The notes under the pieces are model-generated. The model did not search any database, was not told the origin of the DNA, and saw nothing but the letters and a program-made list of their open reading frames with translations. A stretch of DNA of 43,545 nt from Oscillospiraceae bacterium (GTDB taxonomy: Bacteria; Bacillota; Clostridia; Oscillospirales; UBA929), in contig JAIRTA010000029.1 in assembly GCA_031255175.1 (NCBI GenBank), positions 1 to 43,545 of the forward strand, in the 5' to 3' direction. A program made the translations under genes and the position numbers. Positions 1 through 43,545 of the stretch are shown here, piece by piece (the stretch's first letter is position 1; each line of letters opens with the position of its first letter).

Positions 1-53
1 CAAAATTGATGTACCCCTCGAGCCCCCTCACAGCCCCCCGCCGGCGTTTTGTG

Positions 54-2030
54 TCAGCTTATGTCCGCCCTGTCGAGGTAGAGAGCGCCGCGTTCGGCGA
101 TGAATTCTTTGCGGCCGGCCAGGTTGTCTCCCAGGAGCGTATCGAAATAGGTGGTCGTGCGGGCCGCCTCGTCGGGAAGCACTTGGATGAGCCGCCTTGT
201 CTCCGGGTTCATGGTTGTCAGCCACATCATATCCGGCTCGTTTTCGCCCAGCCCCTTCGACCGCGCCACCACGACGGGCGCGGAGCCAAGCGCGCGCAGG
301 ACGTCGTCCTTCTCCCGGTCTGTGTAGGCAAACCAGGTTTTGTTTTTTGCGCGGATCTCGTAAAGAGGGCTCTCCGCGATGTAACACAGCCCCTTTTCGA
401 TGAGCGTCGGCGTCAGCCGGTAGAGCATTGTGAGGATCAGCGTGCGGATCTGGTAGCCGTCCACATCGGCGTCGGTGCAGAGGATCACCTTGCTCCAGCG
501 CAGCGAAGACAGGTCGAAGGTGCTGAGCTCCTTGTGCCGGGATGACACCTCCACCCCGCAGCCCAGTACTTTGATGAGGTCGGTGATGATGTCGTTTTTG
601 AAGATCTTGTCGTATTCGGCCTTCAAGCAGTTGAGGATCTTGCCCCGCACCGGGATGATCGCCTGAAACTCCGCGTCGCGCGCCAATTTGCAGGCCCCCA
701 GCGCGCTGTCTCCCTCCACAATGTAGAGCTCCCGCCGCTCCACGTCTCTGGTGCGGCAGTCGACAAATTTCTGCACGCGCGAGGTGATGTCCACCCCGCC
801 GGTCAGCTTTTTTTTGATGCCGAGGCGGGTCTTCTCCGCCGTCTCGCGGCTGCGTTTGTTGATCAGCACCTGCTCGACAATGCGGTCGGCCTCCGCCCGG
901 TTTTCAATGCGGTAGACCTCAAACTGCGCTTTCAAAAAATCCGTCATGGCCTCTTGCACAAATTTGTTTGTGATGGCCTTTTTGGTCTGGTTTTCGTAGG
1001 ACGTCGCCGTGGAGAAGTTGTTCGACACAAAGACCAGGCAGTCGGCAATGTCGGCAAATGTGATCTTCGTCTCGCCCTTTTGGTACTTCCCGTTCGCGCG
1101 GCAGCAGGCGTCCAGCGCCGACACCAGCGCCGAGCGGGTCGCCTTGTCCGGGCTGCCGCCGTGCTGGAGAAACGAGGAGTTGTGGTAGTGCTCAATGAGA
1201 CTCACCCGGTTGGAAAAACAAAAGGCCACCGAGAGGCGCACCTTGTACTCCGGTTTGTCTTCCCTATCCCGCCCCCGCCGCTCGGTTTTCCACAGCCGCG
1301 GTTCGGTCATCGCGTCTTCGCCCGCCAGCTCCCGGACATAGTCCATGATGCCCTCCGCGTAGCAGAAGTCGTAGGACTGCGCGCCCGATTCCGTCTCATA
1401 GCGCAGCCGAAAGGTGACGCCGGCGTTGACAACGGCCTGGCGCTTCAAGATATCGACAAAGAACTCGACCGGGATGTTGATGTCGGTGAACACGTCGCGG
1501 TCGGGCCGCCAACGGATGCGGGAGCCTGTCTTCCGCCGGGTCGTCGGCTCCTTTGAGAGGCCCCCGACGTTTTCGCCGTGCTCGAAGTGCAGGCGGTACT
1601 CGTGCCCGTCCCGGCACACCCAGACGTCCATATATTCGGAGGCGTACTGGGTGGCGCAGGCGCCCAGGCCGTTCAGCCCCAGCGAGAACTCGTAGTTTTC
1701 ATCCTCGTTGTTGTGGTACTTGCCGCCGGCGTACAGCTCACAGAAGACGAGTTCCCAGTTGTACCGGCCCTCCGTCTGGTTAAAATCCACCGGGCAGCCG
1801 CGCCCGAAGTCCTCCACCTCAATGGACATGTCGGCAAACCGCGTGATCGTGATGACGCTCCCGTGCCCTTCGCGCGCCTCGTCGATGGCGTTGGAGAGGA
1901 TCTCAAACACCGCGTGTTCGCAGCCCTCGATCCCATCGGAGCCAAAGATGACTCCCGGCCGGCGGCGCACGCGGTCGGCGCCTTTGAGCGCGGAGATGCT
2001 CTCGTTTCCGTAATTCGCTTTGTCTCTCAT
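54..2030 (-). CDS. Divergent type IIA topoisomerase subunit B (GyrB/ParE-like)
   Basis: ATP-binding and TOPRIM subunit of a type IIA DNA topoisomerase, about 658 aa, close to the usual GyrB/ParE length in Firmicutes. The N-terminal GHKL ATPase shows the NAIDEA helix, a DFGRG motif (DNGRG in the classic enzymes) and GLNGLGA (classic GLHGVGA). The TOPRIM domain shows EGDSALG and the metal-binding DADVDG, followed by KGLGENEPDMMW, the counterpart of the QRYKGLGEM region. The altered ATPase loops mark it as one of the divergent second GyrB-like proteins of Clostridia rather than the housekeeping gyrB. ATG at 2030 is chosen; a GTG at 2036 overlaps the rex stop as GTGA and is possible. It is the third gene after the dehydrogenase and rex. 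A GyrA/ParC partner is expected beyond position 1 but is not visible. Confidence 0.88.
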   Translation of the reverse strand: MRDKANYGNESISALKGADRVRRRPGVIFGSDGIEGCEHAVFEILSNAIDEAREGHGSVITITRFADMSIEVEDFGRGCPVDFNQTEGRYNWELVFCELYAGGKYHNNEDENYEFSLGLNGLGACATQYASEYMDVWVCRDGHEYRLHFEHGENVGGLSKEPTTRRKTGSRIRWRPDRDVFTDINIPVEFFVDILKRQAVVNAGVTFRLRYETESGAQSYDFCYAEGIMDYVRELAGEDAMTEPRLWKTERRGRDREDKPEYKVRLSVAFCFSNRVSLIEHYHNSSFLQHGGSPDKATRSALVSALDACCRANGKYQKGETKITFADIADCLVFVSNNFSTATSYENQTKKAITNKFVQEAMTDFLKAQFEVYRIENRAEADRIVEQVLINKRSRETAEKTRLGIKKKLTGGVDITSRVQKFVDCRTRDVERRELYIVEGDSALGACKLARDAEFQAIIPVRGKILNCLKAEYDKIFKNDIITDLIKVLGCGVEVSSRHKELSTFDLSSLRWSKVILCTDADVDGYQIRTLILTMLYRLTPTLIEKGLCYIAESPLYEIRAKNKTWFAYTDREKDDVLRALGSAPVVVARSKGLGENEPDMMWLTTMNPETRRLIQVLPDEAARTTTYFDTLLGDNLAGRKEFIAERGALYLDRADIS

Positions 2031-2032
2031 AC

Positions 2033-2677
2033 TCACAAAAGCTCCCCCACCCGGTAGGAGAGTGTGAGGAGGCTGTCGGCGAAGTTGACGTTTTCTACCG
2101 CGGCGCCCTCGATGGAGAGGTGCAGGTCGGCGCCCGTGAAGTTCCAAAGACCCCGCACCGAGAGCCGGGTCAGCCGCTCCGCCATTGCGGGGGCCAGCTC
2201 GCGCGGCAGCGTGAGGACGGCGATGTCCGGCCGCCGCCGCTCCGCGAAGGCGTCCAGCCGCTCTATCGCCTGCACGGTGAACCCGCCCACCGTGGAACCC
2301 ACCACGTCCGGGTTGTTGTCGAAGATCCCTATGAGCCGGATGCCCGCCCAAGAAAAATCGAAATTGTTGCACAGCGCGCGCCCCATGTTGCCCACGCCGA
2401 TCAAAATGGCCGCGAGCCCCCGGCGCACCCCCAGAATGCCGCCGATCTCCCGCAGCAGAATCTCCACGTTGTACCCGTACCCCTGCTGCCCGAATCCGCC
2501 GAAACAGTTGAGATCCTGCCGGATCTGAGAAGCGGTGAGTCCCAGCCGATCGGCCAGTTTTTGCGAGGAGATGCGGTGCACATCCTCCTGGAGCATCTCG
2601 TGCAGATGGCGGTAATAGCGCGACAGCCGCCGCACCACCGCCTGGGATACATTGCCCCCGCTGGACAGTTTTGACAT
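2033..2677 (-). CDS. rex: Redox-sensing transcriptional repressor Rex
   Basis: Rex senses the NADH/NAD+ ratio and represses fermentation and respiratory genes when NADH is low. The 214-aa product has the N-terminal winged helix (RRLSRYYRHL, then SSQKLADRLG and SQIRQDLNCFG) and a Rossmann domain with IGVGNMGRAL near residue 90, followed by GIFDNNPDVVG and the C-terminal swapped helix. The ATG at 2677 has AGGAGG 10 nt upstream; a TTG at 2683 is in frame but too close to that site. It sits 34 nt after the dehydrogenase gene and its stop overlaps or abuts the next start, so the three genes look co-transcribed. Placement with a TCA-type dehydrogenase fits a redox role. Family assignment is secure. 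Confidence 0.95.
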   Translation of the reverse strand: MSKLSSGGNVSQAVVRRLSRYYRHLHEMLQEDVHRISSQKLADRLGLTASQIRQDLNCFGGFGQQGYGYNVEILLREIGGILGVRRGLAAILIGVGNMGRALCNNFDFSWAGIRLIGIFDNNPDVVGSTVGGFTVQAIERLDAFAERRRPDIAVLTLPRELAPAMAERLTRLSVRGLWNFTGADLHLSIEGAAVENVNFADSLLTLSYRVGELL

Positions 2678-2711
2678 GCGCAATCTTCCTCCTTCTTCGC
2701 CGGCCGCTGTG

Positions 2712-3878
2712 TCACCGGGACAACGCGTCCACGGTCTCCATCACATAGTCGGCAAACCGCTCACAGGTGGCGCCGGTGTCCCGCCCGGTGACCGTGAACT
2801 TTTTCTCTTCATATAGGCATCGGTCGAGGGCGCGCTCCAACAACCCCGCGGCGCCCGTCCGCCCGATGTGTTCTAACAGCATCACCGTGGCCCGCAGCAT
2901 GGAGGAGGGGTCGGCGTACTGCGCGCGCCCCTCGGCCACCATGCGGGGCGCCGACCCGTGGATCGCCTCAAACATCGCGTAACGCTTGCCGATGTTGGCG
3001 CTGCCCGCGGTGCCCACGCCGCCCTGGAATTCGGCGGCCTCGTCGGTGAGAATGTCCCCGTAAAGATTCGGAAGAACCATTATTTGGAAATCACGCCGCC
3101 GCTTGGCGTCGACAAGCTTCGCGGTCATGATGTCAATGTACCAGTCGTCAAACCGGATCTCCGGGTACTCCCGGGCGATGCGTGCGGCGATCTTGAGAAA
3201 CTTTCCGTCGGTCGTCTTGATGACGTTCGCCTTTGTCACCGCCGTCACGCGCGTGCGGCCGGTGCGGCGGGCCGTCTCGAAGGCCAGGCGCACAATGCGC
3301 TCGGTGCCGCCTGTCGTCGTCACGGTGAAGTCGACGGCCAGGTCGTCGCTCACATCGACGCCCAGGCTGCCCACCGCGTAGGCGCCCTCGGTGTTTTCGC
3401 GGAAAAACAGCCAGTCGATCCCCTCGGCGGGCACCTTGACCGGGCGCACGTTGGCAAACAGGTCCAGCTCCTTGCGCATGGCCACATTGGCGCTCTCGAT
3501 GTTGGGCCACGGGTCACCCGCGCGCGGGGTCGTCGTCGGCCCTTTGAGGATGACGTGGCAGCGCTTCAGCGCGGCCAGCACATCATCGGGGATCGCCTGC
3601 CCGCGGGCCGCGCGGTTCTCGATGGTCAGGCCCTCGATGTCCGCAAAGCGCACGCGCCCCGCGGCCGTCTCGTCCCGCAGCAGGTAGGCGAGCACACGCC
3701 GCGCGGCGGCCGTGATGGCGGGCCCGATGCCGTCGCCGCCGCACACGCCTATCACCAACTCCGGCAACGCGCCGTAGTCCACAAAATCGCCCTCGGCGGC
3801 CATGTCCTCAATCCGCCGCTGCTGACGCCGAATCACCTCTTCAAACCGCGCAACGGCATGTTCCCATTTGTTTTCCAC
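2712..3878 (-). CDS. Isocitrate/isopropylmalate dehydrogenase family protein
   Basis: Metal-dependent beta-decarboxylating dehydrogenase, 388 aa. Visible family motifs are GGDGIGP, the substrate loop NIESANVAMRKELDLFANVRPV, the lysine/tyrosine region FFRENTEGAYAVG, the metal-binding segment PNLYGDILTDEAAEF and FEAIHGSAPR. A serine in the substrate loop (ESANVAMRK) favours isocitrate over isopropylmalate. The cofactor pocket after GSAP reads RM, which matches neither the NAD (DI) nor the NADP (KY) pattern, so cofactor use is open. The N-terminus carries about 40 extra residues. GTG start at 3878 with GGGGAGG seven nt upstream. First gene of the operon with rex and the topoisomerase subunit; the promoter and a palindrome lie directly upstream. 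Confidence 0.85.
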   Translation of the reverse strand: MENKWEHAVARFEEVIRRQQRRIEDMAAEGDFVDYGALPELVIGVCGGDGIGPAITAAARRVLAYLLRDETAAGRVRFADIEGLTIENRAARGQAIPDDVLAALKRCHVILKGPTTTPRAGDPWPNIESANVAMRKELDLFANVRPVKVPAEGIDWLFFRENTEGAYAVGSLGVDVSDDLAVDFTVTTTGGTERIVRLAFETARRTGRTRVTAVTKANVIKTTDGKFLKIAARIAREYPEIRFDDWYIDIMTAKLVDAKRRRDFQIMVLPNLYGDILTDEAAEFQGGVGTAGSANIGKRYAMFEAIHGSAPRMVAEGRAQYADPSSMLRATVMLLEHIGRTGAAGLLERALDRCLYEEKKFTVTGRDTGATCERFADYVMETVDALSR

Positions 3879-3902
3879 ACAAGCGCCTCCCCATCCCCAG
3901 AT

Positions 3903-3926
3903 ATGTGAAAATCACAGTTTTCACAT
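3903..3926. promoter_or_regulatory. Perfect palindrome at the dehydrogenase-rex promoter
   Basis: ATGTGAAAA and TTTTCACAT form perfect 9-bp arms separated by TCACAG. The site overlaps the -10 element and probable transcription start of the minus-strand operon. The half-sites resemble Rex and CRP-type sites (TGTGAA/TTCACA), but the spacing between them is 10 nt rather than the 4 nt of a standard Rex box, so the binding protein is not identified. Confidence 0.5.
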
Positions 3927-3954
3927 GATATGCTATATATAGTACATGTGGCAA
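3925..3954 (-). promoter_or_regulatory. Probable promoter of the dehydrogenase-rex-topoisomerase operon
   Basis: On the minus strand: -35 TTGCCA at 3949-3954, an 18-bp spacer, and -10 TATCAT at 3925-3930. The start codon follows about 47 nt downstream. The spacer holds the AT-rich palindrome CTATATATAG. Confidence 0.5.
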
Positions 3955-4323
3955 AATAACCACTATATATCGTATAGTGCCGTGAGGACTTTCGGGTTTT
4001 CACCCGGTCTCCCCCATGCCTTCTCCGTCGCCGCCGACGCGCTCCGCCCGCAACGGCATTTTTTATTATAATGCGAAATGGCCGTCATTGTCAAATCTAT
4101 CTCACACATCTCTCCCCGCCTGTCGCGGATGGCCCTAAATATTCCATTTTTTGTCATTTTTATGGTTGATTTTAACTCCCTGTTCCGGGCCGGAACCAAG
4201 CGCGGGGCACGGTGAAGCGCGCGGCGTGACGTCGCTGCGCGTGTCCGCGCGCAAATCCGCCGAAGCCGTATTGCGTGATTTGGCCGATGTGTGATATCCT
4301 ATTGATATGGGAGGTGCGTACGC

Positions 4324-4539
4324 ATGATCGTAAATTCCACCGACATTCAAAACGACTTCGGCAAATACTTGGACCTGGCCGCAGGTCAGGAAATCCTGAT
4401 CACTCGAAACGGCGCCGCCGTTGCCCGGCTCATCGGCATAAAGGGAACGGGGAAATCCCTGTCCGAACAACTGCGGGGGATACTCCCGGCCGACGTCGAT
4501 GAGAAAACCGTAAAGGATGAAAGGATGTCAGGGCTTTGA
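4324..4539 (+). CDS. Type II antitoxin, Phd/YefM family
   Basis: Small antitoxin, 71 aa, that would bind DNA through its N-terminus and neutralise a toxin through its C-terminus. The N-terminal Phd/YefM fold is plain: MIVNSTDIQNDFGKYLDLA, then EILITRNGAAVARLIG. The C-terminal tail (about residues 40-71) is charged and would be the toxin-binding part. A ribosome site GGGAGG precedes the ATG. The last codons overlap the start of a PIN-toxin reading frame that is broken after 28 codons, so the antitoxin is orphaned at this locus. A Phd partnered with a PIN (VapC) toxin is a known combination. Confidence 0.82.
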   Translation: MIVNSTDIQNDFGKYLDLAAGQEILITRNGAAVARLIGIKGTGKSLSEQLRGILPADVDEKTVKDERMSGL

Positions 4540-4622
4540 AAATCCTGATCGATACCAACATCGCCCCCCCCGTGCCGGCCGTCTTGCCGCAAGATATGCT
4601 GCGAATATTGCATTCTGACTGA
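4536..4622 (+). pseudogene. Truncated PIN-domain (VapC-like) toxin remnant
   Basis: A TTG start at 4536 overlaps the antitoxin stop (TTGA) and opens a frame beginning LKILIDTNIA. This is the canonical N-terminus of a PIN ribonuclease, carrying the first catalytic aspartate in DTN. A normal toxin has about 130 residues with three more acidic residues. Here the frame leaves the family pattern after a run of cytosines (4563-4570) and stops after 28 codons. The following sequence runs into a strong inverted repeat, so most of the toxin gene has been lost. Start and overlap are seen directly; the identity rests on the short N-terminal motif. Confidence 0.6.
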
Positions 4623-4671
4623 CTGTCACGCGTTGATTTCGCCCGGGTCGAGAGCGCAGAGGCCGAACCGG

Positions 4672-4730
4672 GCGTGAGAATGTCACCCCCCGCCTTTTTG
4701 GAGGCGGGGGGTGACATTCTCGTCTCACGC
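4672..4730. repeat. Strong inverted repeat, 19-bp perfect arms
   Basis: GAGAATGTCACCCCCCGCC (4676-4694) and its exact complement (4703-4721) flank an 8-nt loop containing TTTTT. An alternative 8-bp pairing, GCGTGAGA (4672-4679) with TCTCACGC (4723-4730), overlaps it and includes the stop codon of the minus-strand gene. There is no T-run after either arm, so it is not a textbook terminator, although it sits at the 3' end of that gene and of the toxin remnant. Confidence 0.75.
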
Positions 4731-5453
4731 GGCGTCCGCGGGCGGGGCGGGGCCTGCCGGGCGGCGTTTGCTCAGCACCGCGATGACGGCCACGGCGGCG
4801 GCCAGCAGCACCGCGAGCGCGCCGGCGATGAGCGGCCACGGCCCGGTGTCCGCCGCCGGCGGCACGGCGAGCGGGGGCGCGCCGTCCGTTGCCGTTTCCG
4901 TGAGGGTTTCAAAGACCCCGGGGTCTACGTCGAGCGTGAGCACGGACGAAACCGGTTCGCTCACAACGACGTCCGCCTCGTCCGTGCGGACCCGCGAGAT
5001 CTGTTCCAGCCGAATCTGGCGCGGCGCGGACCCCTCGTAACGCAGACCGATCCGGCAGAGCGCCCGGTCTCCGCTTATGTCGTTGGCGCCGTCTTTCACA
5101 TAGTGCCCCACGAGGTAAGAGACAGACCCCGGCTCCGCGCCGTCGCGGCCCCGGTGGTAGACGCCGCCGAGGTCCCCGGCAAAGGTGATGTCCAAGTCCT
5201 CCCCCTCCAGCGGCCGGATGAAGAGATCCGTCCGGTCGCTGCTCACAAGGGCGAATTCGACCGCCGAGCAGTCCTCATACAGGCCGGCGGCGGATACCTC
5301 CAGCGTAAAATCCACGCCGGCTTCGCCGACGACCGCCTCTGAGATGACCGCCCGCAGGGCTTCGCCGCCCGCGGACGCCGCCGCGGACGGCGCAAAAAAC
5401 AGAGAAACTGCCCAGAGTGCCAGCGCGGCGCCAAGATATCGGCTTCGTTTCAT
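4725..5453 (-). CDS. Membrane-anchored surface protein with a cohesin-like domain
   Basis: Predicted exported protein of 242 aa. It has a signal peptide (MKRSRYLG, then a hydrophobic stretch ending near SAAAS), one extracellular domain, and a C-terminal transmembrane helix (WPLIAGALAVLLAAAVAVIAV) followed by a basic tail SKRRP. The extracellular part is beta-rich and resembles cohesin-type folds (VDFTLEVSAAGLYEDCSAVEF, later ALCRIGLRYEG), but no diagnostic motif proves this. The upstream neighbour on the same strand carries a C-terminal dockerin, so the pair could form an anchor and ligand. ATG at 5453 is chosen; a GTG at 5462 is an alternative, and the ribosome site is weak. The gene ends inside a strong inverted repeat. 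Confidence 0.7.
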   Translation of the reverse strand: MKRSRYLGAALALWAVSLFFAPSAAASAGGEALRAVISEAVVGEAGVDFTLEVSAAGLYEDCSAVEFALVSSDRTDLFIRPLEGEDLDITFAGDLGGVYHRGRDGAEPGSVSYLVGHYVKDGANDISGDRALCRIGLRYEGSAPRQIRLEQISRVRTDEADVVVSEPVSSVLTLDVDPGVFETLTETATDGAPPLAVPPAADTGPWPLIAGALAVLLAAAVAVIAVLSKRRPAGPAPPADAA

Positions 5454-5489
5454 ATCATTCACCCGCCCGTCAAACCGTGTGAACATCAC

Positions 5490-5647
5490 ACTTGTTGCCT
5501 TTCGAACTACAATATGTAGTGTATCTCAAAAATAAATACTTCATATTGCGCACTATATGTAGCATACTATATGTAGTGTACCGCGTGTGTGAAAACTTTC
5601 ACATCTTCACGCGGTTCCCCGCGAATTTTTCGCGCCGGGTCGCCGCG
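5490..5647. promoter_or_regulatory. Repeat-dense regulatory interval upstream of the cohesin-like gene
   Basis: Read on the minus strand, CTACATATAGT occurs twice exactly (5543-5576 region), and a third relative, ACTACA-ATA-TGTAGT, is itself a perfect palindrome near 5505-5520. TACACT flanks two copies. Further left, GCGAA-TTT-TTCGC near 5622-5635 forms a small hairpin. These look like multiple binding sites ahead of the gene starting at 5453. No single promoter could be fixed with confidence. Confidence 0.45.
5580..5615. promoter_or_regulatory. Rex-box-like operator inside a larger inverted repeat
   Basis: TGTGAAAACTTTCACA (5588-5603) has the 7-2-7 layout of Bacillus/Clostridia Rex operators (TGTGAAA-NN-TTTCACA). 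It is embedded in outer arms ACCGCGTG (5580-5587) and CACGCGGT (5608-5615). A rex gene lies 3 kb away. It is upstream of the cohesin-like gene on the minus strand. The match is seen in sequence; binding by Rex is inference. Confidence 0.45.
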
Positions 5648-5679
5648 ACAGGCGGCGCGGAAAATTCCGCGCCGCCTGT
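5648..5679 (-). terminator. Hairpin after the dockerin gene
   Basis: ACAGGCGGCGCGGAA and TTCCGCGCCGCCTGT form 15 perfect base pairs around a 2-nt centre, 15 nt past the stop codon of the minus-strand dockerin gene. There is no T-run, so it may act as an RNA-stabilising stem or a weak terminator. Confidence 0.5.
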
Positions 5680-5694
5680 ACGCAAATTCTCCCG

Positions 5695-7308
5695 TCAGTC
5701 GGCGAACGCAGCCCGCTGGATCTCTGTCACCAGCGTCACGACGTCGGTGATATTGACCGCGCCGTCACTGTTCACGTCGGCGGCGGAGGCCGTGTTCCAG
5801 TTGGTGTCTGTGTACACCGCGCCGTAGTAGTACAGCACCACCGAGAGGTCGGCGGCGTCTACGCGCCCGTCCCGGTTCACGTCCAGCGGATTGCCGGTCG
5901 CGTAGTTGAGCGGCGCGGAGACCGTGTCGCGCAGTGTGCGCAGTTCAACGGCGGTGCCGCGGGAATACGCGCGCAACGTCCGCAGCGAAAGGCTCGCGGC
6001 GTCCGGCGTCCGGCCGTCCCGCACAATGAGGCGGGCGGTCACGATGTCCTCGAAGTCGTCAAAGCCGATGATCCCGGTGTTCGCCACGCCGAGCACGACG
6101 CTGATGAGACCCTTCTCCTCATTGACGGCCACGGAGGCAACTTCATAGCCGGTGGGGACGACGGCGGCGGTGGCCTTGAACACAGCCGGGTCGTACGCGA
6201 ACACGGCCTCTACCGTGTTAACTCTGTCGGCCGCGTAGATCAGGGCGGAGAGACTGAAATCGATCGGGCCCGGCATCGTCTGCGGCGCCGTGACCACGTT
6301 CATCTTCGCCACGTTGCGGAAGGTGCCCTCCGGATGCTGGTACTCATAGGCGCCGATGTCGGGCAGATAGTCCCGCGCCGCGCCGCGCTGGTCGAGCGCC
6401 GGCGCCCTGTCGAGGTCGCCCCTGTCAATGGCGGGCGAATCGGCCGTGTCGAGCAGCGCGAAGCTGGGCGTCAGCCCGCCGTTCAGCGCCAGCTCCGCGG
6501 AGAGCCAGGCGGCGTCGTTGGCACCGGTGAACACGTTGTGCCCGCTGCCGGACGCGGCGCGGAAGATCTCCTGCTCCTCTCCCGTGGCCGTGTTGCCGGA
6601 GAAGATGCTGTTGACCACCACGGCCTGCGAGGCCGCGTTGGCTGTGGCGCCCGCGTAGCCGCCGCCCTGTCCGCCCGCCGTGTTGCCGACAAAGGTGACG
6701 TTGACGATCTCGCCGGTCGCCGCCGAGTTGACCGCGCCGCCGTCACGCCCCGCCGTGTTGCCGACAAAGGTGGTGTTGCGGATCGTCAGGCGGCCGTTGT
6801 TGCCGCTGTCGAGCAGCACCGCGCCGCCGTCGCCGCCGGTCGCGGTGGCACTGTTGCCTATGAACGTGGAATTCTCAATCGTGAGCGCCCCGATGAAAAC
6901 GCCGATCGCGCCGCCGCCGTAGCGCAGGTCGCTCGTCAGGTTCCTAAAGACGGTGTTGCGGATCGTCAAGTTGTTCGGGCTCCGCGTGCCAAACCGCAGC
7001 GCGGTCTTCTGGAGGTCCGCCGACCCGTTGATGCTGTGGCCCTGACCGTCGATCGTCAAGTCCTTCGCCGCGTACGTGGCCGAGGAAACGGCGTCGATGT
7101 CGTTTTCCAGCACGATGACGGCGCCCGCGGGCGCATCTTTCAGCGCCGCGTCCAGCTCCGCGCCGGTCGTGACGACAATCGCGTCATCCGGGGCCGCCAG
7201 CACCACCATCGGCGCCGCGCTCACCAACAGGGCGACCGCCAGCGCCAACGCCAGTACGTTCCTCCATTGTTTCGCCTCTCTAACTTTTGAGCCGTGGAAA
7301 TTTTGCAT
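5695..7308 (-). CDS. Secreted beta-helix protein with cohesin-like domain and C-terminal dockerin
   Basis: Exported protein of 537 aa with a signal peptide (hydrophobic LALALAVALLVSA, cleavage near VLAAP). Residues about 70-250 are a right-handed beta-helix of the polymorphic-membrane-protein type, with repeated units such as TIENSTFIGNSA, TIRNTTFVGNTAG and NVTFVGNTAGG. The helix ends in a choice-of-anchor motif, AIDRGDL and DIGAYEYQ. A beta-sandwich resembling cohesin follows (FSLSALIYAADRVNTVEAVF). The last 65 residues are a type I dockerin with two calcium loops, DVNRDGRVDAADL and DVNSDGAVNITDV. The dockerin should bind a cohesin on the cell surface or a scaffold; the adjacent membrane-anchored protein is a candidate partner. 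The ATG at 7308 has AGGAGG seven nt upstream. No catalytic motif was identified. Confidence 0.85.
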   Translation of the reverse strand: MQNFHGSKVREAKQWRNVLALALAVALLVSAAPMVVLAAPDDAIVVTTGAELDAALKDAPAGAVIVLENDIDAVSSATYAAKDLTIDGQGHSINGSADLQKTALRFGTRSPNNLTIRNTVFRNLTSDLRYGGGAIGVFIGALTIENSTFIGNSATATGGDGGAVLLDSGNNGRLTIRNTTFVGNTAGRDGGAVNSAATGEIVNVTFVGNTAGGQGGGYAGATANAASQAVVVNSIFSGNTATGEEQEIFRAASGSGHNVFTGANDAAWLSAELALNGGLTPSFALLDTADSPAIDRGDLDRAPALDQRGAARDYLPDIGAYEYQHPEGTFRNVAKMNVVTAPQTMPGPIDFSLSALIYAADRVNTVEAVFAYDPAVFKATAAVVPTGYEVASVAVNEEKGLISVVLGVANTGIIGFDDFEDIVTARLIVRDGRTPDAASLSLRTLRAYSRGTAVELRTLRDTVSAPLNYATGNPLDVNRDGRVDAADLSVVLYYYGAVYTDTNWNTASAADVNSDGAVNITDVVTLVTEIQRAAFAD

Positions 7309-7361
7309 GTTCTTTCCTCCTTCGTATTGATGCGTGTTTGATGCCCGTATTTGATGCGGAC

Positions 7362-7387
7362 CGTTGGTTAGCGTTTTCTAACCAACG
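7362..7387. promoter_or_regulatory. Palindrome at the dockerin-gene transcription start
   Basis: CGTTGGTTAG and CTAACCAACG are perfect 10-bp arms around CGTTTT. The element begins about 7 nt downstream of the -10 box on the minus strand. It is therefore either an operator covering the start site or a stem in the 5' leader. Confidence 0.6.
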
Positions 7388-7393
7388 TGTAAT

Positions 7394-7422
7394 ACTATAG
7401 CACAGATCGAAAAAAGATGCAA
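7394..7422 (-). promoter_or_regulatory. Sigma-A-type promoter of the dockerin gene
   Basis: On the minus strand: -35 TTGCAT (7417-7422), 17-bp spacer, -10 TATAGT (7394-7399). The spacing is ideal, and the leader is about 80 nt. Confidence 0.7.
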
Positions 7423-7538
7423 TAGCTTTTTTGAAATTTTGCGCGCGGGCCCGGAATTTTTTGTCTGTTCGGAGCGCCGCCCGCATAAGGTGATGACATA
7501 GGACCGCCGCCGCGAGGCGGCGTGGGGAGGGGTTCGTC

Positions 7539-8693
7539 ATGCGAAACATCACGCAAACATGGAAGTCTTTGCTGTGTCTCTTTGGGCTGCTGCTGGGCGC
7601 GGCCGGTATGCCCACCGGCGCGGCCGCCGCGCCGGCCGCCCCCTCTGTGAGCGCGCCCGCCGCCCTCTTAATGGAAAAAGAGACCGGGCAGATCCTCTTT
7701 GCCAAAAACCCCGACACGCCGCGCGCGCCGGCCAGCGTCACCAAGGTCATGACGCTGCTGCTCGCGATGGAGGCACTGGAACGGGGCGCGCTGCGGCTCG
7801 ACGAGCTTGTGACCGTCAGCCGGGCCTCGCAGAATATGGGCGGGTCGCAGGTCTTCCTCGCCGAGGGGGAGCAATACACGGTGGACGACCTGCTCAAGGC
7901 CGTCGTCATCGCCTCCGGCAACGACGCCGCCGTGGCGCTGGCCGAGCACATGGCCGGCTCGGAAGAGGTCTTTGTGGCGCGGATGAACGAGCGGGCGGCG
8001 CAGCTCGGCATGACCGGCACGGTGTTTCTCGACTGTACGGGGCTCAGGGGCGGCGGGCATGTCTCCACCGCGCGGGACATCGCCCTCATGTCGCGCGCGC
8101 TGCTGGCGCACCCGGAGATCCGGGACTACACAACCGTCTGGACAGACAGCCTCCGGGACGGTTCCTTCATCCTCAACAACACAAACCGGCTCATCCGCAC
8201 CTACCCCGGCGCGACCGGGCTGAAGACGGGCAGCACCAGCCTGGCGCGGTTCTGCCTGTCCGCAACGGCGGAGCGAAACGGTATGGAACTCATTGCGGTC
8301 ATCCTGGGCGCGGACACCTCGGCACAGCGCTTTGAAGACGCGCACACGCTGCTGGACTTCGGCTTTGCCCACTACACGCTGGCCGCCGCCTTTCCCGACG
8401 AGGTGCTCCGGCCCGTGCCGGTGCTCCTCGGGCGGCAGGCCGAGGTGCAGCCACGCCTCCTGTCCGACACGCGCGTGCTGGTGGAGAAAGAACAGCTGGA
8501 CGCGCTGCGCCGGGACGTGGATCTGTCCGAAGACGTGCGCGCGCCGGTGCAGGCCGGCCAAAAACTCGGGGAGCTGCGCGTCTGCCTGGGCGAGCGGGTC
8601 TTGGCCCGCGTTCCCATTGTGGCCGCCGAGTCCGTCGCGCGCCTCACCTGGTTTGATCTCGTGACCCGGATGGCCCGCACCATATACCGCTGA
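7539..8693 (+). CDS. Serine-type D-Ala-D-Ala carboxypeptidase (DacF/PBP5-like)
   Basis: Low-molecular-weight penicillin-binding protein, 384 aa. It removes the terminal D-Ala from peptidoglycan stem peptides outside the membrane. A signal peptide is present (LLCLFGLLLGAAG, cleavage near AAAAP). Catalytic motifs are SVTK (S66 nucleophile, K69), SGN (126-128) and KTGS (K229). The C-terminal 110 residues form the beta-sandwich of the S11 peptidase family, ending in an amphipathic segment (TWFDLVTRMARTIY) that could bind the membrane. GGGAGG lies ahead of the ATG, after a 7-bp GC-rich hairpin (7505-7522) in the leader. DacF and DacB homologues act in spore cortex formation in Bacillus; such a role here is inference. 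Confidence 0.92.
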   Translation: MRNITQTWKSLLCLFGLLLGAAGMPTGAAAAPAAPSVSAPAALLMEKETGQILFAKNPDTPRAPASVTKVMTLLLAMEALERGALRLDELVTVSRASQNMGGSQVFLAEGEQYTVDDLLKAVVIASGNDAAVALAEHMAGSEEVFVARMNERAAQLGMTGTVFLDCTGLRGGGHVSTARDIALMSRALLAHPEIRDYTTVWTDSLRDGSFILNNTNRLIRTYPGATGLKTGSTSLARFCLSATAERNGMELIAVILGADTSAQRFEDAHTLLDFGFAHYTLAAAFPDEVLRPVPVLLGRQAEVQPRLLSDTRVLVEKEQLDALRRDVDLSEDVRAPVQAGQKLGELRVCLGERVLARVPIVAAESVARLTWFDLVTRMARTIYR

Positions 8694-8725
8694 ACACCGC
8701 TGAATACCGCCGAATGCCGCCCGAT
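8686..8725 (+). repeat. Four tandem decamers at the 3' end of the carboxypeptidase gene
   Basis: ACCGCTGAAC, ACCGCTGAAT, ACCGCCGAAT and GCCGCCCGAT follow one another with a 10-nt period. The first unit contains the TGA stop of the carboxypeptidase gene. Confidence 0.7.
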
Positions 8726-8888
8726 GCGCACATTTTCCATTGTCTTCCTCTCCTGGTAGTCAATTTCTGGACGCCACGCACAATGCGCCCGGCCGCGCGG
8801 GGAAATCTCTCTCTCTGCGCGGCAGATTTTGTTCCGTTTTCGGGGTAATCTTTGTGCGTCTGTCGGGCCGAAAACAGCGGGATTCTTT

Positions 8889-8914
8889 TAAGTTCCCCCA
8901 ACATTTTTCGATAT
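8889..8914 (+). promoter_or_regulatory. Candidate sigma-D (sigma-28) promoter of the fliD operon
   Basis: TAAG (8889-8892), 15 nt, then TCGATAT (8908-8914), against the Bacillus sigma-D pattern TAAA-N15-CCGATAT. This is ten of eleven or nearly so and sits about 70 nt before fliD, as expected for a late flagellar gene. Confidence 0.5.
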
Positions 8915-8982
8915 ATATAGTGTAAGGAAACAAGAATGCCGCGTGGGCGCGAGCCGGCGCGGCCGCAAAGGAGGCACTTCTT

Positions 8983-10491
8983 ATGGCCATCACCCCTCTG
9001 AGCAACCAGATCCGACTCACCGGCTTGACTTCAGGGTTGGACACAGAGAAGATCATCTCAGACCTCACACGCATCCAGCGGATGAAATATGATCGGATGT
9101 ACCAATCCAAAACCCAGGCCGAGTGGAAGCGCGACGCCTACACCGACACCAACAACATCCTGAGAAAATTCCGTGACGAGTACGCCAGTTTCCTCTCGGC
9201 GCAAAACAATCTGTTGAGTGCCGGGACTTACAAAAATTTCCAAGTCGATCTGGCGAGCAATCCGTACCTCAGCGTCACGGCCACAACCAACGCCCGGGAG
9301 GGCGCCTTTTCCGTGGAGGTCCTTCGCCTGGCGCACGGCGACAAGTTGACGAGTGGGGCTCCGGTGGCGGGCGGAGACGGTTTTTCGGCCACCGATGTGG
9401 CCAAGACGGCCGTCGAGTCGCTCACCTTCAAAAACGGACAGGCCCCGAGCGGCGACATCGCCTTTTCGATCAACGGCCACGATTTTTCGTTCAAGTCCAC
9501 CGATTCTCTCAAGACGATCATGGACACCGTAAACGCCAGTGACGCCGGCGTCTCGATGCGCTACTCACAGATCACCGACACCTTCACGCTGGAGTCAACC
9601 GGGTCCGACCCCGTCACAGTGACGGACGCCGCCGGCGGCTTTTTGGCCGCTGTCGGCCTGGACGGCAGCAGCGCTCCCGTCCACGACACGGCTCAGAAGG
9701 CACAGATCAAGATAAACGGCGTCCTTTTGGAGCGCGACAGCAACGAATTTGAGCTGGACGGGATCTCCCTCAAACTGACGGACGTCACCAGCAGCGCGGT
9801 GAATTTCAACGTGAAACGCGACGTGAAGGGCGCGGTCGACACGATCAAGAGTTTTGTCCAGGCCTACAACACGTTGATGGATACCCTGTATGGAAAACTG
9901 TCTGAGAAGAAAAACTATAGCTATAAACCGCTCACCGAAGAGCAGCGCGCCGCGATCTCGGAGTCCGAAGCGACGCTGTGGGACGAGAAGGCCAAGAGCG
10001 GTCTGCTGCGCAGCGACCCGGCGCTGAAAAACCTGACCGACAGTTTGCGCACGGCCTTCTCCTCGACGGTCGAAGGCGTCGGCGGGCTCTCGGCCATCGG
10101 GCTGTCCGGCTCCGCCTACCGCTATCAGCAGCCCACGCACCTCGAGCTCGACGAGGACAAGCTGCGCGCCGCGCTGGAAACAGACGCGGACAATGTGTAC
10201 CGGCTCTTCGCCTCGCGCTCGGAGAGCGGCGGGCGGATCGACGCGGCCGGGTCGGGCTTTATGGTGCGCGTCGTGGACGCCATCGACCGGTTCACTTCGG
10301 AGACAACGGAAGTCAGCCTCAAGTCGCTGGGCCGCACGATCACCGACTGGGAGGATAAGATGACGGCCGAAAACACACGTCTCTACGCCCTCCAGGAGAG
10401 CTACTACAAAAAATTCGCCGCTATGGAGAGCGCGATCGCGAAGATGCAGAGCCAGACCAACGCACTCTCCGGCTTCTTCACGCAGACTTAA
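8983..10491 (+). CDS. fliD: Flagellar filament-capping protein FliD (HAP2)
   Basis: FliD caps the growing flagellum and folds incoming flagellin. The 502-aa product has the N-terminal FliD domain (RLTGLTSGLDTEKIISDLT, then a heptad-rich helix with RIQRMKYDRMYQSK), central beta domains, and a FliD_C segment with a long C-terminal coiled coil (LKSLGRTITDWEDKMTAEN onward, ending SQTNALSGFF). Length is normal for the family. ATG at 8983 with AAAGGAGG eight nt upstream. It heads a fliD-fliS-fliT order that is typical of Firmicutes. Flagellin and the rest of the machinery are not in this window. Confidence 0.95.
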   Translation: MAITPLSNQIRLTGLTSGLDTEKIISDLTRIQRMKYDRMYQSKTQAEWKRDAYTDTNNILRKFRDEYASFLSAQNNLLSAGTYKNFQVDLASNPYLSVTATTNAREGAFSVEVLRLAHGDKLTSGAPVAGGDGFSATDVAKTAVESLTFKNGQAPSGDIAFSINGHDFSFKSTDSLKTIMDTVNASDAGVSMRYSQITDTFTLESTGSDPVTVTDAAGGFLAAVGLDGSSAPVHDTAQKAQIKINGVLLERDSNEFELDGISLKLTDVTSSAVNFNVKRDVKGAVDTIKSFVQAYNTLMDTLYGKLSEKKNYSYKPLTEEQRAAISESEATLWDEKAKSGLLRSDPALKNLTDSLRTAFSSTVEGVGGLSAIGLSGSAYRYQQPTHLELDEDKLRAALETDADNVYRLFASRSESGGRIDAAGSGFMVRVVDAIDRFTSETTEVSLKSLGRTITDWEDKMTAENTRLYALQESYYKKFAAMESAIAKMQSQTNALSGFFTQT

Positions 10492-10573
10492 ACCCCAAAG
10501 CAACCCGGTCGGGTACCTCATCCGCCGCGCGCGGCGGTCCCCATAAAGTTTATGTCTTGGTGGAGGAATCACA

Positions 10574-10987
10574 ATGGCGGCCTATGCCAACCAGCGGACA
10601 AAAGCCAATCTCTATCGCCAGCAGCACGCCATGACGGCGGGCCCCGGCGAGCTGACGCTCATGCTCTACGACGGCTGCATCAAAAATATCAAGCAGGTGC
10701 AGCTCCATCTCCAAAACCGCGATATAGAGAAGGCCAACGAAACTTCTCTCAAAGCCCAGGCCATTCTCAGCGAACTGATGCGTACGTTAGACATGCAGTA
10801 TGAGATCTCGCAAGGGCTGTACCAGCTGTATGAATACATGCTGAGCGAGCTGGTCGCGGCCAATGTGAAAAAGGACGCCGGTCAGACGGATGCCGTCCTC
10901 GAACTGCTGGGAGAACTGCGCGACACCTGGCAGCAGGCCATCCGCCTCAACAGGCAGCAAATGATGGGAACGGGAGGATCCATATGA
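10574..10987 (+). CDS. fliS: Flagellin export chaperone FliS
   Basis: FliS binds the C-terminus of flagellin in the cytoplasm and prevents premature polymerisation. The 137-aa protein is a helical bundle with the typical N-terminal pattern AYANQRTKANLYRQQ followed by PGELTLMLYDGCIKNIKQ, and the later SQGLYQLYEYMLSELVAAN. AGGAGG lies seven nt before the ATG. Its stop overlaps the next start as ATGA, indicating translational coupling with the FliT-like gene. Confidence 0.93.
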   Translation: MAAYANQRTKANLYRQQHAMTAGPGELTLMLYDGCIKNIKQVQLHLQNRDIEKANETSLKAQAILSELMRTLDMQYEISQGLYQLYEYMLSELVAANVKKDAGQTDAVLELLGELRDTWQQAIRLNRQQMMGTGGSI

Positions 10988-11406
10988 AAAACCTTACCAC
11001 GCTGACAAGTTTCAAACCCCTTCTGGCCGAAAAGCGGGATCATCTGGAAGCCATTTTGGAGATCACGCTCCACCAGTCGGACGTGTTGGAGCACGACGAC
11101 GTGGACGAGCTGCTCCACAGTCTCGACGACCGTCAGAGCCATATAGACGCGATCAACGAGCTCGAGGCGGCCATGCCCGACCGCACGCTGCTGGTGCAGG
11201 ACCATGAGTCCGTACAGATGGCGATCACATGCAACCAACTGCTGGAGCGCATCCAGCAGCAGGACCGCCTCAACCAGCAGAAGGCGTCCGACCGGCTCGT
11301 CTTCTTAAAACGCCAGACACGCCGGGTGTCGCAGGGCCGGAGCGCCATACGCTACGATCCCGTTCCCGCCGGCGCCGGCGCCACCTACTTTGACCACCGC
11401 CGCTGA
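10984..11406 (+). CDS. FliT/FlgN-like flagellar chaperone
   Basis: Helical protein of 140 aa with long amphipathic stretches (LLAEKRDHLEAILEITLHQ; MAITCNQLLERIQQQDRLN). Position immediately after fliS, with an ATGA overlap, is the usual place for fliT in Firmicutes, so it is probably a FliD or hook-protein chaperone. Sequence motifs alone do not separate FliT from FlgN. The C-terminal 30 residues are basic and probably unstructured. It is the last gene before a strong terminator. Confidence 0.65.
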   Translation: MKNLTTLTSFKPLLAEKRDHLEAILEITLHQSDVLEHDDVDELLHSLDDRQSHIDAINELEAAMPDRTLLVQDHESVQMAITCNQLLERIQQQDRLNQQKASDRLVFLKRQTRRVSQGRSAIRYDPVPAGAGATYFDHRR

Positions 11407-11471
11407 GCCGGTCTTCCTCACATTGTCACAGGGCCCGTCCGCCGGCGCGCGCGGCGGCGGACGCCGTTTTG

Positions 11472-11509
11472 CCCCCTGTCCTCCGGTTCGCCCGGGGACA
11501 GGGGGTTTT
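11472..11509 (+). terminator. Rho-independent terminator of the fliD-fliS-fliT operon
   Basis: CCCCCTGTCC (11472-11481) pairs with GGACAGGGGG (11496-11505) and is followed by TTTT. Confidence 0.8.
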
Positions 11510-11525
11510 CGCGGCGGGCCGCACT

Positions 11526-11554
11526 TTGACAAACGCCCGCGCATGCGGTATGAT
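11526..11554 (+). promoter_or_regulatory. Sigma-A-type promoter of the rpiB operon
   Basis: -35 TTGACA (11526-11531), 17-bp spacer, -10 TATGAT (11549-11554). Near-consensus, about 50 nt before the rpiB start. Confidence 0.8.
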
Positions 11555-11605
11555 GAAGTATCAAAAATATATATCCGTTTGCGGGTATAGAACCGGGGTG
11601 AATCT

Positions 11606-12055
11606 ATGCGCATTGTGTTCGGCGCGGACCACGCGGCGGCGGCGCTGAAGCGTGAGATCATGGACCATGTGGCGGCGCAGGGCCACGAAGTGACGGACCT
11701 CGAAGGCGAGAGCAATGACTACCCCGTCACCGCGCGGGCAGCCGCGCAGGCGGTGTCCGAGGGGCGTTTTGACCGCGGGATGCTGTTTTGCGGCACGGGG
11801 CAGGGCATGATGCTGGCGGCCAACAAGGTGCGCGGCGTCCGCTGCGCCGTCTGCAGCGACCCCTACTCCGCCCTGATGGCGCGCCGCCACAACGACGCCA
11901 ACATGCTGGCGCTGGGCGCGCGCGTGCTGGGCGCGGAGCTCGCGAAGATGCTGGCGGATCTGTTTTTGTCCACCGACTTCGAGGGCGGGCGGCACCAGCG
12001 GCGGGTGTCTCTGATTGGGGCCATCGAGAATGAACGCGCGGAGGAAGGCACATGA
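11606..12055 (+). CDS. rpiB: Ribose-5-phosphate isomerase B (RpiB/LacAB family)
   Basis: Interconverts ribose 5-phosphate and ribulose 5-phosphate in the non-oxidative pentose phosphate pathway. The 149-aa length is normal. Visible family features are the N-terminal strand and phosphate-binding residues IVFGADHAAAALK, a YPVTARAAAQAVSEG helix and the catalytic cysteine in FCGTGQGMMLAANKVRGVRCA (split here between the cysteine loop and helix). HNDANMLALGARVLG matches the conserved C-terminal segment. The usual GIG after the cysteine reads GQG. Related LacAB or allose isomerases cannot be fully excluded. Its stop overlaps the next start (ATGA). Confidence 0.9.
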   Translation: MRIVFGADHAAAALKREIMDHVAAQGHEVTDLEGESNDYPVTARAAAQAVSEGRFDRGMLFCGTGQGMMLAANKVRGVRCAVCSDPYSALMARRHNDANMLALGARVLGAELAKMLADLFLSTDFEGGRHQRRVSLIGAIENERAEEGT

Positions 12056-12864
12056 AATGGTTTGAACGTTTTTGTCATCGCTACGAGCGCTTCGGCTTCA
12101 AACGGCTCACGACCGCCATTGCCCTGGGGCAGTGCCTTGTCGCGCTCATGGCCCTGTTTTTCGGGCCCACCGTGTTGTCTCTGCTCACCTTCCACCCCGT
12201 CCCTTTTCTGGCGGGTGAGTGGTGGCGCCTCGTGACCTTTCTGTTTGTCCCTTACAGCGGCAACGCCCTGACCATGCTGCTGTCGGCGTATTTCCTGTTT
12301 TGGCTCGGCCGGCACCTGGAGATGGAATGGGGCGCGATGAAGCTGACGATCTACTACCTCGCCGGCGTCTTGATGGCGCTCCTCTACAGCCTGCTGACGG
12401 GCGCGGCCGCCACGACGTTCTTTCTCAACATGTCCCTCTTCTTCGCGCTGGCCACCCTTCACCCGGACCAGACTCTCCTCCTGTTCTTTGTGCTCCCGCT
12501 CCGGTTTAAGTACGTGGCGCTGGCGGAGGCGGCGATCTTCATCCTCTGGCCGCTGCTGAGCATCCCCTTCACGCTGGCCAACCTGATGCCGCTCACCGCC
12601 GTTGCGAATTATCTGCTGTTCTTCGCGCCCACGCTCTTCAAGCTGGTGCGCCGGCCCCTGCAAACGAGCCGCCGGACCGTGGAGTTCAAATCCGAGGTGC
12701 GCCGCACCAGAGAGCGCCGGGGGTATATCCACAAATGCGCCGTCTGCGGCATCACCGACGCGGAGGCCCCCGATATGGAATTTCGCTACTGCTCCCTCTG
12801 CGCCGGCTACAAATGCTACTGCTCCGAGCACATCTTCAACCACGTCCACACGAAGATACAATGA
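12052..12864 (+). CDS. Rhomboid-like membrane protein, likely pseudoprotease, with C-terminal zinc ribbon
   Basis: Integral membrane protein of 270 aa with about six hydrophobic segments in a rhomboid/Der1-like arrangement. A basic N-terminus is followed by GEWWRLVTFLFVP and a helix ending FWLGRHLEMEWGAMK, a pattern common in rhomboids. The catalytic GxSG is replaced by LNMSLF, and the helix that should carry the catalytic histidine reads TAVANYLLFF, so proteolysis is unlikely. Residues about 225-265 form a soluble metal-binding module, CAVCG-x14-YCSLCAGYKCYCSEH. Start is fixed by the ATGA overlap with rpiB. Function unknown; it could bind or route membrane clients, as Der1-type pseudoproteases do. 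Confidence 0.75.
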   Translation: MKWFERFCHRYERFGFKRLTTAIALGQCLVALMALFFGPTVLSLLTFHPVPFLAGEWWRLVTFLFVPYSGNALTMLLSAYFLFWLGRHLEMEWGAMKLTIYYLAGVLMALLYSLLTGAAATTFFLNMSLFFALATLHPDQTLLLFFVLPLRFKYVALAEAAIFILWPLLSIPFTLANLMPLTAVANYLLFFAPTLFKLVRRPLQTSRRTVEFKSEVRRTRERRGYIHKCAVCGITDAEAPDMEFRYCSLCAGYKCYCSEHIFNHVHTKIQ

Positions 12865-12900
12865 CCGCCCTCTGCCCGGCGCGCATCTGGAGGTTGCCCC

Positions 12901-13974
12901 ATGCAAGACTTGCTGCTTTTGTCGAAAAACACGCCCGTCGCAAAGATCATCAACGGGGCGTTGGCGCCGCTGCTGCCGGCGCGCCTGCCGCTGTTTCTGC
13001 GGCGGACGGGCGACGCGCAAACGTGGCTTGCGTCGCGGGCCATTGACGGGCACCGCGCAAACTCGCGGCTTTTGAAGCGCGTCTTGCGTCTGGAACACAA
13101 AGACGACTTGACGGCGGTGCTGGCGGTGAACGCCGCCACCATCACCGACAACTACTGGGTAAAGCCGCTCTCCGACGTCTCCCTGCGGTATGAGGACGTC
13201 CGATTTCGGGTGAATCTGTTTGACGACCTGGCGCTGACCGGCGACGTCAACTCCTTCGACCGGCCGCCGGGCCGGACGCCGGAGCTCACAAACACAGGCA
13301 GCTTTGAAAAATGCTGGCGGCTCATCGACGGCGCGTGGTGGATGTTCAAATCCGGAAAACAGGAGGAACTGTTTTCTGAATTGCTGGCCGGCCGGCTGGG
13401 GGCGTTTTTGGGCCTGCCCGTGGCGGAGTACGAACCGGCGGACGGGTTTATCAAGAGCCGGGACTTTACGGACAACGCCCGCGTTGACTTCGAGCCCGCC
13501 CAAGGCGTCGTCGGGGACGAATCGGACTATGTGAAAATCTATGAGGCGTTCCGGGCCGTCGATGAAACCGTCGCCGCGCAGTATGTGCGGATGTGTTATT
13601 TCGACGGTCTGATCTTAAATATGGACCGGCATGAGAACAATTTCGGTGTCTTGCGCGACAGCGATACCGGCGCTGTGCTGTCCCTCGCGCCGTTTTATGA
13701 CCACAACATCGCGCTGGTGGCGCGCGGATACCCAAACCGTGAACCAAACGACCTGCTGATCACCGATTTCGCGGCGCTCATGCGGCACATCGGCGCGCCG
13801 CTGTCCGTGCGGCGGCTGACCGAAGAGGACGTCTCCGCGCTGGCCGCGGACATCCCTTTCACGCCGCCCGCAACAGACGCCGTACCCGACCCCCGCGCAT
13901 TCACCGCCCGGTACGTCATCCGCCGCCAAACGGCGCTGGCGGCACGGTGCGGCGCGCTGATGCGGTATGTTTGA
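12901..13974 (+). CDS. HipA-like protein kinase, stand-alone
   Basis: Protein of 357 aa related to the HipA/PI3K-like kinase fold. The C-terminal lobe shows the catalytic loop LNMDRHENNFG (Asp and Asn of the NxDRHxxN motif) and the metal-binding APFYDHN, in the correct order. The N-terminal half has a conserved-looking core with FKSGKQEELFSELLAGRLG instead of a recognisable HipA N1 domain. No HipB-type antitoxin gene is adjacent; the upstream genes are rpiB and the rhomboid-like gene. GGAGG precedes the ATG by 7 nt. A second member of the same family is at 27260-28444. Substrate unknown; HipA itself phosphorylates glutamyl-tRNA synthetase, which should not be assumed here. Confidence 0.7.
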   Translation: MQDLLLLSKNTPVAKIINGALAPLLPARLPLFLRRTGDAQTWLASRAIDGHRANSRLLKRVLRLEHKDDLTAVLAVNAATITDNYWVKPLSDVSLRYEDVRFRVNLFDDLALTGDVNSFDRPPGRTPELTNTGSFEKCWRLIDGAWWMFKSGKQEELFSELLAGRLGAFLGLPVAEYEPADGFIKSRDFTDNARVDFEPAQGVVGDESDYVKIYEAFRAVDETVAAQYVRMCYFDGLILNMDRHENNFGVLRDSDTGAVLSLAPFYDHNIALVARGYPNREPNDLLITDFAALMRHIGAPLSVRRLTEEDVSALAADIPFTPPATDAVPDPRAFTARYVIRRQTALAARCGALMRYV

Positions 13975-14001
13975 CACGGCGCAAACCGCGCCGTCTTGAC
14001 A

Positions 14002-14043
14002 AAAAAGAATCGGTATAGCACAGGTGCTATACCGATTCTTTTT
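14002..14043. terminator. Bidirectional terminator between convergent genes
   Basis: AAAAAGAATCGGTATAGCAC (14002-14021) and its exact complement (14024-14043) flank a 2-nt centre. The A-run and T-run let it serve the plus-strand kinase gene and the minus-strand amidohydrolase gene. Confidence 0.88.
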
Positions 14044-14106
14044 GTTGGTACTTATCTCATATGTGACTTTGCGGGTCAAGGCCCTGCGGGTTTTGTTTTT
14101 CCAATT

Positions 14107-16464
14107 TTATCCAATCTTCTCCGCAAACCTGTGGAGTACGGCTGCGACTTGTGCCCTTGTCGCGGCGCCCTGCGGGTCGATGACGAGCTGTGTGCTGCTC
14201 ACCCCGTTGATGATCTCCAATTTGTAGAGCACCTGCACCGCCTCTTTGGCGTAGTCGGAGATCTCCGTCTCATCCGTGAAGAGGATATACTGCTCCGTGA
14301 CGGGAAGGTTGATCTCCGCGTAGCTCATGTACCGCGTCAAAACGGTCGCCATCTGCTCGCGGGTGATGTTGTCGTTGGGCCCGAAGCGCCCGCCCCCGTA
14401 GCCGTTTACGACGCCGTTTGACGCCGCCCATACCACCGCGTCCGCATAGTACGCGCCGCCGCTCACATCGTCGAACGGGCTCTCCGCCGCCTCCACGTCC
14501 GGCGCGCCGTGCAGACGGTACAGCACCGTCACGAGCATACCGCGCGTCATGGGGATGCCGGGGCTGAACGCGGTCTCGCTTGTGCCGCCGAACAGTCCTT
14601 TTTCGTAGGCGTAGACCACATCGCCGTAGAACCAGTCTTCCGCGCTCACGTCGTCAAACGGCTCCTCGTCAAAAGCGCCGCCGTCATACACGGTCGCGCC
14701 GCCGAACACCGTGGCCAGCACCTTTGTCTGGTCGATGCGCAGCGGGTTGATCTTCAAAATATCCTGGTCAATGACGATGAAATCGGCCTCTTTGCCCGCC
14801 TTGATGGAGCCGAAACGCTCCTCGCCGAAGAGCTGGTAGGCGACATTGATCGAATACGCCTCCACCGCCTGCTTGACGGAAATCCGCTCGGCGGGGTTTA
14901 AGAGCCAGGTGGGGTCGTTGATGTCCGTGATGTCGTCCACCCCGTAGTACGCCGGATTGTTCAGATTTCTGGTGACCGAGGCCTCGATGGCCCAGAAGGG
15001 GTTGTTGACCGGCGACACGGGATAGTCTCCGGAGAAGGTCACCGTCACGCCGTTGTCGATCAGGCTCTTCACCGGGTATTCTTTGTAGGCCCTGTCTTCG
15101 CCCAAGGCCACCTTGTCCACGTATTCGTACCACTCCGGCTCCTTGAGGTGCCAGAACGGCTGGGTGGACCCGATGACGTGGAGCTGGCCCATCCTCACCT
15201 TGTCGGAATCCTTCACCACCTGCAAGTGGGTGATGGTGTTGCGCGCGTCCACGCCCGGATTTTGCCCCTGCGCGTACGCCATCGCGTCCAGGGTCTGCGT
15301 CGTGGCCTCGTCGCCTATGGCGTGGACGTGAATCTGCCCGCCGTTTTTCATCAGGGCGTCAAAATGGCGTTTCAGGGTTTCCGTATCCCAAAGCGGCACG
15401 GAGACAAAATCGGACGCCAGGCCGGCGGCCGGGTCATACGGCTCGCCCAGATACGCCGTCATGCCCTCCACAACGCCGTCCTCAAAGAACTTGCCGGTGG
15501 TGACGCCGATCAATTTGCTGTCCTTCGCGGCCTCCCGCGCGTCGAGGAACGCCTTCAGGTCATCCTCAAACTTGTTTTCGGGCGAGAAGCGGGTGGCGAG
15601 GTTGGCGTGTATGTGCCAGTCGCCGTCCTTTTCCATTTGGAGCAAGTAGTCCACGTACTCCGGGGAGGGAAGGATCATGCTGTTTTGGGTATACCCCCAC
15701 CGGAGCATGCTGTCTTGATAAGACGCGAGGGCCCTCACCTGCTGTTCGTCGCTGAATTGCTGCGACATGGTGATGAGGCTGGAGGCGTCTGTCAGCGTGC
15801 CCCAGAGCGCCCCGTCCGGCCCTTTCTGCACCATCCCCGTGGGGTGCGTCGTGTCTTTTGTGATGCCGTTCATCTCCAGCGCCTTGCTGTTGAGCCAGCG
15901 GCTGTGGCCGTCGTTGGACGTGAGAATGACGGGCTTGTCCGAACAGATCTCATCCAGCCACTCTTTTTTGGGCCCCCGGCCCTCGGCCTCTTCCCCGCCG
16001 ATGGCCATAGTAAAGCCGCTTCCCCAATAGGCGTCGAGCTCCGGATTTGCCTCGATGTAGGCGCGGATGTCCTTGAGCGTCTGTTCCCTCGTGATGGATG
16101 TGTAGAGATAAATGTTGTACATTTCTGTGAGAGCCGTGCCCGGAGGATGCACGTGGCCGTCGCCCAGACCCGGAAGGATGACCTTCCCGCGCATGTCCCG
16201 TACCTGTGTGCCCTCCCCTATGTACGCCTGCGCGCCTTCATCGCTGCCGACATAAAGGAATTTCCCGTCTTTTCCCACCGCGAGACTCTGCTGCGGCGTG
16301 ACGTCCCAATTGCTGCCCTCCACTGTGTAGATGACGGCGTTCTTCAACACCAGGGCGGCCGTCTCCTCCGCCGCCAGACCCACGCCGCCCAGGGGCAGCG
16401 CGAGAACCGCGGCGAGTAACAGGGACACAAAGGACTTGCTGCTGCGCTTCAACCAATTTTTCAT
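14107..16464 (-). CDS. SLH-anchored exported amidohydrolase (YtcJ/amidohydrolase-3 family)
   Basis: Exported metal-dependent hydrolase, 785 aa, displayed on the cell wall. A signal peptide (SFVSLLLAAVLALPLGGVGLA) precedes the amidohydrolase. Metal-site motifs are HVHPPG (about residue 105), HVHAIGDEAT and the late aspartate in FSGDYPVSP; the C-terminal strand KEADFIVIDQDI closes the composite barrel. From about residue 605 come three S-layer homology repeats (FDDVSAEDWFYGDVVYAYEKG; FDDVSGGAYYADAVVWAAS; FTDETEISDYAKEAVQVLY), which bind pyruvylated wall polymer. YtcJ-type enzymes are usually cytoplasmic, so surface anchoring is unusual. ATG at 16464 is chosen because GGAGG lies 10 nt upstream; the ATG at 16473 is only 1 nt from it. 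Substrate unknown. Confidence 0.88.
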   Translation of the reverse strand: MKNWLKRSSKSFVSLLLAAVLALPLGGVGLAAEETAALVLKNAVIYTVEGSNWDVTPQQSLAVGKDGKFLYVGSDEGAQAYIGEGTQVRDMRGKVILPGLGDGHVHPPGTALTEMYNIYLYTSITREQTLKDIRAYIEANPELDAYWGSGFTMAIGGEEAEGRGPKKEWLDEICSDKPVILTSNDGHSRWLNSKALEMNGITKDTTHPTGMVQKGPDGALWGTLTDASSLITMSQQFSDEQQVRALASYQDSMLRWGYTQNSMILPSPEYVDYLLQMEKDGDWHIHANLATRFSPENKFEDDLKAFLDAREAAKDSKLIGVTTGKFFEDGVVEGMTAYLGEPYDPAAGLASDFVSVPLWDTETLKRHFDALMKNGGQIHVHAIGDEATTQTLDAMAYAQGQNPGVDARNTITHLQVVKDSDKVRMGQLHVIGSTQPFWHLKEPEWYEYVDKVALGEDRAYKEYPVKSLIDNGVTVTFSGDYPVSPVNNPFWAIEASVTRNLNNPAYYGVDDITDINDPTWLLNPAERISVKQAVEAYSINVAYQLFGEERFGSIKAGKEADFIVIDQDILKINPLRIDQTKVLATVFGGATVYDGGAFDEEPFDDVSAEDWFYGDVVYAYEKGLFGGTSETAFSPGIPMTRGMLVTVLYRLHGAPDVEAAESPFDDVSGGAYYADAVVWAASNGVVNGYGGGRFGPNDNITREQMATVLTRYMSYAEINLPVTEQYILFTDETEISDYAKEAVQVLYKLEIINGVSSTQLVIDPQGAATRAQVAAVLHRFAEKIG

Positions 16465-16527
16465 CAATCTCATACCTCCGACATTTTATTTTTCGCCACG
16501 CCGTGTTCGGCGTTGTTGCGCTCTTCT

Positions 16528-16571
16528 ATGATTGGAAATATTCCCCAATCATCTGCTGTTGTCTGCTGTTG
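16528..16571. promoter_or_regulatory. Palindrome plus tandem decamer upstream of the SLH amidohydrolase
   Basis: ATGATTGG (16528-16535) and CCAATCAT (16545-16552) form perfect 8-bp arms around AAATATTCC. Immediately adjacent, TCTGCTGTTG is repeated twice in tandem (16552-16571). A 6-bp hairpin ACGCCG-TGTT-CGGCGT (16498-16513) lies between this and the gene. No clear promoter was found. Confidence 0.45.
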
Positions 16572-16642
16572 GTCGTTATCCCCGTAAAACCCAAAATCAA
16601 ATATATCAAACGCGCCCACACGCTCGCGCGCGTCGTTGTAGA

Positions 16643-16662
16643 GGCGCACCCATGTGTGCGCC
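16643..16662 (-). terminator. Short hairpin after the thioesterase gene
   Basis: GGCGCAC-CCATGT-GTGCGCC, 7-bp arms, 12 nt past the minus-strand thioesterase stop. No T-run follows, so the terminator assignment is weak. Confidence 0.35.
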
Positions 16663-16673
16663 CTCCCCCACCG

Positions 16674-17084
16674 TCATCGCGCGCCCGCAGGCGGCGTTTT
16701 TCTGAAACCGGTGGAGGAAACGCGCGCGACGAGGCGGTTTTGTTCGTCGGTCACGTCGACGTCGTAGAGGCTGACCGAACGGCCGCCGTGGCGGCGGACC
16801 GCCGTGGCCGTGAGCCGGCCGCCTCCGGGGGCGGAGACGAAGTGGATCGTGCTGTGCAGCGTCACGGTGTCTTGAAGATCGTAATTCGTCGCAACCGCAA
16901 AGGCAAAGTCGGCCAGCGTGAAGATCAGGCCGCCCTGAACCCGCCCCATCGCGTTCATGTGGCGCGGCTGAACGGCGACGCTGCAGACCGTCCGCTCCTG
17001 CGTCACCTCGTCGATTGTGATGCCGTGCTCCGTGGCAAAGATATCGCGCGCGAAGACCGCACGGATCTCATCCAATGGCTTCAT
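16674..17084 (-). CDS. PaaI-type hotdog-fold acyl-CoA thioesterase
   Basis: Predicted cytoplasmic thioesterase of 136 aa. The hotdog helix and active-site region HMNAMGRVQGGLIFTLADF match the PaaI group (the usual HxNxxGxxHGG...D, with glutamine at the histidine of HGG). The following strand, TVTLHSTIHFVSAPGGG, and the closing TATAVRRHGGRSVSLYDVDV complete the fold. It would hydrolyse acyl- or aryl-CoA thioesters. Last gene of the thiI operon, 9 nt after the hydrolase gene. The substrate cannot be named. Confidence 0.85.
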   Translation of the reverse strand: MKPLDEIRAVFARDIFATEHGITIDEVTQERTVCSVAVQPRHMNAMGRVQGGLIFTLADFAFAVATNYDLQDTVTLHSTIHFVSAPGGGRLTATAVRRHGGRSVSLYDVDVTDEQNRLVARVSSTGFRKTPPAGAR

Positions 17085-17093
17085 CTGTTTTCT

Positions 17094-17825
17094 TCACTTC
17101 TCTTTCTCTGTCTCATGCTTTATCTCTTGTTTTATCTCTTGCGCTGTCTCCGCCGCGCCGGCGTCCAGCTCCAAAAAATCCGCCGTCGCCGCCAGCAGCG
17201 CTTCGGGCCGCCGCACGTAACTGTCATGCGTCTCACCGGGCAAAATGCGCAGCGTACTGCCGGGGATCGCCGCGGCCAGCGCCCGCGTGTGCGCGGTCCG
17301 GATGATGTCGCGGCTGCCGGCCAGTACCAGCGTGGGCGCGCGGATGGCGCCCAGCGCCGCCCGGGATATGTGGGGCTGCGTCAGCATGAGACGAAGCTTT
17401 TCATCCCGCTTTGCGGCGTACAGGAACCGCGCGCTCGCGCGAAACCACAGCCGCAGGCCGTCCGGGCGCGTGTTGCCGCCGATCACCACCAGCTTCGACA
17501 CAAGCGCCGGATAGCGGGAGGCCAGCAGCAGCCCGACGATGCCGCCGTCGCTGAACCCGAGCAGCGCCGGCCGCGTCAGCGACAGCGCGGCGATCAGCCC
17601 GGCGACGTCCTCCGCCATGTCCTCGTAGCGCAGCGTGCGCACCCGGTCGCTCCGGCCGTGGTCCCGGCTGTCGACGGCCACCACGCGGTAGCGGGCGGCG
17701 AAGCGCCGGACAAGCGCCCCGTCAAAGAGCGTGTGGTCCTCGCCGTTGCCATGCAGCAACACCAGCCCCGGCCCCCGGCCGGTTTGCTCGCAGTAGAGCT
17801 TTATGCCGTTTGTCTCGACAAACAT
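17094..17825 (-). CDS. Alpha/beta-fold hydrolase
   Basis: Cytoplasmic serine hydrolase of 243 aa. The oxyanion loop LLHGNGEDH, nucleophile elbow GFSDGG, acid in GSRDIIRTAH and histidine in GETHDSYV are all in place. The last 20 residues are a charged low-complexity tail (QEIKQEIKHETEKEK) produced by a CT-rich tandem repeat at the DNA level. It starts 5 nt after cinA. Substrate unknown; the family includes esterases, haloperoxidase-like enzymes and C-C hydrolases. Confidence 0.85.
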   Translation of the reverse strand: MFVETNGIKLYCEQTGRGPGLVLLHGNGEDHTLFDGALVRRFAARYRVVAVDSRDHGRSDRVRTLRYEDMAEDVAGLIAALSLTRPALLGFSDGGIVGLLLASRYPALVSKLVVIGGNTRPDGLRLWFRASARFLYAAKRDEKLRLMLTQPHISRAALGAIRAPTLVLAGSRDIIRTAHTRALAAAIPGSTLRILPGETHDSYVRRPEALLAATADFLELDAGAAETAQEIKQEIKHETEKEK

Positions 17826-17830
17826 GGCCT

Positions 17831-19069
17831 CTACAGGCCGAGCAGGTGCCGGCGCACCATGTCCAGCGCGTGCCCCGACGCGGCCACGCGCACGCGTCGC
17901 CGGTCGGCGCCGAGCAGCAACGTATGTACAACGGGCTCCGCGTCGCGGGCGGCCAGCGCCAGGCAGACTGTCCCGGGCGCCGTGCCGCTCCCGTCGCCGT
18001 CCGGGCCGGCAAGGCCGGTCACCGCCACCGCAACGTCGGCGTTCATCTGCACGAGCGCGCCGCGGGCCATCGCCAGGGCCACCGGCTCGGAGACCGCGCC
18101 ATACAGCCCCAGCAGCCGCTCAGACACCCCGAGCATCGCCGTCTTGGCGGCGTCGCTGTAGGCCACCGCCCCGCCCCGAAACACCAGGGAGGCCCCCGGG
18201 ATCTCCGTCAGGCGGCCGGCGATGAGCCCGCCGGTGCAGGACTCCGCCAGCGCCAGCGTCTTCCCCCGCTCGCGCAGCAGCGTCAAGACGCGCGCCTCCA
18301 GCGAATCGACGTCCACACCGTATACCACGTCGCCGAGTACCCGGCAGAGTTCCTCGACCACCGGCTCCGTCATGGCCCGCGCCGCCTCCGGCGTGGCCGC
18401 CCGGGCCGTCACCCGCAGCATGACCTCGCCCTCCTTCGCGTAGGGCGCGACGGTCGGGTTCTCCTGCCGCTCCATGTATGCGCGCAGCTTGTACTCCACC
18501 GCCGCCTCCCCCATGCCGAAGATGCGCACCTGGCGGGAGACGATGCTCTCTTTGGAAAATTTTTCTAAATATGGGCGGGCGCAGTGTTCAAACATCGAGA
18601 GGCATTCCCGCGGCGGGCCGGGCAGCATCAGCACATGCTTGCCCCCGGTCTCAAACGCGCAGCCCGGCGCGGTGCCCCAGTCGTTTTGGAAGACAACGCA
18701 GCCCTCCGGCAAAAACGCCTGCCGCTCGTTGTTGGGCGTGAGCGGCCTGTGGATGCCGTCGAAATAGGCTTGGATGCGCGTCCAGATCTCCTCATGGCGC
18801 ACGAGTTTTTTGCCGAAACAGGCGGCGATGGTCTCCTTTGTCAGGTCGTCGTAGGTGGGGCCGAGGCCCCCTGTGGTGATGAGGATGTCGGAGCGCTCCT
18901 TCGCGATCCGCAGCGCCTGCGTCAGCCGCCCCGGGTTGTCGCCCACCACGGTATGGAAGTAAACGTGCAGGCCCAGCTCGCTGAGCTTTTGGGATATGTC
19001 CCGCGCGTCGGTGTTCGCGGTGCCGCCGAGCAGCAGCTCCGTGCCGACGGCGATGATTTCAACAACCAT
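17831..19069 (-). CDS. cinA: CinA: competence/damage-inducible, NMN deamidase family protein
   Basis: Two-domain protein of 412 aa. The N-terminal MoCF-like half (COG1058, ADP-ribose pyrophosphatase in some members) shows IIAVGTELLLGGTANTDA and ITTGGLGPTYDDLTKE. The C-terminal half is the CinA nicotinamide-nucleotide amidase, with LALAESCTGGLIAGRLTE, FRGGAVAYS and VTGLAGPDG. The likely job is NAD recycling by deamidating NMN and clearing damaged ADP-ribose. ATG at 19069 is chosen because AGGAG is 7 nt upstream; the ATG at 19075 would be only 1 nt away. It lies between thiI and the hydrolase gene. Confidence 0.95.
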   Translation of the reverse strand: MVVEIIAVGTELLLGGTANTDARDISQKLSELGLHVYFHTVVGDNPGRLTQALRIAKERSDILITTGGLGPTYDDLTKETIAACFGKKLVRHEEIWTRIQAYFDGIHRPLTPNNERQAFLPEGCVVFQNDWGTAPGCAFETGGKHVLMLPGPPRECLSMFEHCARPYLEKFSKESIVSRQVRIFGMGEAAVEYKLRAYMERQENPTVAPYAKEGEVMLRVTARAATPEAARAMTEPVVEELCRVLGDVVYGVDVDSLEARVLTLLRERGKTLALAESCTGGLIAGRLTEIPGASLVFRGGAVAYSDAAKTAMLGVSERLLGLYGAVSEPVALAMARGALVQMNADVAVAVTGLAGPDGDGSGTAPGTVCLALAARDAEPVVHTLLLGADRRRVRVAASGHALDMVRRHLLGL

Positions 19070-19106
19070 ATGCATTCTCCTCTTGTCCGAACACGGCCGG
19101 GCAAAT

Positions 19107-20300
19107 TCAGGCGGGCCCCTTCTCCTCATCTGCCGGCCGCCGCCATTCGGCCTGGGCCAGCGCGGCCTCGACGAGTTCTTCGCGGGGGAACGCCGCCTCC
19201 GCCGCGAGAACATCCGGCAGGCGCGGTTTTGTCTTGGGGTGCCGGGGCGTAAAGACCGTGCAGCAGTCCTCAAAGGGCAGCACGGAGACGTCGTAGGTGC
19301 CGATGCGGCGGGCCTTTACGACGATCTCCTCCTTGTCGAGCCCGATGAGCGGCCGCAGCACGGGCAGCGTCAGCCCGGCGCCCGTCACCCCCAGGGACTC
19401 CAGCGTCTGGGAGGCCACCTGCCCCAGGCTCTCGCCGGTGACCAGCCCCGCCGCGCCGGCGCGGCGCGCCACCCGCTCCGCCGCGGCCATCATGGCCCGC
19501 CGCAGGATGAGCGTACCGTACGCCTCCGGGCAGTGGCGGCGGATGGCCTCCTGGACCGCCGTAAACGGCACCAGGCACAGCGCCGGCGAAGCGCCGCACC
19601 GCTCGGCCAGCAGCCGCGCGAGCGTGATAACTTTGTCCCGCGCCTCGGGCGAGGTATAGGGATAGCTGTAGAAGTGGACGAGCACCGGCATCACCCCGCG
19701 CCGGGCCGTCATGTAGACGGCCACGGGGCTGTCGATGCCCCCGGAGAGCAGGCAGACCGCCTTGCCCCCCACGCCCAGCGGCAGGCCGCCCGCGCCGGGC
19801 CGGGCGCCCGCGTGTATGTAGGCCGCCGTGTCGCGGATCTCCACCATCACAAGAAGTTCGGGCGCTTCGACGTTCACCGTCAGGCCCGGGTGGGCGCTGT
19901 GCAGCGCGCCGCCCACCGCGCGCGCGATCTCGGGCGAGGTGAGCGGGAATCTCTTATCCGCCCGCCGGGCCTCCACCTTGAAGCTGCGCACGCGGCGCAG
20001 CGGCGCGTCCAGATAGGCGAGCGCCGTGCGGGTGACGGCGTCCATCTCCTTTGCCGCCTCCGCCGCGCGGGTCAGCGCCGCGACGCCGAACACCTCCGCG
20101 CAGGCCGCAAACGCGGCGTCCATGTCCGCGTCGTCGCGCTGCGGCGCCACCATGACGGTGGACTGACGCGCCTCGAGGGCAAACGGACCGAGCGGGCGCA
20201 GGCGGCGCGCCGTATTGTCGAGCAAGCTCCGCTCGAAACGGGCCCGGTTGAGCCCCTTGAGCACAAGCTCCCCCATCTTCAGCAAAATGACCTCTTTCAG
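19107..20300 (-). CDS. thiI: tRNA 4-thiouridine synthase ThiI (probable CTG start)
   Basis: ThiI adenylates U8 of tRNA and transfers sulfur to it; it may also serve thiamine thiazole synthesis. The N-terminal ferredoxin-like domain starts KEVILLKMGELVLKGLNRARFE, followed by THUMP (about residues 60-160), then the PP-loop LLSGGIDSPVA and the conserved FEDCCTVFTPRHPKTKP. There is no rhodanese domain, as usual in Firmicutes, so sulfur should come from a cysteine desulfurase located elsewhere. The family N-terminus begins at a CTG (20300) with GGGGAG 8 nt upstream. The only conventional alternatives are GTG at 20324, which lies before the ribosome site, and an ATG at 20276 inside the conserved region. 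Confidence 0.93.
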   Translation of the reverse strand: MKEVILLKMGELVLKGLNRARFERSLLDNTARRLRPLGPFALEARQSTVMVAPQRDDADMDAAFAACAEVFGVAALTRAAEAAKEMDAVTRTALAYLDAPLRRVRSFKVEARRADKRFPLTSPEIARAVGGALHSAHPGLTVNVEAPELLVMVEIRDTAAYIHAGARPGAGGLPLGVGGKAVCLLSGGIDSPVAVYMTARRGVMPVLVHFYSYPYTSPEARDKVITLARLLAERCGASPALCLVPFTAVQEAIRRHCPEAYGTLILRRAMMAAAERVARRAGAAGLVTGESLGQVASQTLESLGVTGAGLTLPVLRPLIGLDKEEIVVKARRIGTYDVSVLPFEDCCTVFTPRHPKTKPRLPDVLAAEAAFPREELVEAALAQAEWRRPADEEKGPA

Positions 20301-20362
20301 ACTGTATTCTCCCCTTCGGCCCACGGCGCGCAGACGCGCATATTCACCGCCGGCCCGTATAT

Positions 20363-20391
20363 ATTATACCGACTTCCCTTTTCGCGCGCAA
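20363..20391 (-). promoter_or_regulatory. Sigma-A-type promoter of the thiI-cinA-hydrolase-thioesterase operon
   Basis: On the minus strand: -35 TTGCGC (20386-20391), 17-bp spacer, consensus -10 TATAAT (20363-20368). Confidence 0.75.
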
Positions 20392-20463
20392 TCCCGAGAT
20401 GGGGAACTTCGCCCCCTCTCGCGGGGCCGCCACGCACTTTTTGAAAAATCGTGAAAGTTTTTC

Positions 20464-20493
20464 TTGAAATTTACCACTTCGGCGGGTTATACT
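20464..20493 (+). promoter_or_regulatory. Promoter of acpP
   Basis: -35 TTGAAA (20464-20469), 18-bp spacer, -10 TATACT (20488-20493), about 36 nt before the ATG. Confidence 0.65.
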
Positions 20494-20528
20494 TTGAAAG
20501 GGCAATATCGAAGCTTAGGAGTGAGACC

Positions 20529-20762
20529 ATGAGCACTACTGTGGAAAAGATTCGCGCCATCCTGGCGGCCCAGCTCGACATCGACGAGGACAAGATTTCG
20601 GCCACCACAGATATCGCGGAGGATCTGGGCGCGGATTCTCTGGATGTCGTGGAACTTATGATGTCCGTGGAGGAGGAGTTCGGCGTGACGATCGACGAAG
20701 ACGACGTCCGGTCCTTCAAGACGGTCGGAGACGTGGCCCATTACATCGACGAAAAGTTGTAA
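20529..20762 (+). CDS. acpP: Acyl carrier protein
   Basis: Carrier of fatty-acyl chains during type II fatty acid synthesis, 77 aa and acidic. The four-helix pattern and the phosphopantetheine site DLGADSLDVVELMM, with attachment serine S37, are clear. AGGAG lies 7 nt before the ATG, which removes an upstream extension of the open frame. The gene is monocistronic here, away from a fab cluster, between two minus-strand operons. Only 13 nt separate its stop from the convergent rsmI stop, and no terminator is visible in that gap. Confidence 0.96.
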   Translation: MSTTVEKIRAILAAQLDIDEDKISATTDIAEDLGADSLDVVELMMSVEEEFGVTIDEDDVRSFKTVGDVAHYIDEKL

Positions 20763-20775
20763 CAGCGCCCCGCCC

Positions 20776-21621
20776 TCAGCGCCCGTCCGCGCGTTCGTCC
20801 TTGACGAGCGCGGCGTACACGGCGCTGCGGGACAGTCCCGTCCGTTCGGCGGCGCGGCGCGCGGCGTCGCGAAGGCTGACACCGCCGGACAGCTCTTCTT
20901 TTGCCTGCTCGACCGCACTCGCCAGGGAGGGCGACGGCGGCGGCGTATCGGGTCTGCCCTCGACCACCAGCACAAACTCCCCGCGAGGCGCGTGCTCGGC
21001 GTAATGAGCCGCCGCCTCGTGTAGTGTGGTGCGCCACACCTCCTCGTGCCGCTTTGTCAGCTCGCGGCACACGGCCGCGCGCCTGTCCCCCAGCGCCTCA
21101 AGCAGGTCCGCCAGCGTATGGGGCAGCTTGTGCGGGGCCTCGTAAAAGATCATCGTGCGGGTTTCCGCCCGCAGAGCCGCCAGGTGCGCCCGGCGGCTCT
21201 TTTTATTCATCGCGAGGAACCCTTCAAAGCAAAAGCGCCCGGCGGGAAGCCCGGAGACGGCCAGGGCCGTGACGAGCGCGCAGGGCCCCGGCAGGGCCAC
21301 AACGGCGATCCCCTGCCCGGCGCACAGCGCCACCAGGTCCTCGCCGGGATCGCTGATGGCCGGCGTGCCGGCGTCCGTGACCAGCGCGGCCGTCTCCCCC
21401 GCCGCCACGCGCGCGGCAATGCGCGCGCCGCTCTCCCGGCGGTTGTGCTCATAATAGCTGACCAGCGGTTTTTTGACCCCCATATGGTTGAGCAGCTTGA
21501 GCGTCACACGGGTGTCCTCGGCCGCGATGAAATCCACCTGCGCCAACACCGCCCGGGCCCGCTCCGTCATATCTCCCAGATGCCCGATCGGCGTGGGAAC
21601 CACATACAAAGTACCTGCCAT
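20776..21621 (-). CDS. rsmI: 16S rRNA 2'-O-ribose C1402 methyltransferase RsmI
   Basis: SAM-dependent tetrapyrrole-methylase-fold enzyme, 281 aa, that modifies C1402 in the decoding centre. Motifs are GTLYVVPTPIGHLGDMTERA, FIAAEDTRVTLKLLNH, the SAM loop LVTDAGTPAISDPGEDLV and PGPCALVTALAVSGLP. The C-terminal 50 residues (ASAVEQAKEELSGGVSLRDA onward) form the helical tail with the usual RTGLSRSAVYAALV helix-turn-helix-like end. ATG at 21621 with GGAGAGG upstream; a longer open frame upstream is not needed. Confidence 0.95.
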   Translation of the reverse strand: MAGTLYVVPTPIGHLGDMTERARAVLAQVDFIAAEDTRVTLKLLNHMGVKKPLVSYYEHNRRESGARIAARVAAGETAALVTDAGTPAISDPGEDLVALCAGQGIAVVALPGPCALVTALAVSGLPAGRFCFEGFLAMNKKSRRAHLAALRAETRTMIFYEAPHKLPHTLADLLEALGDRRAAVCRELTKRHEEVWRTTLHEAAAHYAEHAPRGEFVLVVEGRPDTPPPSPSLASAVEQAKEELSGGVSLRDAARRAAERTGLSRSAVYAALVKDERADGR

Positions 21622-21684
21622 GCGCCTCTCCCCATGTACGGTTCGGGTGTCTACCCGCGCGCGCCGTTTCGCCGCGTCCTTCCT

Positions 21685-21713
21685 ATCATATCCGATCCGG
21701 CCCGATTTGACAA
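21685..21713 (-). promoter_or_regulatory. Promoter of rsmI
   Basis: On the minus strand: -35 TTGTCA (21708-21713), 17-bp spacer, -10 TATGAT (21685-21690), about 60 nt before the start. Confidence 0.7.
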
Positions 21714-21757
21714 GACCCGGGATTGGCGCGCGGGCCTTTTCTTCCCGGCCGGGGATG

Positions 21758-21766
21758 TGATATGAT
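21758..21766 (+). promoter_or_regulatory. Extended -10 promoter of the transporter-radical SAM pair
   Basis: TGATATGAT is an extended -10 element; the -35 position (TTTCTT, 21738-21743) is weak. It precedes the TTG start at 21799 by 32 nt. Confidence 0.45.
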
Positions 21767-21798
21767 AGAAAAGCAGATGCGCACAGGAGGTGTCCGCG

Positions 21799-22473
21799 TT
21801 GTCCTCTCCACACACAACGCCCCCCGCAGGCCAAAGCCCCGAGGGGTTCTCTCCGCTGGTGGTGATCGCCGGGCTGATGATCGCCTCCTACCTGACCGCC
21901 AACGTCATGGCCGTGAAGATCATCTCCGTGGCCGGCCTCTCTCTGTTTGACGCGGGGACCCTCACCTTCCCGCTCGCCTACATGGTGGGGGACGTCCTGA
22001 CGGAGATCTGGGGCTTTCGAACCGCCCGGCGGGTGATCTGGCTGACGTTTGCCTGCAACCTGATGCTCGTCGGGGCCACGGCGCTGGGCACGCTACTGCC
22101 GTCGCCCGACTACGCGCGGGAGATGTCGGACGCGTACGCCCGGGTGTTCGGCTACATGCCGCGGATCGTGCTGGCGTCGCTGCTCGGCTTTCTCGGCGGC
22201 GAACTCTCAAACGCGTTTTTTATGGACAGGATCAAGCGCTGGACGCGCGGGCGCCGCCTGTGGATCCGGACCGTCGGCAGCTCGGCCGTCGGCTATCTGT
22301 TCGACACCGTGTTTTTCGTGTTCGCCGCGTTTTACGGCACCGTACCGTTTGCGGATCTCCTCTCTCTGATCGCGGCCCAGTATATACTGAAGCTTGTCGT
22401 CGAGGCGCTGGGCGGCACGCCGCTGGCGTATGCGTCGATCCGCTTTTTGAAGAAACGGTACGGTGCGCGATGA
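21799..22473 (+). CDS. Queuosine-precursor transporter, YhhQ/VUT family
   Basis: Membrane protein of 224 aa with about six helices, imported-ligand type. Family features include ASYLTANVMAVKIISVAG at the first helix, LTFPLAYMVGDVLTEIWGFRTAR and SLLGFLGGELSNAFFMDRIKR, followed by GSSAVGYLFDTVFFVFAAF. E. coli YhhQ takes up the queuosine precursors preQ0/preQ1; in Clostridia relatives also accompany queuine salvage. TTG at 21799 is chosen because CAGGAGG lies 8 nt upstream; a GTG at 21790 overlaps that site. The stop overlaps the next start (ATGA), so transporter and radical SAM enzyme are coupled. Confidence 0.85.
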   Translation: MSSPHTTPPAGQSPEGFSPLVVIAGLMIASYLTANVMAVKIISVAGLSLFDAGTLTFPLAYMVGDVLTEIWGFRTARRVIWLTFACNLMLVGATALGTLLPSPDYAREMSDAYARVFGYMPRIVLASLLGFLGGELSNAFFMDRIKRWTRGRRLWIRTVGSSAVGYLFDTVFFVFAAFYGTVPFADLLSLIAAQYILKLVVEALGGTPLAYASIRFLKKRYGAR

Positions 22474-23153
22474 ACCGGTACGCGGAGATCGCGGGCCGGT
22501 TCCCGCGCGAGATGGTCCTGCTGCGCGGGACGGGCTGTTTTCACAGGCAGTGTCTGTTTTGCGACTACGACCGCGACGCCGCCGCCGATCCCTTCCCGGA
22601 CAACCGCCGGGTGCTGGCGCGGGTGACGGGCGCGTGCGGCGTGCTGGACGTCATCAACTCGGGCTCAATCCACGAGCTGGACGGGCGGACGCTGGCGCTC
22701 CTGGGCCGCGTGCTCGCCGGGAAACACATCCACACGCTCTGGACCGAGGCCCACTACGCCTACGCGCCGCGGCTGCAAGAGATCCGGGACCGGTTCCCCG
22801 GGGTGACGGTCCGCTTCCGGACCGGCCTCGAGAGTTTCGACCCCGCCTTCCGCCGCCGGATGCGCAAGGGCATACCGGACGACGTGACGCCGGAAGCGGT
22901 GCGCGCCCACTTCGACGGCGTGTGCCTGCTCGTCGGCGTGGAGGGCCAGACACGCGCCGGCATCGCCCGCGACATCGCCCGCGCGGCGCGTCTCTTCGAC
23001 CACGTGAGCGTCAACGTGTTCTGCCCGAACTCAACGCCGGTGCGGCGCGACGAGGCCCTGACGGACTGGTTCCTGACCCGTCTCGCCCCCCACGTGCGCG
23101 CGCTCCCGAACTGCGAAGTCCTGGCGCACAACACCGACCTCGGCGTGGGGTAG
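22470..23153 (+). CDS. Radical SAM protein, possible queuosine lyase (QueL-like)
   Basis: Enzyme of 227 aa with a 4Fe-4S cluster motif CFHRQCLFC (C-x4-C-x2-C rather than the classic C-x3-C-x2-C) after VLLRGTG. Later conserved-looking segments are VLDVINSGSIHEL, VRFRTGLESFD, VCLLVGVEGQT and VNVFCPNSTPVRRDE. The set resembles clostridial radical SAM proteins found beside queuosine-precursor transporters, one of which (QueL) has been shown to release queuine from queuosine nucleotide. The ATGA overlap with the transporter supports the same pathway. Radical SAM membership is well supported; the QueL assignment is inference from context and remembered family pattern. Confidence 0.75.
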   Translation: MNRYAEIAGRFPREMVLLRGTGCFHRQCLFCDYDRDAAADPFPDNRRVLARVTGACGVLDVINSGSIHELDGRTLALLGRVLAGKHIHTLWTEAHYAYAPRLQEIRDRFPGVTVRFRTGLESFDPAFRRRMRKGIPDDVTPEAVRAHFDGVCLLVGVEGQTRAGIARDIARAARLFDHVSVNVFCPNSTPVRRDEALTDWFLTRLAPHVRALPNCEVLAHNTDLGVG

Positions 23154-23301
23154 GCGCGGGTTTCCGCGCAAATTCCGCGGGCGGGCCCCCACGGCGCGAA
23201 CAGGCGGCGACGGCACACAAGCTCGCGGACGACTGCGGTTTGGATGTGCCGCGCCGGACATTTGCGCCGCTCGGACAATCCGATCCAAAATACCACTAAA
23301 A

Positions 23302-23847
23302 TTACAACACTGATTGCTGTAAACTTTTAATAAAAACTCGAAAGCTATGCGAAGTATTGCGTTCAATGTCAGCGTGTTCCGCGATTAGCTTTGCCCCCGC
23401 TATTTGTTCATAGCGCGGCAGATGTTTTTTCAATTCATCCTTCGGATTGACAATGCCATCTGGGATGCGATACCTGCTTTTCTGAGACAATGCTCGCAAT
23501 CCTGTTCTCGCAAACGCGAGTTCAACTGCCAACAAGTCCCCCCAATACCATGCTTCAAGCTCCATACAAGCAATTCTCACTACAACGTCCGAGCGAACCG
23601 CGCCGCATTTAGCTTTGAGTTCTGATTTAAGTATAACGCAGTCCCAACTGTCTTGGTCGTGAACGATAATGAATCTCGAATTTGGAACATTCCAAGATCG
23701 GAGAATCTTGGGTATATGTTTTTCGAGGTCTTGTTTGCCTCGATGTGGTATTATCTTGCAATTCAATTTCGGATAATAACGGGCAATTAGTGTTTCAAGA
23801 AATATTTTCATAGATTGTTCTTCGGTAAGTATGACCAGCATAATCAT
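23302..23847 (-). CDS. DUF4276 (TOPRIM-like) protein, putative defence effector
   Basis: Protein of 181 aa resembling the DUF4276 family, a TOPRIM-like nuclease fold. The N-terminus has the acidic strand-loop VILTEEQSMKIFLETLI, and the second acidic motif is FIIVHDQDSWDC. MELEAWYWGD and the tail NTSHSFRVFIKSLQ follow the family pattern. The start overlaps the stop of the ATPase gene as ATGA, so the two are translated together. In AbiL- and PARIS-like systems an ATPase of this kind holds a TOPRIM effector until phage infection. DNA composition is AT-rich, like the other two genes of the cassette and unlike the flanks. Confidence 0.72.
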   Translation of the reverse strand: MIMLVILTEEQSMKIFLETLIARYYPKLNCKIIPHRGKQDLEKHIPKILRSWNVPNSRFIIVHDQDSWDCVILKSELKAKCGAVRSDVVVRIACMELEAWYWGDLLAVELAFARTGLRALSQKSRYRIPDGIVNPKDELKKHLPRYEQIAGAKLIAEHADIERNTSHSFRVFIKSLQQSVL

Positions 23848-25037
23848 ACCCCCTCAATCAACAAATCGTGGCTCCATAAATAACCGAGCAAGTCACCGCC
23901 TTTAACGAAATCACAAATTTGTTTATCGTCAGCAGCGCGAATAATTTTCGTATAGCCATCATCACCTTTAAGCAAACAATATAATTCTTCCAAATGGACG
24001 GCATCCAATAAATCCGGCGAATGCGTCGAAATGAAAACTTGCCCATAATTATTATCACCATCACCTATGGAATACTGACGAAACTCCTCAATAAGACCGG
24101 CGAGCAATTTGGGGAACAGTTGATTCTCCGGTTCCTCGACACATAATAAAGCGTGGCGCTCAGGGTCGCTCAGTAATAACAAATATGTGAACATTTTTAT
24201 CGTACCATCAGACACATAGGACGATACAAATGGGTCGGTAAAATTTCCGTCTCGGAATCGAAGCAGTATGCGTCCGTCGTCCGTCGTTTTTGCTTTTATA
24301 TCAGTGACACCCGGCACACGTTCTGTCATGCGTTTTAAAACGCTCTCAAATCGTTCGGGATAGTTTTCAAGCATATACTGAGCGAAGGAAGCAAGATTAT
24401 TTCCCGTTCGGGAAAGATGCTGCGCCAATTCCACTTTGCGGATTTCCCGGGCGTCATCAATATGAAAATCAGATACAAACCAATCCTCTATCAGACGGCA
24501 AAACTTAGATACGGCAACAAAGTCCGCCATATTGCCTAACGCTTTAATGGCGAGGATGTACGGCAAATTAAGTGTTCTCTCTTTGCGTTCGGCTTCCTTC
24601 GCCGAAGCATAATCCGTTAGTTCTCCCTCAGCCGCAAAACCTTTACCTTCGTGAAACTCTAAGACACGCCACGGACTTCCTTTGCTGCCGCGACGGAATC
24701 GCAGTATTTCCGATTTAACGACGGGCAAGTTTTTATCATTCAAACCTATCGAAAGTTCATAAGTTATTAACGGTTCGTTTTTGTTAGGGCGGAATTGAAT
24801 CGCGAAAGATATTTTTCCGCTTTGACCGCGCGAGATTACCTCTTTAAAACCGCCTCGGGCTTGCAACGCAATCTTAACGTCGTTAATAAAGGCGTCGTTT
24901 AAGAAGCCGAACACATCGAACAGTGTTGTCTTACCGACTCCGTTGCGACCAACGAAAACTGCCATACCCGGCAAGTTGGTCAGCTTGACGTTTTGCAGCG
25001 ATTTGTAATTGTGAATTTCAAGTGATTCTATCCGCAT
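23844..25037 (-). CDS. AAA/ABC-type ATPase of an AbiL/PARIS-like defence pair
   Basis: OLD/RecF-like ABC-class ATPase of 397 aa. N-terminal MRIESLEIHNYKSLQNVKL is the typical start, then Walker A VGRNGVGKTT (about residue 30), a signature-like SYVSDGTIKMFTYLLLL, Walker B LLCVEEPENQLFP and the switch histidine in FISTHSPDLLDAV. Length and layout fit the AAA_15/AAA_21 proteins that partner TOPRIM nucleases. ATG at 25037 has GGGAGG six nt upstream. It overlaps the DUF4276 start by 4 nt. The gene is visibly poorer in GC than everything outside 23.3-25.5 kb. Role as phage sensor is inference from architecture. Confidence 0.85.
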   Translation of the reverse strand: MRIESLEIHNYKSLQNVKLTNLPGMAVFVGRNGVGKTTLFDVFGFLNDAFINDVKIALQARGGFKEVISRGQSGKISFAIQFRPNKNEPLITYELSIGLNDKNLPVVKSEILRFRRGSKGSPWRVLEFHEGKGFAAEGELTDYASAKEAERKERTLNLPYILAIKALGNMADFVAVSKFCRLIEDWFVSDFHIDDAREIRKVELAQHLSRTGNNLASFAQYMLENYPERFESVLKRMTERVPGVTDIKAKTTDDGRILLRFRDGNFTDPFVSSYVSDGTIKMFTYLLLLSDPERHALLCVEEPENQLFPKLLAGLIEEFRQYSIGDGDNNYGQVFISTHSPDLLDAVHLEELYCLLKGDDGYTKIIRAADDKQICDFVKGGDLLGYLWSHDLLIEGV

Positions 25038-25164
25038 AATGTTCCTCCCTCGTTTTTGGCAACAATCCGTCAAGCAAATTCTTCAATATCGCGACCTCAT
25101 CTTCCGACAAGAGTGCTCTCAATATGCTTTCAAAACGCGAGCAAATGTCACGTTCCGGTTCATT
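25018..25164 (-). other. In-frame continuation or small ORF between regulator and ATPase
   Basis: Directly after the TGA of the XRE gene the same frame continues, reading NEPERDICSRFESILRALLSE then DEVAILKNLLDGLLPKTREE and stopping at 25018, inside the ATPase start. The helical, charged composition looks coded. There is no ATG; a TTG at 25122 would give a 34-aa peptide. It is either the former C-terminus of the XRE protein cut off by a new stop codon, or a tiny separate gene with a weak start. A 14-codon ATG frame at 25163 in another phase has a GGAGG but no family features. Confidence 0.4.
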
Positions 25165-25389
25165 TCATTCCTCCGAAGGTGCGTTACTGTCCGGCAAATA
25201 ATCCATTATGTCATCAAAATTACAATTGAGAGCTGCACATATCTTTTCGAGTATATTCACGCTAACATTTTGTCCTGCCGCAAGTTTTGCAAGTGTTGTC
25301 TTGCTGACACCCGAAGCAAGGCATAATTCGCCCTTTTTGATTTTTTTATCTATTAGCAGCTTGAATAGTTTATTGTAACTCGTCGCCAT
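25165..25389 (-). CDS. XRE-family regulator of the defence cassette
   Basis: Cro/CI-type helix-turn-helix protein of 74 aa. The helix-turn-helix is KGELCLASGVSKTTLAKLA, preceded by YNKLFKLLIDKKIKK and followed by NVSVNILEKICAALNCNFDD, the standard pattern of small XRE regulators. GGGGG lies 7 nt before the ATG. It is the first gene of the cassette and probably represses it: a 6-6-6 inverted repeat covers the -10 box. The stop codon is followed in frame by further coding-like sequence. Confidence 0.88.
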   Translation of the reverse strand: MATSYNKLFKLLIDKKIKKGELCLASGVSKTTLAKLAAGQNVSVNILEKICAALNCNFDDIMDYLPDSNAPSEE

Positions 25390-25400
25390 ATATACACCCC

Positions 25401-25418
25401 CTTATTGTAGTGAATAAG
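25401..25418. promoter_or_regulatory. Candidate autoregulatory operator
   Basis: CTTATT-GTAGTG-AATAAG, a 6-bp inverted repeat with 6-nt spacer, touching the -10 element of the XRE promoter. It is suited to a dimer of the regulator encoded immediately downstream. Confidence 0.5.
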
Positions 25419-25445
25419 CATACCATATAATTGATAGTTTGTCAA
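25417..25445 (-). promoter_or_regulatory. Consensus sigma-A promoter of the defence cassette
   Basis: On the minus strand: -35 TTGACA (25440-25445), 17-bp spacer, -10 TATGCT (25417-25422), about 28 nt before the XRE start. Confidence 0.82.
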
Positions 25446-25570
25446 GAACAAATTGCCGAATACGCAAATTAATTTCGTGATGGCGGACTAATTTATTGTA
25501 TCGTTGCCACAAAACCAATTTATCCGAAATGCCCTTGACAGCACAGTTCTACAGACGCGAGGTGAACGCC

Positions 25571-26818
25571 GTGGGTACGACCGCCGACAGAGAGACCGGA
25601 CAGACGCCGGGGGAGCGTGTGATCCTCCATGTGGATATGGACGGCTTTTTCGCGTCGGTGGAGGCGCTGTCTCACCCCGAGACCGAGGGGAAACCGATGG
25701 CGGTCGCGGGCGACCCGGAGAACCGCCGCGGCATTATATTGGCCAAGAATCCGCTCGCAAAAAAGGCCGGCGTCAAGACGGCCGAACCCATTTGGCAGGC
25801 GCTGCGGAAATGCCCCGGCCTGATCTTGCTCCCGCCGCACCACGATCTGTACGCGCGGTACTGTGAGAAAGCCAACGAGATTTACGGGCGGTTTACCGAC
25901 CGCGTGGAACGGGCCGGCATCGACGAGAGCTATCTGGACATCACGGGGACGCCCAAATTGCGGGAACACGGCGGCGACGGCGGACAGGTGGCGGACGAGA
26001 TCCGCGCCGCTGTCCGGGACGAGCTGCGGCTGACCGTCTCGGTGGGCGTCAGCTTCTGCAAGGTATTTGCCAAACTGGGCAGCGACCTGAACAAACCGGA
26101 CGGCACCAGCGTCATCACGCGGGCAAATTACGCGCAGCGGCTGTATCCTCTGCCCGTCCGCGCCATGATGTTCGTCGGCGGCGCCACGGAAAAGGCGCTG
26201 GCCCGCCTGGGCGTGGGCACCGTCGGGCAGCTCGCCGCCCTTGGTGAGGAAACACTAACGGCCGTGCTCGGCAAGCACGGCGCGTTGCTGTACCGGTATG
26301 TGCACGGCCTGGACGACGAGCCCGTCCTGCGCGCGGAGGAACAGGAGGACATCAAGTCGGTGGGCAACGGCATGACCTTCCGGCGCGACCTCGTGAGCCG
26401 GGCCGACGTCAGTCTGGGGCTGCGTATGCTGTCTGAGACGGTGGGGTACCGGCTGCGAAAACACGGCAAAAGATGCGGCGGCGTGCAAGTGGCCATCAAA
26501 GACCCGGCGCTGAAGGTCATCGACAGACAGGTGCAGCTCGCGCAGCCGACCAACCTGGCCAAGACCATCCACGAGACGGCCCTGTCGATCGTGGAGCGGT
26601 CGTGGCCGGCCGGAAAACCCATCCGCCTGCTGACGGTCACGGCCATCCACCTCACAGACGAACGCGACGGCGGCCAGCTCAGCCTGTTTCACAACACGGC
26701 GGACACCGCCAAACAGGAGGCGCTGGAGCGGTCGCTGGACGCGTTAAAGGAAAAATTTGGAAAATCAGTGGTCAAACCGGCCTCGGTGTTGAAAAATGAC
26801 CTCGGCATCGAGGAATAA
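25571..26818 (+). CDS. dinB: DNA polymerase IV (Y-family translesion polymerase)
   Basis: Error-prone polymerase of 415 aa for lesion bypass. Catalytic motifs are ILHVDMDGFFASVEA (first aspartates) and GIDESYLDITG (Asp-Glu); VSVGVSFCKVFAKLGSDLNKP and the little-finger region follow. A beta-clamp-binding motif, GGQLSLF, lies about 40 residues before the C-terminus instead of at the very end. GTG at 25571 with GAGGTG upstream fits the family start; an ATG at 25529 is a longer alternative. GC-rich, marking the right edge of the AT-rich cassette. No LexA-type box was noticed upstream. Confidence 0.93.
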   Translation: MGTTADRETGQTPGERVILHVDMDGFFASVEALSHPETEGKPMAVAGDPENRRGIILAKNPLAKKAGVKTAEPIWQALRKCPGLILLPPHHDLYARYCEKANEIYGRFTDRVERAGIDESYLDITGTPKLREHGGDGGQVADEIRAAVRDELRLTVSVGVSFCKVFAKLGSDLNKPDGTSVITRANYAQRLYPLPVRAMMFVGGATEKALARLGVGTVGQLAALGEETLTAVLGKHGALLYRYVHGLDDEPVLRAEEQEDIKSVGNGMTFRRDLVSRADVSLGLRMLSETVGYRLRKHGKRCGGVQVAIKDPALKVIDRQVQLAQPTNLAKTIHETALSIVERSWPAGKPIRLLTVTAIHLTDERDGGQLSLFHNTADTAKQEALERSLDALKEKFGKSVVKPASVLKNDLGIEE

Positions 26819-26883
26819 GCGCCTCCGTTTTCACCCCGATTCCGTATCAGCCTGTTTGACCCGCATCGACTGATTCAGCCTGT

Positions 26884-27291
26884 TCAGAACACGAGCGGTA
26901 TCACATTGATCACCGGTTCCTCATAGGGGTGGACCGCCCGGATCGCTTTGACGGTCTCTTCCAGCTTCTCGATCGGGCAGCGCACCTCAACCTTGTATTC
27001 GTCCGCCTCGCACAAGACGCCGACTTCCCCATGATACGGGTTCGCCCCGGCCAGCGGCCTCCAACAGCCCTTCACGGGGCTGTAATTGAGCGCGCCGTCA
27101 TACTTCTCCGAAGCGCCCGCGCCGGCCGAACGCAACGCCTCCCGCAGCGCCTCAAAGTGCGCGGCGGGAATGAAGATCTCCAATTTGAACATGCCGACCC
27201 CAACAGGCACGCCGCCCACCGGCCGGCCACCGGCCGCGTTTTCCACGCCCTCCGCCCCCTCAACCGCCGTGTTCACAGGCATCTGTTTCAT
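26884..27291 (-). CDS. Stand-alone NIF3/YqfO-like PII-fold domain protein
   Basis: Protein of 135 aa. Residues from about 34 on match the PII/CutA-like domain inserted in some NIF3 (YqfO) proteins: MFKLEIFIPAAHFEALREAL, then a YDGALNY loop, GCWRPLAGANPYHGEVG and the ending VRAIH-type segment KAIRAVHPYEEPVINVIPL. Free-standing copies of this domain are common in bacteria and of unknown function. The first 33 residues are low-complexity. ATG at 27291 has GGAGG four nt upstream; a shorter start at ATG 27192 would give just the domain. Its start overlaps the end of the HipA-like gene by 32 nt. Confidence 0.75.
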   Translation of the reverse strand: MKQMPVNTAVEGAEGVENAAGGRPVGGVPVGVGMFKLEIFIPAAHFEALREALRSAGAGASEKYDGALNYSPVKGCWRPLAGANPYHGEVGVLCEADEYKVEVRCPIEKLEETVKAIRAVHPYEEPVINVIPLVF

Positions 27292-28444
27292 AGGCCCTCC
27301 GCTTCTTGTCATCCCGCAGCATGGCAACGCGTTTGGCAAGCCCGCGGCACAGAGCGTCGCGTCGGGCGGCGTCGATGAAGGGGGAGCCGGAGAGGATGTC
27401 GAAGAACGCTTCTTCGACCCCTTTGAGCAGGGAAAAGTCGAGCCAGTCAAGGTTGTCTATCAATTTTATCTGCTCGTCGTGACTGCTGCCAAACGGCTTG
27501 CTTGGGGCCTTGGCGAGGGGGCGTATCATGGCGTTTGGCTTGTCGTACCACAACGACGTGCCGCAGTCGAAGACGGGGGCAAATCCCATCCATTCCAGCG
27601 TGTCCGCGTTGCGAATCACGCCGAAGTTGTTGTAATGCCTGTCCTCGTTCACAATCAGATAATCCACCGTCAGCATTTTTTCGATGCTCTCTTTGATGTC
27701 CGGAATGCCCAATGCCCGGCAGCAGCTCTGGAAATGCGAATACGGGGATATGTTGTTCTCTTTTTTTTGCGTTTGCGCGATATGCCACGCGCTGACCAGT
27801 TCGGTTTCCGCGGTAATAAAATCCTCGCAGACGCTGTAAGGGTATTCGTCAATGACCGTCAACGTGTAAGGGATGTGCGCGATGCCCAGCCGCCGCATGA
27901 TTTCGCTTGCCAACACCTCGTTATACGGCTCCTGCCGGGTCGCGCCGCTGCCGCCTTTGATCAGGCAGCGCTTTCCGCCGATGATCTTCCACTTCTTGCG
28001 AAGCCAACCGTCTGAGGTGTTGTCCGGGGACAGCAGGCTGAACGTGTCGTTTTCCGGGATTTGCCCAAACAGGATGTTGCCCACATCCTCAGAAAAAGCG
28101 TTGTCGAAGAAGTTGATATCTTCCCATCTCAGGTTCGAATTTTCGGGTCTGGCCCAATATTGGTCCGAGAGGCTCAGGCCGTAGCACTTCGCAAGCAAGA
28201 CCTGCGGGGACGGAACTTGCATGACTTCAAGGGCGTCGCGCAGCCCGGAGCGGCTCGCGGGGATTGCGCGCCCCGCCCACCATCCGTTCAGCGCCACGCG
28301 GTTTGCCGCGCCGTTCTCTGTGCCGACGCCGACGGGAACGCGCGCCCGCGCGAACACCTCGCCCACAGAGGCGATGGTGCCCGTGCCCTCGTCGAGCTCC
28401 ATCCGCAAAACCGGATTTGTCTTGTGCATCAGCAGATATTTCAC
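27260..28444 (-). CDS. Second HipA-like protein kinase
   Basis: Protein of 394 aa. The C-terminal kinase lobe carries the catalytic loop IVNEDRHYNNFGVIRN and the metal-binding FAPVFDCGTSLWYD; the middle has KRCLIKGGSGATRQEPYNEV, a likely ATP-binding loop, then SVCEDFITAETELVSAWH. It belongs to the same family as the gene at 12901-13974 but the two are divergent. No antitoxin gene is adjacent; it lies between a patatin and the NIF3-like gene. GTG start at 28444 with GGAGG nine nt upstream. Confidence 0.75.
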   Translation of the reverse strand: MKYLLMHKTNPVLRMELDEGTGTIASVGEVFARARVPVGVGTENGAANRVALNGWWAGRAIPASRSGLRDALEVMQVPSPQVLLAKCYGLSLSDQYWARPENSNLRWEDINFFDNAFSEDVGNILFGQIPENDTFSLLSPDNTSDGWLRKKWKIIGGKRCLIKGGSGATRQEPYNEVLASEIMRRLGIAHIPYTLTVIDEYPYSVCEDFITAETELVSAWHIAQTQKKENNISPYSHFQSCCRALGIPDIKESIEKMLTVDYLIVNEDRHYNNFGVIRNADTLEWMGFAPVFDCGTSLWYDKPNAMIRPLAKAPSKPFGSSHDEQIKLIDNLDWLDFSLLKGVEEAFFDILSGSPFIDAARRDALCRGLAKRVAMLRDDKKRRAYETDACEHGG

Positions 28445-28521
28445 GCGCCGTCACCTCCGTCCGCTCGAACCCCCCGCGAGAGAACCCCCGGCTTCCGCTC
28501 TTCTCCGCGCCGCGGCGCCGT

Positions 28522-29373
28522 TTACGCCTTTTTTGCGAAAAACGCGGCGATGTCCGCGGCGCGCGTCTCCGCGTCGCGGTAGCCGTCGTCGTACAGCGCG
28601 CGGAGCTTCGCCGCGTCTTTTTCGAGCCGCCCGATCTTGACCTCCGCGCCCGGCTGTATGACCAGGGCCTGCCCCGCGTCTGCCTGCGATTTTACAAGCC
28701 GTATCGACTCGTTGTACACCTCGTGGCGGCGTTCGCTCGCCCCGACAAACGCGGGGTACCGGCGGTACGCGAGGCGTATGATTTTCGATGTGTTCGGCGG
28801 CTTTTGATAGCCTTTGTGCCGCGTCAGCACCACAAGGTTTCGCGCGTGGCCGTCCGCGATCGACCGCGCGAGCGGAATGGAGTCCGCGATGCCGCCGTCG
28901 AGATAGACCTTGCCGGCGATTTCGACGCGCCGTGAGAGCAGCGGAAGCGACGCGGAGGCGCGAAGCCAATCCATATCCCGTTTGAGCTCCGTCAGCGGCA
29001 CATATTCCGCCTTGCCCGACTCCAGGTTGGTGACCGTGGCAAAAATGGTCTGCCCGCTCGCCTCAAAAGCCGCATAGTCAAATGGCAGCAACACATCCGG
29101 CACGTCGCCGTAGACGAACCGTTTGCCAAAATAATCCCCCGTCGCAATCCAATTGCGAAAGCTGCCGTAGCGGCGGTCGCGCAAAAAATTCAACACCGTG
29201 CCGGCCGCGCGCCCGCGCTGCCGCGAGACGTAACTGCACCCGTGGCAGGCGCCCGCGGACACGCCGTAGATATACTTAAAATACAACCCGTGGTCGAGGA
29301 GGCAGTCCAGCACGCCCGCCGTGTACACGCCGCGCATACCGCCGCCCTCGAGGATCAAGCCTTCGTCGATCAT
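28522..29373 (-). CDS. Patatin-like phospholipase
   Basis: Lipid acyl hydrolase with a Ser-Asp dyad, 283 aa, of the YjjU/RssA-like bacterial group. The oxyanion loop LEGGGMRGVYTAGVLD, nucleophile GVSAGA (serine about residue 40) and catalytic DGGIADSIPL (about residue 160) are intact. The region after the dyad has charged helices ending in DIAAFFAKKA. No signal peptide is seen, so it is likely cytoplasmic or membrane-peripheral. Third-party partners are not evident; it follows the nitroreductase gene by 93 nt. Confidence 0.9.
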   Translation of the reverse strand: MIDEGLILEGGGMRGVYTAGVLDCLLDHGLYFKYIYGVSAGACHGCSYVSRQRGRAAGTVLNFLRDRRYGSFRNWIATGDYFGKRFVYGDVPDVLLPFDYAAFEASGQTIFATVTNLESGKAEYVPLTELKRDMDWLRASASLPLLSRRVEIAGKVYLDGGIADSIPLARSIADGHARNLVVLTRHKGYQKPPNTSKIIRLAYRRYPAFVGASERRHEVYNESIRLVKSQADAGQALVIQPGAEVKIGRLEKDAAKLRALYDDGYRDAETRAADIAAFFAKKA

Positions 29374-29466
29374 TCCGCACCCGCCCTAATCCGCCAACCC
29401 GCGCGGCCCGCAAAACGGCGCCGCCGCGCGGGGATATGCTTCGATTGCCAAACGCGCTTTCCGCGC

Positions 29467-30159
29467 TCAACCCTCATATGCGACAACCGTCGATACGTCC
29501 TTCCTGTTTCCCGCGACTTCGATGGCGGCGATCGTCTTGCCCTCGTGTTCGAGTGCGACTTCGACGTGCTTTGTTATGATGCCGATGTCAAACAGATACA
29601 ACCGGCCCGGAAGCGCGCGCCCGATGCCGCGCACATTCGCCGCGATCGTCACCCTGCCGTCCGCGAAAGTCAGCTTCCACGGCTGAAAATTCACCGCCGA
29701 CGGCGCGAGCCTCGCGGCGCGGGCGACGGCGTTGTCCTCATTGCTGATGTCCGGCAGCTTTTTGCGCTTAAACTCGCTCTCGTCCGCGCGAAGCGGCACA
29801 TCCGTCTTGCCGAAACCGAGCAGGATGCGGTAATCGTTCTCCGCCTCTTTCGGCGAGGCCATGCCGCACCAGACGCTGCCATACCCACTGCTTTGCAGCC
29901 ACAAATCCACGCCTTGCAGCGTGTAGCCGATGTTTACAAACGCCGCGTCGCCGTCGCCGGCGTACGCCAAAATCGCGTGGGGCGCAAGCCCGCCCTTGAG
30001 TTCTTCGCCGCCCGCAAACACAAACCGCGCCGACTGCCCGGCCAACTGCTTTACGCCGCCGACATAGGACTCGATTGCGCCGAGCGCCGCCGCGTCGAGC
30101 GCGGCTTTGTCGTAGCGCCGCACACTCCTGCGCGCAAAAATCGTCTCGTAAAGTGTCAT
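29467..30159 (-). CDS. Nitroreductase-family FMN oxidoreductase
   Basis: Protein of 230 aa of the nitroreductase superfamily (TM1586-like). The N-terminal FMN phosphate contact ETIFARRSVRRYDK is typical. The middle helix NIGYTLQGVDLWLQSSGYGSVWCG and the late APSAVNFQPWKLTF, which is the usual PSxxNxQPW motif displaced towards the C-terminus, are consistent with this subgroup. ATG at 30159 with GGGAGG eight nt upstream. First gene of the minus-strand run with patatin, kinase and NIF3-like genes. Substrate unknown. Confidence 0.87.
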   Translation of the reverse strand: MTLYETIFARRSVRRYDKAALDAAALGAIESYVGGVKQLAGQSARFVFAGGEELKGGLAPHAILAYAGDGDAAFVNIGYTLQGVDLWLQSSGYGSVWCGMASPKEAENDYRILLGFGKTDVPLRADESEFKRKKLPDISNEDNAVARAARLAPSAVNFQPWKLTFADGRVTIAANVRGIGRALPGRLYLFDIGIITKHVEVALEHEGKTIAAIEVAGNRKDVSTVVAYEG

Positions 30160-30302
30160 GGGGCGTCCCTCCCAGTTTGTCATTCTGCTTTGTCTTCTGT
30201 CTTGTCTTCTGTCTTGTTATTGTCCCGACGCCTGCCGCAAGCGCCGCGCCGGGGCCGCGCCGCCGGGCTTGCCGGCGGCGGTCGCCGCCCGGGCTTTTCT
30301 GT

Positions 30303-30331
30303 ATTGTACACCGTTTGCGCGCGGAACACAA
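30303..30331 (-). promoter_or_regulatory. Promoter of the nitroreductase-patatin-kinase run
   Basis: On the minus strand: -35 TTGTGT (30326-30331), 17-bp spacer, -10 TACAAT (30303-30308). The leader of about 140 nt contains a tandem TCTTCTGTCTTG repeat near 30188-30215. Confidence 0.6.
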
Positions 30332-30384
30332 GAAGAAGCGTGAGAGGGCCCGGGGCGGCGCGGCTGTGAAAAAGACGTTCGCCG

Positions 30385-30762
30385 TCAGTTTTGGCGGTTC
30401 ACCTCGTCCAGCGTCTTGATAAAGGCGGCCACCGAGCGCAGCGCGTGGACATCCATGCGTTTGAGTTTTTCAATGGTGTCCGCCCGTAAGTTCCCCCGTT
30501 CCGACGTCCGCTCCGCCTCTTTGTCCCCGTAAATCTCTTTGTCCCCGTAAATGATCCACCCGGGCGGGCAGTGGTACAGCGTTTCGATCAGCTTGGCCAG
30601 CGGCTCCGAGATCGTGGTGTTTCTGCCGCTGGTCAGCAGATAGACATAGTTCGCGCTCACGCCTATGGTCTTCGCAAATTCCTTTTGCTTCAGGCCGTTG
30701 TCGGCGATAACACGGCGAAGCCTCCCCCGCAGGGTGGACAATTGCATCTCTTTATTCTTCAT
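30385..30762 (-). CDS. XRE-family transcriptional regulator
   Basis: Regulator of 125 aa. The N-terminal helix-turn-helix reads LRRVIADNGLKQKEFAKTIG followed by VSANYVYLLTSGRNTTISEP. A PPGWIIYGDKE segment leads to a C-terminal helix, TIEKLKRMDVHALRSVAAFI. An exact 18-bp tandem duplication adds a second IYGDKE. The start overlaps the end of the LuxR-type gene by 11 nt, with GGGAGG eight nt before the ATG, so the two regulators are co-expressed. Confidence 0.88.
   Translation of the reverse strand: MKNKEMQLSTLRGRLRRVIADNGLKQKEFAKTIGVSANYVYLLTSGRNTTISEPLAKLIETLYHCPPGWIIYGDKEIYGDKEAERTSERGNLRADTIEKLKRMDVHALRSVAAFIKTLDEVNRQN
30517..30552. repeat. 18-bp tandem duplication inside the XRE gene
   Basis: CTCTTTGTCCCCGTAAAT is present twice head to tail, in frame, encoding IYGDKE twice in the linker after the helix-turn-helix. 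Confidence 0.9.
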
Positions 30763-32410
30763 GGGCTGCGCCTCCCTTGGCTTGCCGTGCGCGAAGATAC
30801 GCCATCAGTTCCTTGCGCGAGGTCACGCCGAGTTTCCAGTAGATTCTCCGGTTGTGCGTCTTGATGGTGTTGATGGACAGGTTGAGGATCTCCGCGATCT
30901 CTTTGGCCGTATATCCTTGCACATACAAATCGAACACGGTTTTTTCGGCGCGGGAGAGGGTTTGCAGCCTTTGAGAAAATTCCCGGGCCGAATCCGCGTC
31001 TGCGTCCGCGCCCGGACCCGTCCGGGCCTCGCCGTTGATTTCTGCGGTTTCGGGTCCCGTTCCCCGTTCTCCGTCCGCGTCCTGCTCCGTCAGGAAGACA
31101 AAAAGGTCGTCTATCTCACGGATGTTCGTCTTCGTGTACTCCTCCGCGCCCTCTTTTTTGATCTGATTGATGGCGCGCAGCACCGGGGCGAGATAGCGGG
31201 AGCTGACCAACACGGCCGCGGCGACGCTCGCGAGCAGAAGCGCAAACAGCAGCACCAGAATATCGCCGCTTTTCGCCAGCGTATAATCGTTCATGTCGTC
31301 CTCCGGCAGCAACACCGCCAGCGCCCATTGCCTGTTCCCGTGAACGGCGTTTTTGGGGTACATATGGAGTGTTTGGCTCAACCCGACCCAGCGGCCGCCA
31401 TCCTGTGAGACAAAGGATGAGAGGCCGCTTTTCCATGCTGAAACGCGCAAATCCCCCGTCAAGTTCGACCGCACGGAATGGCTGGCGGCAAACATGGCTC
31501 TCGACGCGTCCAGCGTGTCTCCGTCGATGGGCGCCAGCATGGCAAATACCCGGCTGAACGTCGAGTTGTTGGGGATGTTTTGCATCTTGAAGAGCATGGC
31601 GTTGATCTCGAAGCCGCAAACGCCCACGACCGCGCCGTCGGACGCGATGACGGGGACGCAAAGCAGTATGGCGTCCTCGTAGTCGCCGGTCAGCGTCTCC
31701 CCGGGGTTCCAGTAATACAGCCGCGAAACGTCCGCGCCGGCCTCCGCGCCCTTCATGGCGATGTGAAAGAAATCCCCCGGCGAGACGGAAAACTCCATGC
31801 CCCACTGGGGCAGGACATACAAGTTCCGCGCCCGAGCTATAGAGATCGGCCCCCGCATGTAGTGGATAGACGGCGCGGAGCGGTTGAGCGCGTTGGGTTC
31901 CATGTTGCGGATGAACAGGCCGGCCCGCGAACTTTCCGCGCCCGGAATGCGCGGGTTTACCGTGGCGTCCAAGATGATGTACACCGCGCTGACGACATTT
32001 TTCTCCAAGGCCGTGAGCATGGGGTCGACGCAGCGGTTCAAAATTCCCTCGAGCAGTTCCGGATGCGCTTTCATCTCCGCCGCTGAAACACCGCTTGCCG
32101 CCAGATCTTCCTCGACCTGTTCAGCGAACGTGCGGGACAGCAAAACACCCTCCACGGACAATGTGTTGTAGTCGGCCTCTGTTTTCCGCACGATGTTGGC
32201 CATCTCATTTTCGAGAAAAATGCCGCTCTCACTCAGGCCCGCCGAGAACACGCCGGCCGCGAACAGCGCCAGCAGCAGCGCCAGCATGATCGCGCAGACA
32301 AACAATATGAGGAAAGCGAGCAACCGCATCCTCAAAGACAGACCGCCCCGCGCGAGCGCTCCGGGCACCTCCCGCAGCAGGATCAGAAAACTTTCTATCC
32401 GGCGCCGCAC
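30752..32410 (-). CDS. Membrane-bound one-component regulator: cache-like sensor with LuxR-type HTH
   Basis: Protein of 552 aa that joins an extracellular sensor to a DNA-binding domain. A first transmembrane helix (LLAFLILFVCAIMLALLLALF, about residues 30-52) precedes an extracellular region of about 310 residues resembling dCache sensors (DAILLCVPVIASDGAVVGVCG). A second helix (ILVLLFALLLASVAAAVLV) is followed by a HAMP-like or linker segment. The C-terminal LuxR-type domain reads LSRAEKTVFDLYVQGYTAKE and continues IAEILNLSINTIKTHNRRIY. GTG at 32410 is chosen for its GGGGG 8 nt upstream; longer starts lack a site. It lies between an orphan substrate-binding lipoprotein and an XRE regulator on the same strand. 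Confidence 0.87.
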   Translation of the reverse strand: MRRRIESFLILLREVPGALARGGLSLRMRLLAFLILFVCAIMLALLLALFAAGVFSAGLSESGIFLENEMANIVRKTEADYNTLSVEGVLLSRTFAEQVEEDLAASGVSAAEMKAHPELLEGILNRCVDPMLTALEKNVVSAVYIILDATVNPRIPGAESSRAGLFIRNMEPNALNRSAPSIHYMRGPISIARARNLYVLPQWGMEFSVSPGDFFHIAMKGAEAGADVSRLYYWNPGETLTGDYEDAILLCVPVIASDGAVVGVCGFEINAMLFKMQNIPNNSTFSRVFAMLAPIDGDTLDASRAMFAASHSVRSNLTGDLRVSAWKSGLSSFVSQDGGRWVGLSQTLHMYPKNAVHGNRQWALAVLLPEDDMNDYTLAKSGDILVLLFALLLASVAAAVLVSSRYLAPVLRAINQIKKEGAEEYTKTNIREIDDLFVFLTEQDADGERGTGPETAEINGEARTGPGADADADSAREFSQRLQTLSRAEKTVFDLYVQGYTAKEIAEILNLSINTIKTHNRRIYWKLGVTSRKELMAYLRARQAKGGAAHEE

Positions 32411-32615
32411 ATCCTCATCCCCCTTGCGGCCGTGTGCCGTACACCGCCGCGTCACAGTGGGTCTCGTACGCCGTGTCATCTAAATCTTGTCATAAAGCGG
32501 CGTGGATTTTTTCCGTCAGATACGGCGGCGGGTTCCGCCAACGCAGTATGGCGAAAAAAGACCGGAGATTTGTAAATGTTTAGGTGACACGCGCTAGATG
32601 CCCACATATTTTCTC

Positions 32616-32635
32616 TTGCCGCCTCAAAGCGGCAA
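32616..32635 (-). terminator. Weak hairpin after the binding-protein gene
   Basis: TTGCCGC and GCGGCAA, 7-bp arms, start 5 nt past the minus-strand stop; followed only by GAGAAAAT, so termination is uncertain. Confidence 0.35.
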
Positions 32636-32639
32636 AGCG

Positions 32640-34028
32640 CTACTGAAAAGCCTCCAGCAGCTTCCCGTTCACGGCGTCCGCGTCGTCGCCATCCAAGACC
32701 TGCTGCCGCCCGATTCTCATGGCCTGCCTGATGTCCGCTTCATACGCGCCGGAGAGCGCCGCGAAGTTATCTACATTGGGCGCGACGATAAAATCGTATT
32801 CTTCGTACATGCGCGTGGCGGTCTCCAGCAGCCTCTTTACAACGGAGTTGTTCACCGCCTCTATCTCTCCGGCCATTTTCTCCTCAAAGGCCTCCCGCGT
32901 CACTGGCAGGTAGCCGGTTTGGGCGACAAGACGCATGTTCTGTTCCGCCGCGGTGAACCATTTGAGAAACAGCACCGCCGCGTACTCTCTCCGCGGGTCG
33001 GATCTGGCGATGACCATCCCCGCCCCGCGCTGCAGCGCGACGCTCCGGCCGCCCTCAAACACGGGGTACGGCAACACGACGTACTCCACGCTCTCCACCG
33101 TGTTGTCCGGGTAGGTCACGCTGTCGCCGTAAAACAAAACGCCTGCCGTGGAGCCCAGCGAACATACGATGTCGCCCGTCTTGGAGAGGTCGCTGGAATA
33201 TCCGTCTGTCACGGCGTATCCGCCCGTGACGGCCGGATATACGGAGAAATCCCATATGCGCCCAAATGCCCCCGCGCCGGTGTTCAAGGTTTCGGCGCCC
33301 ACAAATTCGCCTCCGAGCTGCGCCGTGCCCACCTGGGCGATGTTGAACCATGAATCGGCCGTGAAAAAGGCCTTGCCGTCGTCCGGCACGTCCGGCGTCC
33401 GCGCGTCCGTCCATTCATAATATTGCACCGCCGTCTTCGCAAGACCTTCGAAGGTGGAGAGCGTGCCCAGCGCCGCGCCCGTTTCCGCCGCGAAGCGGTC
33501 AAAGAGCGTCTTGTTCACAAACAGGGCCTCCGTGGACTTGGAGATGGGGAACACATACAGCTTCCCGTCCGACGGTTCGGGGCCGGACCCGGTCCGCCGG
33601 GGGAAGAGACGCCCTTCCGCCACAAACTGCGGCACGTAGGCGGCAAGCTCCCGCTCGGTGAAATAGCCGTCCAATTCGGCCAGGTGCCCCGAATCGGAAA
33701 GCGTCAGCGCCATTGCGGGGTAGGCCGTGACGATGTCCGGCATGTCCGGCGCGCCCGGGTCACCCGCCGCGATCATCGCGAGCTTTTCGTTTTGCTCTTT
33801 GGACGCCCCGATGGACGTGACGTTGATGATGACGCCGCGCTCCCGCCCGATGGAGTTGTTGAACTCATCGATCAGCGCGTCTATCGTCTCTTTCATCACG
33901 CCGCCGAAATTGTGCCACATCGTCACCGTCACCGGATTTTTCGGATCGAGCGGGTCGTTCGATCCGCCGCAGCCCGCGAGCGCGGCGGCAAGCAGACACA
34001 CCGCCACAAACAAAGCAATTTTCTTCAT
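32640..34028 (-). CDS. Orphan ABC-type solute-binding lipoprotein (family 1)
   Basis: Extracellular solute-binding protein of 462 aa, of the sugar-binding family 1 type. The lipoprotein signal ends in LAGC (C20). Family features include VTVTMWHNFGGVMKETIDAL near the N-terminus, FPISKSTEALFVNKTLFDRF, and EYAAVLFLKWFTAAEQNMR plus TGYLPVTREAF near the C-terminus. No permease or ATPase genes follow. The next gene on the strand is a membrane sensor-regulator, so this protein may present a ligand to that sensor instead of, or in addition to, transport. Confidence 0.88.
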   Translation of the reverse strand: MKKIALFVAVCLLAAALAGCGGSNDPLDPKNPVTVTMWHNFGGVMKETIDALIDEFNNSIGRERGVIINVTSIGASKEQNEKLAMIAAGDPGAPDMPDIVTAYPAMALTLSDSGHLAELDGYFTERELAAYVPQFVAEGRLFPRRTGSGPEPSDGKLYVFPISKSTEALFVNKTLFDRFAAETGAALGTLSTFEGLAKTAVQYYEWTDARTPDVPDDGKAFFTADSWFNIAQVGTAQLGGEFVGAETLNTGAGAFGRIWDFSVYPAVTGGYAVTDGYSSDLSKTGDIVCSLGSTAGVLFYGDSVTYPDNTVESVEYVVLPYPVFEGGRSVALQRGAGMVIARSDPRREYAAVLFLKWFTAAEQNMRLVAQTGYLPVTREAFEEKMAGEIEAVNNSVVKRLLETATRMYEEYDFIVAPNVDNFAALSGAYEADIRQAMRIGRQQVLDGDDADAVNGKLLEAFQ

Positions 34029-34140
34029 TTTACGACAATTCCTCTCCGATGATATAAGTCAAGCGCGTTTGTTCTTCGCAAAATTCCCCGTTTCCGGCAA
34101 GGGCCGTCCGAGAACCGCCCCCGGCTGCCTAAATCCTGGA

Positions 34141-34226
34141 AAAATCACCCCTGAAATCACCCCTTCGCCTTAAAATCACCCCTAAAATCACCTCAAAAAT
34201 CCAGCCGAATTTGCAAAAATCACCCT
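34141..34226 (-). repeat. Five iterated AAATCACC motifs upstream of the binding-protein gene
   Basis: Copies of AAAATCACC(CCT) begin at 34141, 34153, 34172, 34184 and 34216. Two pairs have exactly 12-nt periodicity. They lie 110-200 nt upstream of the solute-binding gene start. They may be repeated regulator sites. The rest of the interval 34029-34448 holds no gene and becomes AT-rich towards 34440. Confidence 0.6.
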
Positions 34227-34394
34227 TTTAGGATGATTACAGCCCGTGGGGAATTTGCTATGATGATGCCATCCTTCGAAGCCGGATCCGGCCTTATCCG
34301 TCCCTATCCGCCCTTCGGAGCCGGGGCCGTTCCGCAAAACCTGGAAAAAGAAAACCCATAAAATATCATATCATAAAAAACTAACTATATCAAG

Positions 34395-34421
34395 TTTTGT
34401 GAACAAAAATGATTTTATAAT
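34395..34421 (+). promoter_or_regulatory. Probable promoter and operator of the zinc-ribbon operon
   Basis: A consensus -10 TATAAT lies at 34416-34421 without a good -35. Just upstream is a 14-nt palindrome, TTTTGT-GA-ACAAAA (34395-34408), in the position of a promoter operator. The whole stretch 34370-34435 is AT-rich. Confidence 0.4.
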
Positions 34422-34448
34422 TAGAATACAATTTTGGAGGGATATTCG

Positions 34449-34616
34449 ATGAGAGAATCTGAAAAAGAGACATTGCTTGCCGAAATCATCGCGGCCATGA
34501 ACGGTATGGACGCCGACGCCCTGCAAAAGATCGCCTCTTTTGTAGCCGGCCTTGCGCTCGGACCGCAGGACAGCGTGAAAGACAAAGGAGGAGGGGACTA
34601 TGAGCGCCGACCATGA
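34449..34616 (+). CDS. Small acidic helical protein heading the zinc-ribbon operon
   Basis: Protein of 55 aa, mostly one or two helices: MRESEKETLLAEIIAAMNG, then MDADALQKIASFVAGLAL, with a charged tail. GGAGG lies 8 nt before the ATG. The MDxxAL-x2-(I/V)A-x-F-(I/V)-x2-L pattern also occurs at the C-terminus of the XRE regulator at 30385 (MDVHALRSVAAFIKTL), so it may be a dimerisation or interaction helix. The gene overlaps the next by 17 nt. No known family recognised. Confidence 0.65.
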   Translation: MRESEKETLLAEIIAAMNGMDADALQKIASFVAGLALGPQDSVKDKGGGDYERRP

Positions 34617-34896
34617 TTTTGCCGCCGTCCGGTACGCCATGACGAGCGAAAACGGCCTCTACCGCTTCACATTCTTTTGCGCGCTCTGCGGGAGAGGGCA
34701 CACCTCCGGGCTCATTCACGCGAATTCCGTAGAAATCGCCCTGCACCTCGCCCGGCAGGAAGCGCGCGGATATTTTAACGGCTGCCACACGTGCGGCCGG
34801 TGGGTGTGCGACGGCTGCTACAACATGGACGTGATGACGTGCGCCCGGTGCGCCGGGCACTATTTGTTACAAGGAGGACTGTCAGATGGCGAATGA
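34600..34896 (+). CDS. Cysteine-rich zinc-binding protein, short paralogue
   Basis: Protein of 98 aa with four CxxC-type pairs. The N-terminal strand YRFTFFCALCGRGHTSGLI is followed by a helix with QEARGYF and the cluster CHTCGRWVCDGCYNMD, then CARCAG. The same arrangement recurs in the protein at 35742-36500, which carries a glycine-rich insert between the two halves. It probably binds two or more zinc ions; no catalytic motif is visible. It overlaps both neighbours (17 and 11 nt), indicating a coupled operon. Function unknown. Confidence 0.72.
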   Translation: MSADHDFAAVRYAMTSENGLYRFTFFCALCGRGHTSGLIHANSVEIALHLARQEARGYFNGCHTCGRWVCDGCYNMDVMTCARCAGHYLLQGGLSDGE

Positions 34897-35392
34897 TTTG
34901 TTCGGAGGACTCGGCAATCTCGGCGGCGCGCTCGGCGGTTTGATGGGCGGCCTTGCCAAAAGCGGCCTTGTGCCAAAGGGCACGCCGGAGGGCAAGCTGC
35001 TGGCGGCGCAGACAGAGGTTTCCGACCTGCAAAAGCAGGAGAGCGAGCTGCTGCTGGAGATCGGGCGGCAGGCGTACAAGCAGAATCCGTCCGCGTGGCC
35101 GCAGGACGCGAAACTGAAGCTCATCCGGCAAAACCTCACGGCGGCGGGGGCCGCGCTGGATGAGGCAAAGCAGGCGCAGGAGGCGGCCGAGGCCGCGAAG
35201 AAGGCCGCCGACGCGGTGGGCCGCTGCCCGGAGTGCGGGCACAAAAACCCGGAGGGCGTGAGGTTCTGCCAGGAGTGCGGCACGTCTTTGACGGCGGCGG
35301 GGCCGAAGCATTGCACGGCCTGCGGCGCGGAACTCGCGCCGGGCACGCGGTTCTGCGGCTCCTGCGGGGCCCCCGCGAGGCAGGAGGGGTGA
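34886..35392 (+). CDS. Glycine-rich, coiled-coil double zinc-ribbon protein
   Basis: Protein of 168 aa in three parts. Residues 1-30 are glycine-rich (LFGGLGNLGGALGGLMGGLA), compatible with a glycine zipper or membrane-interacting segment. Residues about 35-110 form a charged coiled coil (LLAAQTEVSDLQKQESELLL; LDEAKQAQEAAEAAKKAAD). Residues 113-162 are a double zinc ribbon: CPECGHKNPEGVRFCQECG and CTACGAELAPGTRFCGSCG. The start overlaps the previous gene, and AAGGAGG lies upstream. Zinc ribbons of this type usually mediate protein contacts. Function unknown. Confidence 0.75.
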   Translation: MANDLFGGLGNLGGALGGLMGGLAKSGLVPKGTPEGKLLAAQTEVSDLQKQESELLLEIGRQAYKQNPSAWPQDAKLKLIRQNLTAAGAALDEAKQAQEAAEAAKKAADAVGRCPECGHKNPEGVRFCQECGTSLTAAGPKHCTACGAELAPGTRFCGSCGAPARQEG

Positions 35393-35393
35393 C

Positions 35394-35738
35394 GTGGCTA
35401 CATACAAACACCCCTGCGCGCATTGCGGCGAATTCATCGAGCGGGACGCCCGCCTCTGCCCCAAGTGCGGGTCCCGCTCCCCATTCGGGTACCGCTGCCC
35501 GACCTGCCTGCGGGAGATTCAAAAGGGCCCGCCGGTCTGCGCCGGGTGCGGGCGTTCGCTCACCGTCGTGTGCCCGACCTGCCGCCAGCCGACTTTCGCC
35601 GACGAGCGATGCGAGAAATGCGGCTCCGGGCTGATGATCCACTGCACCAATCCGCGCTGCGGCGCGTTGCAGTTCTTCGAAAACGCGAAGTGCACCGCCT
35701 GCGGCAAAAAAATCAAACGGGATGTGGGAGGGAGATAG
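35394..35738 (+). CDS. Multi-zinc-ribbon protein
   Basis: Protein of 114 aa that is almost entirely zinc ribbon. CAHCGEFIERDARLCPKCGS is followed by CPTCLREIQKGPPVCAGCG, CPTCRQPTFADERCEKCGS and CTNPRCGALQFFENAKCTAC, giving four CxxC...CxxC units in a row. GTG start at 35394, one nucleotide after the previous stop, with AGGAGG just upstream. It has no other domain; likely an assembly or adaptor protein within the operon. Confidence 0.75.
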   Translation: MATYKHPCAHCGEFIERDARLCPKCGSRSPFGYRCPTCLREIQKGPPVCAGCGRSLTVVCPTCRQPTFADERCEKCGSGLMIHCTNPRCGALQFFENAKCTACGKKIKRDVGGR

Positions 35739-35741
35739 ACG

Positions 35742-36500
35742 ATGCTTCAGGCCTTTACGCGAAATTACCAGGACAACAGCACCGACGCGGGGTTTCAGTT
35801 CACCTTTTACTGCGACATCTGCAACGACGGCTACAAGTCCGGTTTTGTCGAGAGCACAACGTACAAAAAGAAGGGGTTGCTGCGTGGGCTGGGGCAGGGA
35901 GCCAGCATCGCGGGCAGCCTGTTGGGCGGGAGAATCAGCAGCCTGGGTTACGGGGCGGACAGGGCGTCCAATGTGCTCTCCGAACGGTTCGACGGCAAAT
36001 CCCCCGAATGGCAGAAGGAGCATGAAAACGCGTTCGAGCGGTGCCAAAACGAGGCCCGGCAGCATTTTCACCGCTGCCCCAACTGCAACAAGTATGTCTG
36101 CGACCACTGCTGGAACGAGGACACCGGGCTCTGCACGGCCTGCGCCCCGCGTCAGGAGGTCTACGTCGCGCAGGCCCACGCCGCCGCGATGAAGCGGAAC
36201 ATCGACGAAAAGGGGCAAACCGCCACGGTTTGGCAGGGTGAGATCGAGTGCAAGACCACCCTCTGCCCCGCCTGCGGCAAACCCGCCGGAAGCGGCAAGT
36301 TTTGCAACAACTGCGGCGCTTCGATGGCATTGAAACTCTGCCCAAAATGCGGCGCGAAGAACGCGCAGACGGTCCGTTTCTGCAACAACTGCGGCCAAAA
36401 CTTCGCCGCCCCCGCCGCGAGCGGCAAATGCCCGGCCTGCGGACAGGACAACCCGCCCGGCACAAAATTCTGCGGCGGCTGCGGGGCAAAGTTGGCGTGA
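35742..36500 (+). CDS. Long cysteine-rich protein: shared zinc domain plus three zinc ribbons
   Basis: Protein of 252 aa. Residues 1-135 repeat the domain of the 98-aa protein: FQFTFYCDICNDGYKSGFV, then a glycine-rich insert of about 70 residues (LLRGLGQGASIAGSLLGGRI), then NEARQHFHRCPNCNKYVCDH and CTACA. Residues 170-252 are three zinc ribbons (CPACGKPAGSGKFCNNCG; CPKCGAKNAQTVRFCNNCG; CPACGQDNPPGTKFCGGCG). It begins 3 nt after the previous gene. The stop abuts an SLH-protein remnant with no spacer, which suggests a deletion joined them. Function unknown. Confidence 0.75.
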   Translation: MLQAFTRNYQDNSTDAGFQFTFYCDICNDGYKSGFVESTTYKKKGLLRGLGQGASIAGSLLGGRISSLGYGADRASNVLSERFDGKSPEWQKEHENAFERCQNEARQHFHRCPNCNKYVCDHCWNEDTGLCTACAPRQEVYVAQAHAAAMKRNIDEKGQTATVWQGEIECKTTLCPACGKPAGSGKFCNNCGASMALKLCPKCGAKNAQTVRFCNNCGQNFAAPAASGKCPACGQDNPPGTKFCGGCGAKLA

Positions 36501-36510
36501 CGAACGCGCG

Positions 36511-36927
36511 ACAGGCAAACCGCGCCCGAACGATCCGGTGACGCGGGCCGAATTCGCCACACTCGCGGCGCATTTCGACAATCTCTCGCCGGCCGGCGGG
36601 AACCAATTCAAAGATGTGGCCAACACGCACTGGGCCGTGAAATACATCAATTCGGCGGCGGCCAAGGGCTGGATCGCCGGGTACCCGGACGGCACATTCA
36701 AGCCGGAAGCAAACATCACACGCGCGGAGGTCGTCACACTGGTAAACCGCATCTTAGCGCGCAAGGCGGATCAGACCTACATAGACGCAAACCCGGCCAA
36801 ACTGCCACGCGGCTATTCCGATTTGCAGAAAGGCCACTGGGCGTATTGGGACATCATGGAAGCGTCGGTGGGCCACGATTACATCAAAGGCGCATCCGGA
36901 GAAACATGGACGACGGTCTATGAATAA
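36511..36927 (+). pseudogene. C-terminal remnant of an SLH-domain surface protein
   Basis: The frame starts inside an S-layer homology repeat (KPRPNDPVTRAEFATLAAHF), runs through one complete repeat (FKDVANTHWAVKYINSAAAK; GWIAGYPDGTFKPEANITRA) and ends in a partial repeat with the usual surface-protein ending HWAYWDIMEASVGHDYIKGA. A signal peptide and the protein body are missing. A GTG at 36538 could start a 129-aa product, but without export signal it would be non-functional as a wall anchor. It begins 10 nt after the zinc-ribbon gene. Confidence 0.65.
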
Positions 36928-36956
36928 TACGACCTACGAATAATACGGTCTACCGT

Positions 36957-37169
36957 TTGCCATTTGGCAATCGGCAGATCGCAATGGAGGCAAATTTGAA
37001 GGACAGCGTGTACTTCATGGCGGCAAACGGCGTGATCAACGGCACGGGCAACAACATGTTCAGTCCGCGCGCCACAACGAGCGACGAGGAAGCGCGCGGG
37101 TACGCGCAGGCGACGCGCGAACAGGCCCTTGTCATCGCGCTGCGCATGGTGGAAAAGCTGGGCAATTGA
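36957..37169 (+). pseudogene. Second surface-protein fragment
   Basis: The frame reads KDSVYFMAANGVINGTGNNM, FSPRATTSDEEARGYAQATR and EQALVIALRMVEKLGN. This resembles the closing segment of clostridial SLH or copper-amine-oxidase-like surface proteins. It is separated from the SLH remnant by stops and by a 16-nt imperfect tandem repeat (GAATAATACG twice, 36922-36950). An ATG at 36984 exists, with no signal peptide. Likely debris of one or two surface-protein genes. Confidence 0.5.
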
Positions 37170-37242
37170 CGCGGGCCGCCCTCGTTCCCCCCAAAAAGCC
37201 AGCGGGAGAACGCGGCGCCGGATGCGGAAAAGAGGTAACGCA

Positions 37243-37983
37243 ATGGCCATTTGTACGAAGTGCGGGGCGAGCGTCCCCGACGATGTGAAGTTTTGCATCT
37301 CCTGCGGGGGTCCCATGAAGCCGCAGGACTTCACAGGGAGAGGCGGCACGGAGCCGCAACCGGCGGGCTTTTCGCCCGGGGGCGGAAACGGGCAAACACA
37401 GCCCGCGCCGGTGAGCGGGCACCCGACGGGCGGCCCGTGGGAAACAGCCCCGGCGGCGTCCGCGCCGCAGACGGCGGAACGGTCCGCCGCGCCGCCGGGA
37501 CAGCCGCCCATCCAAGCGGCCCCGGCCTATCCGTTCCCGCCGCCGAACTACGCGCCGCCGCAGGCCCCGCCGCCGAATTACGCGGCCCCGCCGCAAGCGG
37601 CCCGCCGTGACGGCGCGCCGCCGCCGCCCAAAGGCAGCCCATACGCCGTCATCGGAACGGGCGGCTACATAGGCATGATGCTTCTGTTCGCCATACCCGT
37701 CATCGGCTGGCTGGCCTGCATCATCATGGCGTTCGCGGCGGGCAACCGAAACAGGCGCAACTTTGCCCGCGCCACGCTGGTGTTCCTGATCGTTGGCATC
37801 ATTCTCTGCGTCGCACTGTACCTCGTCTTCGACTGGATTTGGGAGGTCGCGCAGGGGTATCTGCAACAGACCGTCCACGAGACCACGGGCGGCCTGGGTG
37901 CGGATTCCGACGGTTTGAACGGCCTGTTTGGCCTGTTCAAGGGGCTCGACGGCCTCGACATCCCGGCCATGCCCGGACAGTAG
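37243..37983 (+). CDS. Zinc-ribbon membrane protein with proline-rich linker
   Basis: Protein of 246 aa. An N-terminal zinc ribbon, CTKCGASVPDDVKFCISCG, is followed by about 100 residues of proline/glycine/alanine-rich linker (PPPNYAPPQ-type repeats). Two transmembrane helices (GYIGMMLLFAIPVIGWLACIIMAF; ATLVFLIVGIILCVALYLVF, each split here at its core) come before a glycine/leucine-rich tail LNGLFGLFKGLDGLD. AGAGG precedes the ATG. The zinc ribbon would face the cytoplasm. Together with the next gene it gives the operon a membrane component. Confidence 0.8.
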   Translation: MAICTKCGASVPDDVKFCISCGGPMKPQDFTGRGGTEPQPAGFSPGGGNGQTQPAPVSGHPTGGPWETAPAASAPQTAERSAAPPGQPPIQAAPAYPFPPPNYAPPQAPPPNYAAPPQAARRDGAPPPPKGSPYAVIGTGGYIGMMLLFAIPVIGWLACIIMAFAAGNRNRRNFARATLVFLIVGIILCVALYLVFDWIWEVAQGYLQQTVHETTGGLGADSDGLNGLFGLFKGLDGLDIPAMPGQ

Positions 37984-38120
37984 CGAAGCCAAAATATGTA
38001 ATTTTATAGAAATTACGCAACGCGCGGCAGTCATGGCAGTCATGGCGATCATAAAAAGCAAAGTTTGCTCCGACCGGCGGGAGAGGATCTCCCGATCATT
38101 GAGAAAGAGAGGCAACAAAT

Positions 38121-38642
38121 ATGGTATTTTGTGGAAATTGTGGGGCACAGGTGCCGGCGGGCCTGAAATTCTGCCCGTCCTGCGGAAAAGCGGCGGTGGC
38201 GGCCCCGCCGCCGCAGATGCAGCAACAGATGCCGCCGCAGCAGGCGTATCGGCCCCCCGTCGTGCCCGGTGCGCCTCAACAGGCCGACATCCGGGACGCG
38301 CAAGACAACAAGGGCATGGCGATCGTCGCCTATCTTCTGTTCTTCATCCCGCTCCTGACCGGCGCGCACAAAAATTCGCCCTTTGTGAAGCATCACACCA
38401 ATCAGGGGACGGTGCTGTTCATTCTCTGCGCCGCGTGGAGCGTGGTCAACTGGATTTTGACCGCGCTCTTCACGGCCCTCCTGTTTCGCGCGGCCACATG
38501 GGGCCTGTGGGGCGCCATCAGCATCATCTTGGGCCTGTTTTGGCTGATCCCGGCCGTTCTCTGCGTCGTGGGCATCATCAACGCCGCAAACGGCAGGATG
38601 AAGCCCCTGCCGGTCATCGGCGGGATCAAGATCATCAAGTGA
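38121..38642 (+). CDS. Zinc-ribbon membrane protein, DUF4870-like
   Basis: Protein of 173 aa. N-terminal zinc ribbon CGNCGAQVPAGLKFCPSCG, a glutamine/proline-rich linker, then a three-helix membrane domain of the DUF4870 type: KGMAIVAYLLFFIPLLTG, FVKHHTNQGTVLFILCAAW and LGLFWLIPAVLCVVGIINA. Such small Tic20-like domains are widespread, with unknown function. It is 12 nt upstream of a lipoprotein gene. Confidence 0.82.
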   Translation: MVFCGNCGAQVPAGLKFCPSCGKAAVAAPPPQMQQQMPPQQAYRPPVVPGAPQQADIRDAQDNKGMAIVAYLLFFIPLLTGAHKNSPFVKHHTNQGTVLFILCAAWSVVNWILTALFTALLFRAATWGLWGAISIILGLFWLIPAVLCVVGIINAANGRMKPLPVIGGIKIIK

Positions 38643-38654
38643 GGGGTGACGGGC

Positions 38655-39683
38655 ATGAGGAAGATACTGGCCGGGCTGCTGGCGGCGGCGCTGGTATTGT
38701 CGCTGACGGCCTGCAACGGCATCAAGGGCGCGGTGCAGGAGAAAACGCGGGAACTGCTGGGCGGCGCGGCCGGACAACCGGCGCCCGCGGACGGGACAAA
38801 AGCGGGCGGTTCCCCCGGCGGGAGCGGCGCCGCGCCCGCCGGCGGGAAGCGCCCCATCGCCAACGCCGCCAATCCCGGCGGATATTGGGATAGGCTGGAG
38901 GCGGAATGGGGCAACGCCCCCGAGGAGGGCTATGTCTGGACAATCACCATAGACAGCGCCGAAACGCTGGACATCATGGGCCTGGGCAGCGTCACCTACA
39001 ACCTCGATCTCTCCTGCTCCCATGTGGGCAAGACCATGCGCGGCGTCTACAGGGGCGAGATGGCGATGGATTACGCTGCCGACCTCTCCGGCATGGTGGA
39101 GCTTTTGACCCTGACGGGCGGCTCAATCGACTACGACGCCGATGGTTGGTTCAAAAACGGCAATTTTATCATGGAACTGGACGGTTACGACGACTATGCC
39201 TCGGAGGCGTTTGTCGAGTCCTTTCAGCAGACGAACGACATGAGCGCCGAGGAACAGGCCATCGCGGACGCCTACCTGGGGCAGTTTCTGTCCGATATGG
39301 GCACGCCGGAAAAGGATTTTGAACAAGCGGACACCCCCGCCGGGCAATGGTTTGACTGGGAGTTTCACATGACCGAGGGCGACATGAGCGGTTACATCAA
39401 CATGACCGGCATCGCCTACGGGACGACCGGCGGCTCCGGCTCGGTCGACGCGGGCGGCACCTACATGGAGGGCTACGCCACGGCATCCGCCCCCCTGGTC
39501 GGCACTTTTTCCGAGCGTTACAGCGACACGATTGACAAGCCGTTTCCCTATCTCATCAATGTCTACGACAACGACCAGGTCGTGTTTGTGCTGCACTCAG
39601 CCAACGGCGGGCCGGTGCAGGTTCGCTTCTACGGCACAATCGATAAGATCCCCGTGGAAGAAACCACGCTGTTGAGGCCGTAA
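38655..39683 (+). CDS. Lipoprotein of unknown function (1)
   Basis: Exported lipoprotein of 342 aa; the lipobox LTAC puts the modified cysteine at residue 20. A glycine/alanine/proline-rich spacer (residues 40-75) leads to an acidic beta-rich domain with GYVWTITIDSAETLDIMGLG, GGSIDYDADGWFKNGNFIME and GYINMTGIAYGTTGGSGSVD. ATG at 38655 is preferred over a GTG nine nt earlier. I do not recognise a family. Its place between the zinc-ribbon membrane proteins and the PH-domain protein suggests an envelope role for the cluster. Confidence 0.78.
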   Translation: MRKILAGLLAAALVLSLTACNGIKGAVQEKTRELLGGAAGQPAPADGTKAGGSPGGSGAAPAGGKRPIANAANPGGYWDRLEAEWGNAPEEGYVWTITIDSAETLDIMGLGSVTYNLDLSCSHVGKTMRGVYRGEMAMDYAADLSGMVELLTLTGGSIDYDADGWFKNGNFIMELDGYDDYASEAFVESFQQTNDMSAEEQAIADAYLGQFLSDMGTPEKDFEQADTPAGQWFDWEFHMTEGDMSGYINMTGIAYGTTGGSGSVDAGGTYMEGYATASAPLVGTFSERYSDTIDKPFPYLINVYDNDQVVFVLHSANGGPVQVRFYGTIDKIPVEETTLLRP

Positions 39684-39710
39684 TCACGGCGATGAAAACG
39701 GGAGGATGAC

Positions 39711-40130
39711 ATGGCAAAAATTGTAGTGGAAGATGAAGAAATCCTTTGGAAAGACCGCAAGCGGCATTGGGGGCTGCCCGTCAGCTTTACCCGCTATGAG
39801 GTGAGCGGTGGCCGGTTTGTCGTCCGCAAAGGGTTTTTCCGCACCGAGGTCAACGAATTGCTGCTCTACCGCATTTTGGACTTGAAACTGGTGCGTTCGC
39901 TGGGGCAAAAGCTGTTTCGCGTGGGCACGCTCACACTGTACAGCGCGGACAAAACGGATAACGTGCTCGAGGTTAAAAATATCAAGCGGCCGGACACGGT
40001 GCGCCGTTTTCTCAGCAAGCAGATTGAACGGGAACGGGCGGCCCGAGGCATCGCGGGGCGCGAACTGTACGGCGCGGCCCGTGGTCCGGACGGTTTGCCG
40101 GATTTGGACGGCGACGGGCTGCCGGGCTGA
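39711..40130 (+). CDS. Bacterial PH-domain protein (YdbS/bPH2-like)
   Basis: Cytoplasmic or peripheral protein of 139 aa. The bPH2 pattern is clear: PVSFTRYEVSGGRFVVRKGF, then FRTEVNELLLYRILDLKLVR and FRVGTLTLYSADKTDNVLEV, closed by a basic helix (RRFLSKQIERERAARG). The C-terminal 30 residues are low-complexity. YdbS-type proteins normally have membrane helices before the domain; here they are missing. GGGAGGATGAC precedes the ATG. Confidence 0.8.
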   Translation: MAKIVVEDEEILWKDRKRHWGLPVSFTRYEVSGGRFVVRKGFFRTEVNELLLYRILDLKLVRSLGQKLFRVGTLTLYSADKTDNVLEVKNIKRPDTVRRFLSKQIERERAARGIAGRELYGAARGPDGLPDLDGDGLPG

Positions 40131-40157
40131 AAATCAAACATACTGGAGGGAACCTCA

Positions 40158-41369
40158 ATGAAAAAAATCATCGGCCTCGCGCTGGCTTTGACCTTGGCGC
40201 TCTCGCTCACCGCCTGTTTGGGCCGCGGCCGCGTGCTGCCCGCGCTGAACGCGCTGAACGGCGAAGGCGAAGGCGAGGCGGCCGCGCAGGCGAACGCCGG
40301 GAGCGGCGCCCAGCCCGCGCAGGCCGGCAGTGTTTCGGGCAAGGATATGGAACAGGCCATCGCGCAAGCTCTCTCGGCCATCGGCGGCCCGTCGCGCATC
40401 ACGCTCTGCGGCGGCGGAAGCATCAAGTTTGAGCCCGCGAATGAGTGGGTTGGCATGTGGGGCGACAGTTGGGAGATAAGCGACCCCGACATGAGCCACG
40501 CGGATCTGCTGGAATCCATCGACAGCCAGCTCACCACCGCGGGCTTCACCAAAGGCGGCGGGCTTCTGGGCTGGCAGTGGACCGTCCACGCCGGCGTCCA
40601 AAATATCGGCCTCATCCTCGGCAACGAGGAGGGCGACACGATCACGCTCTACATGACGCATTTCCCAAACTGTTACTCCGCGGCGTACATCGCCGAACAG
40701 GAGGCGGTCATGCCAAAAATGATCCCCGCCGCGTGGGCTATGGAAGTTTTGCCCGAAAACTTTCTCATCAAGTGGGAGACCAAGGGCGGCTGGCTGTATA
40801 CGCTGGCGCGCAAGGACGGCAGTTGGCTTTACGCCTCGGACGGAAGCCAATCGGACTCAGATTGGGCGTCCGACTACGCGACGTATTACGCCGCCGTTTT
40901 GCAGCCCGACGGCAGCTACCAAAATTACGAGTACACCGACGAAAACATGACGCCCCGCGAAAGGGACTGGTTCACATCGTCGAATGAGACGGTTGACGAC
41001 GCGCTGCTGAACATTCTCGACTACGAATATGAAAGCGGCATGAGCGACAGCGGGAATCTGTCCATGTGGGTGCAGATGTGCAAAGACTACGCGGACGGCA
41101 CAAGCTCGGCGCAAATGCGTTTCAGCATCACCGGAAGTATGGTGGTTCTGCGGACGGAGGAGATAGCCGGCGTGGTCTGCGACGTTGTGGGCAACGAAGG
41201 CGGCGGGATGTTCGGAACGGAACAGGAATGGGCTTACGACCCCACAACAGGGCTGTTGTTCCGCTACAGCAAGGACGACGACTATGACAGCGAAACGCCG
41301 CTGGATGATTTTTTCAAAGTTGTGGAATACACCGACAGCCCGGCGACGCTGGGGAATTATCCGGGTTAA
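40158..41369 (+). CDS. Lipoprotein of unknown function (2)
   Basis: Exported lipoprotein of 403 aa; lipobox LTAC with cysteine 20. A small-residue spacer precedes a mixed alpha/beta domain with PSRITLCGGGSIKFEPANEW, GWQWTVHAGVQNIGLILGNE, FLIKWETKGGWLYTLARKDG and VVCDVVGNEGGGMFGTEQEW. TGGAGGG lies ahead of the ATG. No family recognised; not obviously related to the first lipoprotein. Last gene of the operon before the nested terminator-like structure. Confidence 0.78.
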   Translation: MKKIIGLALALTLALSLTACLGRGRVLPALNALNGEGEGEAAAQANAGSGAQPAQAGSVSGKDMEQAIAQALSAIGGPSRITLCGGGSIKFEPANEWVGMWGDSWEISDPDMSHADLLESIDSQLTTAGFTKGGGLLGWQWTVHAGVQNIGLILGNEEGDTITLYMTHFPNCYSAAYIAEQEAVMPKMIPAAWAMEVLPENFLIKWETKGGWLYTLARKDGSWLYASDGSQSDSDWASDYATYYAAVLQPDGSYQNYEYTDENMTPRERDWFTSSNETVDDALLNILDYEYESGMSDSGNLSMWVQMCKDYADGTSSAQMRFSITGSMVVLRTEEIAGVVCDVVGNEGGGMFGTEQEWAYDPTTGLLFRYSKDDDYDSETPLDDFFKVVEYTDSPATLGNYPG

Positions 41370-41389
41370 GACGCCAATATGTCACCTCT

Positions 41390-41482
41390 GCGCAACTCTT
41401 TCGGCGGATCCTCCTCAACCGGTTTGCCCGTCGGCGGCCCTTTGAGGACATCACATTTCGCCCGAAAGAGTTGCGCTTTTTT
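41390..41482 (+). terminator. Long nested hairpin ending in T6
   Basis: Outer arms GCGCAACTCTTTCGG (41390-41404) and CCGAAAGAGTTGCGC (41462-41476) pair perfectly and are followed by TTTTTT. The 57-nt interior contains a second stem, TCCTCAA (41412-41418) with TTGAGGA (41442-41448). It is either an elaborate terminator or a small structured RNA. The rest of 41370-41679 holds the promoter of the TIR-like gene and nothing else recognised. Confidence 0.75.
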
Positions 41483-41623
41483 CGCCTTTTCCCCCGCCGG
41501 GCGTTCTTTGCGCATCGGCGCGGCGAAACCCTTCGCCCGCACGGCCCGCGCCCGGCGGTTCGCCGAAAACAATTTTTAGAATGAAACACGCAAAAACACC
41601 CTGAAACGGGTCGAAAAACGGGG

Positions 41624-41652
41624 TTGTGTTTTCTATGTGAATCTGCTACACT
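41624..41652 (+). promoter_or_regulatory. Promoter of the TIR-like/Nudix module
   Basis: -35 TTGTGT (41624-41629), 17-bp spacer, -10 TACACT (41647-41652), 27 nt before the ATG. The module is therefore transcribed separately from the zinc-ribbon operon. Confidence 0.65.
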
Positions 41653-41679
41653 AAGACAAAGCAAGCAATCCGAAGAGAA

Positions 41680-42780
41680 ATGGGGGCGCCTGGTGTGGAC
41701 GGAAGCGTGAGGGTGTTCATCGCGTCATCTGTCGAAGGGCTTGATGTCGCCTACGCGATACAGGGGCTTTTGGAGTACGCCGCGGACTGTACCGTGTGGG
41801 ACCAAGGCGTCTTTGAGCCCGGGTCTTATACGTTGATCGACCTCGCCGCCGCCGCCGCGGAGTCCGACTACGGCATTTTTGTCTTCACGCCGGACGACGT
41901 GCTGAAGCTGCGCGATGAGACATACAAAACGACGAGAGACAACGTGATCTTGGAGCTGGGTTTCTTCATAGGCGCGCTGGGCCGGGAGCGCTGTTTTGTC
42001 GTCACCCCGCGCGGGGGCGAAGACATTCATATGCCCACAGATTTGGCGGGGCTGAATCCGCTCAAATTCAACGCGAAAAGAAGCGACGGAAATCTGCGGG
42101 CCGCGCTGGGGCCGTGCGCCAATCAGATCAAGAGCGCCATGCGAAAGCACGGGCCCCACAGGGAACAAATCCCGGCCGACCTTGTCTCTCAGATCAGAGA
42201 CGTCGGCTTGAGCGCCTTCTATGCCTCGCGTGACAGCTACGCAAAATACCGGACGGATACGGCGTCTATAGACAAATACATCGGCACGGCCAAACAGACA
42301 TTGAAGATGGTGGGCGTCTCTCTGACGACGGCCATCCAATTTGACAACGTATCGCACATCTTAAAATCGCGCCTGGAAACGCAGCCGGATTTTCAAGTTG
42401 TCATATCGCTCCTAAACCCGTACCGGGACGCGCTGTATCAGTCTCTGGCGCCGTTTTTTGATATGGATTGCGAGGCGTTGAAAAACAAAACAAAAGAGTC
42501 GCTAAAAAAGCTGTTCGACCTGAAAAACAGTCTCCCCAAAGACATCAAAGACAGGTTTGAGATCACACTGCACAACGCCATCCCCTTTGGCAGCGCGATC
42601 ATGCTCGACGAGGAGATGATCGGCGGCAAAATACAGATCGAAGTCAAACCGTACCGAGAGGGTTGGAGAAAAAGTTTCGCCTATGAGATCGTGAACGACG
42701 GCGGGGCGTTTTTTGAGACGGTCAAGACAAGTTACACCCATTTGATTAAAGACGGTCTCCGTTACGACGGCACACTTTGA
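41680..42780 (+). CDS. TIR-like nucleotide-binding protein (CAP12/PF10137 type) with C-terminal domain
   Basis: Protein of 366 aa. Residues 10-150 match the predicted nucleotide-binding TIR-like family: VRVFIASSVEGLDVAYAIQ, CTVWDQGVFEPGSYTLIDLA, YGIFVFTPDDVLKLRD, TRDNVILELGFFIGALGRER and MPTDLAGLNPLKFNAKR. Some members degrade NAD+ when triggered by cyclic nucleotides in CBASS. Residues 165-366 form a second domain that I do not recognise (SAFYASRDSYAKYRTDTASI; LHNAIPFGSAIMLDEEMIGG); it may be the sensor. No cyclase is present nearby. ATG at 41680 has a weak site; GTG at 41695 with GGGGG upstream is an alternative. A Nudix gene follows 24 nt downstream. Confidence 0.82.
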   Translation: MGAPGVDGSVRVFIASSVEGLDVAYAIQGLLEYAADCTVWDQGVFEPGSYTLIDLAAAAAESDYGIFVFTPDDVLKLRDETYKTTRDNVILELGFFIGALGRERCFVVTPRGGEDIHMPTDLAGLNPLKFNAKRSDGNLRAALGPCANQIKSAMRKHGPHREQIPADLVSQIRDVGLSAFYASRDSYAKYRTDTASIDKYIGTAKQTLKMVGVSLTTAIQFDNVSHILKSRLETQPDFQVVISLLNPYRDALYQSLAPFFDMDCEALKNKTKESLKKLFDLKNSLPKDIKDRFEITLHNAIPFGSAIMLDEEMIGGKIQIEVKPYREGWRKSFAYEIVNDGGAFFETVKTSYTHLIKDGLRYDGTL

Positions 42781-42804
42781 CTCCACGGCTGAGGGGGCCC
42801 GATT

Positions 42805-43326
42805 ATGGCGGTTCACAGCGCGGGCGTCATGCTTTATCGCTTCAACGCCGGCATTTTAGAGGTATTGTTGGTGCATCCCGGCGGGCCGTTTTGGGCGCGC
42901 AAAGACGACGGGGCCTGGTCGATCCCGAAGGGGTTGGTCGAGGGTTCGGAAGACGTCTTAAGCGCGGCCAAGCGCGAATTTACGGAAGAAACGGGTTTTG
43001 CCATCGACGGAGATTTTCTCGACTTGGGTTCTCTGACGCAGCCGAGCAAAAAGATCGTCACGGCGTTTGCTTTGCACCGTGACGTGGACGCCGCGCAAGC
43101 GGTGAGCAACACATTTACACTCGAATGGCCGCCCAAGTCGGGGCGGATTGTCTCCTGCCCGGAAATCGACAGGGCGGAATGGTTCCCTCTCCCGAAGGCC
43201 CGGGAGAAAATCGCGAAGGGACAACGCGAATTCATCTCGAGACTGGCGGCGCTGCTGCACATTTCAGATAAGGAAGAAATTGTAAATTATAGCGCGGAGA
43301 ACGCCCAGCTCTCCCTGTTTGACTGA
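42805..43326 (+). CDS. Nudix hydrolase with C-terminal clamp-binding motif
   Basis: Nucleoside-diphosphate-X hydrolase of 173 aa. The Nudix box is complete: GLVEGSEDVLSAAKREFTEE followed by TG, matching Gx5Ex7REUxEExGU. Preceding LLVHPGGPFWARKDDGAWSI is typical of MutT/Ap4A-type relatives. The last six residues, QLSLFD, match the bacterial beta-clamp-binding consensus QLxLF, a motif also present in DinB of this window. It lies 24 nt after the TIR-like gene. Substrate not predictable: oxidised dNTPs, dinucleoside polyphosphates or ADP-ribose are all possible. Confidence 0.88.
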   Translation: MAVHSAGVMLYRFNAGILEVLLVHPGGPFWARKDDGAWSIPKGLVEGSEDVLSAAKREFTEETGFAIDGDFLDLGSLTQPSKKIVTAFALHRDVDAAQAVSNTFTLEWPPKSGRIVSCPEIDRAEWFPLPKAREKIAKGQREFISRLAALLHISDKEEIVNYSAENAQLSLFD

Positions 43327-43398
43327 CCGAAGCGCGCCGGGCGGGCGCGGCCCCCGACGCTCATCCGCGCAGATCCCATCCTCTCAGCGCTCATCCAC

Positions 43399-43545
43399 TC
43401 AAAGCTCGTCCAGCGAGAGGCTGAAGGAGGGGGCGCAGTGGGTGAGGAACCAGTCCACCTCCGGGCGGCGCATCGCCCGTAATTTGTCCAGGGACTGCCG
43501 GGCGGCCTGGGCGAACTCGTCGTTGCCGGCGCGCATCTCCTCCAG
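43399..43545 (-). CDS. Unidentified gene, C-terminal 48 residues only
   Basis: A minus-strand frame enters from the right edge and stops at 43399. It reads LEEMRAGNDEFAQAARQSLD then KLRAMRRPEVDWFLTHCAPS and ends FSLSLDEL. The amphipathic composition and clean end look like real coding sequence. Too little is present to name a family. It converges on the Nudix gene with 72 nt between the stops. Confidence 0.55.
   Translation of the reverse strand: MEEMRAGNDEFAQAARQSLDKLRAMRRPEVDWFLTHCAPSFSLSLDEL

Follow-up and report, generated by a model that had tools for sequence, protein, structure and literature searches.

The closest described counterparts of the locus reported here are an envelope stress operon and several kinds of membrane-linked regulator. 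In the pspA-ydjGHI operon of Bacillus subtilis, zinc-ribbon, membrane-anchor and soluble proteins of the inner membrane face are encoded together (PMC8581546, PMC11237479); the Psp regulator is sigma-W. Envelope stress has been linked to pairs of the PadR and permease-prefix kind (HAAS-PadR pairs; PMC11237479). DadR, HcdR and CadR of Eggerthella lenta are LuxR one-component activators with 10-12 transmembrane (TM) segments (PMC9734109), and CuaD of Ruminiclostridium cellulolyticum is a solute-binding protein plus sensor kinase system (PMC10384115).

The window, by which we mean the whole 43,545-nucleotide stretch of Oscillospiraceae DNA that was analysed, holds an operon resembling each of these in part (Table 1). 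Like pspA-ydjGHI, it groups zinc-ribbon, membrane-anchor and soluble proteins, with a predicted place at the inner membrane face; as in Psp and Lia, some of its zinc-ribbon proteins are membrane-anchored (g07 and g08); and, as in the Psp response, its envelope genes are predicted to be under inducible control. However, it has no PspA: PF04012 matches none of the operon proteins, no PspA/IM30 (PF04012) was found in the organism's own genome (control genomes were positive in 9 of 14 cases), and SPFH, TPM, PspC and Toastrack gave no Pfam match among the operon proteins. Where Psp uses sigma-W, the window has a membrane LuxR protein, F7, together with a solute-binding protein, F6. F7 shares with the DadR type its membrane embedding, its C-terminal LuxR (GerE) HTH and its position beside its putative target genes, but it has few TM segments, an extracellular sensor region, a HAMP-like linker, a solute-binding partner and envelope targets, whereas the DadR type has enzyme targets. 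The adjacency of an orphan solute-binding gene and a membrane sensor gene recalls CuaD and XylFII-LytS, from which F6/F7 differs in that the sensor itself holds the DNA-binding domain and that no kinase or response regulator is found here. Archaeal loci related to the window's adjoin PadR plus permease-prefix pairs, as in HAAS-PadR signalling; such pairs occur in some of the related loci only, while the window uses F6/F7. We did not find the system described in the literature on zinc-ribbon, LuxR and solute-binding operons, of which subscription papers were thinly covered.

Table 1 Features of the operon and its divergent regulatory genes.
Feature	Position	Strand	Length	Description
F7	30752..32479	-	575 aa	Membrane-bound LuxR-type regulator
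F6	32640..34028	-	462 aa	Extracellular solute-binding lipoprotein; no permease gene beside it
Half-site repeats AAATCACC	34139..34195	+		Extra half-sites upstream of palindrome; starts 34142, 34154, 34173, 34185
Palindromic operator ATCACCCTTTTAGGATGAT	34219..34237	+		ATCACCC-N-GGnTGAT, divergent region; putative F7 binding site
-10 box TATGAT	34259..34264	+		21 nt after operator; operator centre near -43
g01	34449..34616	+	55 aa	Small helical ORF, ATG start
g02	34600..34896	+	98 aa	Zinc protein, Prok-RING_2-like; short paralogue of g05 N-terminal module
g03	34886..35392	+	168 aa	Core protein; Gly-rich N-terminus, predicted coiled coil, two zinc ribbons
g04	35394..35738	+	114 aa	Core protein; multiple zinc ribbons; PF12773 DZR 46.4 bits
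g05	35742..36500	+	252 aa	Core protein; split N-terminal Cys module, C-terminal zinc ribbons
g07	37243..37983	+	246 aa	Membrane protein, N-terminal zinc ribbon; PF13240 31.9 bits
g08	38121..38642	+	173 aa	DUF4870-like membrane protein, N-terminal zinc ribbon
g09	38646..39683	+	345 aa	Lipoprotein
g10	39711..40130	+	139 aa	bPH_2 protein; membership uncertain
g11	40158..41369	+	403 aa	Lipoprotein, C20 lipobox; membership uncertain
Terminator-like inverted repeat	41390..41476	+		15-bp perfect arms, TTTTTT after second arm

The ten open reading frames counted in the preliminary description are all open and all on the plus strand, and most of what it read from them was borne out. Genes 1-5 (55, 98, 168, 114 and 252 aa) overlap or are spaced by 1-3 bp; zinc-ribbon/CxxC clusters are present in six proteins (those of 98, 168, 114, 252, 246 and 173 aa); g07 and g08 both contain the hydrophobic segments of membrane proteins; the lipobox cysteine of each of the two lipoproteins is at position 20, counted in the 345-aa protein from ATG 38655; and the bPH2 protein is real (PF03703 bPH_2, 46.4 bits against a cut-off of 22). 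The DUF4870 match of the 173-aa protein, at 20.3 bits, falls short of the Pfam cut-off of 25. The array is not continuous, because the 252- and 246-aa genes are 740 bp apart, a space filled by a decayed SLH-domain remnant (36538-37169); a 138-bp gap precedes g08. Short ORFs resembling g01, as judged by eye, lie upstream of the 98-aa homologue in loci L033, L059 and L103. The divergent solute-binding protein, the LuxR regulator, the operator and a tandem-PH partner did not feature in the preliminary description.

g02 matches PF14445 Prok-RING_2 with 24.5 bits (cut-off 22.4) over profile positions 24-49 of 56, and is 41% identical to residues 95-135 of g05 and 50% identical to the L147 homologue. 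The features of g03 rest on a PF13240 match of 56.7 bits and an alignment of 32 homologues. For g05, an alignment of 58 sequences has a mean column identity of 74%, with most cysteines invariant. Searches with its AF2 model (pLDDT 72.5) against the PDB returned nothing significant and no RING fold match, and, without a confident match, the structure is uninformative on function. Sequence matches to zinc ribbons of DNA polymerase D and of ribosomal proteins were dismissed as reflecting a generic ribbon only. In the libraries searched, neither the core proteins nor the tandem-PH proteins had a specific family model or a known function.

The ten-gene set is not a chance cluster, as the core trio g03-g04-g05 recurs in tight order. 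Scattered homologues, named in the preliminary description as the outcome contrary to its operon, were looked for; instead, in most of 80 loci the 168-, 114- and 252-aa genes stand in the same order almost without gaps (the 114-aa gene being present in 72 and the 168-aa gene in 57), which favours the earlier reading as far as the core is concerned. The trio is found in Clostridia, Actinobacteria and archaea and is patchy, with 11 of 391 genomes of the class carrying it. The core looks horizontally transferred: the g05 tree requires 11 changes among the groups archaea, actinobacteria and the rest, a number to be read with the many weak branches and with bins that may contain foreign contigs. 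No carrier element was identified, because no homologue was found in phages, plasmids or viral contigs. Record titles place the sources of homologues mostly in gut, termite and digester genomes. Cultured carriers include Bittarella massiliensis, Diplocloster modestus and Syntrophomonas zehnderi, the last with an F7 homologue.

The divergent genes and the region between them and g01 provide the regulatory evidence. F6 belongs to a sugar-binding-like family (PF13416 SBP_bac_8, 89 bits), and 13 further loci that carry the core have a divergent F6 homologue (mean column identity 57%). F7 carries a GerE domain at residues 506-560 (PF00196, 55.4 bits); the whole 2.5 Mb genome has just 3 GerE genes, F7 included. 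F7 shows 4 hydrophobic segments, against mostly 2-3 in its homologues, flanking the large extracellular region. Five copies of AAATCACC, including the palindrome's own, are all intergenic here and occur nowhere else in the window. The operator is found in 7 of 13 divergent regions, against 0.005 expected from shuffles, and has a single match in its own genome; no second palindrome was found before g07. When the 391 genomes were scanned for the palindrome together with the -10 box, 18 sites appeared in 13 genomes and none in the reversed control; a TANNNT -10 box lies 21-22 nt after the operator in all 18 aligned sites, and all 13 genomes carry an F7 gene. Moreover, the operator co-varies with the F7 recognition helix, accompanying SINTIKTH in 16 of 19 loci and other helices in 1 of 14. 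Together, these patterns strongly support the prediction that F7 recognises the palindrome and governs transcription running rightward from the -10 box. Most loci with an F7 homologue have it in divergent orientation to the core; in L024 the operator is upstream of the core and F7 lies on its far side. F7 genes are found in 43 genomes, about 30 of them without the core, so the F7 regulon is wider than the window operon; in 17 of 18 core-less F7 loci, F6 adjoins F7. The targets of the 18 sites include window-type cores, DUF4870-like membrane proteins, DUF6591 and other lipoproteins, a g03-like coil, a g02-like zinc protein and AraC/MalT regulators. F7 is absent from most core loci, and LuxR-type proteins of several architectures, some multi-TM, lie near the core in 30 of 89 loci.

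The genes downstream of the core are less constant. Of 89 loci (window included), 14 have a homologue of g07 near the core, 23 one of g08 and 5 one of g09; outside the window, those of g09 are in L033, L048, L051 and, weakly, L099. The DUF4870-like protein bears a zinc ribbon in 16 of 21 core loci and in 0 of 4 core-less loci, a correlation with five exceptions and few core-less loci; ribbon-less relatives of g08 are found downstream of the same operator in other genomes, and the N-terminus of g09 is weakly similar to DUF6591 lipoproteins under that operator. Among the 89 loci (window included), none related to the window contains a homologue of g10 or g11, so that both are only tentative members of the system; g11 matches no Pfam family. 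One could also read the region as two adjacent units, g01-g05 being the conserved operon under the operator and g07-g11 being transcribed separately. The remnant-filled gap, the spacing before g08, the restriction of g10 and g11 to the window and the many core loci with no g07-g09 homologue all fit this division. Yet g07, g08 and g09 homologues accompany the core on the same strand in the loci counted above, and in other genomes the operator itself stands before g08-like and lipoprotein genes; we regard the division as somewhat unlikely.

Where enough downstream sequence is available, half of the loci also encode a tandem-PH protein, F2. In two samples of genomes, F2 occurred only where the core did, and it is not present in the window genome. 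Its AF2 model (pLDDT 84) shows, by secondary structure, a seven-stranded barrel with helix cap, twice over; the fold matches the PH-PTB structure 3ml4 in Foldseek (E 5e-5) and 4tyz in VIA (Z 13.6, rmsd 2.5 over 102 residues).

On balance, we think that the operon is probably an inducible, PspA-independent cell-envelope response governed by an extracellular sensor, with zinc-ribbon proteins as a sub-membrane scaffold. Its envelope role is moderately supported; the scaffold we only infer. By analogy with known solute-binding-protein/sensor pairs, F6 would bind an extracellular ligand and present it to the outer domain of F7, which, at a palindrome positioned near -43 as for an activator, would switch on rightward transcription. 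The products would be envelope parts, namely the membrane proteins g07 and g08, the lipoprotein g09 and the soluble core g03-g04-g05, as their recurrence suggests, joined in many other genomes by the tandem-PH protein. More speculatively, g03, g04 and g05 may assemble beneath the membrane, the Gly-rich N-terminus of g03 contacting it, and the ribbons that the core has in common with g07 and g08 may be adaptors docking these two proteins onto the scaffold.

The same sensor could serve growth, F6 sensing a sugar or a plant or host compound and the operon adapting the surface in a programme induced by nutrients or host glycans. SBP_bac_8 is a carbohydrate-type binding family, the habitats in the record titles would suit such a role, and multi-TM LuxR regulators of E. 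lenta turn on metabolic genes upon substrate (PMC9734109). However, neither the operon nor the genes directly following the 18 operator sites include a recurrent enzyme or transporter, and elsewhere unrelated regulators, such as the PadR plus permease-prefix pairs, run the same core; a nutrient role is, in our judgement, unlikely.

The preliminary description had proposed an envelope-associated complex with a zinc-protein core, possibly for stress or defence given the neighbouring TIR-like and Nudix genes. The conserved uncharacterised operon, the zinc core and the recurring envelope partners stand; for the defence link we found no support. An anti-phage module including the TIR and Nudix genes would accord with the patchy distribution and apparent horizontal transfer, and the adjacent TIR gene does match PF10137 CAP12/Pycsar TIR (107 bits) and PADLOC TIR effectors. 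But TIR and Nudix genes accompany 0 of the 93 related loci searched, and the terminator-like repeat lies between them and the operon. PADLOC gave no match for g02-g05, g08-g10 or the tandem-PH protein, defence matches in homologue neighbourhoods are scattered with none common, phages, plasmids and viral contigs hold no homologue, and the regulon is made up of genes for envelope proteins and regulators. We therefore reject defence as very improbable. Least credible of all is a prokaryotic RING/ubiquitin-like signalling complex in which g02 and the N-terminal module of g05 would act as RING-type adaptors: although g02 exceeds the Prok-RING_2 cut-off and g05 has a related Cys module, only 26 of 56 profile positions are matched, the 25 most frequent families in a set of 149 neighbouring proteins include no ubiquitin-like, E1, E2 or JAB family, and no RING fold was matched by the g05 model.

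The envelope response proposed here is a candidate maintenance system for an organism that lacks PspA, and its core occurs in hundreds of loci of anaerobic gut, termite and digester microbes, archaea included. With the operator, its co-variation with the recognition helix and the list of targets in hand, the regulation is open to direct tests using short DNA probes. More broadly, and tentatively, zinc-ribbon and tandem-PH proteins might form a new class of sub-membrane scaffold, spread through bacteria and archaea by horizontal transfer for PspA-independent envelope repair or remodelling. It would be switched on by interchangeable transcription factors bound to the membrane, among them a new LuxR type that is coupled to a solute-binding protein and has a regulon of its own. 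Through that regulon, lipoproteins and zinc-ribbon membrane proteins would come under a novel kind of membrane sensor.

All ten ORFs of the operon in the preliminary description are present, open and arranged as it stated, except that it left unmentioned a decayed S-layer-homology (SLH) remnant that separates the fifth intact gene from the sixth. Pfam searches bore out its zinc ribbons, found in the 168-, 114-, 252-, 246- and 173-aa proteins, and its bPH_2 domain (139-aa protein), and matched the 98-aa protein to Prok-RING_2; the DUF4870 assignment of the 173-aa protein fell below the cut-off. None of the operon proteins scanned received a specific NCBIfam name.

The 168-, 114- and 252-aa zinc-ribbon proteins (g03-g04-g05) form the conserved core. 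g05 was found in 4 of 18 family genomes and 11 of 391 class genomes (own genome included), with identities of 54-84% in genomes other than its own. When 84,980 species genomes were scanned, 298 stretches proved to code for relatives, the best 80 of which belong to Clostridia, Actinobacteria, one Chloroflexi bin and archaea (Methanomassiliicoccales, Bathycorpusculum and others) and come mainly from gut and digester samples, as judged from record titles. g05 is adjoined by the 114-aa gene in 72/80 loci and by the 168-aa gene in 57/80, in most cases only a few bases away, and most of its cysteines are invariant across 58 aligned sequences. The g05 tree needs 11 label changes for archaeal, actinobacterial and remaining rows, making transfer between phyla likely, although metagenome bins call for their customary caution here.

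The partners of the core vary. Neighbour clustering and profile searches of related loci recovered, near the core and on the same strand, homologues of the 173-aa protein in 23 loci, of the 246-aa protein in 14 and of the 345-aa lipoprotein in 5 (window counted); the 139-aa bPH protein and the 403-aa lipoprotein did not recur there. The commonest partner, F2, a protein of some 440 aa, occurs in 34 of the 68 loci whose downstream sequence extends for 2.5 kb; the window and its genome lack it. F2 matches no Pfam family over the cut-off, and its predicted model (mean pLDDT 84) has two tandem PH-like domains, supported by a Foldseek match to 3ml4 (E 5e-5) and a VIA-align match to 4tyz (Z 13.6, rmsd 2.5 over 102 residues). 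Each of the four class-sample genomes carrying F2 belongs to the 11 that carry g05 (~3e-7, hypergeometric, hand estimate); the single family-sample genome with F2 also has g05, on another contig.

Upstream of the operon lie two divergent genes, F6 and F7. As there are only three GerE genes in the 2.5 Mb of this genome, the placement of F7 by chance is unlikely. A LuxR-type protein of some sort occurs near the core in 30/89 loci, in at least two architectures (table count); archaeal core loci have instead a PadR protein and a permease-prefix membrane protein, a type of pair tied to envelope stress (PMC11237479).

Features of the operon and its surroundings
Feature	Coordinates	Strand	Placement	Description
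AAA-type gene	23302-25073	-	adjoins a 181-aa gene	ATPase-like; recalls ATPase/nuclease defence pairs
XRE-type HTH protein	30385-30762	-	downstream of F7	C-terminal helix like that of the 55-aa g01 (TIEKLKRMDVHALRSVAAFIKTL vs LLAEIIAAMNGMDADALQKIASFVAGL, by eye)
F7	30752-32479	-	divergent, upstream of operon	membrane protein, GerE domain at C-terminus
F6	32640-34028	-	divergent, upstream of operon	solute-binding lipoprotein
Operator	34219-34237		divergent region	palindrome ATCACCCTTTTAGGATGAT, putative F7 site
SLH remnant	36538-37169		between g05 and g07	broken by stops; PF00395, 62.8 bits
TIR-Nudix genes	41680-43326			CAP12/Pycsar-type TIR protein (C-terminal half without assigned family), then Nudix hydrolase; possibly a separate defence or NAD-related pair

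The divergent region contains repeated AAATCACC half-sites and one palindrome, the candidate operator. Of 13 divergent regions examined, 7 contain such a palindrome, where Markov shuffles predict 0.005, and ATCACCC-N2..8-GGATGATTA occurs once in the whole genome. A TANNNT -10 box follows 21 or 22 nt past the operator in 18/18 aligned sites, a spacing that would place the operator near -43, the position expected of an activator of RNA polymerase. The operator is present in 16 of 19 loci whose F7 bears the recognition helix SINTIKTH and in 1 of 14 whose F7 bears another helix (Fisher 1.3e-5, the loci being only partly independent); among the three SINTIKTH exceptions, the site of locus L147 has one mismatch and the intergenic region of L143 is cut by the contig end. 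By eye, F7 proteins with other helices (L035, L055, L057, L058, L093) seem to have other palindromes (L035: ACTATCCTTGGGATAGT).

When the 391 class genomes were scanned for the operator, 21 nt and the -10 box, 13 of them gave a total of 18 sites; a reversed control pattern gave none. All 13 fall within the 43 genomes with an F7 relative (chance <1e-12 by hand calculation, less striking once relatedness is allowed for, the 13 representing 7 genera). Immediately behind these sites stand the zinc-ribbon core (in the window and in one further genome), a DUF4870-like membrane protein accompanied by a DUF6591 lipoprotein plus a g03-like coiled coil, a g02-like zinc protein, other lipoproteins, and three AraC-type regulators (identity read from sequence) and one MalT-like. 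At L024 the operator is in front of the core with F7 on the opposite side, which assigns the site to the core promoter rather than only to the F6-F7 gene pair. Operator copies before AraC-/MalT-type regulators lie far from F7 at G196:C1:2922742 (L174), G174:C33 (L161) and G073:C30 and C71 (L163, L175), suggesting a regulatory cascade.

DUF4870-like proteins adjoining the g05 core have a zinc ribbon at the N-terminus in 16/21 loci, and those of four F7 loci without a core in 0/4, counted per locus (an automatic tally had three proteins double); the g03-like coil of L140 also has none. This pattern suggests, but does not prove, that the ribbons tie membrane proteins to the core. Core-less F7 loci (L140, L141, L144, L146, L148, L157 and others) have a simpler ribbon-free operon behind the same operator, with a DUF4870-like membrane protein, a DUF6591 lipoprotein and, in some of them, a g03-like coil.

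We found no description of the whole system in the literature. As a membrane LuxR protein, F7 resembles those of Eggerthella (PMC9734109), but it differs in its sensor part and has a solute-binding partner, a feature shared with CuaD-type sensor-kinase systems (PMC10384115). The operon may work like the Psp system but is not one, PspA being absent from the operon and the genome. Core conservation, F7-operator linkage, promoter geometry and the envelope nature of the targets are shown by computation. Around them we propose that an extracellular ligand, possibly reporting stress, would be sensed by F6, which would contact F7; F7 would then act at the operator, probably as an activator, so that the zinc-ribbon core and its envelope partners are transcribed and may form a scaffold at the membrane.
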